Below are positions 1-64,000 of a stretch of 64,000 nucleotides of DNA, one piece after another (position 1 is the stretch's first letter; the number at the start of each line of letters is the position of its first letter). The DNA is taken from NCBI RefSeq assembly GCF_033568475.1, contig NC_133122.1, positions 71,385,442 through 71,449,441 of the forward strand. Direction: 5' to 3'. The notes below the pieces were generated by a model. That model made no database searches. It was given only the letters and a program-made list of their open reading frames with translations, and was not told the DNA's origin. The translations under genes were made by a program, and so were the position numbers. The DNA is from Henckelia pumila (taxonomy: Eukaryota; Streptophyta; Magnoliopsida; Lamiales; Gesneriaceae).

Positions 1-2508
1 CCAACTCCGCTTGCATATGGTACACTCTGCATCTGTTCCTTATCAGCATCACTTTCTGGACATTGGCTTGCTGATAACTTTAGATGTTGTCCCAGAGGAG
101 TTGACACTAATTTAGATTTATTCATGTTATACCTCATAATCACTTTCTTCAAATACGATTCTTGGCTCAGATATAGAACTCATTTTCTTCTGTCTCTAAT
201 GATTTTCATCCCAAGCATATTACTTGTCTCTCCTAAATCCTTCATATCAAATTCAGACTTTAGTTGATCTTTTACAGACTTTATCTCTTCCTTGCTCTTA
301 CTAGCAATTAATATATCATCTACATAAATCAGTAAGTACACAAGGGTATGATCACTTTGCCTTTTCACATAGATGCAACTGTCAAATTTGCTCCTCTGAT
401 ATCCAATGCTTGTGATGAACAAGTCAAATCTCTTATTCCATTGTCTTGGACTTTGATTTAGTCCATAAAGAGATCTTTTGAGTAAGCATACCTTATCCTT
501 GCTTTCTAATCATGTGAATCCCTTGGGTTGATCCATATAAATTGTTTCTTCAAGGTCACCATGGAGGAAGGTTGTTTTTACATCAAGTTGTTCAAGTTCC
601 AGATTATATTGAGTGACTAGAGCGATTATCACTCTTATAGAATAGTGTCTTACAACAGGAGAGTAGATTTCTTTGAAGTCTACTCCTTCAACTTGTGCAA
701 AGCCTTTTGCAACCAATCTAGCCTTATATTTAAGTCCTCCATTCTCAGATGTGACTCCTTTCAGTTTATATATCCATTTGCATCCCAAAGTTCTCTGTCC
801 TTGTGGCCTTTCTACTAATTCCCAGGTTTTGTTTTTAATGAGGGAGTTCATTTCTTCCATCATAGCTTCACTCCACCTGTTTCTTTGCTTACTAGACATT
901 GCTTCTTCATAGGTACTTGGTTCTACTGTTTCAAGTTCTTCAGCCACTGCCAAAGCATACCAAGCAAGATCTGCTTCTCCATATTTCTTGGGAGGTCTTA
1001 TATCTCTTCTGACCCTATCCCTTGCTAAATTATAGGAGCTCAGATCTTCACATTTCTTTTTCTGATTTCTCCCTTGTTCCAGGTTCTGAGTTAGCTATTT
1101 CATCCTGAAGCTCCACGTCAACTGGAAGTTCATCTGTTTCTGATTGTACCTTCAATTTTTCACCATATTTTATTGCATATCCCATTTTTGACTCGTCAAA
1201 CCTTATGTCTCTTGAGTTACAACACCTTGGACCTTTCATTTCCATGTTCCAGACTTTATAGCCCTTTACTCCATCTGGATAACCTATGAAAACACACCTT
1301 ACTGCCCTTGCATCTAGTTTATCTTGTCTTAAGTGTGCATAGTCCAAGCATCCAAACACCCTTAGGTTGGAATAATCTGCTGGTTTTCCATTCCATAGTT
1401 CCATAGGAGTTTTAAAATTGATGGCACTAGATGGACATCTGTTGATCAAGTAGGTTGCTGTAGACAGAGCTTCTCCCCAGAATGTTTTTGGCAATGATGC
1501 ATTTATAAACATGCATCTCATTCTTTCTAATAGAGTTCGATTCATCCTTTCTGCCAAACCATTTTGTTGAGGAGTTCCTGGTACGGTTCTGTGTCTTGAA
1601 ATACCTTTGTCCTTGCATAGTTGGTTAAATCTTTCTGAGAGAAATTCCATACCATTGTCTGTCCTCAAATGCTTTACCTTTCTATCTGTTATATTCTCAA
1701 CTGTCACAAGCCATTCCTTGAATATATCATAAGCCTCATCCTTAGATTTCAATACAAAGGTCCATAATTTTCTATAGTAGTCATCTATAATAGACATGAA
1801 GTATTTGCCCCCTCTATGTGTTTCTGTCTTGGATGGACCCCAAAGGTCTGAGTGTATGTATGCTAAGGGATGCTCCGAGTTGTGTCTTGCCTGCTTAAAT
1901 GACACTTTCTTTGACTTCCCTAGCATATAGCTGTCACATAGTTCCAGGACTTTAATCTTGTCACCGCACAACAATCCCTTCTTAGAGAGCTCTTGTAGTC
2001 CTTGTTCACTAGCATGTCCCAACCTTAGGTGCCACATCTTGGTCTTATCCTGTTGTTTATGAAAATTAGCAGACGCTCCAACCACTGTTTCTCCTTGTAG
2101 TACATAAAGGGCATTAGTCTTGGTTGCCTTCATTACTACAAGAGAACCCTTTGTCACCCTTAGTTGTCCCTTGTCTGCTTTGAATGAGAAACCATCTGAA
2201 TCAAGAGTCCCTAGTGAGATTAAGTTCCTCTTAAGTTCAGGAACATACCTCACCTTCGTTAACAGCCTGTCCACTCCATCAAACATCCTGATTCTCACAG
2301 TGCCTACTCCTCTAATCTCACAGGCCTTGTTGTTTTCAAGTAGCACAACTCCTTGGTTGGATTCTTCTAGTTTTTCAAACCATGTCCTATGAGGACACAT
2401 ATGAAATGAACATCCTGAATCCAATATTCATTCACTAGTTGTTTCTTGATGTGAGATTACTAATACTTCGGCAGATTCATATCCATCATAGACAATAGAA
2501 GCAGCCCC
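1..2508 (-). pseudogene. C1 Pol: protease, integrase, RT, partial RNase H (broken)
   Basis: From right to left, protease carries DSGCSFHM near 2420. A GAG-pre-integrase domain (MWHLRLGHASEQG) follows. The integrase core has the first Asp in YIHSDLWGPS, the second in LRTDNGMEF and the Glu in GLAERMNR. Reverse transcriptase begins near 930 and its YVDDILIASK active site lies near 320. In-frame stops are seen just before the protease (SE*ILDSGC, where Trp is expected), in RT after QPKGFT at about 510, and at 181-183 before the RT thumb. The first 180 bases still encode the RT/RNase H linker region. It continues past the window edge. Confidence 0.9.
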
Positions 2509-3274
2509 TTATTCCTTTGGTGCATCAGTACCTTTTCCATTTCTTTCAGGACAGTTTCTCTTTATATGACCTTCCTTATTACTTGAATAACACCTGAAGC
2601 TACTTGTATACTTCCTTGGATACTTTCCTTGACTCTTTGACCGAGACTTATATTTCTTTCCTGAGTAATTCCTCTTCTCAGATCTGCCTCGAAACATAAG
2701 GCTTTCCCCTTGTGATTCAGAATTTAAGTTAGTCTTTCTTTGAACCTTAGATTGTATGGCAGACATTACTTCTTCCAGTGTAATTGTTTGTTCCCTCCTA
2801 TAGAAAAGATCATCCCTGAAGTTTTCATATTTCCTTGGAAGTGCATTTAAGAGAATCAAAGCCTTATCTTCTTCTTCGAGTTTGACTTCTATATTTTCAA
2901 GATCATCAAGTATCTTGATATATTCATCTATCTGATCTTCCAGGCCCTTCTCATCCTTTATTACAAAAGAATATAGCCTTTGCTTCATATAGAGTCTATT
3001 GGCCAATGATTTAGTCATGTACAAACTTTCGCTTAGTCCAAACCCCTGCTGCTGATGTTTCTCTTGCCACTTCACGTAATGGTTTATCACCCAAGCACAA
3101 GATGATTGCACTGTGAGCTTTCTCATATATATCAGTCTTGTCCTTTGCATCAGAGGACGTCTCCTCCTTCTTGAGAGCTTCCATCAATCCCTGTTGGATC
3201 AAGATTGCTCTCATCTTGATCCTCCATAGTGAGAAGTCATTTTTACCTATAAATTTTTCTATATCGAACTTCAT
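2509..3274 (-). pseudogene. C1 Gag (broken)
   Basis: This encodes the nucleocapsid/structural protein that packages Copia RNA. The start at 3274 gives MKFDIEKFIGKNDF, a typical Copia Gag beginning. A UBN2-type Gag core follows (LYMTKSLANRLYMKQ and similar). A frameshift near 3030-3050 moves the reading frame, because the N-terminal frame runs to 3011 while the rest continues in a frame open back to 3150. Near the C-terminus is a zinc knuckle whose second cysteine is replaced by serine (CYSSNKEGHIKRNC), so zinc binding is probably lost. A stop after APKE at about 2509-2511 separates Gag from protease. Confidence 0.88.
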
Positions 3275-3300
3275 TGTTCCTATCTTCGAATTGGTTCACA

Positions 3301-3312
3301 CAGATGGCGCCA
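3301..3312 (-). other. C1 primer-binding site (non-Met type)
   Basis: Two bases inside the LTR the minus strand reads TGGCGCCATCTG. Its first bases would pair with a tRNA 3' CCA end. It differs from the TGGTATCAGAGC site (initiator tRNA-Met) used by the other elements in this window. Which tRNA it matches was not determined. Confidence 0.55.
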
Positions 3313-3314
3313 GT

Positions 3315-3961
3315 TGTTATAGAAACAATCAAGTTTGATCACTCGAATTACAGAATTTAGCCTTCTTGCACTCTCGGATCTTTATCCCAGAAACTCTCAA
3401 AGTAAACCAATCAAGAACACTGATAACTCTCACCAATGGAATCACGATTTGAATGCTTGTTCCGATCCTCACACATTCAACATACAATACACTTGAATAG
3501 ACAAACTCATAATCAAGTAAAATGCACAAGCTATTAACGTAGTTCAGCTACATATGCAGCTTACATCCACGGGAGGAACACCACTTCTTTATTGCAATTT
3601 GAATGTGAAGATCAATTTTGATCCAAATACACAGAATTCTCAAAATACAGAAGATCAAAACAAGATTTACAATTAAATATGTATTCCCTTCAATTTCTGA
3701 CTTCTTGATCGATTTTGATTTTATTCTTCTGTTATACTCTTTGGATCTTTCTTTCTGTTCTCTATATCTCTCGACTGGAATTATCTCCCCTATTATATGC
3801 TTGATCGAATCTTGCTCTAGGTTCCCGATTCAGTTTGTTAGGACTCCCAACTGAATCCCTTTTAACTGTCAAGCCCAATTCAAAACTAACCATCTGGTTG
3901 TTACTGGCCCAATAGGATATGTATCATTAAGCCCAATCGAGAATGGACACTTTATCCAACA
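3315..3961 (-). repeat. C1 5' LTR
   Basis: On the minus strand the LTR starts TGTTGGATAAAG at 3961 and ends CTATAACA at 3315, giving the TG...CA termini expected of an LTR (647 bp). It is immediately followed by a plausible primer-binding site and then the Gag start at 3274. A TATA-like TATAATAG lies on the minus strand near 3795. Boundaries rest on the TG/CA termini and position only, because the partner LTR is not in the window. Confidence 0.75.
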
Positions 3962-4485
3962 AATACAATTTTGATAGGTTACCCACCCACCGTGCCCACT
4001 TCTATGCCCACCAATGATGTGACACTCATCTATTGAATGTGATGAATAGTAGGTCCAATATTTGAGTGTCACCTCAATGATTGGTATGGAAGTTGGCATA
4101 GTGGGTGAGCAGCATATCAAAACTCTCATTTAATATATGATACCAAACAATAATCCTAGCTCACTAAGTAGCGATGTTTTGATTATTTCCATTGATAAAA
4201 ATAATATCTCTATAGTTGCAGTTGCAACAGGTAATAACAATGCTAACTTCAAAAGTAAATATACGAAATAATATAGTCGATGTTTTTTTCATTGAATTAT
4301 CCTTTTCGCAAGCTCGCTAATCCCTGCAAAGTACCGATTGTTACTTAGTACGTCAAAAATAAAGTTTTCAAGTTGGTGCTCGAGATGCATTAACTCTATC
4401 AGAGGGAAAATAAATGAATAAAATTAAACAAACGGAAGAATTTTCAGATGATGGCCACATAAATAAATTTGCATTTAAAGGAGTT
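3962..4485. other. Unassigned sequence between C1 and the AT-bordered repeat
   Basis: About 520 bp of moderately AT-rich sequence. Short reading frames here have no recognisable motif. I see no gene, RNA or repeat with support. Confidence 0.5.
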
Positions 4486-4690
4486 GATATATATATATAT
4501 ATATATATATGAGTTTTGATCTCACGCACCCTAGGATGTCGGGATCCGTGTACACCCGTGTCAAAAATAATTCTGATTGACTTGAAATTTTCACAGTAGG
4601 ATCGTCTCGAAAATGCGAATCCAACGATGTATCATATGATATAAATTTCAATCTCGATGGTCGAAATCGCGAAGATGACTGGAAATTGGG

Positions 4691-4736
<46 letters not shown>

Positions 4737-4913
4737 TTTTGATCTCACGCACCCTAGGATGTCGGGATCCGTGTACACCCGTGTCCAAAATAATTCTGAT
4801 TGACTTGAAATTTTCACAGTAGGATCGTCTCGAAAATGCGAATTCAACGATGTATCATATGATATAAATTTCAATCTCGATGGTCGAAATCGCGAAGATG
4901 ACTGGAAATTGGG

Positions 4914-4945
<32 letters not shown>
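4486..4945. repeat. Tandem duplication of a ~185-bp unit bordered by (AT)n microsatellites
   Basis: A unit starting GAGTTTTGATCTCACGCACC at 4511 recurs at 4734, a period of 223 bp. The two copies differ at only a few positions. Each copy ends ...GGAAATTGGGTT and then runs into (AT)n, so the order is (AT)n, unit, (AT)n, unit, (AT)n. This resembles elements known to lie inside (TA)n tracts, such as the Micron elements of rice, but identity with that family was not tested. Alternatively it is a slippage or unequal-exchange duplication mediated by the microsatellite. Confidence 0.85.
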
Positions 4946-4948
<3 letters not shown>

Positions 4949-5310
4949 GGAACTACCGCCCCGTTTTGAGAACACGTAGGTCTGCCACGGGAACCATGCA
5001 TGATATAATGGTCCAAAATGTGATTGTAGCTCGGTTCGATACATTTAAATTCGAGCACAAACTCTTCTTAAATCAAAACATTATCATGTTTTGTTCTAAA
5101 CAATATCGTCGTCATAAGATCATCTGTGCCGCAAGATCATATGAAGTGAAAAAAAAAACGCAAATCAAACGAACATGCATGTAGCATCAACCATATGCTT
5201 CCAAGAATTCAGTAACATCAACAATCTAATTAACTAGAAGACTCGAACACCGTTTAGAATCGCAAGACAGACAAATTATTGATAATTCCCGTCTCATTCC
5301 ATGTTAAAAA
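4946..5310. other. 3' flank of the F-box gene
   Basis: This lies between the (AT)n repeat and the F-box stop codon. It should hold the 3' UTR of the minus-strand F-box gene. No other gene is supported. Confidence 0.5.
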
Positions 5311-6168
5311 TCATTCCTCCAACCGAACCAGGTTGTTCACATCACGTGGTTGAAAATGGTAAGAAATTATGAGGGTGTACACCTCAAACAACTGCATTTC
5401 ACTTGTCTTGATATTATATGCTACGCAACATTTCTGAGTGTCTTTGGTGTTGAAGAACAACACCTCCCCAGCTTCTAACCAACCAAGGGGATCCAAGAAC
5501 TTCAGGCGATGGGGAAACAAGTCCGGGAATTTGCATATCAGAGGTCTCAAATCAAACCTAAGCAACATAGTCCACGTCCCGGATTCCGGATTCATTTCCC
5601 AAACGTCCCTGTAAAGCTCACTGGATCCACAAACAACAGATAGATTACTGCCCATTGGAAGAAATTTTCTAAGTCCATGTTGTGATTGAGGAGGCAGAGG
5701 AAACTGGAAGATTGTTTCGGTCTCTACATTCAATGTCAAAATGAATGTCGTCCCGATCCAGTGTATAAAGGCTCCAGTAACCAATGGTTTAGAAATGAAA
5801 GCTTCCCTGCTGATCAGAGACAAGTGTTCTACGTCGATACGCCTCCAAACTCTATCAACTCCAACGGTTAGAATTTCAATATTTTGCGACTTGGAAGGGA
5901 ATAAACCACAATGGCGCGCCTGCACCACTTTATACTCCATGGAAGCCTCGTCAAATGCTAAACGAAAGTATTCGTGGGTTTTAATTTGATGGAAATATGG
6001 AGGAAGAATGGCCCTCTGCTTCGTCAAGGGATCACTAACATAAAGAAAACGAAGGTATCTGGGATCGCGGGTCAATATCAAACCATTACAGCTACTCCAT
6101 ACTGGGTATCCAAGCCCCTGGCCGAACTTGGATATCTCGAGACAACCTCTCCGCATTTCCACATAAAT
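5311..6168 (-). pseudogene. F-box protein gene, 3' part of exon 2 (C-terminal F-box-associated region)
   Basis: This encodes the C-terminal substrate-recognition part of a plant F-box protein, a subunit of SCF ubiquitin ligases. The frame runs from the insertion junction (IYVEMRRGCLEISKFG) to TGA at 5311-5313. It has the features of the F-box-associated type: WSSCNGLIL, VSDPLTKQRAILPP, a repeated hydrophobic/Trp pattern, and WEMNPESGTWTMLLR near the end. At 6168 the frame meets the LTR of C2, and codons read beyond it (MACRASTLT) are LTR sequence. The frame is open throughout its 858 bp, so only the insertion breaks it. It pairs with the 5' part at 15967-16377. The exact family member is not identified. 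Confidence 0.85.
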
Positions 6169-8108
6169 TGTTAGAGTAGATGCCCTACAAGCCAAATGTT
6201 GGTCAGGGATTTTATTGACTCAAGTGTAATAACAATCTTTATTTTAATATAATTAATCTTTTATCTGGCATTTTCTTTATCTGTATACCCATGCAAGTTG
6301 CATAGATAAAGACCTTGAATATACTATAGTAAGATATGAGGTTGTACATATGATGACAATCATGAAACACATATTATTAATTACTGTATATTCTAAATCA
6401 AGTTCCTAGTCGATTGGGCCATCCAAAATAAGGATAAGGATCGCTCGAGCTCGAGACTAGAATCTATGATGATGTGTACCACGTTTCATTGGTATGGACA
6501 TAGAGATGTTCAATCATACAGATTGGTGCTCATACGATGAGTTCACTGAACTACCCTCCCTCGGACTTCCCAAGTGGTTATCATTCATCGATTGGATAAG
6601 TCCGTGGTTATGGTTGTACACCATTAGTCCTTACGACCCGAAACAACACTGAGGCTCTACATGCTAGGACTTTACTTTGACTCGTTTACCGACTCCATGA
6701 GGGTCATCAGGTGGCGAGGTTGGGTACACTTGCGACACATGTAGGAGCCAGTGCATTGTAGTCGGGGATTCACCGCTCACCTATGGGTGTGGATATCCTA
6801 TGTGATCAAGTGAGATAATAGTGCATGGAATCTCTGGCCAGAGTGTAAGATGTGTAGTAGAGTAAAGTGTTTACCAAGTTACACATGCGATGCCACTATG
6901 TATTCTCAAAGACATCACATCGTTATCGAAATTGACATGCAACCCTCGATGAACTAATGGTTACAGTTTCGATCGGGATATATGAGATGAAGGGACTGTA
7001 CTGTACGTTAACCATAATCGACTGGTTCTTGCAGGCACTATCAGTGATACCTAGGAAATCATGGGGCGGTGCTACTTAACGCTCTTACCATGATTCGATG
7101 GGTTAAATCAGAAATGAGTTCTAACATTTTATGATCAAGGAGTTGATGCATATAATGAGGCTAATAAGGGTAAGCTTGGACCCACAGCTAGATGTATCCC
7201 TGAACCATTGAGGGTTACACAAGTACTGGTTTTCCTGTTCCCGTTGAGATAATAAATTCAAAGAGTTGAATGTATGATAAAAAAATTTGACTGGATCGAT
7301 AGATAAGCTTTATAAATGGTTTATAAAGGCTTATAGAAATTTTGAGAGCAAAATCAATTAAAAGGGTTTAATTAATTTTTTTCGAGTTGGACTCGGATTT
7401 AAGGACTCACTCAATATATATATAAATGCATATATATATATAGATATATATATATATACGATATATATATATATATGGATATATATAATATATATTTATG
7501 ATTGTGGGACCTTATGTTTATAATAATATATTTATATATATTATATATATATATATTATATTATTATAATATTTAAAAAAAAAAGTTAAATGAGTTGTCG
7601 ACAATAATAGCCGACAATCTCATTTAATCCCTTCAATCAATTGATTGAAGGGATTGACAAAAAAAAATTAAGTGCATTGGATGCACAGAAAATTTTTTCA
7701 TTCTCTCTGCTCGAAGCTCTCAGAAAAGGCAGAGAAAAGAAAATTTTTCTTTGCTGCTAAAAACTCTCTTCTCGACCAGTCATCTTCTTCATTTTTCAAC
7801 GAAAAATTTCTTCTTCTTTTAAGTGCAATTTAGAAGAAGAACAGAAAATCCGGTCGTGGACCTGATTTGAAGAAAGGAGGAAAAATCCAGTTGATTGTTC
7901 GTAGGGATTTACAACAAGAGCTATTTTCGAAATTGTTTCGAAATAGTTGGAGCCATCGTCAATCTTTTAAGATTGATAGGTAAAATTCTTGTAACACCCT
8001 ACGTACATTTATTTAAACCATACGAGTGTCCAAGCATATTTTGAACGTCAAAATAATTTTTTAAACTTTCGCTGCGCCTTGGGCACGATAGAGATTCGAG
8101 ATCCAACA
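6169..8108 (+). repeat. C2 5' LTR
   Basis: It starts TGTTAGAGTAGATGCC and ends GAGATCCAACA. A TATA-like TTATAAAT lies near 7310-7335. A strongly AT-rich block lies at 7410-7570, followed by two hairpin-forming segments (7591-7654). The 3' copy is at 14005-15961. Confidence 0.96.
7591..7654. promoter_or_regulatory. Two consecutive hairpins in the C2 LTR
   Basis: An imperfect inverted repeat at 7591-7622 is followed by a perfect 28-bp palindrome at 7627-7654 (core TCAATCAATTGATTGA). The same pair recurs in the 3' LTR at 15441-15472 and 15477-15504, with the palindrome unchanged. They lie downstream of the probable TATA region, so they may be in the transcript. A role in RNA folding or 3'-end formation is inference. 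Confidence 0.6.
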
Positions 8109-8109
8109 G

Positions 8110-8122
8110 TGGTATCAGAGCC
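8110..8122 (+). other. C2 primer-binding site (initiator tRNA-Met)
   Basis: TGGTATCAGAGCC begins one base after the 5' LTR. It matches the usual plant retrotransposon site complementary to the 3' end of initiator tRNA-Met. Confidence 0.93.
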
Positions 8123-10057
8123 AGGTTCTCTATATCGTATGGTTTATTTCATGTTGAGTATTTTTAATTTCTAACCACATAAGAAAATATTACAAAATCG
8201 CTTCACCATAAAATTTAATTTTATAGAATTTAAAATATATATATATAGATATATGTATGTATATATATATATATATACGTATATAGATATATATTATAAA
8301 ATATATAGATATATGTATGTATATATATATTACGGTATATATATATGTACGTATATAGATATATATTATAATAATATATAGGATATATATTATTATTATC
8401 ATATATATGTATAGATATATGTATATATTTATTACGATATATATATACATATATAGATATATATATGCATTATTGTTATTATATATATTATTATATATAG
8501 ATATGTGTATATATATGCATTACGATATGTATATATAAACATATATAGATATATATATATATAATATAATAATAGTAATCATGCTTTGCATTAAATGCAA
8601 AGCATGATTGCCGAAACAGCAATTGGGCTGACTGTCCGAATTTAGTTCGGGCAATGTTCGATCAGTAGGTGTAGGGGTGAGTCTGAAAATGTTTCGGGCA
8701 GCTTTACACATATACATATTTTTCGAAAAGAGTTTCGGATCCGATGCGATTTTATAAAATATTTTTTTATGAAATAAATAATTAGAATATGATTTTAATT
8801 ATTTATAGTAAAAGGAGTTTTACAAGAAAATCAATTATTATTGAATTAATTAGAAATTAAATAAAGAAGTTTATTTAATTTGTTAATTCATTTAATAATT
8901 GTGGCGGTTAGTGATAAAATTACAAGATACATGAAATTGATGAATTATATAATATGTGATATTATATGCATGAAGGATGATTGAGAGCCATGAACAATGT
9001 GCTAGGTGTATGTTAGAATATTTTTCATGTCTCAACTAGTATAATTTTATTTGATAAAATTAAAGTGAGTCTGGTTTATGGCTCGTTCCCACCCCTTGAT
9101 ATGTATCCCTTATGTGCCATGGCTATTCAAATGTAAATATTTGTAATAGTGGGAGATCAAGATTGGAAGATGATGGACCCGATGATCAAGATGCGACATG
9201 TAAAATATTGGAAGCTTATGTAATAAGTTGCATTTGCATCCCTGCATTTACCTAGGATTTGGACCTTGATCCATGCTTGGCTCGCATAGATCAAATAGTA
9301 TTGGCAATCGATCATCCTTATTTAATTGTCATGTTATGATATATGCGATATATAGTAATATGCATGTATGTATATTATTCGATAATATAGTTGCATGAAT
9401 CCGGCAAACATACAAACTCATGGCACGCGATTTTAAATAAAATGATGAGACAATTTCAAAATTAAAATCCCTCATTTTGAATATGATTCAAAATTTATAT
9501 CAAGCCATAAAAGTAAAAATTAAAAGAGTTTAATTTATTCTTGTCTTCCATCAACGGTGGTTGCATGTTGAACGCTACCCGCGGTCAGTGTCTGGCTCAT
9601 ATTATTGGGGAGACCTGGACGTCGAAAAGCTGTGACTTCCACTGACATAGGTGATGTGAATTGGGTGGAACTCCCATGAATTCAGCTCATATTATTGAGG
9701 GAACTCATGGCGACCATCTACTACGATTCAACATTGATGGGTCGGCTTGACACTCGAAGATAAACGACGTTATATTATTGGGTCCTTATCAAGAGTGAGA
9801 CGAAACACGTAGAGGTTGCATGGGGATGCAATTGGGCTCTACCTTTTAGAAATTATGATTGGCTGATATTGTTCGGGATCATAGTTATCTAGATTGGACT
9901 CTACGTGCTCACTAAGGAAATACGATTTCCCGTTTTCATCAGAGGGTGGTGAAAATGTCAAAATAGTGGGAGGAAATTTATAAAATTGAAGTCCATATTT
10001 TATATCTTAAAATTATTTTAAAATAATCAGTAACGATTATCTGTTTTCATTTTCAGT
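8123..10057 (+). other. C2 long untranslated leader
   Basis: About 1.9 kb separates the primer-binding site from the Gag start. Positions 8235-8575 are almost pure AT/TATATG repeats. A perfect short stem follows near 8580-8606 (ATGCTTTGCAT and its complement around a TAA loop). Tyr/Ile-rich reading frames over the AT repeats are artefacts. No gene is seen. Confidence 0.7.
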
Positions 10058-13000
10058 ATGTTTAAGATGTCGACACGCAATCCACTTTCTGCTATTCTCG
10101 AACAAAACAAGCTAACCGGACCTAATTATCAAGACTGGCTAAGAAATCTAAAGATTATTTTGAACTCTGAGAGGATTGCGTATGTGCTTGAAAAGAAGCC
10201 ACCGAAGGAAGCAGCTCCTAACATCAGTGAGACTGAGTTAGCCAAGCTTGAGAAATGGTGGGACCATGATCTCCAAGCTAAGAGCTACATCCTGGCTTCT
10301 ATGTCGAATGAACTGCAAAGGCGGTTCGAGGATGCTGCGAATGCTGCTGACATTCAATTTCATCTGAAAGAGTTATACGGTGTTCAAACTCGATCAAAAA
10401 GGCATGCAACTGTGAAAGAAGTCATGACTACACGCTTGCGAGAAGGGGCTTCGGTCCATGAGCATGGTGTTAGGATGATTGGGTTAGTTGAGAAATTAGT
10501 GGGACTCGATGTGGCTATGCCTCATGAGCTCTCGGCTGATATTCTCTTGTTGTCTTTACCTTCCTCGTTCGACGGATTTGTGGTTAATTTTAATATGAAC
10601 AAGATAGAGGCCACCCTTGAAGAGTTGTTCAATATGCTTCTTAATTATGAGGCCACAATCAAGAAAGAAAAGCATGTTCTGCTTTTGGGCTCGTCGTCTG
10701 GGACGAAAAAGGGAGCACAAAACAAGGGAAAGAAGCGTTCTGCCCCTGCAGTTAAGAACAAGCCTAATAAGAAGCCATACAAGAAACCTGCTCAAGGGCC
10801 CAAAAGGCCAAATAAATCAGAACAAGTCTGTTTCCACTGCAACAAGCCTGGACATTGGAGGCTTAATTGCACTGAATATCTTGCCCAGAAGCGTTCTGGC
10901 CATGGTATGTTTTATATTGAAATTAATATCTCAATGAATTCTTCATCTTGGGTATTGGATACCGGATGTGGTTCTCATCTATGCAATGATTTGCAGGTGA
11001 TGACAAGAAGCAAGAAACTTAGAGAAGGTGAGACCTTTCTAAGACTTGGAAATGGAGCAAGGGTTGCTGCCAAGGCCAAAGGAGATATTATTTTAATATT
11101 AAACAATGATTTTAAGTTTCTTTTGAGAGATGTTTTGTATGTTCCTGATTTGGTAAAAAACATTATTTCTATTTCTATGTTTGATAGAGATGGTTATTCT
11201 TATGTTTTTGCAAAAGGTGTTTGCAATATATATAAGAATGAATGTTTGATTGGAACTGGTGAATTACAAAACGATCTCTATAACTTAAAATTAAAAGATA
11301 TTCCATTAAACAATGTCCAAACAATAACAACAAACAAAAGAAGACAAGATAGTCAAAACCCAGCACATATATGGCATGCTAGACTAGGTCATATTTCTCA
11401 AAGAAGGATGCACAAACTAGTGGGAGAGGGCATGTTCGACATGTCAGATATAAACTCTCTACCTACTTGTGAATCTTGTCTAAAGGGAAAAATGACCAAG
11501 ACTCCCTTTAATGGGAATGTAGAACTTTCACATGGTTTTTTGGATTTGATCCACACAGACGTATGTGGCCCGCTAAATGTTAGCACTAAATATGGGCAGT
11601 CCTACTTCATTACCTTTACTGATGATTTTTTGAGGTATGGGTATGTGTATTTGATGAAATACAAGTCTGAAGCATTTGAAAAGTTCAAAGAATTCAAATC
11701 TGAAGTAGAGAAACAATTGGGTAAAAGTATTAAAACACTCCGATCTGATCGAGGTGGAGAATACTTGAGTACTGAATTTTTGGACTATCTTAAAGAGAAT
11801 GAGATTCTCTCACAGTGGACTCCACCAGGAACACCACAATTGAATGGTGTTTCTGAACGTCGAAATCGAACTTTGATGGACATGGTTCGATCTATTATGG
11901 GATTCACTGAATTGCCTAGATCGTTTTGGGGATTTGCGCTTGAAACTGCGGCAATGTTGTTGAATAATGTCCATACGAAGGCAGTGGATAAAACACCATA
12001 TGAGATATGGATGGGAAAGGTTCCCAAATATTCTTATTTGAGAATATGGGGATGTCCTTCTTACGTGAAGCAGACAGTGGGAGACAAATTGGATAGTAGA
12101 TCCATTTTGTGCTACTTCGTGGGATATCCAAAGAACTCTGTTGGATATTATTTCTATCATCCAAAAGAAGCAAATGTGTTTGTTTCTAGAAATGCCACCT
12201 TCTTGGAGAAGGAGTTTCTATTAGATAGAAAAGGCAAAATGATAGAACTCGAGGAAATTCGAGATACACCCACGACTGTAGAAGTTGAACCCAATCTCCA
12301 ACAGCCAGTAGTTGAATCACACATACCTAGAAGGTCTAAAAGAATAATCAGACCGCCTGCAAGATATACGCTTCTTCATGAATAAGGCCATGATGAGCCT
12401 AATGATGGATGCGATCCACGAAACTTCAAAGAAGCAATATCTGATGCTGAATCATCTAAATGGCTTGAAGCTATGCAGTCCGAAATGGACTCCATGTATT
12501 CGAACCAAGTATGGACTTTAGTAGATCCACCTGAGGGAATTGTTTCCATAGGATGCAAATGGATTTACAAGAGAAAACTTGGGGCGGATGGGAAGGTATT
12601 GACCTTCAAAGCAAGACTAGTGGCAAAAGGTTATACTCAAAGGCTAGGAGTTGACTATGAGGAAACCTTTTCACCAGTCGCTATGTTCAAGTCAATTAGA
12701 ATATTGCTAGCCATAGCTGCATGGTATGACTATAAAATATGGCAGATGGATGTGAAAACAGCATTCCTCAATGGAGACATTAAAGAAGAGATCTATATGT
12801 CTCAACCTGAGGGTTTCACATCAGTAGGAAGTGAGCATAAGGTATGCAAACTTCAGAGATCGATCTACGGTCTCAAGCAGGCATCTAGGAGTTGGAATCT
12901 CAAATTTGATAACACTATCAAAGAGTTTGGTTTTGTTAAAAATCCTGAGGAACCATGTGTGTACAAGAAAGTTAGTGGGAGTGCAGTGATATTTCTAGTA

Positions 13001-13990
13001 CTTTACGTTGATGATATCCTTTTTATTGGGAATGATATAGGATTATTGCAATCAACTAAAGTATGGTTAGCAAGTAAATTCTCCATGAAAGACATGGGTG
13101 AAGCATCTTATGTATTGGAAATACAAATCCATAGAGATAGATCAAAGAAGATGCTGGAGCTCACCCAAGTCACGTATATTGATACCATACTTAAAAGATT
13201 CTCTATAGAAGAGTCCAAGAGAGGATAATTACCAATGTGTCATGGTGTTACTCTATCAAAATCAATGTGCCCTAAGACTGATGAAGAGATAGAGATGATG
13301 ACACGTGTTCCCTATGCGTCAGCAATTGGTAGTATCATGTATGGTATGATATCAACACGTCCTGATATAGCATATGCTCTGAGTGTTGCAAGCAGATATC
13401 AGGCTAACCCTGGTCCATTGCATTGGAAAGCCGTGAAAGATATTCTTAAGTACTTGAGAAGGACTAAGAATTTGTTCATGGTTTATGGGGGTGGAGAATT
13501 AAAATTGGAAGGCTATACTGATTCTAGCTTCCAACGTGACGTGGATGATTCGAAATCGACTTATGGTTTTGTATTCATGCTTAATGGTGTTGCTGTCTCT
13601 TGGAAGAGTTCCAAGCAAGACACAGTTGCGGATTCCACCACTGAGGCCGAATACATAGCAGCATCTGCTGCAGCCAAAGAGGCAGTTTGGATGAGGAATT
13701 TTGTCCAAGAGTTGGGCGTTATTCCAAATGAAGTTGATCCAGTCCCGGTGTACTGTGACAACACTGGTGCCATTGCTCAGGCAAAGGAACCAAGGTCTCA
13801 TCAGCGATCCAAACACATACTGAGGAAATTCCACATCATTCGGGAGATTGTGGGAAGAGGAGACATATCTATCGAGAAAGTTGCCTCTGCAGATAATGTT
13901 GCTGATCCACTAACAAAGCCCTTGCCAGGACCATTGTTTGAGAAGCATCGCGAAACAATGGGATTAAAACTAATGAGCAGTTGGCTTTAG
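10058..13990 (+). pseudogene. C2 Gag-Pol polyprotein, two in-frame stops
   Basis: A single Copia polyprotein of about 1310 codons. In order: Gag; zinc knuckle CFHCNKPGHWRLNC at residue 258; protease with DTG at 301; GAG-pre-integrase (HIWHARLGHIS); integrase with catalytic Asp 501, Asp 564 and Glu 600 (DD35E); reverse transcriptase with YVDD around residue 985; and RNase H with STTEAEYIAA and the closing ADNVADPLTKPL. TAA at 12383-12385 falls between integrase and RT, and TAA at 13226-13228 falls between RT and RNase H. Apart from these the frame is open, so few mutations separate it from a coding-competent copy. ATG at 10058 or 10067 could start it. Protein made from this copy would stop after integrase. 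Confidence 0.95.
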
Positions 13991-14004
13991 GGCAAGTGGG
14001 AGAT
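13989..14004 (+). other. C2 polypurine tract
   Basis: The purine-rich AGGGCAAGTGGGAGAT directly precedes the 3' LTR and overlaps the end of the RNase H frame. This is where plus-strand DNA synthesis would be primed. Confidence 0.8.
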
Positions 14005-15269
14005 TGTTAGAGAGATGCCCTGCAAGCCAAATGTTGGTCAGGGATTTTATTGACTCAAGTGTAATAATAATCTTTATTTTAATATAATTAATCTTTTATC
14101 TGGCATTTTCTTTATCTGTATACCCATGCAAGTTGCATAGATAAAGACCTTGAATATACTATAGTAAGATATGAGGTTGTACATATGATGACAATCATGA
14201 AACACATATTATTAATTACTGTATATTCTAAATCAAGTTCCTAGTCGATTGGGCCGTCCAAAATAAGGATAAGGATCGCTCGAGCTCGAGACTAGAATCT
14301 GTGATGATGTGTACCACGTTTCATTGGTATGGACATAGAGATGTCCAATCATACAGATTGGTGCTCATACAATGAGTTCACTGAACTACCCTCCCTCGGA
14401 CTTCCCAAGTTGTTATCATTCATCGAGTGGATAAGTCTGTGGTTATGGTTGTACACCATTAGTCCTTACGACCCGGAACAACACTGAGGCTCTACATGCT
14501 AGGACTTTACTTTGACTCGTTTACCGACTCCATGAGGGTCATCAGGTGGCGAGGTTGGATACAGTTGCGACACATGTAGGAGCCAGTGCATTGTAGTCGG
14601 GGATTCACCGCTCACCTATAGGTGTGGATATCCTATGTGATCAAGTGAGATAATAGTGCATGGAATCTCTGGCCAGAGTGTAAGATGTGTAGTAGAGTAA
14701 AGTGTTTACCAAGTTACACATGCGATGCCACTATGTATTCTCAAAGACATCACATCGTTATCGAAATTCACATGCAACCCTCGATGAACCAATGGTTGCA
14801 GTTTCGATCGGGATATATGAGATGAAGGGACTGTACTGTACGTTAACCATAATCGACTGGTTCTTGCAGGCACTATCAGTGATACCTATCATGGGGCGGT
14901 GCTACTTAACGCTCTTACCATGATTCGATGGGTTAAATCAGAAATGAGTTCTGACATTTTATGATCAAGGAGTTGATGCATATAATGAGGCTAATAAGGG
15001 TAAGCCTGGACCCACAGCTAGTTGTATCCCTGAACCATTGAGGGTTACACAAGTACTGGTTTTTCTGTTCCCGTTGAGATAATAAATTCAAAGAGTTGAA
15101 TGTATGATGAACAAATTTGACTGGATCGATAGATAAGATTTATAAATGGTTTATAAAGGCTTATAGAAATTTTGAGAGCAAAATTAATTAAAAGGGTTTA
15201 ATTAATTTTTTCCGAGTTGGACTCGGATTTAAGGACTCACTCAATATATATATAAATGCATATATATAT

Positions 15270-15305
<36 letters not shown>

Positions 15306-15961
15306 GATATATATATATATGGATATATATAATATATATTTATGATTGTGGGACCTTATGTTTATAATAATATATTTATATATATTATATATATATATAT
15401 ATATTATATTATTATAATATTTAAAAAAAAAAAAGTTAAATGAGTTGTCGGCAATAATAGCCGACAATCTCATTTAATCCCTTCAATCAATTGATTGAAG
15501 GGATTGACAAAAAAAAAAAATTAAGTGCATTGGATGCACAGGAAATTTTTTCATTCTCTCTGCTCGAAGCTCTCAGAAAAGGCAGAGAAAAGAAAATGTT
15601 TCTTTGTTGCTAAAAACTCTCTTCTCGGCCAGTCATCTTCTTTATTTTTCAACGAAAAATTTCTTCTTCTTTTAAGTGCAATTTAGAAGAGAAACAGGAA
15701 ATCCGGTCGTGGACCTGATTTGAAGAAAGGAGGAAAAATCCAGTTGATTGTTCGTAGGGATTTACAACAAGAGCTATTTTCGAAATTGTTTCGAAATAGT
15801 TGGAGCCATCGTCAATCTTTTAAGATTGATAGGTAAAATTCTTGAAACACCCTACATACATTTATTTAAACCATACGAGTGTCCAAGCATATTTTGAACG
15901 TCAAAATAATTTTTTAAACTTTCGCTGCGCCTTGGGCACGATAGAGATCCGAGATCCAACA
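14005..15961 (+). repeat. C2 3' LTR
   Basis: It begins TGTTAGAGAGATGCC and ends ATCCAACA, followed directly by the TAAAT target duplication. It is slightly longer than the 5' copy, mainly in the AT-repeat block at 15244-15430. Confidence 0.96.
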
Positions 15962-15966
15962 TAAAT

Positions 15967-16377
15967 CCCCATGGAAGGCAAAGCCGCCTTCTGGATTATC
16001 ATTCCACTAGTCGAATTCCGCCGATTGTGGCGGGCGAAATTCGGGTTACGGATCATGAGGTCCCATTCTCTGGATACGTGCCTCATCACATCATACAAAA
16101 CTTGAGCTGGAAGCCGCGAAAAGATATCAAAAATGGTTTCTTGGGGCACATATCTCGTTCGTCTCTGCCTCGCACAAATCTTGTGACAATTGATAAGAAC
16201 ATATATAGTGAGTTTTACAGTAAAAATTCTCCTCCTTTAGTAGCAAAAATCACTCAGCGAGAGTAGAATCATATGTTTACAAGTGATTCGAAGAAACTGA
16301 AAATTAAAAAACACATGATTGATCTTCTTCGTCGTTACCTCAGTGTTTGGTTCTGTGGCATCCTCTGCATCGCCCAT
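15967..16377 (-). pseudogene. F-box protein gene, exon 1 plus 5' part of exon 2 (F-box domain)
   Basis: On the minus strand a start at 16377 opens a 39-bp exon (MGDAEDATEPNTE) followed by a GTAACG donor. An acceptor CAG at 16165-16167 lets exon 2 begin at 16164 in phase 0. Exon 2 then reads QETIFDIFSRLPAQVL and DVMRHVSREWDLMI, a clear F-box motif that binds SKP1. It runs to PSMG at the junction with C2. Exon 1 (39), this part of exon 2 (198) and the downstream part (858) sum to 1095 bp. That is 364 codons plus stop, so the frame is continuous once the element and one TAAAT copy are removed. Without the exon 1 model there is no in-frame ATG, because a TAA lies upstream. Splicing is inferred from sites, not shown. 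Confidence 0.82.
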
Positions 16378-18188
16378 CGTGGCTTCGATCCGTGGTTACC
16401 GGGGTGGTGGCGGCGAAAAAATATTCCGAGAGGACAATAAATCGGCAGCATGGAATGCTTATGCGACTAGAGTTTTTTATCCGTAATTTACGTTTTGATG
16501 GGATTGTGATTTTGAAGGATTCTATAAATTTCAGTTTTTAATTGAAAAAAAAAATAGGTTTGATAATTAATTTTTGGAAATGCTACATGTACACATTGAG
16601 TTACACACAGTATGCTTTATTTGAAAAAAAAAAAACTTTTTCCAAAATACATCCGTTTGATTCAATGGATATGATAATATATGGATAAAGAACATTGGGA
16701 TTATTGAAGGAATTAGATGGGATTGAAATAAACAATGATATGCTTGATTTGAACGATTAATATCGGGATTGAGATAATGATAAATTGAAAAATTACTTTT
16801 TTTTTACCCTTATCATTATAAATTAAAAAAAATAAATATTATATTAATTATTAAATTTTCATTAATTTTAAATTAAAACCTCAAAAAACAATTAAAAATA
16901 TTAATCAAAAATTAGAAAATAATGAAAATAAAAGTATCAATACTCCATCATCTACTCTGCCAACATCCCATACACACTGACTTGCAATTTCACTAACCAA
17001 CCTCACATTTATCTTATTTAATTTATCTTTCTTCATATTCGTAGCTTTTATGCAATGGCCGCGACACCTATTGGTCCTCTTTCACCTTTCGGGATCTCTT
17101 CTCTCTCTCTTTATTTTTAGTGTTTTAGTCAAAAAAAATTGATGATTTTCTTGTGCTAGCCATGGTGAGTGTAGAGGTGAAAATAGCTGCAAAAATTAGG
17201 TGGCTGTTAGTTACGATTTTGTTGCCTTTTTCATCAAAACGAAAGGGGTAATATCACGCCCTCCTTGTGTGATGAATTATCTGGCCATTGTTTGAAAATT
17301 GTATCTACAGTATCGGGTTTTACCATTTTTCACGGGCTGTATAAACCGCAACCGAACAACAGATGACGAGAGATTGAGCATCAATCTCAGGTCTATCCTC
17401 TATACCAAACTATGTTTAAGGATATTTATGTAATTTCAAATGCAACGTGTAACCCTCCGTGTACATATAGCATGATCACTCTTATTTTTTTAACGGGCTA
17501 AGACACTAGCCTCCAAAGTCCAAACAATGCATACCTGTCAGCTAGTCGAACTTGGCAAACCATACATATATAACATGTTTGTCCGATAAAGTATTGGTAC
17601 GAGAAATCAAACTATTGATTACCGGTCAAAAACTCACCTAGCTACTCCATCAACTCTTATAAATGATAGATTTTATTTAATTGTAGTTGGTTTATGATAT
17701 TTGTATGTGACTTAGCGAGTGCTTGAGAGATTTTCTATGAAATACTTTATCGATTCAAGTTGGGTAGGAGTGTTTTGAACTTTTTGTTAATGTCATCAGG
17801 ACCGTCTCCAGAAAATTGGAGGTCATGTGCTAACTTAAGGTTTATATAAGTTTTTTTATTAAATATAAAAATATTAGATATGAACTAATAATAAAATGAA
17901 CATAATGATCATCAATATCTAATTTTATAAACCATTATACTATGTAAATTTATTAATAAATCAATTTCCCTTTGAGACATATTATTCTCCCGATTTCCCA
18001 GATCGAACAAATCATCTACTTCTTCACCACTCATATTTATATCTTCATTTAAATTCTAGTATCATCTACATCCCCCATTCCATTTTTATTATTTCCTTCA
18101 ATTTCAGTCCCTTCACGACTGTTGTTTATTTGAAGCTCATCATTCATAACTATATTAATCTAGGTCAAAATTTGATCTGCAATTACAT
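16378..18188. other. Region upstream of the F-box gene, no gene recognised
   Basis: The first few hundred bases should contain the promoter and 5' UTR of the minus-strand F-box gene. From about 16560 the sequence is AT-rich with poly-A/T runs. Nothing between 16.6 and 18.18 kb gives a supportable coding region or repeat boundary. Confidence 0.5.
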
Positions 18189-18890
18189 TATTAAGAAAGA
18201 TGTTCCTTTCGTTTGGTCTATAGAATGTGAGGATAGTTTTCACGAGTTGCTACGCCGCTTGACGACAGCTCTTGTGTTAGCTTTGTCATCTGGTTCTGTT
18301 GGTTTATAGTCTACACCGATACTTCTCTTCAGGCTTAGGGTGCGTGTTGACTCAGAATGGGCATGTGATTGTCTATGCCTCTAGACAGCTGAAGACTCAC
18401 AAAAAGAATTATCCTGTACATGATCTAGAGCTTGCAGCCATTGTCTTTGCTCTGAATATTTGGCGACATTATCTGTACGGTGAGCAGTTTGAGATCTTCT
18501 CGAATCACAAGAGTTTGAAGTATCTGTTCACTCAGACAGATTTGAACATGAGGCAGCATCGATGGATGGAGCTGTTAAAATATTACGACTGTGAGAACGA
18601 GTAACATCAAGGTTCTTCAAATCTGACTGCTGATGCACTTAGTCGCAAAGTGTATGTGAGTTCTCTTCGTACTAGTGCAGTTTCTCGAGTGGTATGAGTG
18701 TTGTTCCTTGGGATTGACTTTCCGCCATAAGAAGGAACAACATGAGATTTGTGTTTCTTCAGTGCTTGCAGAGTCAGCCTTGTAAACTCATATCAGGGAA
18801 GCACATTGCTTAGATCTGAAGACTCAGAAGTTAGCTCGGTTAGCTCACGGAGAAATTACATTTGATTTTCACCTTCAAACAGATGGTTTG
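18189..18890 (+). pseudogene. Ty3/Gypsy RNase H to integrase-N fragment
   Basis: The region encodes a decayed piece of Gypsy pol. It starts in the RT/RNase H connection (KKDVPFVW) and runs through RNase H ([64 protein letters not shown]). It ends in the spacer before the integrase zinc domain. The first RNase H Asp (FTDAS in relatives) lies in a frameshifted stretch near 18300. Another stop is at 18602-18604, and further indels occur near 18690-18790. It resembles pol of G2 and G4. Its right end is cut by the LTR at 18891. Confidence 0.88.
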
Positions 18891-20430
18891 TGTTAGAGTA
18901 GGTGTCTATCGAGCCAAGTATTGGCTGAGGATCCTTGTAATAACTCTTGTATGAAAATATTTAGTTTAAATAATATTTTAATTTATTAATTTGACACATC
19001 TTTATTTATATACTCATTCTAGTTGCATAGATAAAGCTCTTGAATATACAAATAGTAAAAATAATATGAGATGGTCATGTGATGACTATCATGAAACTCA
19101 TATGGAATACTGTATAAGCTAAACCGTTCCTAGTCGATTCAGCCGTAAAAAAAAAAAGGATAAAGGTCCCTCGAGCTTGAGACTAGTATTTGCAATGTGA
19201 TACCACGTTTCATTTGTAGGGGACATAGTGATGTCAAAGCATGCAGATAAGTGATCCTTGTAGAGTACACTGAACAACCCTCTCTAAAAGATTTTCCAAG
19301 TGGTTCTCACTTATCGAGTGAAAAGATCCTAGCTTATGGTTGTACACCATTAGTCCTTACGACCTGGGACAACATGGAAACTCTATGTGCTAGAGCTTCA
19401 CTTTGACTTGTTTACCGACTCCACTGGGCCCATCAGGTGGCAAGGTCGGGTATTGTGTCGAAACATGTAGAAGTCGATGCATTGTATTCAGGGATTCACC
19501 GCATACCTTTGGGTATAGATATCCTATGTGATCTCATGTATTTGTATTTTGAAATCTCTTATCAAAGTAGGTGGTAATTAAGAAAGAAGTTTTTTTAATT
19601 ACAACTTTGATGCAACTACGGCATGACACATAGATATCGATTCTATGACAACTCTCGATATACCAATGGTTGTCTAAATGTCGGGATATATGAGTTGAAG
19701 GGACATATTGTACGCTAACCATAAATGAATGGTTCTTGCATGCACTATCATTTGATACCTAGGGAGTCATGTAAGTGATGCTGCTAGATGTTTAACATGA
19801 CTGGTTGGGTACCAAAAGACTTGAGTTCTATCGTTCTTGTTATCAAGGAGTTCGTAAATAAGAATGAAGCTATATACAGTAAGCTCAAATAGAGAATTGT
19901 TGATCCCGAATCACATGGAGATGTGAATCCACTGCTAGTTGTATCATTGAACCATTGAGGGTCACACAAGTACTGACTTTTTATATCCCGTTGAGAATAA
20001 AATTAGTTCAATGAGTTGAACGGCTTGTAAAAGAGTTATAAGCGAGATAAATTAGAAGTATAAATTCTAAAGGAGAATAAGGGAGAAAATAACTTTTAAT
20101 TTGTGAAAGTGTTCCACGATGAAAGTTGACTTAAATAAATAATAGTTTTTGAAAATAGTAATTTTCAAAACTATTATTATGAACTTAATTAATTAATTCA
20201 AGAGTTGAATTAATTAAACACTAGTGGACCTCGTAGAGTCCAAATAATTCAATTAATTCAAGTGTTGAATTAATTAAACACTATTAGGTCTTGTAGAGCC
20301 CAAATGCAAATAGTGTTGAATAGTTATTCTATCAGTGCGCTTGAATGAGTTCAAGTAGGATTTAATTAATTGATTGGACTTAAATAGGTTTGAGCTTCAT
20401 AATTAATTAAACATTTCTCGAATTTTGGTA
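18891..20430 (+). repeat. LTR fragment related to the C2 family, inserted in the Gypsy fragment
   Basis: The sequence starts TGTTAGAGTAGGTGTCTATCG exactly where the Gypsy homology stops. It follows the C2 LTR closely in several blocks: AGTTGCATAGATAAAG, GTACACCATTAGTCC and CATTGAGGGTCACACAAG. It is diverged, and it includes a local duplication near 20175-20290. The 3' end could not be defined, because the region runs into the palindromic composite at 20459 and no matching GTTTG duplication was found. It may be a truncated or solo LTR. Confidence 0.7.
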
Positions 20431-20527
20431 ACAATTACTGCAATACAGCTGAGACAAGTGTAATGGACTGGGCTGGTCCAGCCATTCTTGCTCTCATGGT
20501 CTTCTCCCCCCTGGTGGGGAGTTTTTG

Positions 20528-20606
20528 CCCTCCCCAGGAATCGAACCTTGTACCCCAGTCTTAAATACAAAGTTTTATGACTCCTGGTACCATTGAGCTA
20601 GGGATG
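20528..20606 (-). promoter_or_regulatory. tRNA-like module with Pol III A and B boxes (palindrome 1)
   Basis: On the minus strand an A box TAGCTCAATGG (20590-20600) is followed 53 bases later by a B box GGTTCGATTCC (20537-20547). Both fit the tRNA-gene consensus. Between them GAGTCATAAAACT could form an anticodon-like arm with CAT. The 5' and 3' ends (GCCATCCC and GGGGAGGGC) are only partly complementary, so this is a tRNA-derived promoter head rather than a functional tRNA gene. Confidence 0.7.
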
Positions 20607-20820
20607 GCAAAAACTCCCCACCAGGGGGGAGAAGACCATGAGAGCAAGAATGTCTGGGCCAGCCCAGTCCATTACAAAAAAGGGCGCCCTTTTATGTAAC
20701 GACCCACGTCCTTCCACCGCATCCCTCCCCAGCTTATAGCATGGGCTCGGACTGCATGGTTCGACGGGCATCGCACTCATGACCTCCCCACTCCTGAAAG
20801 TGGGTTTTTTTCCCTCCCCA

Positions 20821-20920
20821 GGAATCGAACCTTGTACCTCCGGGCTTAAGTACAAGGTTTTATGATTCCTGGTACCATTGAGCAAAGTTACTTAAGCCTG
20901 GAGGTACAAGGTTCGATTCC
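20821..20920. promoter_or_regulatory. tRNA-like module with duplicated B box (palindrome 2)
   Basis: On the minus strand an A box-like TTGCTCAATGG (20875-20885) precedes a B box GGTTCGATTCC (20821-20831). The opposite arm carries a second perfect B box on the plus strand (20910-20920). The module matches that of palindrome 1 closely, while the outer arms differ, so both derive from one tRNA-headed family. Confidence 0.65.
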
Positions 20921-21045
20921 TGGGGAGGGCAAAAACCCACTGCCAGGAATGGGGAGGTCATGAGTGCGATGTCCGTCGAACCATGCGGTCCGAGCCCATG
21001 CTATAGGCTGGGGAGGGATGCGGTGGAAGGACGTGGGTCGTTACA

Positions 21046-22429
21046 ACAAGTACTCGATCATGCCTGGACAAGAACACTTCAAAATATGTGAAATTTATCA
21101 AGTCCATCATGATATATGAAAATCTAGAACCTGAGATTCATGCTAGTCAACCGATATCTCAAATGAATACTCTTTACCATCGATGATTGAGATATATAGA
21201 AACCCAGAGTTATAAGTCAAATTGGAACAAAAATAGACAAATTTGGTATAGGTTTGGTCAAACAAGACAAGACTATATGAAGTTACATCATAGACCACCC
21301 TATTTCAAAAACAAATAAGTTCACAAGAGATATTGGAGGTCTAATTTGCCAAATCACTCTAGACATACACCTCCTATGAACACACAACACAATGCACGAA
21401 AGGTATCACCTTGGCCCTATTCTCTGATGAATGCATGTACAAGAAAATCTATAAAAATAATTCAAGTATGGGATCCTAAAGGACTAATTCACCCTGGACC
21501 CACGTAGATATGAGTATCATAACATATATTTTATTTATGATTGCAGGTTATAGGAAATGAAAGAAAATTTAAAGGGAAAGTCAAGAGATCATAAGGCAGA
21601 AGATAAGAGAAGGCAGAAGCAGCAGAGACTGAAGATCAGTTACTCTTATCAAAAGGATTCATATCAAGTGGTGTTGTCAAGAAGGAAATAGATATAGATC
21701 AAGAACTAAAGATGATCAAGATCTGGAGATAATTATTAAGGGGGAAGAAGATAATCTGAAGACCAGTCAAGTAAAGATATGAGCTCAATTTGGACCTGAT
21801 CGGACCAGCTTGAATTAAACCAGCTCAATTATGGGCCAAATCAGTTCGAATAGACCATATCAAAGTTTGGCCAGACCAGATCAGTCAAACCAGCCCGATG
21901 AACAATAAAATTAGCTTAACTTCAAAAAAATTACAGCAATGAAAATATGATCATTTCAACAACTGAAGAGAAGATCAATTAGTGAGACATCACCCATTAA
22001 GGGAGAAGGAATCAGTCGAGAGAAGATAAACTGAAGCAATAGAGGATCAGTCCAACCAGTGGACTCGGTCTATCAAATGATTTCACAGCTTTACACTCAA
22101 GAGGTGACAAGCACTCCACCAATGCTTACAAGTAATTCTCATCAAGTGGTGATTGACCAAAAAAAAAAAAAAGGAAAGTTAGGTCATATTTGAAGTTTCG
22201 AAGATCAGTCTACATAGCAAAACTGAAGAATTCAAGATTTTGAAGATTCAAGAATTCAGTTTTGAAGAACAGTTCCAGTGGACTACAAGGGCAAGTATGT
22301 TTGTCAAAAAGAGGAAAATGACATTGGATTAAATCAAGAATAAACCAATTTTTAAACCAGTTTAGGAAACAGAAAGACATCTCATTGATTTAATTGCTTA
22401 GTTTTGTCAAACACCAAAAAAGACGAAAT
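21046..22429. other. Noncoding stretch, in part 3' interior of a SIRE-like Copia element
   Basis: The sequence is open to no long frame. Its right end (a polypurine-like CCAAAAAAGACGAAAT) directly precedes an LTR start at 22430, so at least the last part is the 3' noncoding interior of that element. Where the element begins on the left cannot be seen. A poly-A run lies near 22160. Confidence 0.45.
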
Positions 22430-22688
22430 TGTTGAGAAATCAAGTATCTAAGTTTTGGTGTTTGACAAACTGCTTTAGCATAATTGGAACTGAATTGAAT
22501 TGTTCTACATGACTAATCGAATATCTCAACTACACAAGTCAGCTGAACTAAGCTAACTAGTCCACAAGCTGAACTGGATGAAACCACGACTGAACTAGTC
22601 AAGCCAAATTGATTCAGTTGAGCAGAGAGAAACTGAAGTGAGCTTTGCTTCCTTGTCATCAGATCACCAAATTCACTGACCTTCCGAA

Positions 22689-23179
22689 TAGGGGTGTCGG
22701 TTAAAGCGAATTAACCGACTGAATCGAATGAATTTGGAAATCCGTTTTGTTTAATTCGGAAATTCGGTTTTAGTGTTAAGAAATTTCGGTTAAATCGGTT
22801 AATTCGGTTAACTGAATTATAAATACTTAAATTTTGAATTTTTTTATTAGGATTTATATATAATTTATATTTTTTTAATGGGTTTATATTTAATATTGTA
22901 CTTAATTTTTGTTATTTTAAATTTTTTTTAAGCTTAATGTGTTTTATTATGATAAAAATATCATATTTCAATCATTAAGTTTATAAAAAAATTTTATTTT
23001 TAAATTTTATTTTGTAAAAATTTTGGTTAATTTGATGACCGATCGAATTAACCGATTTTAATTTAATTCAATTCGGTTAAATCGGTTTTAGCATAAATTC
23101 TGTTCGGTTCGATTAGCCTAAAAATAATTCGGTTAATTCGGTTCGGTTTTTGACCGAATTAACCAAATGTTCACCCCTA
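22689..23179. mobile_element. hAT-type MITE inside the SIRE-like LTR
   Basis: The 491-bp noncoding element has terminal inverted repeats TAGGGGTG...CACCCCTA and a perfect 8-bp target duplication CTTCCGAA (22681-22688 and 23180-23187). Both are hallmarks of hAT superfamily nonautonomous elements. Sub-terminal regions are full of AATTCGGTT/AACCGAATT repeats in both orientations, so long hairpins are possible. Confidence 0.93.
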
Positions 23180-23348
23180 CTTCCGAAACTGGGCAGGATT
23201 CAGCGCCCATACATGGCCTTACGACATTGCGGAGACAAGAGCTAAATTGGTGGAACCTCAGCTAAACGGAATGCCCAAGACTGAACTATACCAATCAAGG
23301 AAACTGAAGTCAGCTCGACTGAAACTGAGCAATCTACCTCAGAGACCA

Positions 23349-25617
23349 TCTTAGGCCCGAAAATATTAAGTTATTAATTATATAATTTGAGATTTAAATT
23401 CTATAATTTGGGAAAATATTAATTGAAGTATTTATGGAAATTAGAAATTTAATTTTCGAGCCGAAAATATTTAATTTGAGAATTTACGGATTTTGAGAAT
23501 TAAATTCCGAGATTATTAAATTAAAAGAATAAAATATTTGGATTAAATATTTATGGGATTTAAGATTAAATTCCGAGATTCGAGAATTAAAGAGGATTTA
23601 ATTCTGAGGTGCAACTTGAGCAGGGACTGTTTTGCAAATATCGAAGTTTCGAGGGCTAAAATTCAATTTTTAATTTTAATCTGAGAATATCTAATTTGAT
23701 AATTTTTTGAGTTTAGATCTAAATTCTAATATTCTTAAAGTATTTAGGATTAAAATTGAATTAAAAAGCCGAGGACTGTGTTGGCAATTTCGGAAGTTTC
23801 GGGGACTAAATTGCAATTATGCCTATGTATATCTTCAATCCCACTGGATTAGTCACCATTCAAAGTGTATAGCATGATATTTCTTCAGAATTGCAGCAGC
23901 AGAAATTCAAGAGCTTCATTATCTTCAAGTCCATTCTTCATCTTCTAAATTTGATATCTTTTGATATGTTCGTCTGATTGTAGAACCGAGCATAGTTCCG
24001 GAATCCTTGCGACAAGAGATTCAATTTGATGTAAGTATTATCTTGATTTATATGATTTCAAAGTTCTGAATATTGGGAGAAATCAGAATTGATCTTGAAT
24101 ATGTGCTTATGAGATTATATTGATTTCTATATCGCAACCGAATCGAAGAACGGACGACGAATGAGATTTATATTATTTCCAGCCTATGTTGAGATTCTTA
24201 TGCTTCTAATATACTGGTTTATCAGTGATATACATGCTGATATGCGTAGTTTTAAGTGAAGAGGATTGATATATATTGTTATATCGAAACCGGATCGAAG
24301 AACGGATGTCGTATGAACTTCATATGAATTTTCAGAATTGTCTTCGATCCTTTGCCTACTGATGTAGCTGGTTTTTGATGTTATGTTGCTGGTATAACAT
24401 GTATTTGAAGTAGAAATGGATGATAGAGTTGATACGAATGAGTTACGATTGCCGAATTTTAACCGTTACGTCGTTGAGTCAAGAATTCGATAGCATTTGA
24501 ATGTGATTGTTGAGCAGAAAAGTACATAGAGTGATTTTTGATATGTATAGCTGGTGTATGCTTTATTTCAGCTTGTACAAGAGTTTGATCGACTCGACAT
24601 CGCAGCCTTCGAACCGAAGAAGATGGAAGCAAGGTTGAAGTGATTTGCCTTGACTTATTTTCCATGAGTTTGAATAGTTTTAATACATGTTCTTATGGAA
24701 GATTGAATGATAAGTGTGATTAGATATTGAGGTATGAATTCTTGGTGATATAAGTAGCTTGATATGCTATATTTTCAGATTGTATTGAAGCTTGTCAAGC
24801 TCGGAAATTCAGCGACGAAACCGGAATAGAATAGATCAAGAGTTACAACTAGTTTGTGCCTTGAGGATAGTGTTGTGATTGAGCTAAATTTTGATGGGTC
24901 TTATTTGATTCGTCTTATCAGATTGAAGAGCTTTGGAAACTCGAGAACGACAGGTATAAGATGAAATCGAGAGTCAGGGATTTAGATACTCGAGAATGAT
25001 GATTCTTGAGTTATCTCGATAAATCACATACTTGTTGATTATTGTTCTTTGATTAGGATTTGATGTTATTGATCCATCACAGGTAGTGGATCTTTGTTTT
25101 GATTTGATATGTCATATGATATGAAAAATGAATTGATTCTATTGCCAAGGTCTGAGGCGACCTTATTTTCGAGTCAGACGACTACGATAGATGGATATCC
25201 ATGTCAAGATCGTATACGAATCTTGATGGCAGTGATTTATTATGAATCAATTCCTTAGCGCGCTATATAAATCTTTTGATTTGAAGTATGATTTGAAGCT
25301 TTGAGTTGAAGTGTTTGGAATTGTTTTGACAACACAAAGCAGGAGTTGAATTCTGCAGAATTGTTGCACAGGGGTGGCCGCTCGATCGGTCGAATTTAAC
25401 CGATCAAGCAAGGCCATTTTTTATTCAAACCCGAGACTTTGGGTTTTATGACCGCTCGATCGGTCATTTTTGACCGATCGAGCGAGGATCAAATTTTTTT
25501 AAAATTTTTTTTTTTTTAGTTATTTGGGTTTGTGTTTGAGTACGTTTTATCTTGTACGATTATTGTTAATTAATTATTAATTGCCCTAAGATGAGATTAG
25601 CAACCCGAGGCCCCACA
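23349..25617 (+). repeat. G1 5' LTR
   Basis: The 2269-bp LTR ends CCGAGGCCCCACA. Its last 250 bp contain two inverted-repeat hairpins built on CGCTCGATCGGTC and GACCGATCGAGCG (25378-25490). It matches the 3' LTR at 37131-39175 plus 56367-56604 base for base over long stretches. Confidence 0.92.
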
Positions 25618-25622
25618 ACAGG

Positions 25623-25635
25623 TGGTATCAGAGCG
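25623..25635 (+). other. G1 primer-binding site (initiator tRNA-Met)
   Basis: TGGTATCAGAGCG lies five bases after the LTR end, a slightly longer gap than in the other elements. Confidence 0.85.
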
Positions 25636-26601
25636 TAAGTTTATCGGACTGAGATAGAAGTTGAGCGGGGTAGATTGAGTCGCATGCATTTATAGTATTG
25701 CATGATTATGCTTTACTTGATTTAATAAATTGCTTGCGAATATAATCTACTTTTGAAAGAAATGCATGTCTTACTGATTTATGATTTTGTTTAAAATTCT
25801 TATCGATTTTGTTATAAGATTTTTCGGGTGACGTAAGCACCCAAAATTGAATAGAACGGTGTTCTTAGGGTAAAGTAAGCACCCCAGACTGAACAGAACT
25901 GTATTTCTCAGCTGAAAGAAGTATCTCCGATTGAACAGAACAGTATCTCAGAGAACCAATAGATGCGATTGCAGGTAGAATTTGATTCAAAGAGCTTGAT
26001 TAGTTGTTTGAATCTTAAGAATATACAGATGGATGTCGCATCAGATTGATTGTATACAAACTAGAAGCAGAGTAATTTAAATATTGAAGAATGAGAAGCG
26101 AAATTTTCAAGTCTATTAAAATTCTTTGAATTGTTGATGATAAAGAAGCTCAAGATTGAGTATTTAGTCATGGCTTGAATTAGGAGATTATGTCTGAATA
26201 GATGTTGACGACCGAAACATTTTGTGAAAATCCTATACAGGGCCAAAAGAACTGAAACTGAGTGATGAGGCAGAATGAAACTGTCGAAAGGCCACAACAT
26301 ATGAGATAATCACAACTTCAGCTACAATTTCCATTTCAGATATGGGAGTAGTTCCTTTAACTCTAGCGGACCGAGACAGATTAGTCTGGGTCTGAATGTC
26401 GAGTATGTTAGTAATTATTGTATTCATTGTGGAGGGAGACATCCTAACAATCAGTACAGAGAAGTTCTGACGGATGTATTAGAATATGTTCTAAGCAAAT
26501 CAGATTCAGAGGAAATTCGAATGAAGCACAAATCCAGACGTACACAGAAGATCAGAATAAAATTGCACCTGAAAATGAGATTGGAGGTAACAGATTTATT
26601 T
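25636..26601 (+). pseudogene. G1 Gag remnant
   Basis: This is the degenerate 5' part of the G1 coding region. Most frames are broken. Near 26410-26450 a zinc-knuckle remnant CIHCGGRHPNNQ can be read on the plus strand. This pattern (Cys-X2-Cys-GGRHP) is typical of the first knuckle of chromovirus Gag proteins. G2 is inserted directly after it at 26602. Confidence 0.6.
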
Positions 26602-28115
26602 TGTAGTGACCCAACCCGGATCCACTACCTAATCAGAGTTATAGTAAAAGCGCACTCAATAAAAGCTTTAAGCGTAAGGTGCGGATAATAAAAATACAAC
26701 AAATCCAATCGGCAGAATACAACCGACGCTATCACAAGTGTATAAATACTGTTATACAACCAAATCGAAGGTTCAGGGTAAATAAATCCCTACCCTCTAA
26801 AACCTCGCACTCCCCAAGCTCAATCTTGCTGAGAGCCGCCTGGACCGTCCAGCCTCAAACCTGCCCCGCCACAAGGTACACAATACCCAAACACAGGGGC
26901 GTGAGCTAAAACGCTCAATACGAAGCAATGATATAAATACAAATATGCGCACGCAGATGATTTAAAACTCAAGTGAAAACACTTGCTCATGGCGCCGAGA
27001 ATATACAGTACCGGCTAGAGAGCTACTCTGCGGGGTACTCGTATATTCCATATCAGGGCTGAGCCAACCCCATCCTGACCCGAATCCAAAACAGGATACA
27101 AGTCTCATATGGAAACTGTCATACCTGACTCGAGTCCAAAATGAGATCATCGTTCCCTATGGAGACTGTCAATGACTCACATCTCTCCGGATGCAGTCAC
27201 ACGTAAAATCATGTATGTGCTAAGATGGTAAAACATGCTAAAACATTATAAAGCATATAGCACATACTCATGCAAGCATACATGCAAATATATCATGTCG
27301 GCTATCTCGGTCAGTACTTACGTACCTCTAACACTGCTGGTCAAACCTAGCTCCACTGACCAAGACTCCAAGCCTACTAGTCCAGTCTACTGCTACTACA
27401 ATGCAAATATTCATGTATCAACAATAAAACTCTAAAATCCTTAACTAAGCTATTGCATACTCCTAAATATTTTTAGGATGCCAAAGCTATACCTGCGTCC
27501 GTCGTTAGCCCTTTGCTGACGATAGCCTCAAAACTAGGTCGTAGCTCCGCGACGACGTCTAGATCACTAAGCCACTTCCGGATTCCACGTAGGATGCCTA
27601 GATCTCCCTAGATCTGAGTTAGAAGGCTTAGGAATTGAGAGAGAAGAGAGGAAATGTGTGAGTCACAAATGAGCCTCGGCTCCTCTATTTATAGAAGACG
27701 TTTGGGCCGTCCGAACTCGGCTTCGGGCCTTCTGAACTGGTTCGGATCCTCCGATCATAACTTCGGATCATTCGAACACGATCGGACCGTCCGATCTTTA
27801 CTTCGGGTCCTCCGAAGTCCCATCAGTGATGTCATCCATGACGTCATCTTGCTGACGTAATTGATGACATAAGCCTAAACCCTGTTCGAGTCCTCCGATC
27901 CCACCGACGGAGCCTCCGATCCTCTTCGCATCCTCCGAACTCCAGTTCGGAGCGTCCAAACTTGCTGAACCAATTCAACTAATTCGAGTGTTCTAAATCC
28001 ATTTCTGAAGTCCGTTATCCCAACAGGAACTTACTTAATCATGTTTTACTTAATCTAGACATGATCACGTGATTAATTACTCATTAATCACTAATTAGAA
28101 ATGCGGGTTACTACA
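26602..28115 (-). repeat. G2 3' LTR (left copy)
   Basis: On the plus strand it begins TGTAGTGACCCAACCCGG and ends GCGGGTTACTACA. It keeps a 55-bp segment near 26785-26840 that the right copy lacks. The TATA box on the minus strand is at 27686-27693, preceded by the palindromic motif array at about 27700-27960. Confidence 0.95.
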
Positions 28116-28238
28116 TTCTCCCCCACTTAAGAAATTTCATCCTCGAAATTTAAGTCTTAGAGAAAAACATAAATAGCCAACCAAATGTTCTTTATTACAA
28201 CTGAACAAGTATAACTCGATACAAAAAAGTACAAAATC

Positions 28239-31200
28239 TCAAAATAACTCGGGGTGCTCGGCTAACATCCGGCTCTCCAACTCCCAAGTAGCTTCCTCTG
28301 TCCCTCTGCATTGCCACTGTACCATAACCAATGGTATGCGCTTGTTACGAAATACCTTGTCCTTCCTGTCAAGAATCCGTAGGGGTTTCTCCACATACGA
28401 TAGATCCCGATCTACCTTTAACTCGGTCGGATGCAAAATATGCGACTCGTCCGCCACATACTGCCTCAACAAGGACACGTGGAACACATCGTGGATCTCC
28501 GAAAGATCGGGTGGCAAGGCCAGACGATAAGCCACATCCCCAACCTTCTCGAGAATCTCGAACGGACCAATAAATCTAGGTGTCAGCTTATCCTTGCAAA
28601 CAAACCTCATCACCTTCCGGAAAGGTGACACACGCAATAAAACATACTCTCCTACCTCAAAATGAAGTGGCCTACGGTGGGTGTTCGCGTAGCTAGCCTG
28701 TCGATCCTGGGCTGCCTTAACCCTGCGTCGGATCAACTCTACTGCATCAATCATCTGCTGAATCATCTGAGGACCCTCAACCTGACGCTCGCCAACCTCG
28801 TCCCAAAACAAAGGTGTACGACAACGGCGTCCATAAAGAGCCTCAAATGGTGCCATGTCAATGCTGCGATGGAAACTATTGTTGTAGGCGAACTCCACCA
28901 AGGGTAAATGATCATGCCACGCTGGACCAAAATCCATCACCGCCGCGCGAAGCATATCCTCTAGAGTGCGAATAGTACGCTCCGACTGTCCGTCCGTCTC
29001 TGAATGATAAGTCGTACTCAAGCTCAAAGTAGTACCAAGGGCTCGCTGGAAACTACCCCAAAATCTCGAGGTGAACCTCGGATCTCTATCGCTGACAATG
29101 CTCAATGGAATCCCATGCAATCAAACAATCTCCAGTACATACAATTGCGCCATCCTATCAAAGGTGTAATCGCGGTTATAGGGAAGAAAATGCGCTGACT
29201 TCGACAACCGATCCACGACAACCCAAATAGCATCACAATTCCTGGAAGACATAGGCAAAAGGGTGACAAAGTCCATCGTCACATGCTCCCACTTCCATTC
29301 AGGAATCTCTAGGCTGTGAAGTAACCCTCCGGGTCGTCTAAACTCTGCCTTGACTTGTTGACACACAAGGCATCGGGACACAAACTGATAGACACTGCGC
29401 TTCATCCCTTTCCACCAAAATCGAGTGCGAAGATCCTTATACATCTTCATGCTGCCTGGATGTACAAAGAATCGACTGCGGTGAGCTTGCGATAAGATCT
29501 CATCCCTCAAAGTAGAATCCTCGGGTACCACAACTCGACCAGAAAGACACAACAGATCGTCTCCTTGCAGATGAAAACCAGAAGTATTATCACCCTCAGC
29601 CAGGCGGGCTAACTTCTGAGTCTTCAGATCAGAATTCTGAGCTTCCCGGATTCGTCTGTATAGCGCTGGCTCTGCAAGCACAGAAGAGACACGAATCTCT
29701 TGTTGTTCTTTCTTATGACGGAATGTGAATCCCAAAGAACAACACTCCTCCACTGCCTTCGAAACCGAACTGGTACGAAGGGAACTCACATAAACCTTGT
29801 GACTAAGCGCATCAGCAACGGGATTTGAAGAACCTGGATGGTACTTGATCTCACAATCGTAATCCTTCAACAGATCCATCCAATGACGCTGCCGCATGTT
29901 CAACTCAGCCTGAGTGAACAGATATTTCAAACTCTTATGATCGGTGAAGATCTCAAATCGTTCTCCGTACAAATAGTGACGCCATATCTTAAGAGAAAAG
30001 ACAATGGATGCAAGCTCTAAATCATGTACGGGATAGTTCTCCTCGTGAGTCTTCAGCTGTCTGGAAGCATAAGCGATCACATGGCCATTTTGAGTCAACA
30101 CACACCCCAAACCCTGGAGAGAAGCATCAGTGAAGACTACAAAACCACCTGATCCATACGGTAAAGCAAGAACTGGAGCTGTCGTCAGACGACGTCTCAA
30201 CTCACGAAAACTGTCTTCACAAGCATCAGACCAAACAAAAGAAGCGTCTTTCTTCGTCAACTGAGTCAAAGGCTTAGCTATCTGAGAGAAATTCTCCACA
30301 AAACGACGATAGTATCCTGCTAAACCAAGGAAACTACGAATCTTAGAAGCTGTAGTTGGTCGTGACCAATTCAAAATAGCCTCTGTTTTGCTAGGATCAA
30401 CAGATACACCCTCCTGAGAAATGACATGACCAAGGAACACAAATCGGTCAATCCAGAAGTCACACTTACTCAGCTTCGCGTACAACTGTCTTTCCCTCAA
30501 GACCTGCAGTACAGTATAGAGATGGTAGGCATGCTCATCCATGCTGCAAGAATACACCAGAATGTCATTGATGAACACCACCACGAACTTATCCAGAAAG
30601 TCACGGAAAACTATGTTAATCAGATCCATAAAAATAGCTGGAGCATTCGTCAAACCAAACGGCATCACTAGAAACTCATAGTGTCCATACCACGTATGAA
30701 ATGCTGTCTTAGGAACATCCTCCTGTCGAACTCGCAACTGATGATACCCAGACCGAAGATCAATCTTCGAATAGACAGAAGTACCCTGCAACTGATCAAA
30801 GAGATCATCTATCCGCGGAAGAGGATACTTATTCTTCACTGTCGCTTGATTCAATTGGCGGTAATCGATACACAACCGCATTGAACCATCCTTCTTCTTG
30901 AAAAACAGTACTGGGGCTCCCCATGGCGAAACACTAGGTCTAATATAACCCTTATCAAGAAGATCTTGCAATTGCTTCTGCAGCTCTTTCATTTCTGACG
31001 GTGCCAATCGGTAAGGAGTTCTGGAAATCGGTGCAGTCCCTAGCACAAACTCAATGCCAATCTCAATCTCCCTTACTGGTGGCAAACCTGGAATCTCCTC
31101 CGGAAACACATCTGGAAAGTCACGAACCACTAGTATCTCTCGGATATCTGGCTCTCCTAAGGATGCGTCAATGGCGTAGATAAGGTAGCCTTCCCCGCCA

Positions 31201-31628
31201 GACTCTAAAGCACGCCGGGCCTTCAGAGCTGAAACCACTGGCATCGGGGGTCGCGCTCCCTCACCATAGAAATACCATGACTCTTCATCCTCTGGACGAA
31301 ACTGGACAAACCTCTGATAGCAATCCACTATCGCTCGGTAGGTAGTCAATAGATCTATCCCAATGATGCAATCGAAATCCTCCATCGCTAGAATCATTAG
31401 GTTAGCACTAAGCTGATGTCCCTCAAAATCCAAAACACAACTCACAACTAGACGCTTGGCTAAAACCTCGCTCCCCATAGGATTAGAAACCACTAGCAAC
31501 ACGTCTAAAGGAATAAATGGCAATCTATACTTCTTAGCAAAACGTGCTGAGACAAAAGAATGCGATGCACCGGTATCAATCAAAACATATGCAGGAAAAC
31601 CACATAAACTACAGATACCTGCAATCAT
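28239..31628 (-). pseudogene. G2 Pol: protease, RT, RNase H, integrase, chromodomain-like tail
   Basis: The frame begins in protease ([10 protein letters not shown]). RT follows ([15 protein letters not shown]), in which the catalytic box reads FINDILVYS: the first Asp of the usual FIDD is Asn (codon at 30567-30569), so RT is probably dead. RNase H ([15 protein letters not shown]) is next. Integrase has the zinc domain ([20 protein letters not shown]) and core residues in [18 protein letters not shown] and TDGQSER. The C-terminal region ([16 protein letters not shown]) is chromodomain-like. A TGA at 29121-29123 interrupts integrase just before LHGIPLSIV, and the same codon is TGA in G3 and G4. 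Confidence 0.94.
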
Positions 31629-32731
31629 CCGGTCACTGTCAGCCTCTGCCTGCTCCTAGTTAAGCGCAAAGACCTGACCCTGGGTACGTGGCCTCAAAGA
31701 AGAATGACCCCGAGAAGGAGTCTGAGTAGGCTATCTCTGAGACTGCTGCGGATACTGGCGCTGCTGCGAATACTGCTGCTGGAAAGGTGGCTGCTGGTAC
31801 TGAGGTGGCTGAACAGATGCCTGAGAACCTCCGGAACCACTCGCTGCCCCAATCAGCATAGGACAATCTCTCTTCATGTGACCCTCCTGGCCACACTAGA
31901 AACATGCAGTGGTCGATCGACCACACTGCCCTGGCGGATGTCTGCGTCGGCACTGAGTACACCGGTTCGGTCTCTGTCCACCAAAACGATGCACTCCACC
32001 AGATCCAGAGGAAGAAGAAGAAGTCCCTTCTGGCTTCTTGAAGGACTGTCCTCTCGGACCCAAAGGAATAGAGCTCGCTGGCCTGGAAGAAGAAGAGTAA
32101 AGTCCCCTGTTCCTCCGAATACTATCATCGGCATGGCGACAACGGTCCACCAAATCCTTGTAAGTCCCATCATCGCCCACAGCAACCATACGATGAATGT
32201 CAGGGTTCAAACCCTGAAGGAAATGATCAAACTTCGCCATAGAACTATCAGCAATATGAGAACAAAAGGGTAGCAGATCAAAGAACTTCTGCTGGTACTC
32301 CTCGATCGTCATCGTCCCCTGTCGCAAACTCAACAACTCACTGGCTTTCGCCTGACGAAGAGCTGGAGGAAAATAAAATCTCTGATAAGCAGAACGGAAC
32401 TCGACCCAAGTAGCTGCACCTCTAGCTGCTATGAACGGTGCGGAATTAGATCTCCACCACTTCCTTGCTCTGCCCTCAAGCATAAAGGCAAGAATCTCCA
32501 TCCTATCCTCAGCCGTGCAACAGAACTCCTGGAAGCACTGCTCCATCCTCTCCATCCAATCCTTCGCCTCTTCGGCTGTCTCACCACCCATCAAAGGCCT
32601 CGGGCTAACTTCCTTAAATCTATGCATGCTCACTCACCTGCGCTCCTCGGGCTTTTCCCGATGTCTACGATCATCTGGATCGCCCAACGACCGCCGTCTA
32701 CGCTACCGTGACTCTCGTCGTAATCTGCCAT
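31629..32731 (-). pseudogene. G2 Gag, in frame with Pol, several stops and a frameshift
   Basis: ATG at 32731 gives MADYDESHGSVDGGRW, the same start as G4 Gag. A one-base deletion near 32681, where G4 has GGGGTGATCC and G2 has GGGCGATCC, shifts the frame. A CGA-to-TGA change lies at 32634-32636. After that the retrotransposon Gag domain (WWRSNSAPFIAARG, YFPPALRQAKASELLSL, FLQGLNPDIHRMV) is open. The first zinc knuckle is CTQCRRRHPPGQC. The second is cut by TAG at 31896-31898 (glutamine in G4). TAG also occurs at 31731 and 31656, again where G4 has CAG. Gag and Pol are in one frame with no programmed shift. Confidence 0.92.
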
Positions 32732-32791
32732 CTGTTACATAAGAACAGATAATTACATAATCCGCTTTACGATATTCCCAGTGCAATGCAT

Positions 32792-32804
32792 CGCTCTGAT
32801 ACCA
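32792..32804 (-). other. G2 primer-binding site (initiator tRNA-Met)
   Basis: On the minus strand TGGTATCAGAGCG lies four bases after the 5' LTR end. Confidence 0.93.
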
Positions 32805-32808
32805 AAAA

Positions 32809-34328
32809 TGTAGTGACCCAACCCGGATCCACTACCTAATCAGAGTTATAGTAAAAGCGCACGCAATAAAAGCTTTAAGCGTAAGGTGCGGATAATAAAA
32901 ATACAACAAATTCAATCGGCAGAATACAACCGATGCTATCACAATTGTATAAATATTGTTATACAACCAAATCGAAGGTTCATGGTAAACCGCCTGGACC
33001 GTCCAGCCTCAAACCTGCCCCGCCACAAGGTACACAATACTCAAACACAGGGGCGTGAGCTAAAATGCTCAATACGAAGCAATGATATAAATACAAATAT
33101 GCGCACGCAGATGATTTAAAACTCAAGTGAAAACACTTGCTCATGGCGCCGAGAATATACAGTATCGGCTAGAGAGCTACTCTGCGGGGTACTCGTATAT
33201 TCCATATCAGGGCTGAGCCAACCCCATCCTGACCCGAATCCAAAACAGGATACAAGTCCCATATGGAAACTGTCATACCTGACTCGAGTCCAAAATGAGA
33301 TCATCGTTCCCTATGGAGACTGTCAATGACTCACATCTCTCCGGATGCAGTCACACGTAAAATCATGTATGTGCTAAGACGGTAAAACATGCTAAAACAT
33401 GATAAAGCATATAGCACATACTCATGCAAACATACATGCAAATATATCATGCCGGCTATCTCGGTCAGTACTTACGTACCTCTAACACTGCTGATCAAAC
33501 CTAGCTCCACTGACCTAGACTCCAAGCTTACTAGTCCAGTTTACTGCTACTACAATGCAAATATCCATGTATCAACAATAAAGCTCTAAAAGCCTTAACT
33601 AACCTATTGCATACTCCTAAATATTTTTAGGATGCCAAAGCTATACCTGCGTCCGTCGTTAGCCCTTTGCTGACAATAGCCTCAAAACTAGGCCGTAGCT
33701 CCGCGACGACGTCTAGATCACTAAGCCACTTTCGGATTCCACGTAGGATGCCTAGATATCCCTAGATCTGAGTTAGAAGGCTTAAGAATTGAGAGAGAAG
33801 AGAGGAAATGTGTGAGTCACAAATGAGCCTCGGCTCCTCTATTTATAGATGACGTTCGGGCCGTCCGAACTCGGCTTCGGGCCCTCCGAACTGGTTCGGA
33901 TCCTCCGATCATAACTTCGGATCGTCCGAACACGATCGGACCGTCCGATCTTTACTTCGGGTCCTCCGAAGTCCCATCAGTGATGTCATCCATGACGTCA
34001 CCTTGCTGACGTAATTGATGACGTAAGCCTAAACCCTGTTCGGGTCCTCCGATCCCACCGACGGAGCCTCCGATCCTCTTCGGATCCTTCGAACTCCAGT
34101 TCGTACTCCGATCCCACCGACGGAGCCTCCGATCCTCTTCGGATCCTTCGAACTCTAGTTCGGAGCGTCCGAACTTGCTGAACCAATTCAACTAATTCGA
34201 GTGTTCTGAATCCATTTCTGAAGTCCGTTATCCCAACAGGAACTTACTTAATCATGTTTTACTTAATCTAGACATGATCACGTGATTAATTACTCATTAA
34301 TCACTAATTAGAAATGCGGGTTACTACA
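32809..34328 (-). repeat. G2 5' LTR (right copy)
   Basis: It is flanked by the primer-binding site and by the TATTT duplication. Compared with the left copy it lacks about 55 bp near 32990. It carries a 59-bp tandem duplication at 34047-34164 inside the palindromic motif array. Confidence 0.95.
33838..34175 (-). promoter_or_regulatory. G2 LTR TATA box and upstream palindromic motif array
   Basis: TATAAATA is read on the minus strand at 33840-33847. Upstream on the minus strand (33854-34175) about ten copies of a 15-bp imperfect palindrome of the type TTCGGA-N3-TCCGAA occur (for example TTCGGATCGTCCGAA). Their position makes them candidate promoter-proximal protein-binding sites. No binding factor is known to me. 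Confidence 0.65.
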
Positions 34329-37130
34329 TATTTTGTTTAACCTGTTTATGTTATTGGTGCAAGAGATATATTGATAGCTGAAAGCTTTGTTATGTCTGAA
34401 CCTCTGTACTATAAAAGAGAATCTGTGACTTGAATTGACGAATTGAGCTACAGTTTTTGATGAAATGAAATGGAACATGATTTTGTTCGTACTTAAGACA
34501 TATGTTTATGTTGCATGATAGATGATGATGCAATAAACAAGTACAGAATAACAGAAGATTGATTGTAAGAAGCTATTAAGCGATTAGATCAACAAGAACA
34601 GAACGTGCATATGAATATGATGATATGATTTGGAATACAGAACTAAGATTCTTTTAATTCGGTTCAGCATATATTATGATGAATTACAGAAAGGTTCCAA
34701 AATAAGTATATTCTATGCACTAGATCTGTTCAAGAACGAAACCAGAATTGGTAGATATATCAATGGTTAGAATTTACAGATATATTTCAGGTAAGATTTT
34801 CGACTTTAGTTTAAGTTGTGAATTGGAATTCAATAGAGAATTTATGAGTTTATGAATTGAATATGGTTATGGAGGTTTATAGCATAGATGAAGTTATGGA
34901 AAACAGTTACAGTTGAGTCTTTTCTTTGATTATGCTGAAGCTATTACATCACTTGGAGATATGATTCTTTAATTGTTTGAGATCGATTTTGGGGTTTTTG
35001 TTATGCAACCTCAATCGATATTGATTGACTCTCATTTTTTATTCATAGAGCCAGAATTGATTCACTCGTTTTGAGTTATATGATGCAGGTGAGTTGTTTT
35101 CACTTAGCAGAGTTTGTTATCCAGAAAATTTGATTATGGATGACCCTGATTGAGAGATTTCTCGATCTTGACTCATTTCTTTTGATTTTGAGAATTATTG
35201 ATCCTTTGATGGATATTTCAGTATTTATTGAGATTATTGGCTCGTAACTGATAGAAAGATTAGATTACTATCCCGGTTATAGGTTGATTGTGTGATTTTC
35301 AATACTTTGGAAAACAGAAATGAAGAATGAGATCGGCATTCGATCAATTGATTTCAGATTTCTATGTATTCTGGCTGAATATTCAGACGAATGCATAACC
35401 AATCCAAATGATTTTCGATTGGAAATGAGCCAGATTTGTTAAGAAGATGAAAGAAACACAAAAAGTAAATCAAAGCAGTTAGAATTCAGTAGAGAATGCC
35501 AGGTTGAAATATGAATTGAAGTCTCAGATCAGAGTGGATGAATTCAATTGTGACTGATTATTTGATTGTGCCAGATATTTCAGAAATGAGATATCAAATT
35601 CTGAAAGAAACGTACAACAAGAAATTCAATATTCATCCAATGGTTGTTTATCAGAAGATAAAGAATGCAAATGTGACAGAATTCGTGCGTTTTAGAGCTT
35701 AAACACATAAAGAGTTTCAGTTGAAGTTGAAAATCATTGACCAGATGGGTTCAATGACAGTTTAAAAACTCCAGAATTGGAATGAGATCATGATTTGAGG
35801 GATTATTTTATGAAACTACCAAGATTAATCAGTATGCGTGATGCGAATTATGGTAGTTATGATCAGATTGATTTGAATTACTGAGTAAGATGATCTGTAA
35901 TTATGATCAGATCACTGATAAGTGGTCAGAATTGTTGTGAGATGGAATAGTAAGCCAAGAATGAATGTTTCAGATGGAAACATGAGGTTTACTATTGAAG
36001 TGTGATACATATTATCAAAAGCTCTGAGTATTCTTAGATGTGAGAATACAGTATATTATCCTTAGACTGATGGATAGTCAGAACAGCTGAATTAGATTTT
36101 ACGAATATGTTGTACTAGATGTGATACAGATATGAATAGATCGTTGTTCAGACGTTAATGATATGATGAGATTACAGGAATTATTAAAATCTATTGTCGA
36201 GATAGGAACTTTAGATTTATTTGATAGATTGTGGCATTGATTGATCTATGTTCTGAGTGTGTGGTTATATGAGATTGCATTATAACATCCTCTGATCGAT
36301 GGATTATCTGCGTTAATTCTTCTGATTTTCGAGGATATACTCAGAATTCTAATACCTGATTCGGTATTAGTTGACTTGATGTATTGCCACTTGATTATTA
36401 TGATTCCTGTGAAAGCTATCGAATCCATATCGAAACAGTGTTTTGACTATACGATGAGAATAAAACCAGATTTATTTGTGTTGAAATGATATTTCAGAGA
36501 TATCAGATCAGAATTGATTTGAAAAATGCAGAGACTGTGAATATGAATCTGTATAGAAGAAGAGTAGTATATGATATACAGATCAGAATATGAATGTTGA
36601 ATACAGAAGTGAAAGCTATGAATAGAATGACAGTGTGAACTTGATATATGTTCGATGCAGAGCATAGAATGATATAGAGAAATAAACAAGTCGTCACAAA
36701 AGTTAAACTTCACTGTATGAGATTTCAGACAGAGTCAGTGATTTCAGTGAAAGAATTATTCTTTCCAGCGTGATATGATGGATCATATTTGCTCCAAGTA
36801 TCTAACTAAGGAAATATCAGTTAGATTTTGTCCTAGGTACGTTAATCAGATGAAGTTGATATTGAAAATATTCTGAGCTAAATCGAATATTCGACAGATC
36901 CTTGATTGGGGAGAAAAACAGCTCAGAGAGATTTTTTTTCAGTTAATGAAAATACAGAATAGATGCAGAATAGAAGAGATAACCTGACAAGAGATTAAGA
37001 GATGAGATATGAAGTTCAGAGTTATATGATTGAAGTGAAAATCAATTCATATAATCATTCGGTCTATCAGATTTGATAGTAAGATTGAATGCGATTTCGA
37101 GGACGAAATCATTCTTTAGAGAGGAGGAAT
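34329..37130 (+). pseudogene. G1 Pol remnant
   Basis: This is the continuation of G1 interior after G2. Frames are shredded by TGA/TAA and no catalytic motif is intact. Evidence for pol is mainly position plus the end: the text FEDEII near 37100 and the motif GATTTCGAGGACGAAATC match the conserved end of related Gypsy interiors (compare TTTCGAGGACGAAATTTC before the G4 3' LTR). Reading frames antisense to it at 36246-36713 have no support. Confidence 0.6.
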
Positions 37131-39175
37131 TGTAAGGCCCAAAAATATTAAGTTATTAATTATGGAATTTGAGATTTAAATTCTATAATTTGGGAAAATA
37201 TTAATTGAAGTACTTATGAAAATTAGAGATTTAATTTTCGAGCCGAAAATATTTAATTTGAGAATTTACGGATTTTGAGAATTAAATTCCGGGATTTTTA
37301 AATTAAAAGAATAAAATATTTGAATTAAATATTTATGGGATTTAAGATTAAATTCCGAGATTCGAGAATTAAAGAGGATTTAATTCTGAGGTGCAACTTG
37401 AGCAGGGACTGTTTTGCAAATATCGAAGTTTCGAGGGCTAAAATGCAATTTTTAATTTTAATCCGAGAATATCTAATTTGATGATTTTTGGAGTTTAGAT
37501 CTAAATTCTAATATTCTTAAAGTATTTAGGATTGAAATTGAATTAAAAAGCCGAGGACTGTGTTGGCAGTGTCGGAAGTTTCGGGGACTAAATTGCAATT
37601 ATGCCTATGTATATCTTCAATCCCACTGGATTAGTCACCATTCAAAGTGTATAGCATGATATTTATTCAGAATTGTAGCAGCAGAAATTCAAGAGCTTCA
37701 TTATCTTCAAGTCCATTCTTCATCTTCTAAATTTGATATCTTTTGATATGTTCGTCTGATTGTAGAACCGAGCATAGTTTCGGAATCCTTGCGACAAGAG
37801 ATTCAATTTGATGTAAGTATTATCTTGATTTATATGATTTCAAAGTTCTGAATATTGGGAGAAATCAGAATTGATCTTGAATATGTGCTTATGAGATTAT
37901 ATTGATTTCTATATCGCAACCGAAACGAAGAACGGACGACGATTGAGATTTATATTATTTCCAGCCTATGTTGAGATTCTTATGCTTCTAATATACTGGT
38001 TTATCAGTGATATACATTCAGATATGCATAGGTTTAAGTGAAGAGGATTGATATATATTGTTATATCGAAACCGGATCGAAGAACGGATGTCGTATGAAC
38101 TTCATATGAATTTTCAGAATTGAATTTGATCCTTTGACTACTGATGTAGCTGGTTTTTGATTTTATGTTGCTGGTATAACATGTATTTGAATTAGAAATG
38201 GATGATAGAGTTGATACGAATGAGTTACGGTTGCCGAATTTTAACTTTTACGCCGTTGGGTCAAGAATTCGATAGCATTTGAATTGTGATTGTTGAGTTG
38301 AAAAGTACATAGAGTGATTTCTAATATGTATAGCTGGTGTATGCTTTATTTCAGCTTGTACAATAGTTTGATCGACTCAACGTCGCATCCTTCGAACCGA
38401 AGAAGATGGAAGCAAGGTTGAAGTGATTTGACTTGACTTATTTTCCATGAGTTTGAATAGTTTTAATACATGTTCTTATGGAAGATTGAATGATAAGTGT
38501 GATTAGATATTGAGGTATGAATTCTTGCTTATATAAGTAGCTTGATATGCTATATTTTCAGATTTTATTGAATCTTGTCAAGCTCGGAAATTCAGCGACG
38601 AAACCGGAATAGAATAGATCAAGAGTTACAACTAGTTTGTGCCTTGAGGATAGAGTTGTGATTGAGCTGAATTTTGATGGGTCTTATTTGATTCGAATTA
38701 TCATATTGAAGAGATTTGGAAACTTCAGAACGGCATGTATAAGATGACATCGAGAGTCATGGATTTAGATACTCTAGAATGATGATTCTTGAGTTATCCC
38801 GATAAATCACATACTTGTTGATTATTGTTCTTTGATTAGGATTTGATGTTATTGATCCATCACAGGTAGTGGATCTTTGCTTTGATTTGATATGTTATGA
38901 TATGATATGAAAAATGAATTGATTATATTTCCAAGATCTGAGGCGACCTTATTTTCGAGTCAGAAGACTACGATAGATGGATATCCATGTCAAGATCGTA
39001 TACGAATCTTGATGGCAGTGATTTATTATGAATCAATTCCTTAGCACACTATATAAATCTTTTGATTTGAAGTATGATTTGAATTATTGATTTGAAGCTT
39101 TGAGTTGAAGTGTTTGGAATTGTTTTGACAGCACAAAGCAGGAGTTGAATTCTGTAGAATTGTTGCACAGGGTGG
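37131..39175 (+). repeat. G1 3' LTR, left part
   Basis: It starts TGTAAGGCCCAAAAATATT after a GAGAGGAGGAAT polypurine tract. It runs parallel to the 5' LTR until GCACAGGGTGG, where G3 is inserted. The remaining ~230 bp are at 56367-56604. Confidence 0.93.
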
Positions 39176-40664
39176 TGTAGTAACCCAAAAGTCATTTTAA
39201 GATAATAATATATTAAACATGATTAAGGGTTGGTAATTAACCAATTCCGATAATCAGACTTCAGAAACAAGAAATGAAATTTCATTGTCTGAGCCAGTTC
39301 GGACGATCCGAAGAGGACTTTGGACGACCCAAACTTGACCACCGGGGGCTCCGAAGGTGAGCTTGTTGACTTCGGAGTTAAGGCTGGTTCGGACGATCCG
39401 AACTCAAGTTCGGACGGCCCGAAATCGTTTGTGCCAAGTAGGCAGGATTACTCAGCAATGAATTTTGACAAGTGTCGGACTGAGAGAACTTCGGACGACC
39501 CGATGTAAAGATCGGACGATCCAAACTTGACGTGTCTCGCATGCAGACAGTGAGTTGGATCGGACGATCCGAACTCAGGTTCGGACGGCCCGAACTCGTC
39601 CGAAACTTTTCCTATAAATAGGGCTCATTCGATTTCATTTTTAAATACGAATTCCCGAGGTTCCTTCTTCAGTTATATAATGTGATATATACACTTAAGG
39701 GCCCTATCGGTTATAACAGAGGTTCTGGAATAACCAAGGAGTGGTTATAGTCATCCGGGACTAGCGACTCCAAAGGGCTATCTACGGATGAAGGTATGGT
39801 CCGGGAATCTATTTAAGTTTTGGGAGTACTTATTAGCTTAGTTAAGTCTTATAGAATTTATGTAGTGATACGGTGAACTTTTGAATATAGGCTTGGAACC
39901 TAGGATCCTACTATACTTGAACTAGCCTAGAGGTACGTACACATTGACTGAGATTGTCAGCGAGTATACATGTTTATATGTTGCATTTATTTGGCATTAT
40001 TATATGGCATGATATATGATTTACCGCTTTCTATATTCATATGTCATGTGCATATACATGTTGAGCCTATACCTTGTTATACCTGACTATAGAGCCGCTC
40101 AGCTCTATACTCGATAGTCTGTCACTGAGAGTACCGCGACGGCGGGGGAATTTATGTCTGTCTACTCTGGTGTACTTGACGAGTGTGGTTGCACCCAGAG
40201 GTTGATACGTGCGGTGGCAGCACTCATGTGGCGCCGGTTCTGAGCATGACTTTTCAGATGACCTTTTACCAGTCATCATGTTGCATGCATCATATTTATA
40301 CGTGTACTCATGTCTATGTACTGGGCATTAGCGCTCATGTCCTAGTTGTTATCTTGGACACCCTATTCCATGGGGCAGGTTGCAGGATGGACGAAGCTGG
40401 TGGTTCAAGGCAGGATTAGGGAGCAGGCCTTGAGGAGTTAATTATACAGCAAGATTCGATATAGCTGTATAATGTTTACTTTTAAGTATTTCGATATGGT
40501 TGTATCACTACTGATGAATAAGCTTGACACTTTTATACTAAGCTGATATGTAATATATGGTTATGTTTCCGCACGTTTTACTCTGTTAAGTTATTTTGTT
40601 GTATTAAGTTTAATGCATGCTATTAGTTGCCAGTTAGTAGGTGATACCATGCAGGGTCACTACA
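39176..40664 (+). repeat. G3 5' LTR
   Basis: It begins TGTAGTAACCCAAAAGTC and ends GCAGGGTCACTACA. The copy at 54875-56366 is the 3' LTR. Confidence 0.96.
39297..39620 (+). promoter_or_regulatory. G3 LTR palindromic motif array and TATA box
   Basis: About nine copies of a 15-bp imperfect palindrome occur between 39297 and 39597. They are mostly TTCGGACGATCCGAA or TTCGGACGGCCCGAA. TATAAATA follows at 39613-39620. The 3' LTR repeats this at about 54999-55322. The motif differs from that of G4 mainly in its central three bases. Confidence 0.65.
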
Positions 40665-40668
40665 TTTT

Positions 40669-40680
40669 TGGTATCAGAGA
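40669..40680 (+). other. G3 primer-binding site (initiator tRNA-Met)
   Basis: TGGTATCAGAGA lies four bases after the 5' LTR. The last base differs from the TGGTATCAGAGCG form of G2. Confidence 0.9.
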
Positions 40681-40773
40681 ATGCTTAGATTTTGGGATTA
40701 GTACTTGGGATTTAGTTTAGTATTGAGTAATTCTTGCGCATTTGGGATTTTAATGTGCAATTCTTTTCAGGAT

Positions 40774-41778
40774 ATGGCTAACGAGAGTCACGGTAGTGTT
40801 GGCCAGGGAGGTGGTCATCATCATCGTCATCACCGCCATCATGATGATCAACATCGTCATCATGAGGGTAGACGTCGCTACTCTATCAATAAATTTATGC
40901 AAGTAGGACCAAAACCGTTGGTGGGAGGCGAGAATCCTGAACAAGCAAGAAGTTGGATGTCTAAACTCGAGAGTACTTTTCGTGCTTTCGATTGCACTGA
41001 GGATCAGAAATTGGAAGTTCTAGAATTTGTTCTAGAGGATCGAGCACGTTTTTGGTGGGATGCCAAAGCTGCTCAGGCACGTACTGAGAGAGGACAGGTG
41101 ACTTGGGGAGATTTCTGTCAGCAGTTCCAAAAACTGTATTTTCCTCCAGCTGTTCGCCAAGCACGATCGATGGAGTTGCTTACTCTGAGGCAAGGATCAA
41201 TGACTATTGATCAATATCAGCAACGATTTCTTGATCTGCTACCTTTCAGTCCTCATATTAATGAGAGTGATGCATCGAAGTATGATTTTTTTCTACAAGG
41301 TCTGAACCAAGATATCTACTCACAGGTTGTTGTATGTGATGACCCAGTATCTTATGAGACTTTGGTGAACCGTTGCCGTCTTGTGGAGACCAGCAACAGG
41401 CGTGCACAGTTGTTGATGCCAGCTCAGCTTAGTGGATCATTTGAGCCTAGAGCTCAATCTGTTGTGCAATCTGGACCTACGTCTTCTTCTACTCCTACTA
41501 CTACATCTGGATCTCATGGTTCACGAGGTATGTTCCATTTTGGGAAGAAGAAGAAGAAGAAGGAGGAGTTTTGTAGTCACTATGGAGGGAAGCATCCTGC
41601 AGCTTCATGTCGGAGAGCTACTGGTGCTTGTTATATTTGTGGTCAGCAGGGACATCTACGGAGAGATTGTCCTCAGCGCATGGGTTCTGCTAGTGGATCG
41701 GGATCACAGGTTGGATCTCAGGCTACTTTTCCACGACAGCAGCCAGCACCACAGAGTTCTTCTGGTTATCGTCCCTAG
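40774..41778 (+). pseudogene. G3 Gag with histidine-rich N-terminus
   Basis: Gag is about 334 codons long and ends at TAG 41776-41778, after which Pol continues in the same frame. I chose ATG at 40774 because MANESHGSVGQGG aligns with the start of G4 Gag (MADYDESHGSVDGG). An upstream ATG at 40705 only adds leader sequence. Residues 13-36 or so are extremely histidine-rich (HHHRHHRHHDDQHRHH). The Gag core follows (FWWDAKAAQARTERG, YFPPAVRQARSMELL). Near the C-terminus are a first knuckle-like CSHYGGKHPAASC and a full second knuckle CYICGQQGHLRRDC. The Gag part itself is undamaged. Confidence 0.92.
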
Positions 41779-43188
41779 ACTCAAGGGCAGGTATTTGCTC
41801 TGTCTCAAGAACAAGCTACTGAGGGAAGTGATTGCATTTTGGCAGGTATCTTTCTGTTATGTGGTATTCCTGCACTTGTTTTAATTGATACTGGAGCATC
41901 GCATTCCTTTATTTCTAGTCGCTTTGTTAAGAGACATAGATTACCTTATGTATCATTAGATATGGATTTAGTTGTATCTACTCCGCTGGAGCAGGAGATA
42001 GTAACTAAGCGTCTAATGATGGGTTGCCTTCTAGAGTTTGAGGGTAATACGTTATCGGCTAATTTGATGATATTAGCGATGGAAGATTTTGACTGTATTT
42101 TGGGAATAGAAATACTGACTTTGTATCATGCTACTGTGGATTGTTATCAGCGTCTGGTACAGTTTCATCCTGCTGAGGGTGATAGCTGGTATTTTTATGA
42201 TGAGGGTGCGCGACCTCCGATGCCACTTGTTTCGGCTCTGAAGGCATGTCATGTCTTGGTGTCAGGTGGGGAGGGATACCTTATCTATGCAGTTGATATG
42301 TCCATGAGTAGTATGGGTATTGATCAGTTACCGGTAGTCAGTGAGTTTCCTAATGTATTCCCTGATGAGATTCCTGGTTTTTCTCTGGTGCGAGAGGTTG
42401 AATTTGGTATTGATTTAGTACCAGGAACTACGCCTATATCCCGAGCGCCTTATCGTCTAGCACCATCAGAGATGAGGGAATTGAAACAGCAGTTACAGGA
42501 TCTGCTTGATAAGGGATATATTCGTCCGAGTGTTTCTCCATGGGGAGCACCTGTTTTGTTCGTCAAAAAGAAAGATGGATTGATGCGATTGTGTATTGAT
42601 TACAGATAGTTGAATCATGTCACCATCAAGAATAAGTATCCTTTGCCACGAATTGATGATTTGTTTGATCAACTACAGGGTACTTCTGTTTACTCTAAGA
42701 TAGATCTGAGATCTGGATACCACCATATGCGGGTACGAGACTCAGATATTTCTACGACTGCTTTCAGGACCAGATACGGGCATTATGAATTTTTGGTGAT
42801 GCCATTCGGTTTGACGAATGCACCGGCAGTCTTTATGAATCTGATGAATCAGGTATTTCGAGAATATCTGGATAGATTTGTCATCGTCTTCATTGATGAT
42901 ATTCTTGTCTATTCTCATGACAAGGATGAGCATGCACAGCATTTGAGAATTGTTTTACAGACATTACGAGATAAGCAGCTGTATGCGAAATTAAGCAAGT
43001 GTGAATTTTGGCTTGATTGGGTAGTGTTTCTCGGTCATGTGATTTCTAATGAAGGGATATCTGTTGATCCTAGTAAGATAGAGGCAGTGCTGAACTGGTC
43101 TCATCCAATGACGATTGCTGAAATTCGTAGTTTCTTGGGTCTAGCTGGATATTACCGTCGGTTCATCGAGAATTTTGCACAGTTGGCC
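41779..43188 (+). pseudogene. G3 Pol part 1: protease and reverse transcriptase
   Basis: In frame after the Gag TAG, this reads protease ([15 protein letters not shown]) and RT with the intact FIDDILVYS catalytic box. A TAG at 42607-42609 replaces the glutamine of DYRQLN seen in G2 and G4. The frame then reaches the thumb/connection ([19 protein letters not shown]), where G4 is inserted at 43189. It resumes at 52700. Confidence 0.94.
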
Positions 43189-44697
43189 TGTAGTAACCCG
43201 CATTTCTGATTAGTGATTAAATGAGTAATTAATTACGTGATCATGTTTAGATTAAGTAAAACATGATTAAGTAAGTTCCTGATTGGGATAACGGACTTCA
43301 GAAATGGATTCAGAGCACTCGAATTAGTTGAATTGGTTCAGCAGGATCGGACGGTCCGAAGAGGAGTTCGGACGATCCGAAGTGGATCGGAAGCTCCGTG
43401 CCAGGATCGGAGGCTCCGATCGAGATCGGAAGCTCCGTCGGCAAGATCGGAAGCTCCGATCTGGACCAGGGCACACGTCATTGCTTACGTCAGCAAGGTG
43501 ACATCATGGCTGACGTAATATTGAGCGATCGGATGCTCCGAAGGTGCGATCGGAGGTTCCGATTGTGATCGGACGTTCCGATCAGGGATCGGAGGTTCCG
43601 AACGCCGTCTATAAATAAGGGGTCCGAGCCCTCATTCTGTTCACCGATTTTCCCTCCTTTCCTCTGGTTTTCGAACCTTCTTACTTAGATCTACGGAGTT
43701 CTAGGCATCCTATTGGGAATCCGGAAGTTGCCTAGCGATCCCGGCGTCGTAGCGGAGGTGTGCCTAAGTTTTGAGGCGATTCTACACCAGCGGGCTGACG
43801 ACGGACGAAGGTATAATTTGGCTTCCTAAAAATATTTAGGAGTATGCAATAGCTTAGTTAAGGCTTTTAGAGCTTAATTGTTGATGCATGGATATTTGCA
43901 TTGTAGTAGCTAGTAGACTGGACTAGTAGGCTTGGAGTCTAGACCAGCAGAGCTAGGTTTGACCAGCAGTGTTAGAGGTACGTAAGTACTGACCGAGATA
44001 GCCGGCATGATATATTTGCTTATATGTTGCATGAGTATGTGCTATATGTTTTATCATGTTTAGCATGTTTTACCGCCTTAGCACATACATGATTTTACGT
44101 GTGACTGCATCCGAAGAGATGTGAGTCATTGACAGTCTCCATAGGGAACGATGATCTCATTCTGGACATGAGTCAGGTATGACAGTTCCATGTGAGGCTT
44201 GTATCCTGTTTTGGATTCGGGTCAGGATGGGGTTGGCTCAGCCCTGATATGAAATATACGAGTACCCCACGGAGTAGCTCTCTAGCCGGTACTGTATATT
44301 CTCGGCGCCATGAGCAAGTGTTTTCACTTGAGTTTTAAATCATCTGTGTGCACATATTTGTATTTATATCATTGTTTCGTATTGAGCGTTCTAGCTCACG
44401 CCCTTGTGGTTAGGTATTGTGTACCTTGTGGCGGGGCAGGTTTGAGGCTGGACGGTTCAGGCGGCTCCCAGCAGGATTGAGCTTTGGAGAGTTCAAGGTA
44501 GTAGAGGGTAGGGATTTATTTCCCCTGAACCTTCGATTTGGTTGTATAACAGTATTTATACTTGTGACAACGTCGGTTGTATTCTGCCGATTGGATTTGT
44601 TGTATTTTAATTATCCGCTCTTTACGCTTTAAGCTTTTATTGCGTGCGCTTTTACTATAACTCTGATTAGATAGTGGATCCGGGTTGGGTCACTACA
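43189..44697 (+). repeat. G4 5' LTR
   Basis: The 1509-bp LTR begins TGTAGTAACCCGCATTTC and ends GGGTTGGGTCACTACA. Confidence 0.96.
43347..43617 (+). promoter_or_regulatory. G4 LTR palindromic motif array and TATA box
   Basis: Ten copies of a 15-bp motif of the form (A/T)TCGGA-N3-TCCGAT/A lie between 43347 and 43602. Examples are ATCGGACGGTCCGAA and ATCGGAGGCTCCGAT, several only 18-22 bp apart. TATAAATA follows at 43610-43617, within ten bases of the last copy. The array is repeated in the 3' LTR (49483-49753). Confidence 0.68.
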
Positions 44698-44701
44698 TTT
44701 T

Positions 44702-44714
44702 TTATATCAGAGTG
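44702..44714 (+). other. G4 primer-binding site, mutated
   Basis: At the position of the primer-binding site the sequence is TTATATCAGAGTG instead of TGGTATCAGAGCG. Three bases differ, two of them in the TGG that should pair with the tRNA CCA end. Priming from this copy would be impaired. Confidence 0.7.
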
Positions 44715-44774
44715 ATGCATTGCACTGGGAATATCGTAAAGCGGATTAAGTAATTATCTGTTCTTATGTAACAG

Positions 44775-45686
44775 ATGGCAGATTACGACGAAAGTCACGG
44801 TAGCGTAGACGGCGGTCGTTGGGGTGATCCAGATGATCGTAGATGTCGGGGACAGCTCGAGGAGCGCAGGCGAGTCAGAATGCGTAGGTTTAAGGAAGTT
44901 AGCCAGAAGCCTTTGACGGGTGGTGAGACGGCTGAGGATAGGATGGAGATTCTTGCCTTTATGCTTGAGGGCAGAGCGAGGAAGTGGTGGAGATCTACTT
45001 CCGCACCGTTCATAGCAGCTAGAGGTGCAGCTACTTGGGTTGAGTTCCGTACTGCTTATCAGAGATTTTATTTTCCTCCAGATCTTCGTCAGGCGAAAGC
45101 CAGTGAGTTGTTGAGTTTGCGGCAGGGGACGATGACGATCGAGGAGTACCAGCAGAAGTTCTTTGATCTGCTACCCTTTTGTCCTCATATTTCCGATAGT
45201 TCTATGGCGAAGTTTGATCATTTCCTTCAGGGTTTGAATCCTGACATTCATCGTATGGTTGCTGTGGGCGGCGATGGGACTTACGAGGATTTGGTGGACC
45301 GTTGTCGCCTGGCCGAGGACAGTATTCGGAGGAACAGGGGACTTTATTCTTCTTCCAGGCCAGTGAGCTCTAGTCCTTTGGGTCCTAGAGGACAGTCCTT
45401 CAAGAAGCCAGGAGGTACTTCTTCTTCTTCCTCTGGATCTGGTGGAGTGCATAACTTTGGTGGCCAAAGGCCGAACCGTTGCCGTCAGTGCCGACGCAGA
45501 CATCCGCCAGTGCAGTGTGGTCGGTCGACCACTGCATGTTTCCAGTGTGGCCAGGAGGGTCACATGAAGAGAGATTGTCCTATGCTGATTGGGGCAGCGA
45601 GTGGTTCTGGAGGTTCTCAGGCATCTGTTCAGCCACCTCAATACCAGCAGCCACCTTTCCAGCAGCAGTATTCGCAGCAGCGCTAG
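44775..45686 (+). pseudogene. G4 Gag with internal deletion
   Basis: The start MADYDESHGSVDGG matches G2. Compared with G2, 21 codons are missing between GGETAE and DRMEILAF (near 44930). This in-frame 63-bp deletion lies between two similar ACGGCTGAGGA-like segments. The Gag core and both zinc knuckles (CRQCRRRHPPVQC and CFQCGQEGHMKRDC) are kept. TAG at 45684-45686 replaces a glutamine codon present in G2, after which Pol follows in the same frame. Confidence 0.93.
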
Positions 45687-48600
45687 CATCCTCAGCAGTC
45701 TCAGAGACAGCCTACTCAGACTCCTTCTCGGGGTCATTCTTCTTTGAGGCCACGTGCCCAGGGTCAGGTCTTTGTGCTTAACCAGGAGCAGGCAGAGGCT
45801 GACAGCGATCGGATGATTGCAGGTATCTGTAGTTTATGTGGTTTTCCTGCATATGTTTTAATTGAAACCGGTGCATCGCATTCTTTTGTCTCATCACATT
45901 TTTCTAAGAAGTATAAGTTGCCATATACTCCTCTAGACGTGTTATTAGGGGTTTCTACTCCTATGGGTAGCGAGGTTTTAGCCAAGCGTCTAGTTGTGGG
46001 TTGTGTTTTGGATTTCGAGGGACATCAGCTTAGTGCTAACCTAATGATTCTAGCGATGGAGGATTTCGATTGCATCATTGGGATAGATCTATTGACTACC
46101 TACCGAGCGATAGTGGATTGCTATCACAGGTTTGTTCAGTTTCGTCCAGAGGATGACGAGTCATGGTATTTCTATGGTGAGGGAGCGCGACCCCCGATGC
46201 CAGTGGTTTCAGCTTTGAAGGCCCGACGTGCTTTAGAGTCTGGCGGGGAAGGCTACCTTATCTACGCCATTGACGCATCCTTAGGAGAGCCAGATATCCA
46301 AGAGATACCAGTGGTTCGTGACTTTCCAGATGTGTTTCCGGAGGAGATTCCAGGTTTTCCACCAGTAAGGGAGATTGAGTTTGGCATTGAGTTAGTGCCA
46401 AGAACTACACCAATTTCCAGGACTCCTTACCGATTGGCACCGTCAGAAATGAAAGAGCTGCAGAAGCAATTGCAAGATCTTCTTGATAAGGGTTATATTC
46501 GACCTAGTGTTTCGCCATGGGGATCCCCAGTACTGTTTGTCAAGAAGAAGGATGGTTCGATGCGATTGTGTATTGACTACCGTCAATTGAATCAAGCGAC
46601 AGTGAAGAATAAGTATCCTCTTCCGCGGATAGATGATCTCTTTGATCAGTTGCAGGGTACTTCTGTCTATTCAAAGATTGATCTTTGGTCTGGGTATCAT
46701 CAGTTGCGGGTTCGACAAGAGGACGTTCCTAAGACAGCATTTCGTACGCGGTATGGACACTATGAGTTTATAGTGATGCCGTTTGGTTTGACGAATGCTC
46801 CAGCTGTTTTTATGGATCTGATGAACCGAGTTTTCCGCGACTTTCTGGATAAGTTCGTGGTGGTGTTCATCGATGACATTTTGGTGTATTCTTGCAGCAT
46901 GGATGAGCATGCCTACCATCTCTATACTGTACTGCAGGTCTTGAGGGAGAGACAGTTGTACGCGAAGCTGAGTAAGTGTGACTTTTGGATTGACCGAGTT
47001 GTATTCCTTGGTCATGTCATTTCTCAGGAGGGCGTATCTATGGATCCTAGCAAGACAGAAGCTATTTTGAATTGGTCACGACCGACTACAGCTTCTGAGA
47101 TTCGTAGTTTCCTTGGTTTAGCAGGATACTATTGTAGTTTTGTGGAGAATTTCTCTCAGATAGCTAAGCCATTGACTCAGTTGATGAAGAAAGACGTTTC
47201 TTTCGTTTGGTCTGATTCTTGTGAAGATAGTTTTTGTGAGTTGAGACATCGTCTGACGACAGCTCCAGTTCTTGCTTTACCATCTGGATCAGGTGGTTTT
47301 GTAGTCTTCACTGATGCTTCTCTCCAGGGTTTGGGGTGTGTGTTGACTCAGAATGGCCACGTGATCGCTTATGCCTCCAGAAAGTTGAAGATTCATGAGG
47401 AGAACTATCCCGTACATGATTTAGAGCTTGCAGCCATTGTCTTTGCTCTTAAGATATGGCGTCACTATTTGTACGGAGAACGATTCGAGATCTTCACCGA
47501 TCATAAGAGTTTGAAGTATTTATTCACTCAGGCTGAGTTGAACATGCGGCAGCGTCGTTAGATGGATCTGTTGAAGGATTATGACTGTGAGATCAAGTAC
47601 CATCCAGGTTCTTCAAATCCCGTTGCTGATGCGCTTAGTCGCAAGGTGTATGTGAGTTCCCTTCGTACCAGTTCAGTTTCGAAGGCAGTGGAGGAGTGTT
47701 GTTCTTTGGGATTTACATTCCGTCATAAGAAAGAACAGCAAGGGATTCGTGTCTCTTCTGTGCTTGCAGAGCCAGCGCTATACAGACGAATCCGGGAAGC
47801 TCAGAATTTTGATCTGAAGACTCAGAAGTTGGCCCGGCTGGCTGAAGGTGATAATACTTCTGGTTTTCATCTACAAGGAGACGGTCTGTTGTGTCTTTCT
47901 GGTCGAGTTGTGGTACCCGGGGATTCTACTTTGAGGGATGAGATCTTATCGCAAGCTCACCGCAGTCGATTTTCTGTACATCCAGGCAGCATGAAGATGT
48001 ATAAGGATCTTCGCACTCGATTTTGGTGGAAAGGGATGAAGCGCAGCGTTTATCAGTTCGTATCCCGATGCCTTGTGTGTCAACAAGTCAAGGCAGAGTT
48101 TAGATGACCCGGAGGGTTACTTCACAGCTTAGAGATTCCTGAATGGAAGTGGGAGCATGTGACGATGGACTTTGTCACCCACTTGCCTATGTCTTCCAGG
48201 AATTGTGATGCTATTTGGGTTGTCGTGGATCGGTTGTCGAAGTCACCGCATTTTCTTCCCTATAATCGTGATTACACTTTTGATAGGATGGCACAGCTGT
48301 ATGTGCGGGAGATTGTGTGATTGCATGGGATTCCATTGAGCATTGTCAGCGATAGAGATTCGAGATTCACCTCGAGATTTTGGGGTAGTTTCCAGCGAGC
48401 CCTTGGTACTACTTTGAGCCTGAGTACGGCTTATCATCCAGAGAAGGACGGACAGTCGGAGCGTAATATTCGCACTCTAGAGGATATGCTTCGCGCGGCG
48501 GTGATAGATTTTGGTCCAGCGTGACATGACCATTTACCCTTGTTGGAGTTCGCCTACAACAATAGTTACCATCGCAGCATTGGCATGGCACCATTTGAGG

Positions 48601-49201
48601 CTCTTTATGGACGCCGTTGTCGTACACCTTTGTTTTGGGACGAGGTTGGCGAGCGTCAGGTTGAGGGTCCTCAAATGATTCAGCAGATGATTGATGCAAT
48701 AGAGTTGATCCGACGCAGGGTTAAGGCAGCCCAGGATCGACAGGCTACTACGCAAACACTCACCGCAGACCACTTCATTTTGAGGTAGGAGAGTATGTTT
48801 TCTTGCGTGTGTCACCTTTCCGGAAGGTGATGAGGTTTGGTCGCAAGGGTAAGCTGACACCTAGATTTATTGGTCCTTTCGCGATTCTCAAGAAGGTTGG
48901 GGATGTTGCTTATCGTCTGGCCTTGCCACCCGATCTTTTGAAGATCCACGATGTGTTCCACGTATCCTTGTTAAGACAGTATGTGGCAGACGAGTCGTAT
49001 ATTTTGCATCCAACTGAGGTAAAGGTGGATCGGGATCTATCGTATGTGGAGAAACCCCTACGGATTCTTGACAAGAAGGACAAGGTACTTCGTAACAAGC
49101 GTATACCGTTGGTGATGGTACAGTGGCAACGCAGAGGTACAGAGGAAGCTACTTGGGAGTTGGAGAGCCGGATGTTAGCCGAGCACCCCGAGTTATTTTG
49201 A
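45687..49201 (+). pseudogene. G4 Pol: protease, RT, RNase H, integrase, chromodomain-like tail
   Basis: Protease has the sequence IETGASHSF, so the usual catalytic Asp of DTG is Glu. RT has an intact FIDDILVYS. RNase H ([11 protein letters not shown]) is followed by TAG at 47559 where G2 has Trp. Integrase zinc and core domains follow, with TGA at 48105 (Arg in G2), 48318 (shared with G2 and G3) and 48522 (Trp in G2). A one-base deletion near 48744 shifts the frame, which is recovered in the last segment 48803-49201 with the chromodomain-like [16 protein letters not shown]. Confidence 0.94.
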
Positions 49202-49324
49202 GATTTTGTACTTTTTTGTATCAAGTTTATACTTGTTCAGTTGTAATAAAGAACATTGGTTAGCTATTTATGTTTTCCTCTAAGACTTAAATTTCGAGGA
49301 CGAAATTTCTTAAGTGGGGGAGAA

Positions 49325-50254
49325 TGTAGTAACCCGCATTTCTGATTAGTGATTAAATGAGTAATTAATTACGTGATCATGTTTAGATTAAGTAAAACAT
49401 GATTAAGTAAGTTCCTGATTGGGATAACGGACTTCAGAAATGGATTCAGAGCACTCGAATTAGTTGAATTGGTTCAGCAGGATCGGACGGTCCGAAGAGG
49501 AGTTCGGACGATCCGAAGTGGATCGGAAGCTCCGTGCCAGGATCGGAGGCTCCGATCGAGATCGGAAGCTCCGTCGGCAAGATCGGAAGCTCCGATCTGG
49601 ACCAGGGCACACGTCATTGCTTACGTCAGCAAGGTGACGTCATGGCTGACGTAATATTGAGCGATCGGATGCTCCGAAGGTGCGATCGGAGGTTTCGATC
49701 GTGATCGGACGTTCCGATCAGGGATCGGAGGTTCCGAACGCTGTCTATAAATAAGGGGTCCGAGCCCTCATTCTGTGCACCGATTTTCCCTCCTTTCCTC
49801 TGGTTTTCAAACCTTCTTACTTAGATCTACGGAGTTCTAGGCATCCTATTGGGAATCCGGAAGTTGCCTAGCGATCCCGGCGTCGTAGCGGAGGTGTGCC
49901 TAAGTTTTGAGGCGATTCTACACCAGCGGGCTGACGACGGACGAAGGTATAATTTGGCTTCCTAAAAATATTTAGGAGTATGCAATAGCTTAGTTAAGGC
50001 TTTTAGAGCTTAATTGTTGATGCATGGATATTTGCATTGTAGTAGCTAGTAGACTGGACTAGTAGGCTTGGAGTCTAGACCAGCAGAGCTAGGTTTGACC
50101 AGCAGTGTTAGAGGTACATAAGTACTGACCGAAATAGCCGGCATGATATATTTGCTTATATGTTGCATGAGTATGTGCTATATGTTTTATCATGTTTAGC
50201 ATGTTTTACCGCCTTAGCACATACATGATTTTACGTGTGACTGCATCTGGTGAG
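49325..50254 (+). repeat. G4 3' LTR, left part
   Basis: It starts TGTAGTAACCC after the polypurine tract. It follows the 5' LTR to ACTGCATCTGGTGAG, where a solo LTR is inserted. The remainder is 52116-52699. Confidence 0.95.
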
Positions 50255-52115
50255 TGTTGGAAAACTGGCGAGTTCCCAGACCAATTACGATTGATACCCG
50301 GTGCAGCGGAAGTTTAAAAATTTTTCATGGAACGTTTCCATGGTCTGGGTATCAACCGTTCATCAATTGAATTACGTGTGTGTAAAATTTAAATAACAAT
50401 TAAATAAATTTTACCTCAAATCTCGCAACGAGATTAATGGACACCAACAGAACAATTCTGCTCTTGTTGTCTCTCCCTGGAACCGATGAACGCCTTCAAT
50501 CAGGTCCACGAACAGAGGTTTAATCCCTCTGATAGATTGCACTAGAAAATCTATCAGAAGTTTTCTGCGAAGAGAATACACGAATTTGATTCGTTATTCC
50601 TTACTGCGATTCAAAATCACAGACCGGAATTTTCTCGGGCAGAGCAGGAAGGGGACGGCCGAAAATTCTTTGAGAGAGAAGGGTTTCGATTTTTTTTCTG
50701 TCTCAAAAATTATGACCTGTTGTGTGTAATTTCTGTACTGAAATAACTTATTTATAATGCAGGCCACTAACACCTTAGGGCCCATTAGTCATAAGCTGGG
50801 GCCCGACAAGCAAAGCCCGCTCGTTCAGAAATTAATATAAAATTCATCGTGACTCCGATTGATGAAACGATTTCACCAATGTGCACAGAAACCATTTCTG
50901 CACGTTTTAAAGTCAAAATAAATTTTCCTGAATCCGAATTCAGTGGTTTCCAAAAATGTCCATCCCTATGTCATTTTAGGAAATCCTACTCCCTTACTCT
51001 TATTTAAGAAGTCCAACTCCTTAGTTCATTAAATTTAACTCTTTAAATTTAACTATCTCAACGGGGATTAAAACTCCATTACACTGTGTGACCCTCAATG
51101 GTTCAGGGATACAGCTAGCCGTGGGCTCACAACTCCTTGTGACTCGGAACAACACTTTCCGACTTGCCCAACGAATCATGGTAAAGCGCCTAGCAACATC
51201 GCCCCATGATTCCCTAGGTATCACTGATAGTGCCTACAAGAACCAGTAGATTTTGGTTAGCGTACAGTACGGTCCCTTCATCCATATATCCCGATCGAAT
51301 CAACAACCATTGGTATATCGAGAGTCGCTCAAGATTCGATAACTATGCAATACATCTTGAAGATCAAATTAGTGACATCGCATGTGCTACTAAGAAACCA
51401 TTTCTTAAATCACATCAATTACTCTGGCCAGAGATTTATCACACTAATATCTCCTCAGATCGCATAGGATATCCACACTCGCAAGTATGTGGTGAATCCT
51501 TGACAACAATGCATTGACTCCTATATGTGTCGTAACTGTACCCAATCTCGACACCTGATGACCCCTCAGAGTCGGTAAACGAGTCAAAGCACAGTACTAG
51601 CATATAGAGTCTCCATGATGTTTCAAGTCGTAAGGACTAATGGTGTACAACCAAAACCGGACTTTATCCACTCGATAAGTGATAACCACTTGGAAAGTCC
51701 GGATAGGGTAGTTCGACTATTCATCCTATGAATATCCATTTGCATGCTTCGAACATCTCCATGTTCCCTACCAATGAAACGTGGTACTCCGCATCGCAAA
51801 TGCTAGTCTCAAACTCGAGCGATCCTTATCCTTATTATCGGACGGCTCAATCGACTAGGAACGGTTTTAGAACATACAGTGACTATAAGATGTATTTCAT
51901 GATAGACATCTCCATGTTCTACCACATCTTACATACACTATAGTATATTCAAGGTCTTTATCAAAACAACAATAGTATATCACAATATATCAATATGAAG
52001 TAATATAAAGTCATTGCCATAAAAGTGTAAATAATATTAAACAAAAGATTGTTTATACAAAGAGTCATCAAAGCCCATAGCCACACAGTTGGCTCACTGG
52101 GCACCCACTCTTACA
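50255..52115 (-). repeat. Solo Copia-type LTR inserted in G4 3' LTR
   Basis: This is an 1861-bp sequence with TG...CA termini and a perfect 5-bp target duplication GTGAG (50250-50254 and 52116-52120). It has no interior. Read on the minus strand it starts TGTAAGAGTGGGTGCCC. It shares blocks with the C2 LTR in matching order, such as the conserved segment with CACTATCAGTGATACC and GTACACCATTAGTCC, so it belongs to a related family in minus orientation. It probably formed by recombination between the two LTRs of a complete element. Confidence 0.92.
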
Positions 52116-52699
52116 GTGAGATGTGAGTCATTGACAGTCTCCATAGGGAACGATGATCTCATTCTGGACTCGAGTCAGGTATGACAGTTCCATGTGAGGC
52201 TTGTATCCTGTTTTGGATTCAGGTCAGGATGGGGTTGGCTCAGCCCTGATATGGAATATACGAGTACCCCGCGGAGTAGCTCTCTAGCCGGTACTGTATA
52301 TTCTCGGCGCCATGAGCAAGTGTTTTCACTTGAGTTTTAAATCATATGTGTGCACATATTTGTATTTATATCATTGCTTCGTATTGAGCGTTCTAGCTCA
52401 CGCCCCTGTGGTTGGGTATTGTGTACCTTGTGGCGGGGCAGGTTTGAGGCTGGACGGTTCAGGCGGCTCCCAGCAGGATTGAGCTTTGGAGAGTTCAAGG
52501 TAGTAGAGGGTAGGGATTTATTTCTCCTGAACCTTCGATTTGGTTGTATAACAGTATTTATACTTGTGACAGCGTCGGTTGTATTCTGTCGATTGGATTT
52601 GTTGTATTTTAATTATCCGCTCTTTACGCTTTAAGCTTTTATTGCGTGCGCTTTTACTATAACTCTGATTAGATAGTGGATCCGGGTTGGGTCACTACA
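52116..52699 (+). repeat. G4 3' LTR, right part
   Basis: It resumes ATGTGAGTCATTGACAG after the GTGAG duplication. It runs to GGGTCACTACA, followed by the TGGCC duplication of G4. Confidence 0.95.
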
Positions 52700-54766
52700 T
52701 GGCCAGACCTTTGACACAGCTTACACGGAAAGATGTTGCCTTCATATGGTACTCGGATTGTGAGGAGTCATTTCACGAGCTGCGTGGACGTCTTACTACT
52801 GCACCTATGCTAGCTCTACCTTCTGGATCAGGAGGATATGTTGTTTTCACTGATGCCTCTGGTCAGGGGTTAGGATGTGTTCTAACACAGCATGGACATG
52901 TTATTGCCTATGCTTCTCGATAGTTGAAGACGCATGAGAGTAATTATCCAGTACATGATCTCGAGTTAGCCGCCATTGTATTTGCACTCAAGATCTGGAG
53001 GCATTATCTTTATGGCGAGAAATTTGAGAGATTCACGGATCACAAGAGTTTGAAGTATTTATTCACTCAGGCGGAGTTGAATATGCGACAGAGACGCTGG
53101 ATGGATCTTCTGAAGGATTATGATTGTGAAATCAAATATCATCCATGTTCTGTTAACCTTACTGCTGATGCCTTGAGTCGGCAGGTGAGACTTTCTGCAC
53201 TTCAGACTAGTGAAGTATCTCATATGATTCAAGAGTGTTGTTCATTGAGTTTTACGCTCAAGCACAAGAAAGGGAGAAATGGGATTCGGTTGTATACTAT
53301 TTTGTCTGAGCCAGCATTGTATTCTCGGATCAGAGATGCTCAGATATCTGATGTTAAGACTCAGCGTTTGGCACGTTTAGCCAATGGAGTTAATATATCT
53401 GGATTTCATTTTCAGGAAGATGGTTTATTGTGCTTATCTAATCGAGTGGTTGTACCTAATGTTGCGGAGCTCAGGAACGATATTCTATCTCAAGCTCACA
53501 GGAGTCGATTATCAGTTCATCCTGGAAGCATGAAAATGTATAAGGACTTGCGAACTAGGTTCTGGTGGAAAGGGATGAAGAGGAGTGTGTATCAATTTGT
53601 TTCAAGATGTTTGGTTTGTCAACAGGTCAAGGCTAAACATCGACGACCAGGTGGATTATTACAGAATCTTGAGACTCCCGAATGGAAGTGGGAGCACGTA
53701 ACTATGGATTTTGTTACCCACTTACCTATGACTTCACGTCAGTGTGATGCTATCTGGGTCGTTGTTGACCGTTTGACAAAATCAGCACACTTTATTCCTT
53801 ACAACCGGGAGTATTCTTATGATCGCATGGCACGCTTATATGTCCAGGAGATAGTGTGATTACATGGGATTCCAGTGAGCATAGTCAGTGATAGAGACCC
53901 GCGATTTACCTCACGTTTCTGGGGTAGTTTTCAGGAGGCGTTGGGTACCACTCTGAGTTTGAGCACTGCATATCATCCGAAGACTGACGGGCAGTCAGAG
54001 CGGATGATTCGTACTTTGGAGGATATGCTACGTTCTTCTGTCATGGATTTTGGCTTATCTTGGCAGGATCAGTTACCTTTGATCGAATTTGCCTACAATA
54101 ACAGTTATCATCGTAGTATTGATATGGCACCTTTCGAGGCATTGTACGGTCGACGGTGTCGTACTCCGTTATTCTGGGATGAAGTCGGGGAACGACAAGT
54201 CGAGGGTCCTGAATTGGTGCAGCAGATTGTAGACAAGGTAGATTTGATCAAGCATAGGATCAAAGTTGCTCAAGATAGACAAGCCAGTTATGCTAATATT
54301 CGTCGCAGGCCACTTCAGTTTGAGCCTGGTGAATATGTGTTTCTACGAGTATCACCTTTTAGGAAGGTGATGAGATTCAGCATGAAAGGTAAGTTGTCTC
54401 CTCGTTTTATTAGACCTTTCCAGATACTGGAGAAGATCGGAGATGTTGCATATCATTTGGCTTTACCGCCAAATCTTTCCAGTATACATAATGTTTCTTC
54501 ATGTGTCGTTACTTTGACAGTATATAGCTGATGAATCTCATGTGATTCAGTCTACTAATATTCAGCTAGAGCCAGATCTGTCTTTTGTTGAACGACCAAT
54601 CCGTATCTTAGACAGAAAGGAGAAAGTTCTTCGGAACAAGACTATACCACTTGTAATGGTACAGTGGCAGCGCCGAGGCGTTGAAGAAGCAACTTGGAAA
54701 ACTGAGAGTCGTATGCAAGCAGAATATCCTGAGTTGTTTGCTTTGTATTTTTTATTAACCATGTAG
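52700..54766 (+). pseudogene. G3 Pol part 2: RNase H, integrase, chromodomain-like tail
   Basis: The frame of part 1 resumes (ARPLTQLTRKDVAF) once G4 and one TGGCC are removed. RNase H has FTDASGQGLGC. A TAG at 52921-52923 replaces the glutamine of ASRQLKTHE. Integrase carries the zinc domain ([12 protein letters not shown]), [18 protein letters not shown] and [10 protein letters not shown] at 53857-53859 lies before LHGIP, as in G2 and G4. A one-base insertion near 54490 shifts the frame after SSIHNV. The tail VMVQWQRRGVEEATWK is read in the new frame to 54766. Confidence 0.94.
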
Positions 54767-54874
54767 TTGTAATTAAAGTTGTTGTAATAAAACGTTGTTT
54801 GATATTTCATATTGTTATCTTAATTTGTCTTTAGATGTTATTTCGCGGACGAAATATCTAAAGGTGGGGAGAAT

Positions 54875-56366
54875 GTAGTAACCCAGAAGTCATTTTAAGA
54901 TAATAATATGTTAAACATGATTAAGGGTTGGTAATTAACCAATTCCGGGATTTAATCGGACTTCAGAAACAAGAAATGAAATTTTATTGTCTGAACCAGT
55001 TCGGACGATCCGAAGAGGACTTCGGACGGCCCAAACTTGACCACCGGGGGCTCCGAAGGTGAGCTTGTTGACTTCGGAGTTAAGGCTGGTTCGGACGATC
55101 CGAACTCAAGTTCGAACGGCCCGAACTCGTTTGTGCCAAGTAGGCAGGATTACTCAGCAATGAATTTTGACAAGTGTCGGACTGAGAGCACTTCGGATGA
55201 CCCGAAGTAGAGATCGAACGATCCGAACTCGACGTGTCTTGCATGCAGACAGTGAGTTGGATCGGACGATCCGAACTCAGGTTCGGACGGCCCGAACTCG
55301 TCCGAAACTTTTCCTATAAATAGGGCTCATTCGATTTCATTTTGAAATACGAATTCCCGAGGTTCCTTCTTCATTTATATAGTATGAGATATACACTTGA
55401 GAGCCCTATCGGTTATAATAGAGGTTCTGGAATAACCAAGGAGTGGTTATAGTCATCCGGGACTAGCGACTCCAAAGGGCTATCTACGGACGAAGGTATG
55501 GTTCGGGAATCTATTTAAGTTTTGGGAGTACTTATTAGCTTAGTTAAAGCTTATAGAATTTATGTAGTGATACGGTGAACTTTTGAATATAGGCTTGGAA
55601 CCTAGGATCCTACTATACTTGAACTAGCCTAGAGGTACGTACACATTGACTGAGATTGCCAGCGATTATACATATTTATATGTTGCATTTATTTGGCATT
55701 ATTATATGGCATGATATATGATTTACCGCTTTCTATATTCATATGTCATGTGCATATACATGTTGAGCCTATACCTTGTTATACCTGTCTATAGAGCCGC
55801 TCAACTCTATACTCGATAGTCTGTCACTGATAGTACCACGACGGCGGGGGCATTTATGTCTGTCTACTCTGGTGTACTTGACGAGTGTGGTTGCACACAG
55901 AGGTTGATCTGTGCGGTGGCAGCACTCATGTGGCGTCGGTTCTGAGCATGACTTTTCAGATGACCTTTTACCAGTCATCATGTTGCATGCATCATATTTA
56001 TACGTGTACTCATGTCTATGTACTGGGCGTTAGTGCTCACGTCCTAGTTTTTATCTTGGACACCCTATTCCATGGGGCAGGTCGCAAGATGGATGGAGCT
56101 GGTGGTTCAAGGCAAGATTAGGGAGCAGGCCTTGAGGAGTTAATTATACAGAAAGATTCGATATAGTTGTATAATGTTTACTTTTAAGTATTTCGATATG
56201 ATTGTATCACTACTGATGAATAAGCTTGACACTTTTATACTAAGCTGATATGTAATTTATGGTTATGTTTCCGCACGTTTTACTCTGTTAAGTTATTTTG
56301 CTGTATTAAGTTTAATGCATACTATTAGTTGTCAGTTAGTAGGTGATACCATGCAGGGCCACTACA
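54875..56366 (+). repeat. G3 3' LTR
   Basis: It begins TGTAGTAACCCAGAAGTC after AAAGGTGGGGAGAA and ends GCCACTACA before the GGTGG duplication. TATAAATA is at 55315-55322. Confidence 0.96.
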
Positions 56367-56604
56367 GGTGGCCGCTCGATCGATCGAATTTAACCGATCG
56401 AGCAAGGCCATTTTTTATTCAAACCCGAGACTTTGGGTTTTATGACCGCTCGATTGGTCATTTTTTACCGATCGAGCGAGGATCAAATTTTTTAAATTTT
56501 TTTTAGTTCTTTGGGTTTGTGTTTGAGTATGTTTTATCTTGTACGATTATTGTTAATTAATCGTTAATTGCCCTAAGATGAGATTAGCAACCCGAGGCCC
56601 CACA
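56367..56604 (+). repeat. G1 3' LTR, right part
   Basis: It resumes GGTGGCCGCTCGATCG and ends CCGAGGCCCCACA, then the GACCA duplication of G1. It contains the second copy of the CGCTCGATCGGTC hairpins. Confidence 0.93.
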
Positions 56605-56609
56605 GACCA

Positions 56610-57375
56610 TCAGTCGAGGAGAACAATTAGTTGTGCCCAAACTTATGGATAGAGTATCCCGTATAAACGGATACTGTACAGGAACATTACTTTTGGTTCG
56701 GATGTCAGTGAGCTAAAAGACAATGCAATAGCTATTATTCTTGGACGCAGAGGATTTTGAATCTCATGAAAGTTGCAGTTGGAAGCTATAAATAGCAGAC
56801 CAAGATCAGCTGAGAAACAGTTGGTGAGTTAGTGACTCTGAAATTCAAGCAAGATTATTCACTAACAAAGTCAACTAAAGCTATCAAGAGCTACTGAAGT
56901 AAACTGATCAAGCACTTTCTTCAAGTTATATTTGATCAAACATAGGATCAATTTTTCTAAGTCTATGTCGAGTTGTAATACTCTATAATAGATCAGTTAG
57001 GTGTTATACACTCACAAATTTTGTTGTAAGTGAATTTAGTCAAGGAATGAATTTAGTCGAGTTGCTAGGAGTTTCAGGTGTAGACAGTGGGGTAAGTCCT
57101 AGACTGAATCAGGGTGTTGCAAATTGCTTGTAATACTCAAAGTCTTCAGTGGATCCTTCCAAGGGGAAGAAGGGAGACGTAGGAGCATTTGAGTCTCCGA
57201 ACATCCAAAAATATCTCATGCGTTCATACTTCCAGTTTACCTTTCAGTCTGTCGTTTGATATTAGTTTTAATCTGTTAGCTGATCTATTTCCGCACATAA
57301 TTATTTATTGTTCAATTAATATCGACACACGAGAAAGCCAGAATCCAGTTGCTAACTACAACTGAACTCACAGCT
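56610..57375 (+). repeat. SIRE-like LTR, right part
   Basis: The sequence continues the LTR interrupted at 23348. It is noncoding. The 3' boundary near CTGAACTCACA (57373) is a guess, since no partner LTR is available. Confidence 0.5.
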
Positions 57376-58236
57376 AAAAAAACAACAGTCTCCTGATCAA
57401 TCAGTTGACCCTAGAGTAAATTCAGTTCACCCGGTTGAACCGATCCTCTCATTATTAATCTCTAGAATCTATAGTTTTGAATGAAAGAAGTAATCTAGTT
57501 AAAAATGAATTCATCAAAAAGATTATAAAGGTTACTTTATTAAAATTTTAAATTCCAAATTCAATTTTATTTCTTCAAACAGGAAATAGATTTGTAAATA
57601 TTATTTTTAAATTTTAAACCAAACAATAAGTTGATTTAATAAAATTTTAATTCCAAATCTAAATCCAAATTTTCAAGTAACGAGACACACTAAAAGCTAA
57701 AAAAAAATCCATAAACTGACCATAAATATTAGAGATGGAAATTAAAACTTTTGTTTGAATTTTTTGTTTTTTATTTTAATTATCTTTATCTTCAAATTTT
57801 AGTCCTAAATCATCTTTCAATTTTCTGTAATTTTATTTCTTTTTCATCGAAAATGTTAACGTACATTTCTTTTAATTACTACCATGTTGCGGCCAGCCCC
57901 CGAGATATGAACTTCATTGGTGTCATCACCATATTAACGCCATTCCGAGAAATGACTGAAACTATAAAAAAAATATATTATAGATTAAAAATGAAATTTG
58001 ATCATATAGTACACGAATATTTCAGGAGTCCAAAATATGGATAGAAATAGTAATTTTTTTCTATTAGAAATGGTTGTATATAAGTTTTTAAAATTTTAGA
58101 ATTTTTTTCTTGATTTAGAAAAAGAAGGATATATATTTTTTTGGCAAGGATATTTTTTCTTTTGAAATACAATATATAATTATAAAATAATTTAAAATTT
58201 GAGTAAAAATTATTTTGGTACACGAACTATTGATAA
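57376..58236. other. AT-rich unassigned sequence
   Basis: No coding region, RNA or repeat boundary is supported. Short frames are low complexity. Confidence 0.5.
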
Positions 58237-58674
58237 AATGTCAAATTGGTACACAAACTATTGAAAATGGTTTAATTGGTATATAATCAAACTCAAAAGT
58301 CAATTTTTTCGTTTACTTAAATTGCTTTTAAATTGAATATTGTTATTAAATTTATTAATTGAAATACATACATATTTTTGTCTTTTAAATTATTATATTA
58401 ATTACAATTGCAAATATAAATTCATATTTTCTAATTACTATACTATAAAAAGAATATTATGTATCATTATACAAAAAAATATTTAACGTAAAATTTATAG
58501 ATTATAAATGAAAGAACACACACATATATAATTTTTAATTTGATTAATATAAAGAATAATATTATAACATAGATAAAGAGAAAAATATATATATATATTT
58601 TTATATATTTTTAATATATATTATTTTTGAATATATAATTAATCAATTGTTTTTTTTGAGATCGTAATCAATTG

Positions 58675-58712
<38 letters not shown>

Positions 58713-58976
58713 ATGTGCATGTTTGTAGTAATTAATATTTACAATGTTTTGTACAATGAGTACGATCTTTTTTTTATAATATAAACATTAAATAAATATA
58801 ATTTTATGTTTATAATTGTATTAATAAAATAATTTTTAAAAATAAATTGTGTATCTATTTTAATTTAGCAAAAATATTAGAATTTAAAATAATGTGGGTG
58901 AAGGGTAAAATTGATTTATAAGTTGATTATGTACTAATTAAATCATTTTCAATAATTTATGTACCAATTTAACATT
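58237..58976. mobile_element. MITE candidate with ~75-bp terminal inverted repeats
   Basis: The left segment (58237-58310, AATGTCAAATTGGTACAC...) and the reverse complement of the right segment (58900-58976) match over about 75 bp with scattered differences. The core is AT-rich, noncoding, and includes (AT)n at 58676-58706. Long TIRs would suit a Mutator-like nonautonomous element. A target duplication could not be defined, so outer limits are approximate. Confidence 0.6.
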
Positions 58977-60266
58977 GGAAAACACTTGTACGAGACAGTT
59001 TCACGAGTAATGGGTCAACCCATTGAATATAAAATACCCACTCAAGGTCAATCGGATCTAAATTAAAGATCCTAGCTCAGAAGCCCAAATCCTCGCCGCT
59101 CTTATACCACATCATACGCCCAAATCCATCGGTCTCGATCAAATTCAAAGACAATCCCTTGTTCCATCCTTGTCCGTTTGGGAGGCTTCGTAACGAGGTA
59201 ATATCAGTTTTTATGGTTTGAGTTTATGGTTGGAATTCTTCACTATTCGGAGAATCTGATAACAAAATGGGCAGACTTCATTTGTTAGACATCAATGAGA
59301 AATTCTTTCGTTTTCATGGCTGTTTTGATTAAATCAGTCATCAGCTTCAATTATTGAGTGTTCTTATTATTTCTTTCAGCCGGAATCTATGTAAACGAAG
59401 TCTGCGATGATGAACAGATGGACCATTTGGTTTTTTCAGTCACAGATGTCTGATGTACTCATGGATGTCTGTCTCAACTCTCGAGGTATGTTAACAATTG
59501 CTCCTACAAACGATGATAAGTGTTGTATTATATTGTAAGAATTTGATTTCTGGATTTTCGTGTTTCTGTAATGGTTTGTCTTTCGTCTCTTGTTTACAAA
59601 CTTTTTGTATTCTTTCTTGGTTCTTGGATTTGTTTATCTGGGTTGGTTTCCCATTGGCTTGGTGATTGAATTATTGAGTGTTTTTATTATTTCTTTTAGC
59701 CCGAATCTAATGTTGCGAGCAGCTCGTTAATGGACAAAAAAAAAAATTCGATTGTTTTTCTAGATTTAAGGTTTATTCGGTTGATGTACTTCAAAATTCT
59801 AGACTTTATGTTTTGTGGTATTTAATAGGTCTTAATATTGATGCTCTTGGTATTGAATATTCATGTGGCACTCGTTCGAACTTGAAGTAATATATATTGA
59901 TTTAACATATTCTTTTGAATGCTAACATGTGAAGATGTCTAATTGTATTTTTCGATTTTGTTTTATAATGAAAATTTTGAAAAAGAAAAGAAAAGACAAA
60001 TCCAGCCTTTCCGAAAATCGATTTATCTAGTTATTGTTCTTCATATTTTGTTAGGTATTTAAATTCTTGTGAACTTGTTGAATTGCAATTTGAACCTATT
60101 TTGTTAGAGCATTTTGTGAACTTTTTGCATATTTACAAGGTGTGAAATGTTATTTATGATATAGTCTTTTTAAAACTTATTTTATTTTTCATATAACTCT
60201 ATAGTACCAAAAAAAAAATGATCCATTGTAATTCCAATACCCAACAAATGAGTACTTTTTCTTGCA
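58977..60266 (+). other. Exon-like segments upstream of the AlaRS fragment
   Basis: A GC-richer segment (59080-59200) ends in a donor-like ACGAGGTAAT. Another segment is bounded by an acceptor TTTCTTTCAG (59379) and a donor GAGGTATG (59486), as in a spliced 5' UTR or short exon. Its ATG frame does not join in phase to the AlaRS frame at 60267. Two segments near 59352 and 59670 (TTATTGAGTGT...TATTTCTTT, period ~318 bp) look duplicated. No protein identity was recognised. Confidence 0.35.
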
Positions 60267-60640
60267 GGGTGCTAGTTGAGAGCTTGGATGATACTGATGG
60301 TGATGCATTGAAGAGTTCTGCTGAGTATTTAGCAGATGCTCTACAAGATCCAACAGCTGTTGTTTTGGGTTCATGTCCGGATGAAAACCGAGTGAGTTTA
60401 GTTGTTGCTTTTACTCCGGGGGTAGTTAGTCTTGGGGTTCAAGCAGGGAAGTTTATAGGGCCTATTGCCAAGCTGTGTGATGGAAGAGGGGGCAGCCGGT
60501 CTAATTTTGCCCAGGCTGGTGGAAGTGAGCCTGAAAACTTGCTGGTCGCAAAAAGGTTGGGAAGAGCTGGTTTCACTTCTTGCTGAGAAGACAACCTGAA
60601 AATATCATAATCAATGGAAAGAAGTTGGAGTTTGAGCTGA
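60267..60640 (+). pseudogene. Alanyl-tRNA synthetase C-terminal (DHHA1) exon fragment, frameshifted
   Basis: After an intron-like TTTTTCTTGCAG the frame reads LVESLDDTDGDALKSSAEYLADAL, VVLGSCPDENRVSLVVAFTPG, GVQAGKFIGPIAKLC and NFAQAGGSEPENL (split here as separate pieces). This is the DHHA1 domain at the C-terminus of alanyl-tRNA synthetase, which charges tRNA-Ala. The wording is closest, from memory, to the plant organellar form. After EPENL the frame runs out of register to TGA at 60584-60586. The expected end, EELVSLLAEK, is found in another frame just beyond (about 60560-60600). So an indel has destroyed the C-terminus. The glycine-rich motif before SNFAQAGG is also altered (GRGGSR). No upstream catalytic domain is in the window. 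Confidence 0.8.
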
Positions 60641-60999
60641 CTCTAACTCTCGAAGTTGCTATATATCATGCATCTTGTACTTAGATTTCTCCATTCAAGC
60701 CTTCTGTCACGTTGCACATATGTTCAATCCAATCAAATTACAGGAGACTTGTAGATAAAAGAGGAACACGAATCTTAAATGTTTAGAGAATGAGATACAA
60801 AGATGGAGGTTGTAAGGTGCACTCATTAACGTTTCTTTTAAGTATTTTGCATTGTAATTGTCAGTGTAAGCCGAGAATTCGTGAGTCATCTTGTACAATA
60901 TGGAACAATGAAAGTATGTGTTTATTAATAAAGTGGCGGGCAAAGAAATTATTATGAGGGGTTGAGTTCAGTTAAATCAATTAATTATTTTGTTTTTCT
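60641..60999. other. Sequence downstream of the AlaRS fragment
   Basis: This is possibly former 3' UTR of the AlaRS copy. No gene is seen. Confidence 0.4.
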
Positions 61000-62130
61000 T
61001 TAAACTTCATAAGTTTTCATATTATTTATGTCAAATAAATATATAATAAAAGTAATAATTTTGATAAAAACTAATATTTTTAACATACAAAATAGTACTT
61101 TTGACCAAAAAAATAATATTTTAAATGTTAAATAAGTATATGATAGAAGTAATACATTTGACATAAAAACTAATATTTTTAACATAAAAATTAATACTCT
61201 TGTTTACCCAAAAAATAATATTTTTTATGTTAAATAAACGTACTTTAGATGTAATACTTTTAAAATAAAACTAATAATTTGAACAAAAAAAGTATTATTT
61301 TTTATATAAAAACTAATTTAATAATGTGACCAAAAACTAATTTTTATATGTCAAATAAGCATATATTACAAACTAATATTTTTGCAATAAAAACTAATAC
61401 TTTTATTATAAAAACAAATAATTTTGATCAAAAATTAATATTTTTTATGTTAAATAAGTATAAGACGGAATTAATACTTTTGACATACAAACTTATACTT
61501 TTAGCTCAAAAACTAATATTTTTCTATCCAAAGATTTATTATTTTTTATGTCAAATTAATACGTTTAACATAAAAATTAATATTTTTGTTTACCCTAAAA
61601 GTAGTATTTTTTATGTTAAATAAACGTACGTTCGATGTAATACTTTTAAAATAAACATAATAATTTGGACAATAAAAGCATTACTTTTGATATAAAAATT
61701 AATTTAATAATGTGATCAAAATATTACAAAATAATATTTTTAGCATAAAAATTAATATTTTTTAGTATAAAAAAAAATATTTTTGATCAAAATTAATATT
61801 TTTTTATGTCAAATAAGTATAAAACAAAAATAATACTTTTGACATACAAACTTATACTTTTAGCTCAAAAACTAATAGTTTTCTACCTAAAGATTCATTA
61901 TTTTTTTATGTTAAATAAGCATACGATTAAAGTAATATTTTGACATCAAAACTAATACTTTTAACATAAAAATTGATATTTTTGTTTACCCAAAAAGCAA
62001 TATTTTTTTTATGTTAAATAAATATACATTAGATGTAATACTTTTAAAATAAAAACTAATAATTTGAAAAAAAAAAAAAAAAAAGCATGACTTTTGACAT
62101 AAAAACTAATTTAATAATGTGACCAAAGAA
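61000..62130. repeat. Decayed AT-rich tandem array, unit ~386-398 bp with shorter internal repeats
   Basis: A long phrase starting GTTAAATAAACGTAC and continuing through GATGTAATACTTTTAAAATAA to TTTAATAATGTGACC recurs at 61229, 61615 and 62013. Within each unit a ~25-30-bp phrase of the type AAAACTAATATTTTTAACAT recurs many times. Base composition is extremely AT-rich. Lys/Asn/Ile-rich reading frames across it are artefacts. Confidence 0.8.
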
Positions 62131-62429
62131 TCAAGTTCTTTCTAAAAGCTAAATAGATACATTGTTGTTTGCTAAGTTAGATACATTGTTGTGTGATGTC
62201 TTAGCAAAGGAGATTTACCTTAAAGGGAGTACAAAAATATAATAACTGGAAGAACAAGTTATTTTTATAATATTACTGGAGAAATCTGCAAGTTTATATT
62301 AAAAAAACATTGAAAACCATCCATTCTTTTACCAAGTTGAAGCCGTATAATGTATTTTAATGATGAAAACATGATAAAAACCTGCCACATAATGATTGAT
62401 CACTAAATTACAACACAACACAACACAAC

Positions 62430-62870
62430 ATTAAACCAACAAAACTTGTAAGTTAAGCAATTAATGTAAACCATCCTCTTCGGTTGGACATCATACTCCT
62501 CTAGCACCACAGCCACATGCGCGTGAATGAAGCTGAGTAGAGGATTCAAATTGTCCATCATTAAACTGAAATAAGTCAAAGTCCTCAGCACTAGCTTCTC
62601 AGAGACAAAGGCTGTTAGTGTTCCTGATTTTGTATCCAGGAATTGGTGCATCATATGCGAGAGCTTTCATCACCTTGCCGCCAACCCATTTTTTTGCTAA
62701 CAAAATTTTTCATTATCGGTATCACTCGTACAATAATCTTTAACAGGACTAGTATTTTGATCTACATCTATAAAATTAGACTCTAATGTAATTAAATAAG
62801 AAGCATTTGAGGCATCAGTCACCAACTGAATTGCAGGCCCACCAATGAGACAAATAAATGTTCTGTGTAT
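62430..62870 (-). pseudogene. Alpha-glucan phosphorylase (plastidial type) fragment
   Basis: On the minus strand the frame reads KWVGGKVMKALAYDAPIPGYK, then IRNTNSLCL, a stop, EASAEDFDLFQFNDGQFES and TQLHSRA. This matches the conserved region of plant starch phosphorylase that contains ALAYDVPIPGYK and EDFNLFQFNDGQYE, which acts in plastid starch turnover. The stop stands where Trp is expected (LRLW). Past HSRA the sequence degenerates with shifts. Upstream about 55 codons stay open in the same frame but do not resemble the enzyme and may be intron or foreign sequence. No other part of the enzyme is present, so this is an isolated gene fragment. Confidence 0.75.
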
Positions 62871-63446
62871 CAAATATGGAACGAGAAAATAAATTTATGA
62901 CAATACACAAAATAGAGAAATCGAGCACTTATGCACAAAGAAAACAACTAGAGTTTAAGCGGAGAGAAGAGTGCGGCTTACATGAATCCTCCAGCCCCAA
63001 TCTTTCAATTTTTGAGTTAAAGTGTCTAGTCATGAGCATAGTAAGAAATATTCCAAGATTCTTTGCACGACATCTACATAGTGCATGGTTTGTCCTTCAC
63101 TTGAATTGAAGGATGACATTAGACCGTATTATCTTTGTAACAGAGCCTATATATCTTGGCAAAACGTTATTTTTAGTCATAATAACTATAAGAATATGAG
63201 AATATTATTCATCCACTTTACAAGTTTTCTTATGTTTAAATTTCAAAATTTGAATATTACGCTAGGTTCAAAGAGAGCCAACAATACATCATTATACAAT
63301 ACCATAAAACATGTTCAAAGAGCCAACAAATATATTATTAGTCAAAATTGAAGTGAAACAAGGAAAACTAGAGATGCGTAGCAAACCCAAGTATTTACAT
63401 TCTACAGTATCACACAAGATAAAATGAACAAAATATCATACCTGAA
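62871..63446. other. Unassigned sequence
   Basis: No gene is supported on either strand. Short frames (for example plus-strand 62858-63109) have no recognisable motif. Confidence 0.4.
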
Positions 63447-63486
63447 ATGAACAAAATTAAAATTAAAATTAAAATTAAAATTTTTA
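63447..63486. repeat. (AAAATT)n short tandem repeat
   Basis: Consecutive AAATTA-type hexamers form a short simple repeat. Confidence 0.7.
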
Positions 63487-63649
63487 AAATGAACTTCGAA
63501 ATCAAGCAAGATGCACCCACCCATGTGCTGAGCTATTTATTTATACGATGATTACTATGTGATATGACAAAATACCAATGCCCAAGTAATAATAAACCAA
63601 ATGAACAAAAACCATTGAAAAAACATGAAACTAAAACCACCACCCAATA

Positions 63650-63895
63650 ACGATAAGCGGCAACTTCAGCAGGTGTATTTTTAGGAGGACAAAAACCCAA
63701 ACTAATCTGCTTTACAGCTTCAATTTGAATGGCCTCAGGGTCCTCCCTTGCACTCAATTCCAAAGCCAATTGAATATGATACTCCTCTACATCAGGATCC
63801 CTTGAGTTGCCAAACTCGGAATCATGCCTCACCGCGACTAAAACAACATCCAAGCTACTATTATCCATGGAATCAAAAGTTTTTACCCTTCTTTC
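63650..63895 (-). CDS. EDR1-like MAPKKK N-terminal exon (partial)
   Basis: The minus-strand frame contains MDNSSLDVVLVAVRHDSEF, NSRDPDVEEYHIQLALELSA, EDPEAIQIEAVKQISLG and TPAEVAAYRYW (overlapping pieces). This is the start of the EDR1/CTR1-like regulatory domain found in plant Raf-type MAPKKKs, which act in defence and ethylene-type signalling. After YRYW the sequence GGGTGGTGG could be a splice donor; the translation beyond it is hydrophobic and unlike the family. Upstream the frame stays open to about 63895. No kinase domain or second exon was recognised to the left, where a phosphorylase fragment lies within 1 kb. It is therefore either the edge of a real gene with large introns or, more likely, another gene fragment. 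Confidence 0.6.
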
Positions 63896-64000
63896 AACTC
63901 TTGGAACATTGGATTATATTTGTTTAAATATTATATTCAAATCAAAAGTGAATATTCGATGTCAAATCCAACAAATATTTGATAGTTCTGTGCTAGAAAT

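Follow-up and report, generated by a model that had tools for sequence, protein, structure and literature searches.

Locus

The window analysed here, a stretch of 64,000 nucleotides from Henckelia pumila, carries at 20459-21045 an insertion of 587 bp with TGTAA...TTACA ends, flanked on both sides by the 5-bp target-site duplication ACAAG (20454-20458 on the left, 21046-21050 on the right). An earlier note, made from the sequence alone, had proposed one mobile unit with TG...CA ends and a 5-bp duplication at this place, and its coordinates proved exact. The insertion consists of two palindromic modules and, between them, an 18-bp palindromic spacer (AAAAAGGGCGCCCTTTTA, 20677-20694), also reported earlier, which is the tail-to-tail junction of two units. 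The two palindromes themselves were recovered with arm lengths other than the 72 and ~155 bp first given: in the first (20459-20676) the arms measure 79 nt and are 95% complementary, and in the second (20695-21045) they measure 124 nt at 92% plus 50 nt at 94%. No second copy of the element was found elsewhere in the window.

The first module (20459-20676) is of type A and holds two type-A units head-to-head with their tails outward. The complete unit lies on the reverse strand at 20459-20601, with the 5' end CTAGCTC at 20595-20601, the A box TAGCTCAATGG at 20590-20600, the B box GGTTCGATTCC at 20537-20547 (both on the reverse strand) and the tail at TGTAA 20459, and the second copy, on the forward strand at 20601-20676, is truncated and runs from about unit position 65 to the tail. 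The second module (20695-21045) is made up of two type-B units in the same head-to-head arrangement. The near-complete one (20695-20883, reverse strand) has its tail at TGTAA 20695, its head at about 20883, an altered A box TTGCTCAATGG at 20875-20885 and the B box GGTTCGATTCC at 20821-20831, both boxes on the reverse strand; the 5'-truncated second copy (20889-21045, forward strand) carries a second B box GGTTCGATTCC at 20910-20920, also forward, and ends in the tail TTACA at 21041-21045.

Each palindrome consists of a unit joined head-to-head to a truncated second copy of the same unit, and the tRNA-like head is the inner end of the arm, with no separate arms enclosing it. The modules do share a head and differ in their arms, as had been noted. 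The picture of a tRNA head enclosed within an inverted dimer gives way to one in which arm and head form a single RNA unit and the palindrome is a head-to-head join of two such units, most likely a self-copy.

A tRNA-Gln(ttg) was called by ARAGORN at 20525-20609 on the reverse strand, spanning the fold-back point. We take this not to be a real tRNA gene: Rfam gave no tRNA match in 20400-21100 at E up to 1, and ARAGORN found no tRNA in the 17 related loci scanned. In our reading, the fold-back point at this locus happens to restore an acceptor stem, hence the call. In the same interval Rfam returned six matches, five of them miRNA-like and lying on the hairpins and one to a lncRNA, all below their gathering scores, and no 5S match at E up to 1. 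On folding, either strand of each module yields a long near-perfect RNA hairpin.

The unit and its families

The genome comprises 884.7 Mb in 133 contigs, and the 587-bp sequence has at least 226 matches in it. Allowing up to 3 mismatches, the spacer with TTACA/TGTAA on its flanks is present at 224 places, compared with 0 for a reversed control pattern. We analysed 98 unit-bearing loci, namely the window locus (L001), 37 loci chosen by the element (L009-L045), 40 chosen by the exact spacer (L049-L088) and 20 chosen by the tRNA-like head (L089-L108). The spacer-chosen loci are the first places among the 224 (C1 to part of C3), and the head-chosen loci were drawn from at least 67 head matches. 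L002-L008 were left out because L009-L015 span the same places with more flank, as were L046-L048, which are unrelated stretches. L019 and L022 (inverted copies of one insertion, judging by their flanks) and the apparent near-duplicates L056 and L057 were all kept in the counts.

All 98 loci are built of one kind of unit of about 140-205 nt. It opens with a tRNA-like head that carries A and B boxes, continues in a body containing CATGAG or CATGAA, and finishes in its TTACA tail. The A box, TAGCTCAATGG or TAGCTCAAGTGG, stands at the extreme 5' end. Among 13 unit representatives (pairwise identity 57-96%; F1 and FC belong to the same family) every one has the A box at no more than 1 mismatch and, at positions 54-57, the B box at 0-1 mismatch. 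At least a dozen families can be told apart, with arbitrary borders between them, and a few units look mosaic (e.g. L061 and L036). In an alignment of 14 representatives the families differ in head and body together. The earlier proposal that the architecture arose more than once is supported, and we saw no need for the exchange of arms between fixed heads that had been offered with it.

The borders of the unit were read from its contacts with other sequence. Where heads abut other DNA (32 ends), 29 start at TAGC, and C precedes it in 23 of these 29. The 3' border comes from direct tail-to-head joins, 12 of them exact matches genome-wide, to a pattern which itself demands AAAAGGG, and 20 in the fetched loci; it lies at TTACAWAAAAGGGCG or slightly shorter or longer. 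Since the head ends and the direct tail-to-head joins fix both borders, the unit is about CTAGCTC...TTACAWAAAAGGGCG, with a consensus of roughly 5'-CTAGCTCAATGG (A box) ... GTTCRANNC (B box) ... TTACA-WAAAAGGGCG-3'. A longer unit, ending in a Pol III U-run past the full spacer, was considered, and the same direct joins argue against it: 11 of the 12 exact ones stop before CCCTT (C86:600089 runs into it), and it is reached in none of the 20 in the fetched loci. TTTT is absent from 11 of the 13 representatives, so Pol III termination would lie beyond the unit, for instance in the T-run of the spacer.

Six head-chosen loci hold one full unit alone (L090, L091, L092, L093, L101 and L106). At L090 the unit is flanked by the 7-bp repeat ATTTGGC, or by 5 bp if the unit is taken to start at GC, a repeat length matched by 1% of 300 random placements. 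At the other five, any flanking repeat is shorter than 4 nt. Some single units, which adjoin LTR ends, may be composites cut at the tip.

Ends and target-site duplications

Candidate ends, TGTAAYR and YRTTACA, were paired within each locus, giving 97 pairs in 50 of the 98 loci. An exact 5-bp duplication at TGTAA/TTACA is present in 23 of these 50, compared with a mean of 0.12 loci over 624 other offset pairs, among which the top values are register shifts of the same duplications. The remaining 75 of the 98 loci have no exact 5-bp duplication, 48 of the 98 having no candidate pair, and many of the loci without an exact duplication are truncated, interrupted or decayed. At L017 and L020, which are outside the 23, 5-bp repeats adjoin mutated ends.

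The 23 composites measure 232-1615 bp and contain 2-9 units or pieces, and the tails at both of their outer ends follow from the search design. The composite at L013 also holds about 550 bp of other DNA. No common motif is evident among the 23 target duplications. The outer ends are without the 10-11 nt of tail that lie beyond CA, a larger loss than the 2 nt that retroviral integrases usually remove and a point against the cycle proposed below. Miniature modules of tail ends only were seen at L058:1243-1264 (22 bp) and L085:1189-1220 (32 bp), both inside composites with exact 5-bp duplications, and they hint that insertion may require no more than a short end motif.

A structured RNA

A consensus fold of 14 aligned representatives, which include window types A and B, has five helices: the first pairs the 5' end with CATGAGT, two more lie nested within the head, a fourth follows the head and the last is at the tail. 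In this alignment 93.3% of 519 cells are paired and 13 pairs have changed on both sides. None of 500 shuffles reaches any of five fold measures, some of which kinship of the sequences can inflate (least so the counts of pairs and of pair types), and slid partners pair in only 28-50%. RNAalifold alone gives 29 pairs, 11 with compensatory changes; because the final fold was edited by hand, with one RNAalifold pair removed and the tail helix added, it leans on the same 14 sequences. For three units compared with shuffles, the sense strand folds with z = -3.8, -5.0 and -5.1 and the antisense strand with -1.5, -2.4 and -1.9. From its sequence, then, the unit is predicted to behave as a structured RNA that is tRNA-like in its promoter motifs.

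Joints between units

The two kinds of inverted joint differ in form. In tail-to-tail joints the gap is 18 nt in 62 of 84 cases, with a range of 15-27, and this constant length would be explained by the overlap of two GGGCG(C) ends. Of 91 head-to-head joints between assigned units, 79 have one or both heads starting no later than unit position 12, and the other head starts anywhere up to position 165 (full list of 133 head-to-head joints). Genome-wide, 71 places match the exact head-to-head pattern, compared with 0 for the control; 50 of these exact joins comprise 22 with GAGCTAG|CTAGCTC, 22 with one extra nucleotide and 6 that are different. Seventeen truncated type-B head joints were scored, of which 12 have an overlap of 0-2 nt and 5 have 1-6 unexplained bases.

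The partners at the two kinds of joint also differ. With family labels merged by hand before the final counts, partners belong to the same family in 86 of 91 head-to-head joints and 43 of 75 tail-to-tail joints (Fisher p=1e-8); with unmerged labels the figures are 81 of 91 and 41 of 75. The spacer-chosen loci make the cleaner comparison, because element-chosen loci favour A-B tail joints, and among them 37 of 39 head joints and 24 of 35 tail joints are same-family (p=0.0047). The head-chosen loci alone, a small set, show no difference (11 of 12 head versus 4 of 5 tail, p=0.51). Same-family tail-to-tail joints (41, unmerged labels) exceed the 14.1 expected from random pairing over all loci, so tail partners are not drawn freely.

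Identity between two arms hardly separated the models (0.941 versus 0.926 in family B), and shared rare variants were therefore used as the test. Head partners share more of these per 100 bp than unrelated pairs do: 0.85 versus 0.21 in family B (n=40), 0.58 versus 0.08 in family A (n=8) and 0.45 versus 0.09 in family C (n=11), with p at most 0.001 by resampling in all three families. Tail partners share 0.35 in B (n=16), 0.00 in A (n=2) and 0.18 in C (n=10), which is not clearly above unrelated pairs. Set directly against each other, head and tail joints differ only marginally (0.74 versus 0.26 per 100 bp, p=0.082); pairs otherwise drawn from the same locus fall between the two, at 0.44. Gene conversion between arms would be expected at tail-to-tail palindromes too.

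Because head partners are mostly of one family and share rare variants, head joins look like self-copies. We read the head-to-head joints as probable fold-back self-copies and the tail-to-tail joints as probable unions of separate, partly related molecules. With almost no homology at the head joints, DNA end joining may instead have made them.

LTR-type neighbours and possible helpers

The window contains frames which we take to be Copia- and Gypsy-type polyproteins. Direct repeats of 1.9 kb, 96% identical, at 6167-8108 and 14003-15961 flank Copia-type frames at 10058-13990, and together they are apparently an LTR element. Related Gypsy-type elements in both orientations, with LTR-like ends TGTAGTGACCC...GGTTACTACA, lie at 26602-34329 and 43189-54884. 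The Gypsy-type LTRs in the window begin TGTAGTGACCCAACC, near the type-B end TGTAACGACCCACG.

Genome-wide, TTACA is followed within 8 nt by the tRNA-iMet primer-binding word at 708+690 places. Twenty of these places were read. At L114 the end is GGGTCGTTACA, the same 11 nt with which the type-B unit finishes, and at L117 it is AGGTCGTTACA. A coding LTR element whose LTR ends in GGGTCGTTACA or GTCCATTACA would be a candidate helper.

Heads or broken units were also observed 0-7 nt from apparent LTR-element termini, at L091:1202, L042:1502, L073:1361, L072:1069, L101:1239, L026:947 and the left end of L068. These could be chimeric cDNA joined before insertion, or LTR insertion preferring the tip of the palindrome. 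Other sequence may separate two complete heads. At L041:1430-1967 it is a 538-bp LTR-type miniature element with the PBS-like TGGTATCAGAGA, which has full-length relatives elsewhere at about 76-85% identity and no evident target duplication. At L032:1271-1674 a MITE-like element of ~400 bp, with inverted ends by eye, occupies the palindrome centre, and at L017:1280-1338 there are nearly 60 nt of foreign sequence.

Comparison with known elements and alternative explanations

SINEs use LINE machinery and make longer, variable duplications, and LTR elements have a primer-binding site and two LTRs. The mix of features found here fits none of the mobile-element classes tested. No description of such an element was found in the open-access literature, as far as titles and the openings of abstracts reveal.

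Among the alternatives, a DNA transposon with long terminal inverted repeats (a MITE or fold-back element), served by a Gypsy-integrase-like transposase such as that of Ginger2/Tdd, would account for the inverted repeats and the TG...CA ends. In the sections of PMC2836005 consulted, Ginger2/Tdd elements likewise have TGTNR termini, inverted repeats and 4-5 bp duplications, and Ginger1 duplicates a 4-bp target, CCGG/CCGT. The duplications here are of 5 bp, not 4, and that motif is absent from all 23. The unit also keeps a covarying RNA fold that is stronger on one strand, and the head junctions are for the most part different from one joint to the next (133 joints). No coding copy was found among the 23 composites, the part of the family examined for coding, whose longest stop-to-stop frame is 187 aa. 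We consider this explanation unlikely.

A tandemly arrayed TRIM, in which the palindromic module is the LTR and the spacer a tiny internal region, is decidedly unlikely, despite sharing the TG...CA ends, the 5-bp duplications and the habit of forming arrays. Tandemly arrayed TRIMs are common, and the Zma-SMART array of maize, with two inverted TRIMs, is, like the composites here, enclosed by a 5-bp duplication (PMC4717578, in part). Our composites differ from these in consisting of SINE-like RNAs placed mostly head-to-head and tail-to-tail, in the near-constant palindromic tail junction, and in often holding different families within one insertion. This last point weighs against the TRIM explanation, as the LTRs of one insertion should match, whereas adjoining modules are often of different families (A-B at L001; also L087); the window locus has an A module and then a different B module. 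The nearest known system in spirit is Cassandra, a TRIM whose LTR carries a 5S-type Pol III promoter. Cassandra is also short and non-coding, with a Pol III-type promoter, LTR-type ends and arrays (PMC7215508, in part), but its arrays alternate direct LTRs and internal domains, whereas here the units are inverted and the promoter is of tRNA type. Its LTR has 5S sequence, unlike the window interval 20400-21100. Segmentation of the 98 loci gave mainly inverted units, with few direct tail-to-head joins (20). The tRNA-iMet primer-binding site TGGTATCAGAGC, the one primer searched for, is absent from both strands of the 23 composites at up to 2 mismatches. The element has the TG...CA ends and a duplication within the 4-6 bp typical of TRIM and LTR elements; since the search revealed neither a direct LTR pair nor a tRNA-iMet primer site, a standard TRIM is improbable.

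The palindromes might instead have formed at the DNA level from an LTR-like element, by replication fold-back, end joining or an assembly artefact. Assembly can create palindromes, and the head junctions do show short or no microhomology. This origin is nevertheless quite improbable given the exact 5-bp duplications at many separate places, the near-fixed 5' end of the unit (in 23 of 29 full edge heads TAGC is preceded by C), the RNA fold and the many families.

Plant tRNA-derived SINEs share with the unit a 5' A box, a B box (unit positions 54-57) and a length of about 140-205 nt, and differ from what is seen here in the inverted chains with 5-bp rather than variable ~7-20 bp duplications, the A box at the extreme 5' end and the tail WAAAAGGGCG. 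That an ordinary SINE simply inserted twice at one place is highly improbable: the A and B boxes, the existence of single units and the L090 repeat (the only single-unit repeat readable as SINE-type by its 7 bp) speak for it, but exact 5-bp duplications enclose whole composites at 23 of the 50 loci with candidate ends, the window locus included, 5 of 6 single units lack any flanking repeat as long as 4 nt, and the same spacer recurs at 224 places, so that duplications and layout exclude an ordinary SINE and the case against novelty raised in the earlier note, of ordinary SINEs elsewhere and a unique double insertion here, does not hold.

Proposed cycle and significance

The composite architecture itself we hold with high confidence. 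We further consider it probable that a non-autonomous retroelement inserted here as one piece, with a single structured RNA unit as its replicating form and with a cycle in which we infer Pol III transcription, the identities of the enzymes and the order of the steps. The unit RNA would be transcribed from its tRNA-like internal promoter, presumably by Pol III. A reverse transcriptase borrowed from another element would copy it from the tail towards the RNA 5' end, and the 3' end of the cDNA would then fold back, with little or no match, and prime the second strand; the product would be an inverted dimer, joined head-to-head at a point that varies from copy to copy. Tails of different molecules would join through their self-complementary GCG(C) ends, which would produce the constant 18-bp spacer and chains of modules. 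Lastly, an LTR-type integrase would cut at the outer CA and insert the chain, duplicating 5 bp of the target. The earlier suspicion of a new architecture is borne out, and the interpretation given with it is replaced by that of a fold-back, LTR-integrated, SINE-like retroelement.

It is about as likely as not that this amounts to a third route to a non-autonomous retroelement, in which self-primed fold-back cDNA of a SINE-like RNA is concatenated by its tails and inserted by the integrase of an LTR retrotransposon. Such a route would do without a primer tRNA, LTRs or target-primed synthesis, and the end of the unit would imitate an LTR end. On this reading, chains that mix families suggest the joint copying of several RNAs inside one particle or compartment.

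The element would combine a SINE-like RNA with LTR-type insertion, in groups which are usually treated as separate. Its junctions would record how each DNA copy arose, and with hundreds of places in the genome the copying and joining steps are testable from sequence. The match between the end of the element and a resident LTR end makes the helper findable. The element is also a natural source of long hairpins in H. pumila and would be expected to feed small-RNA silencing.
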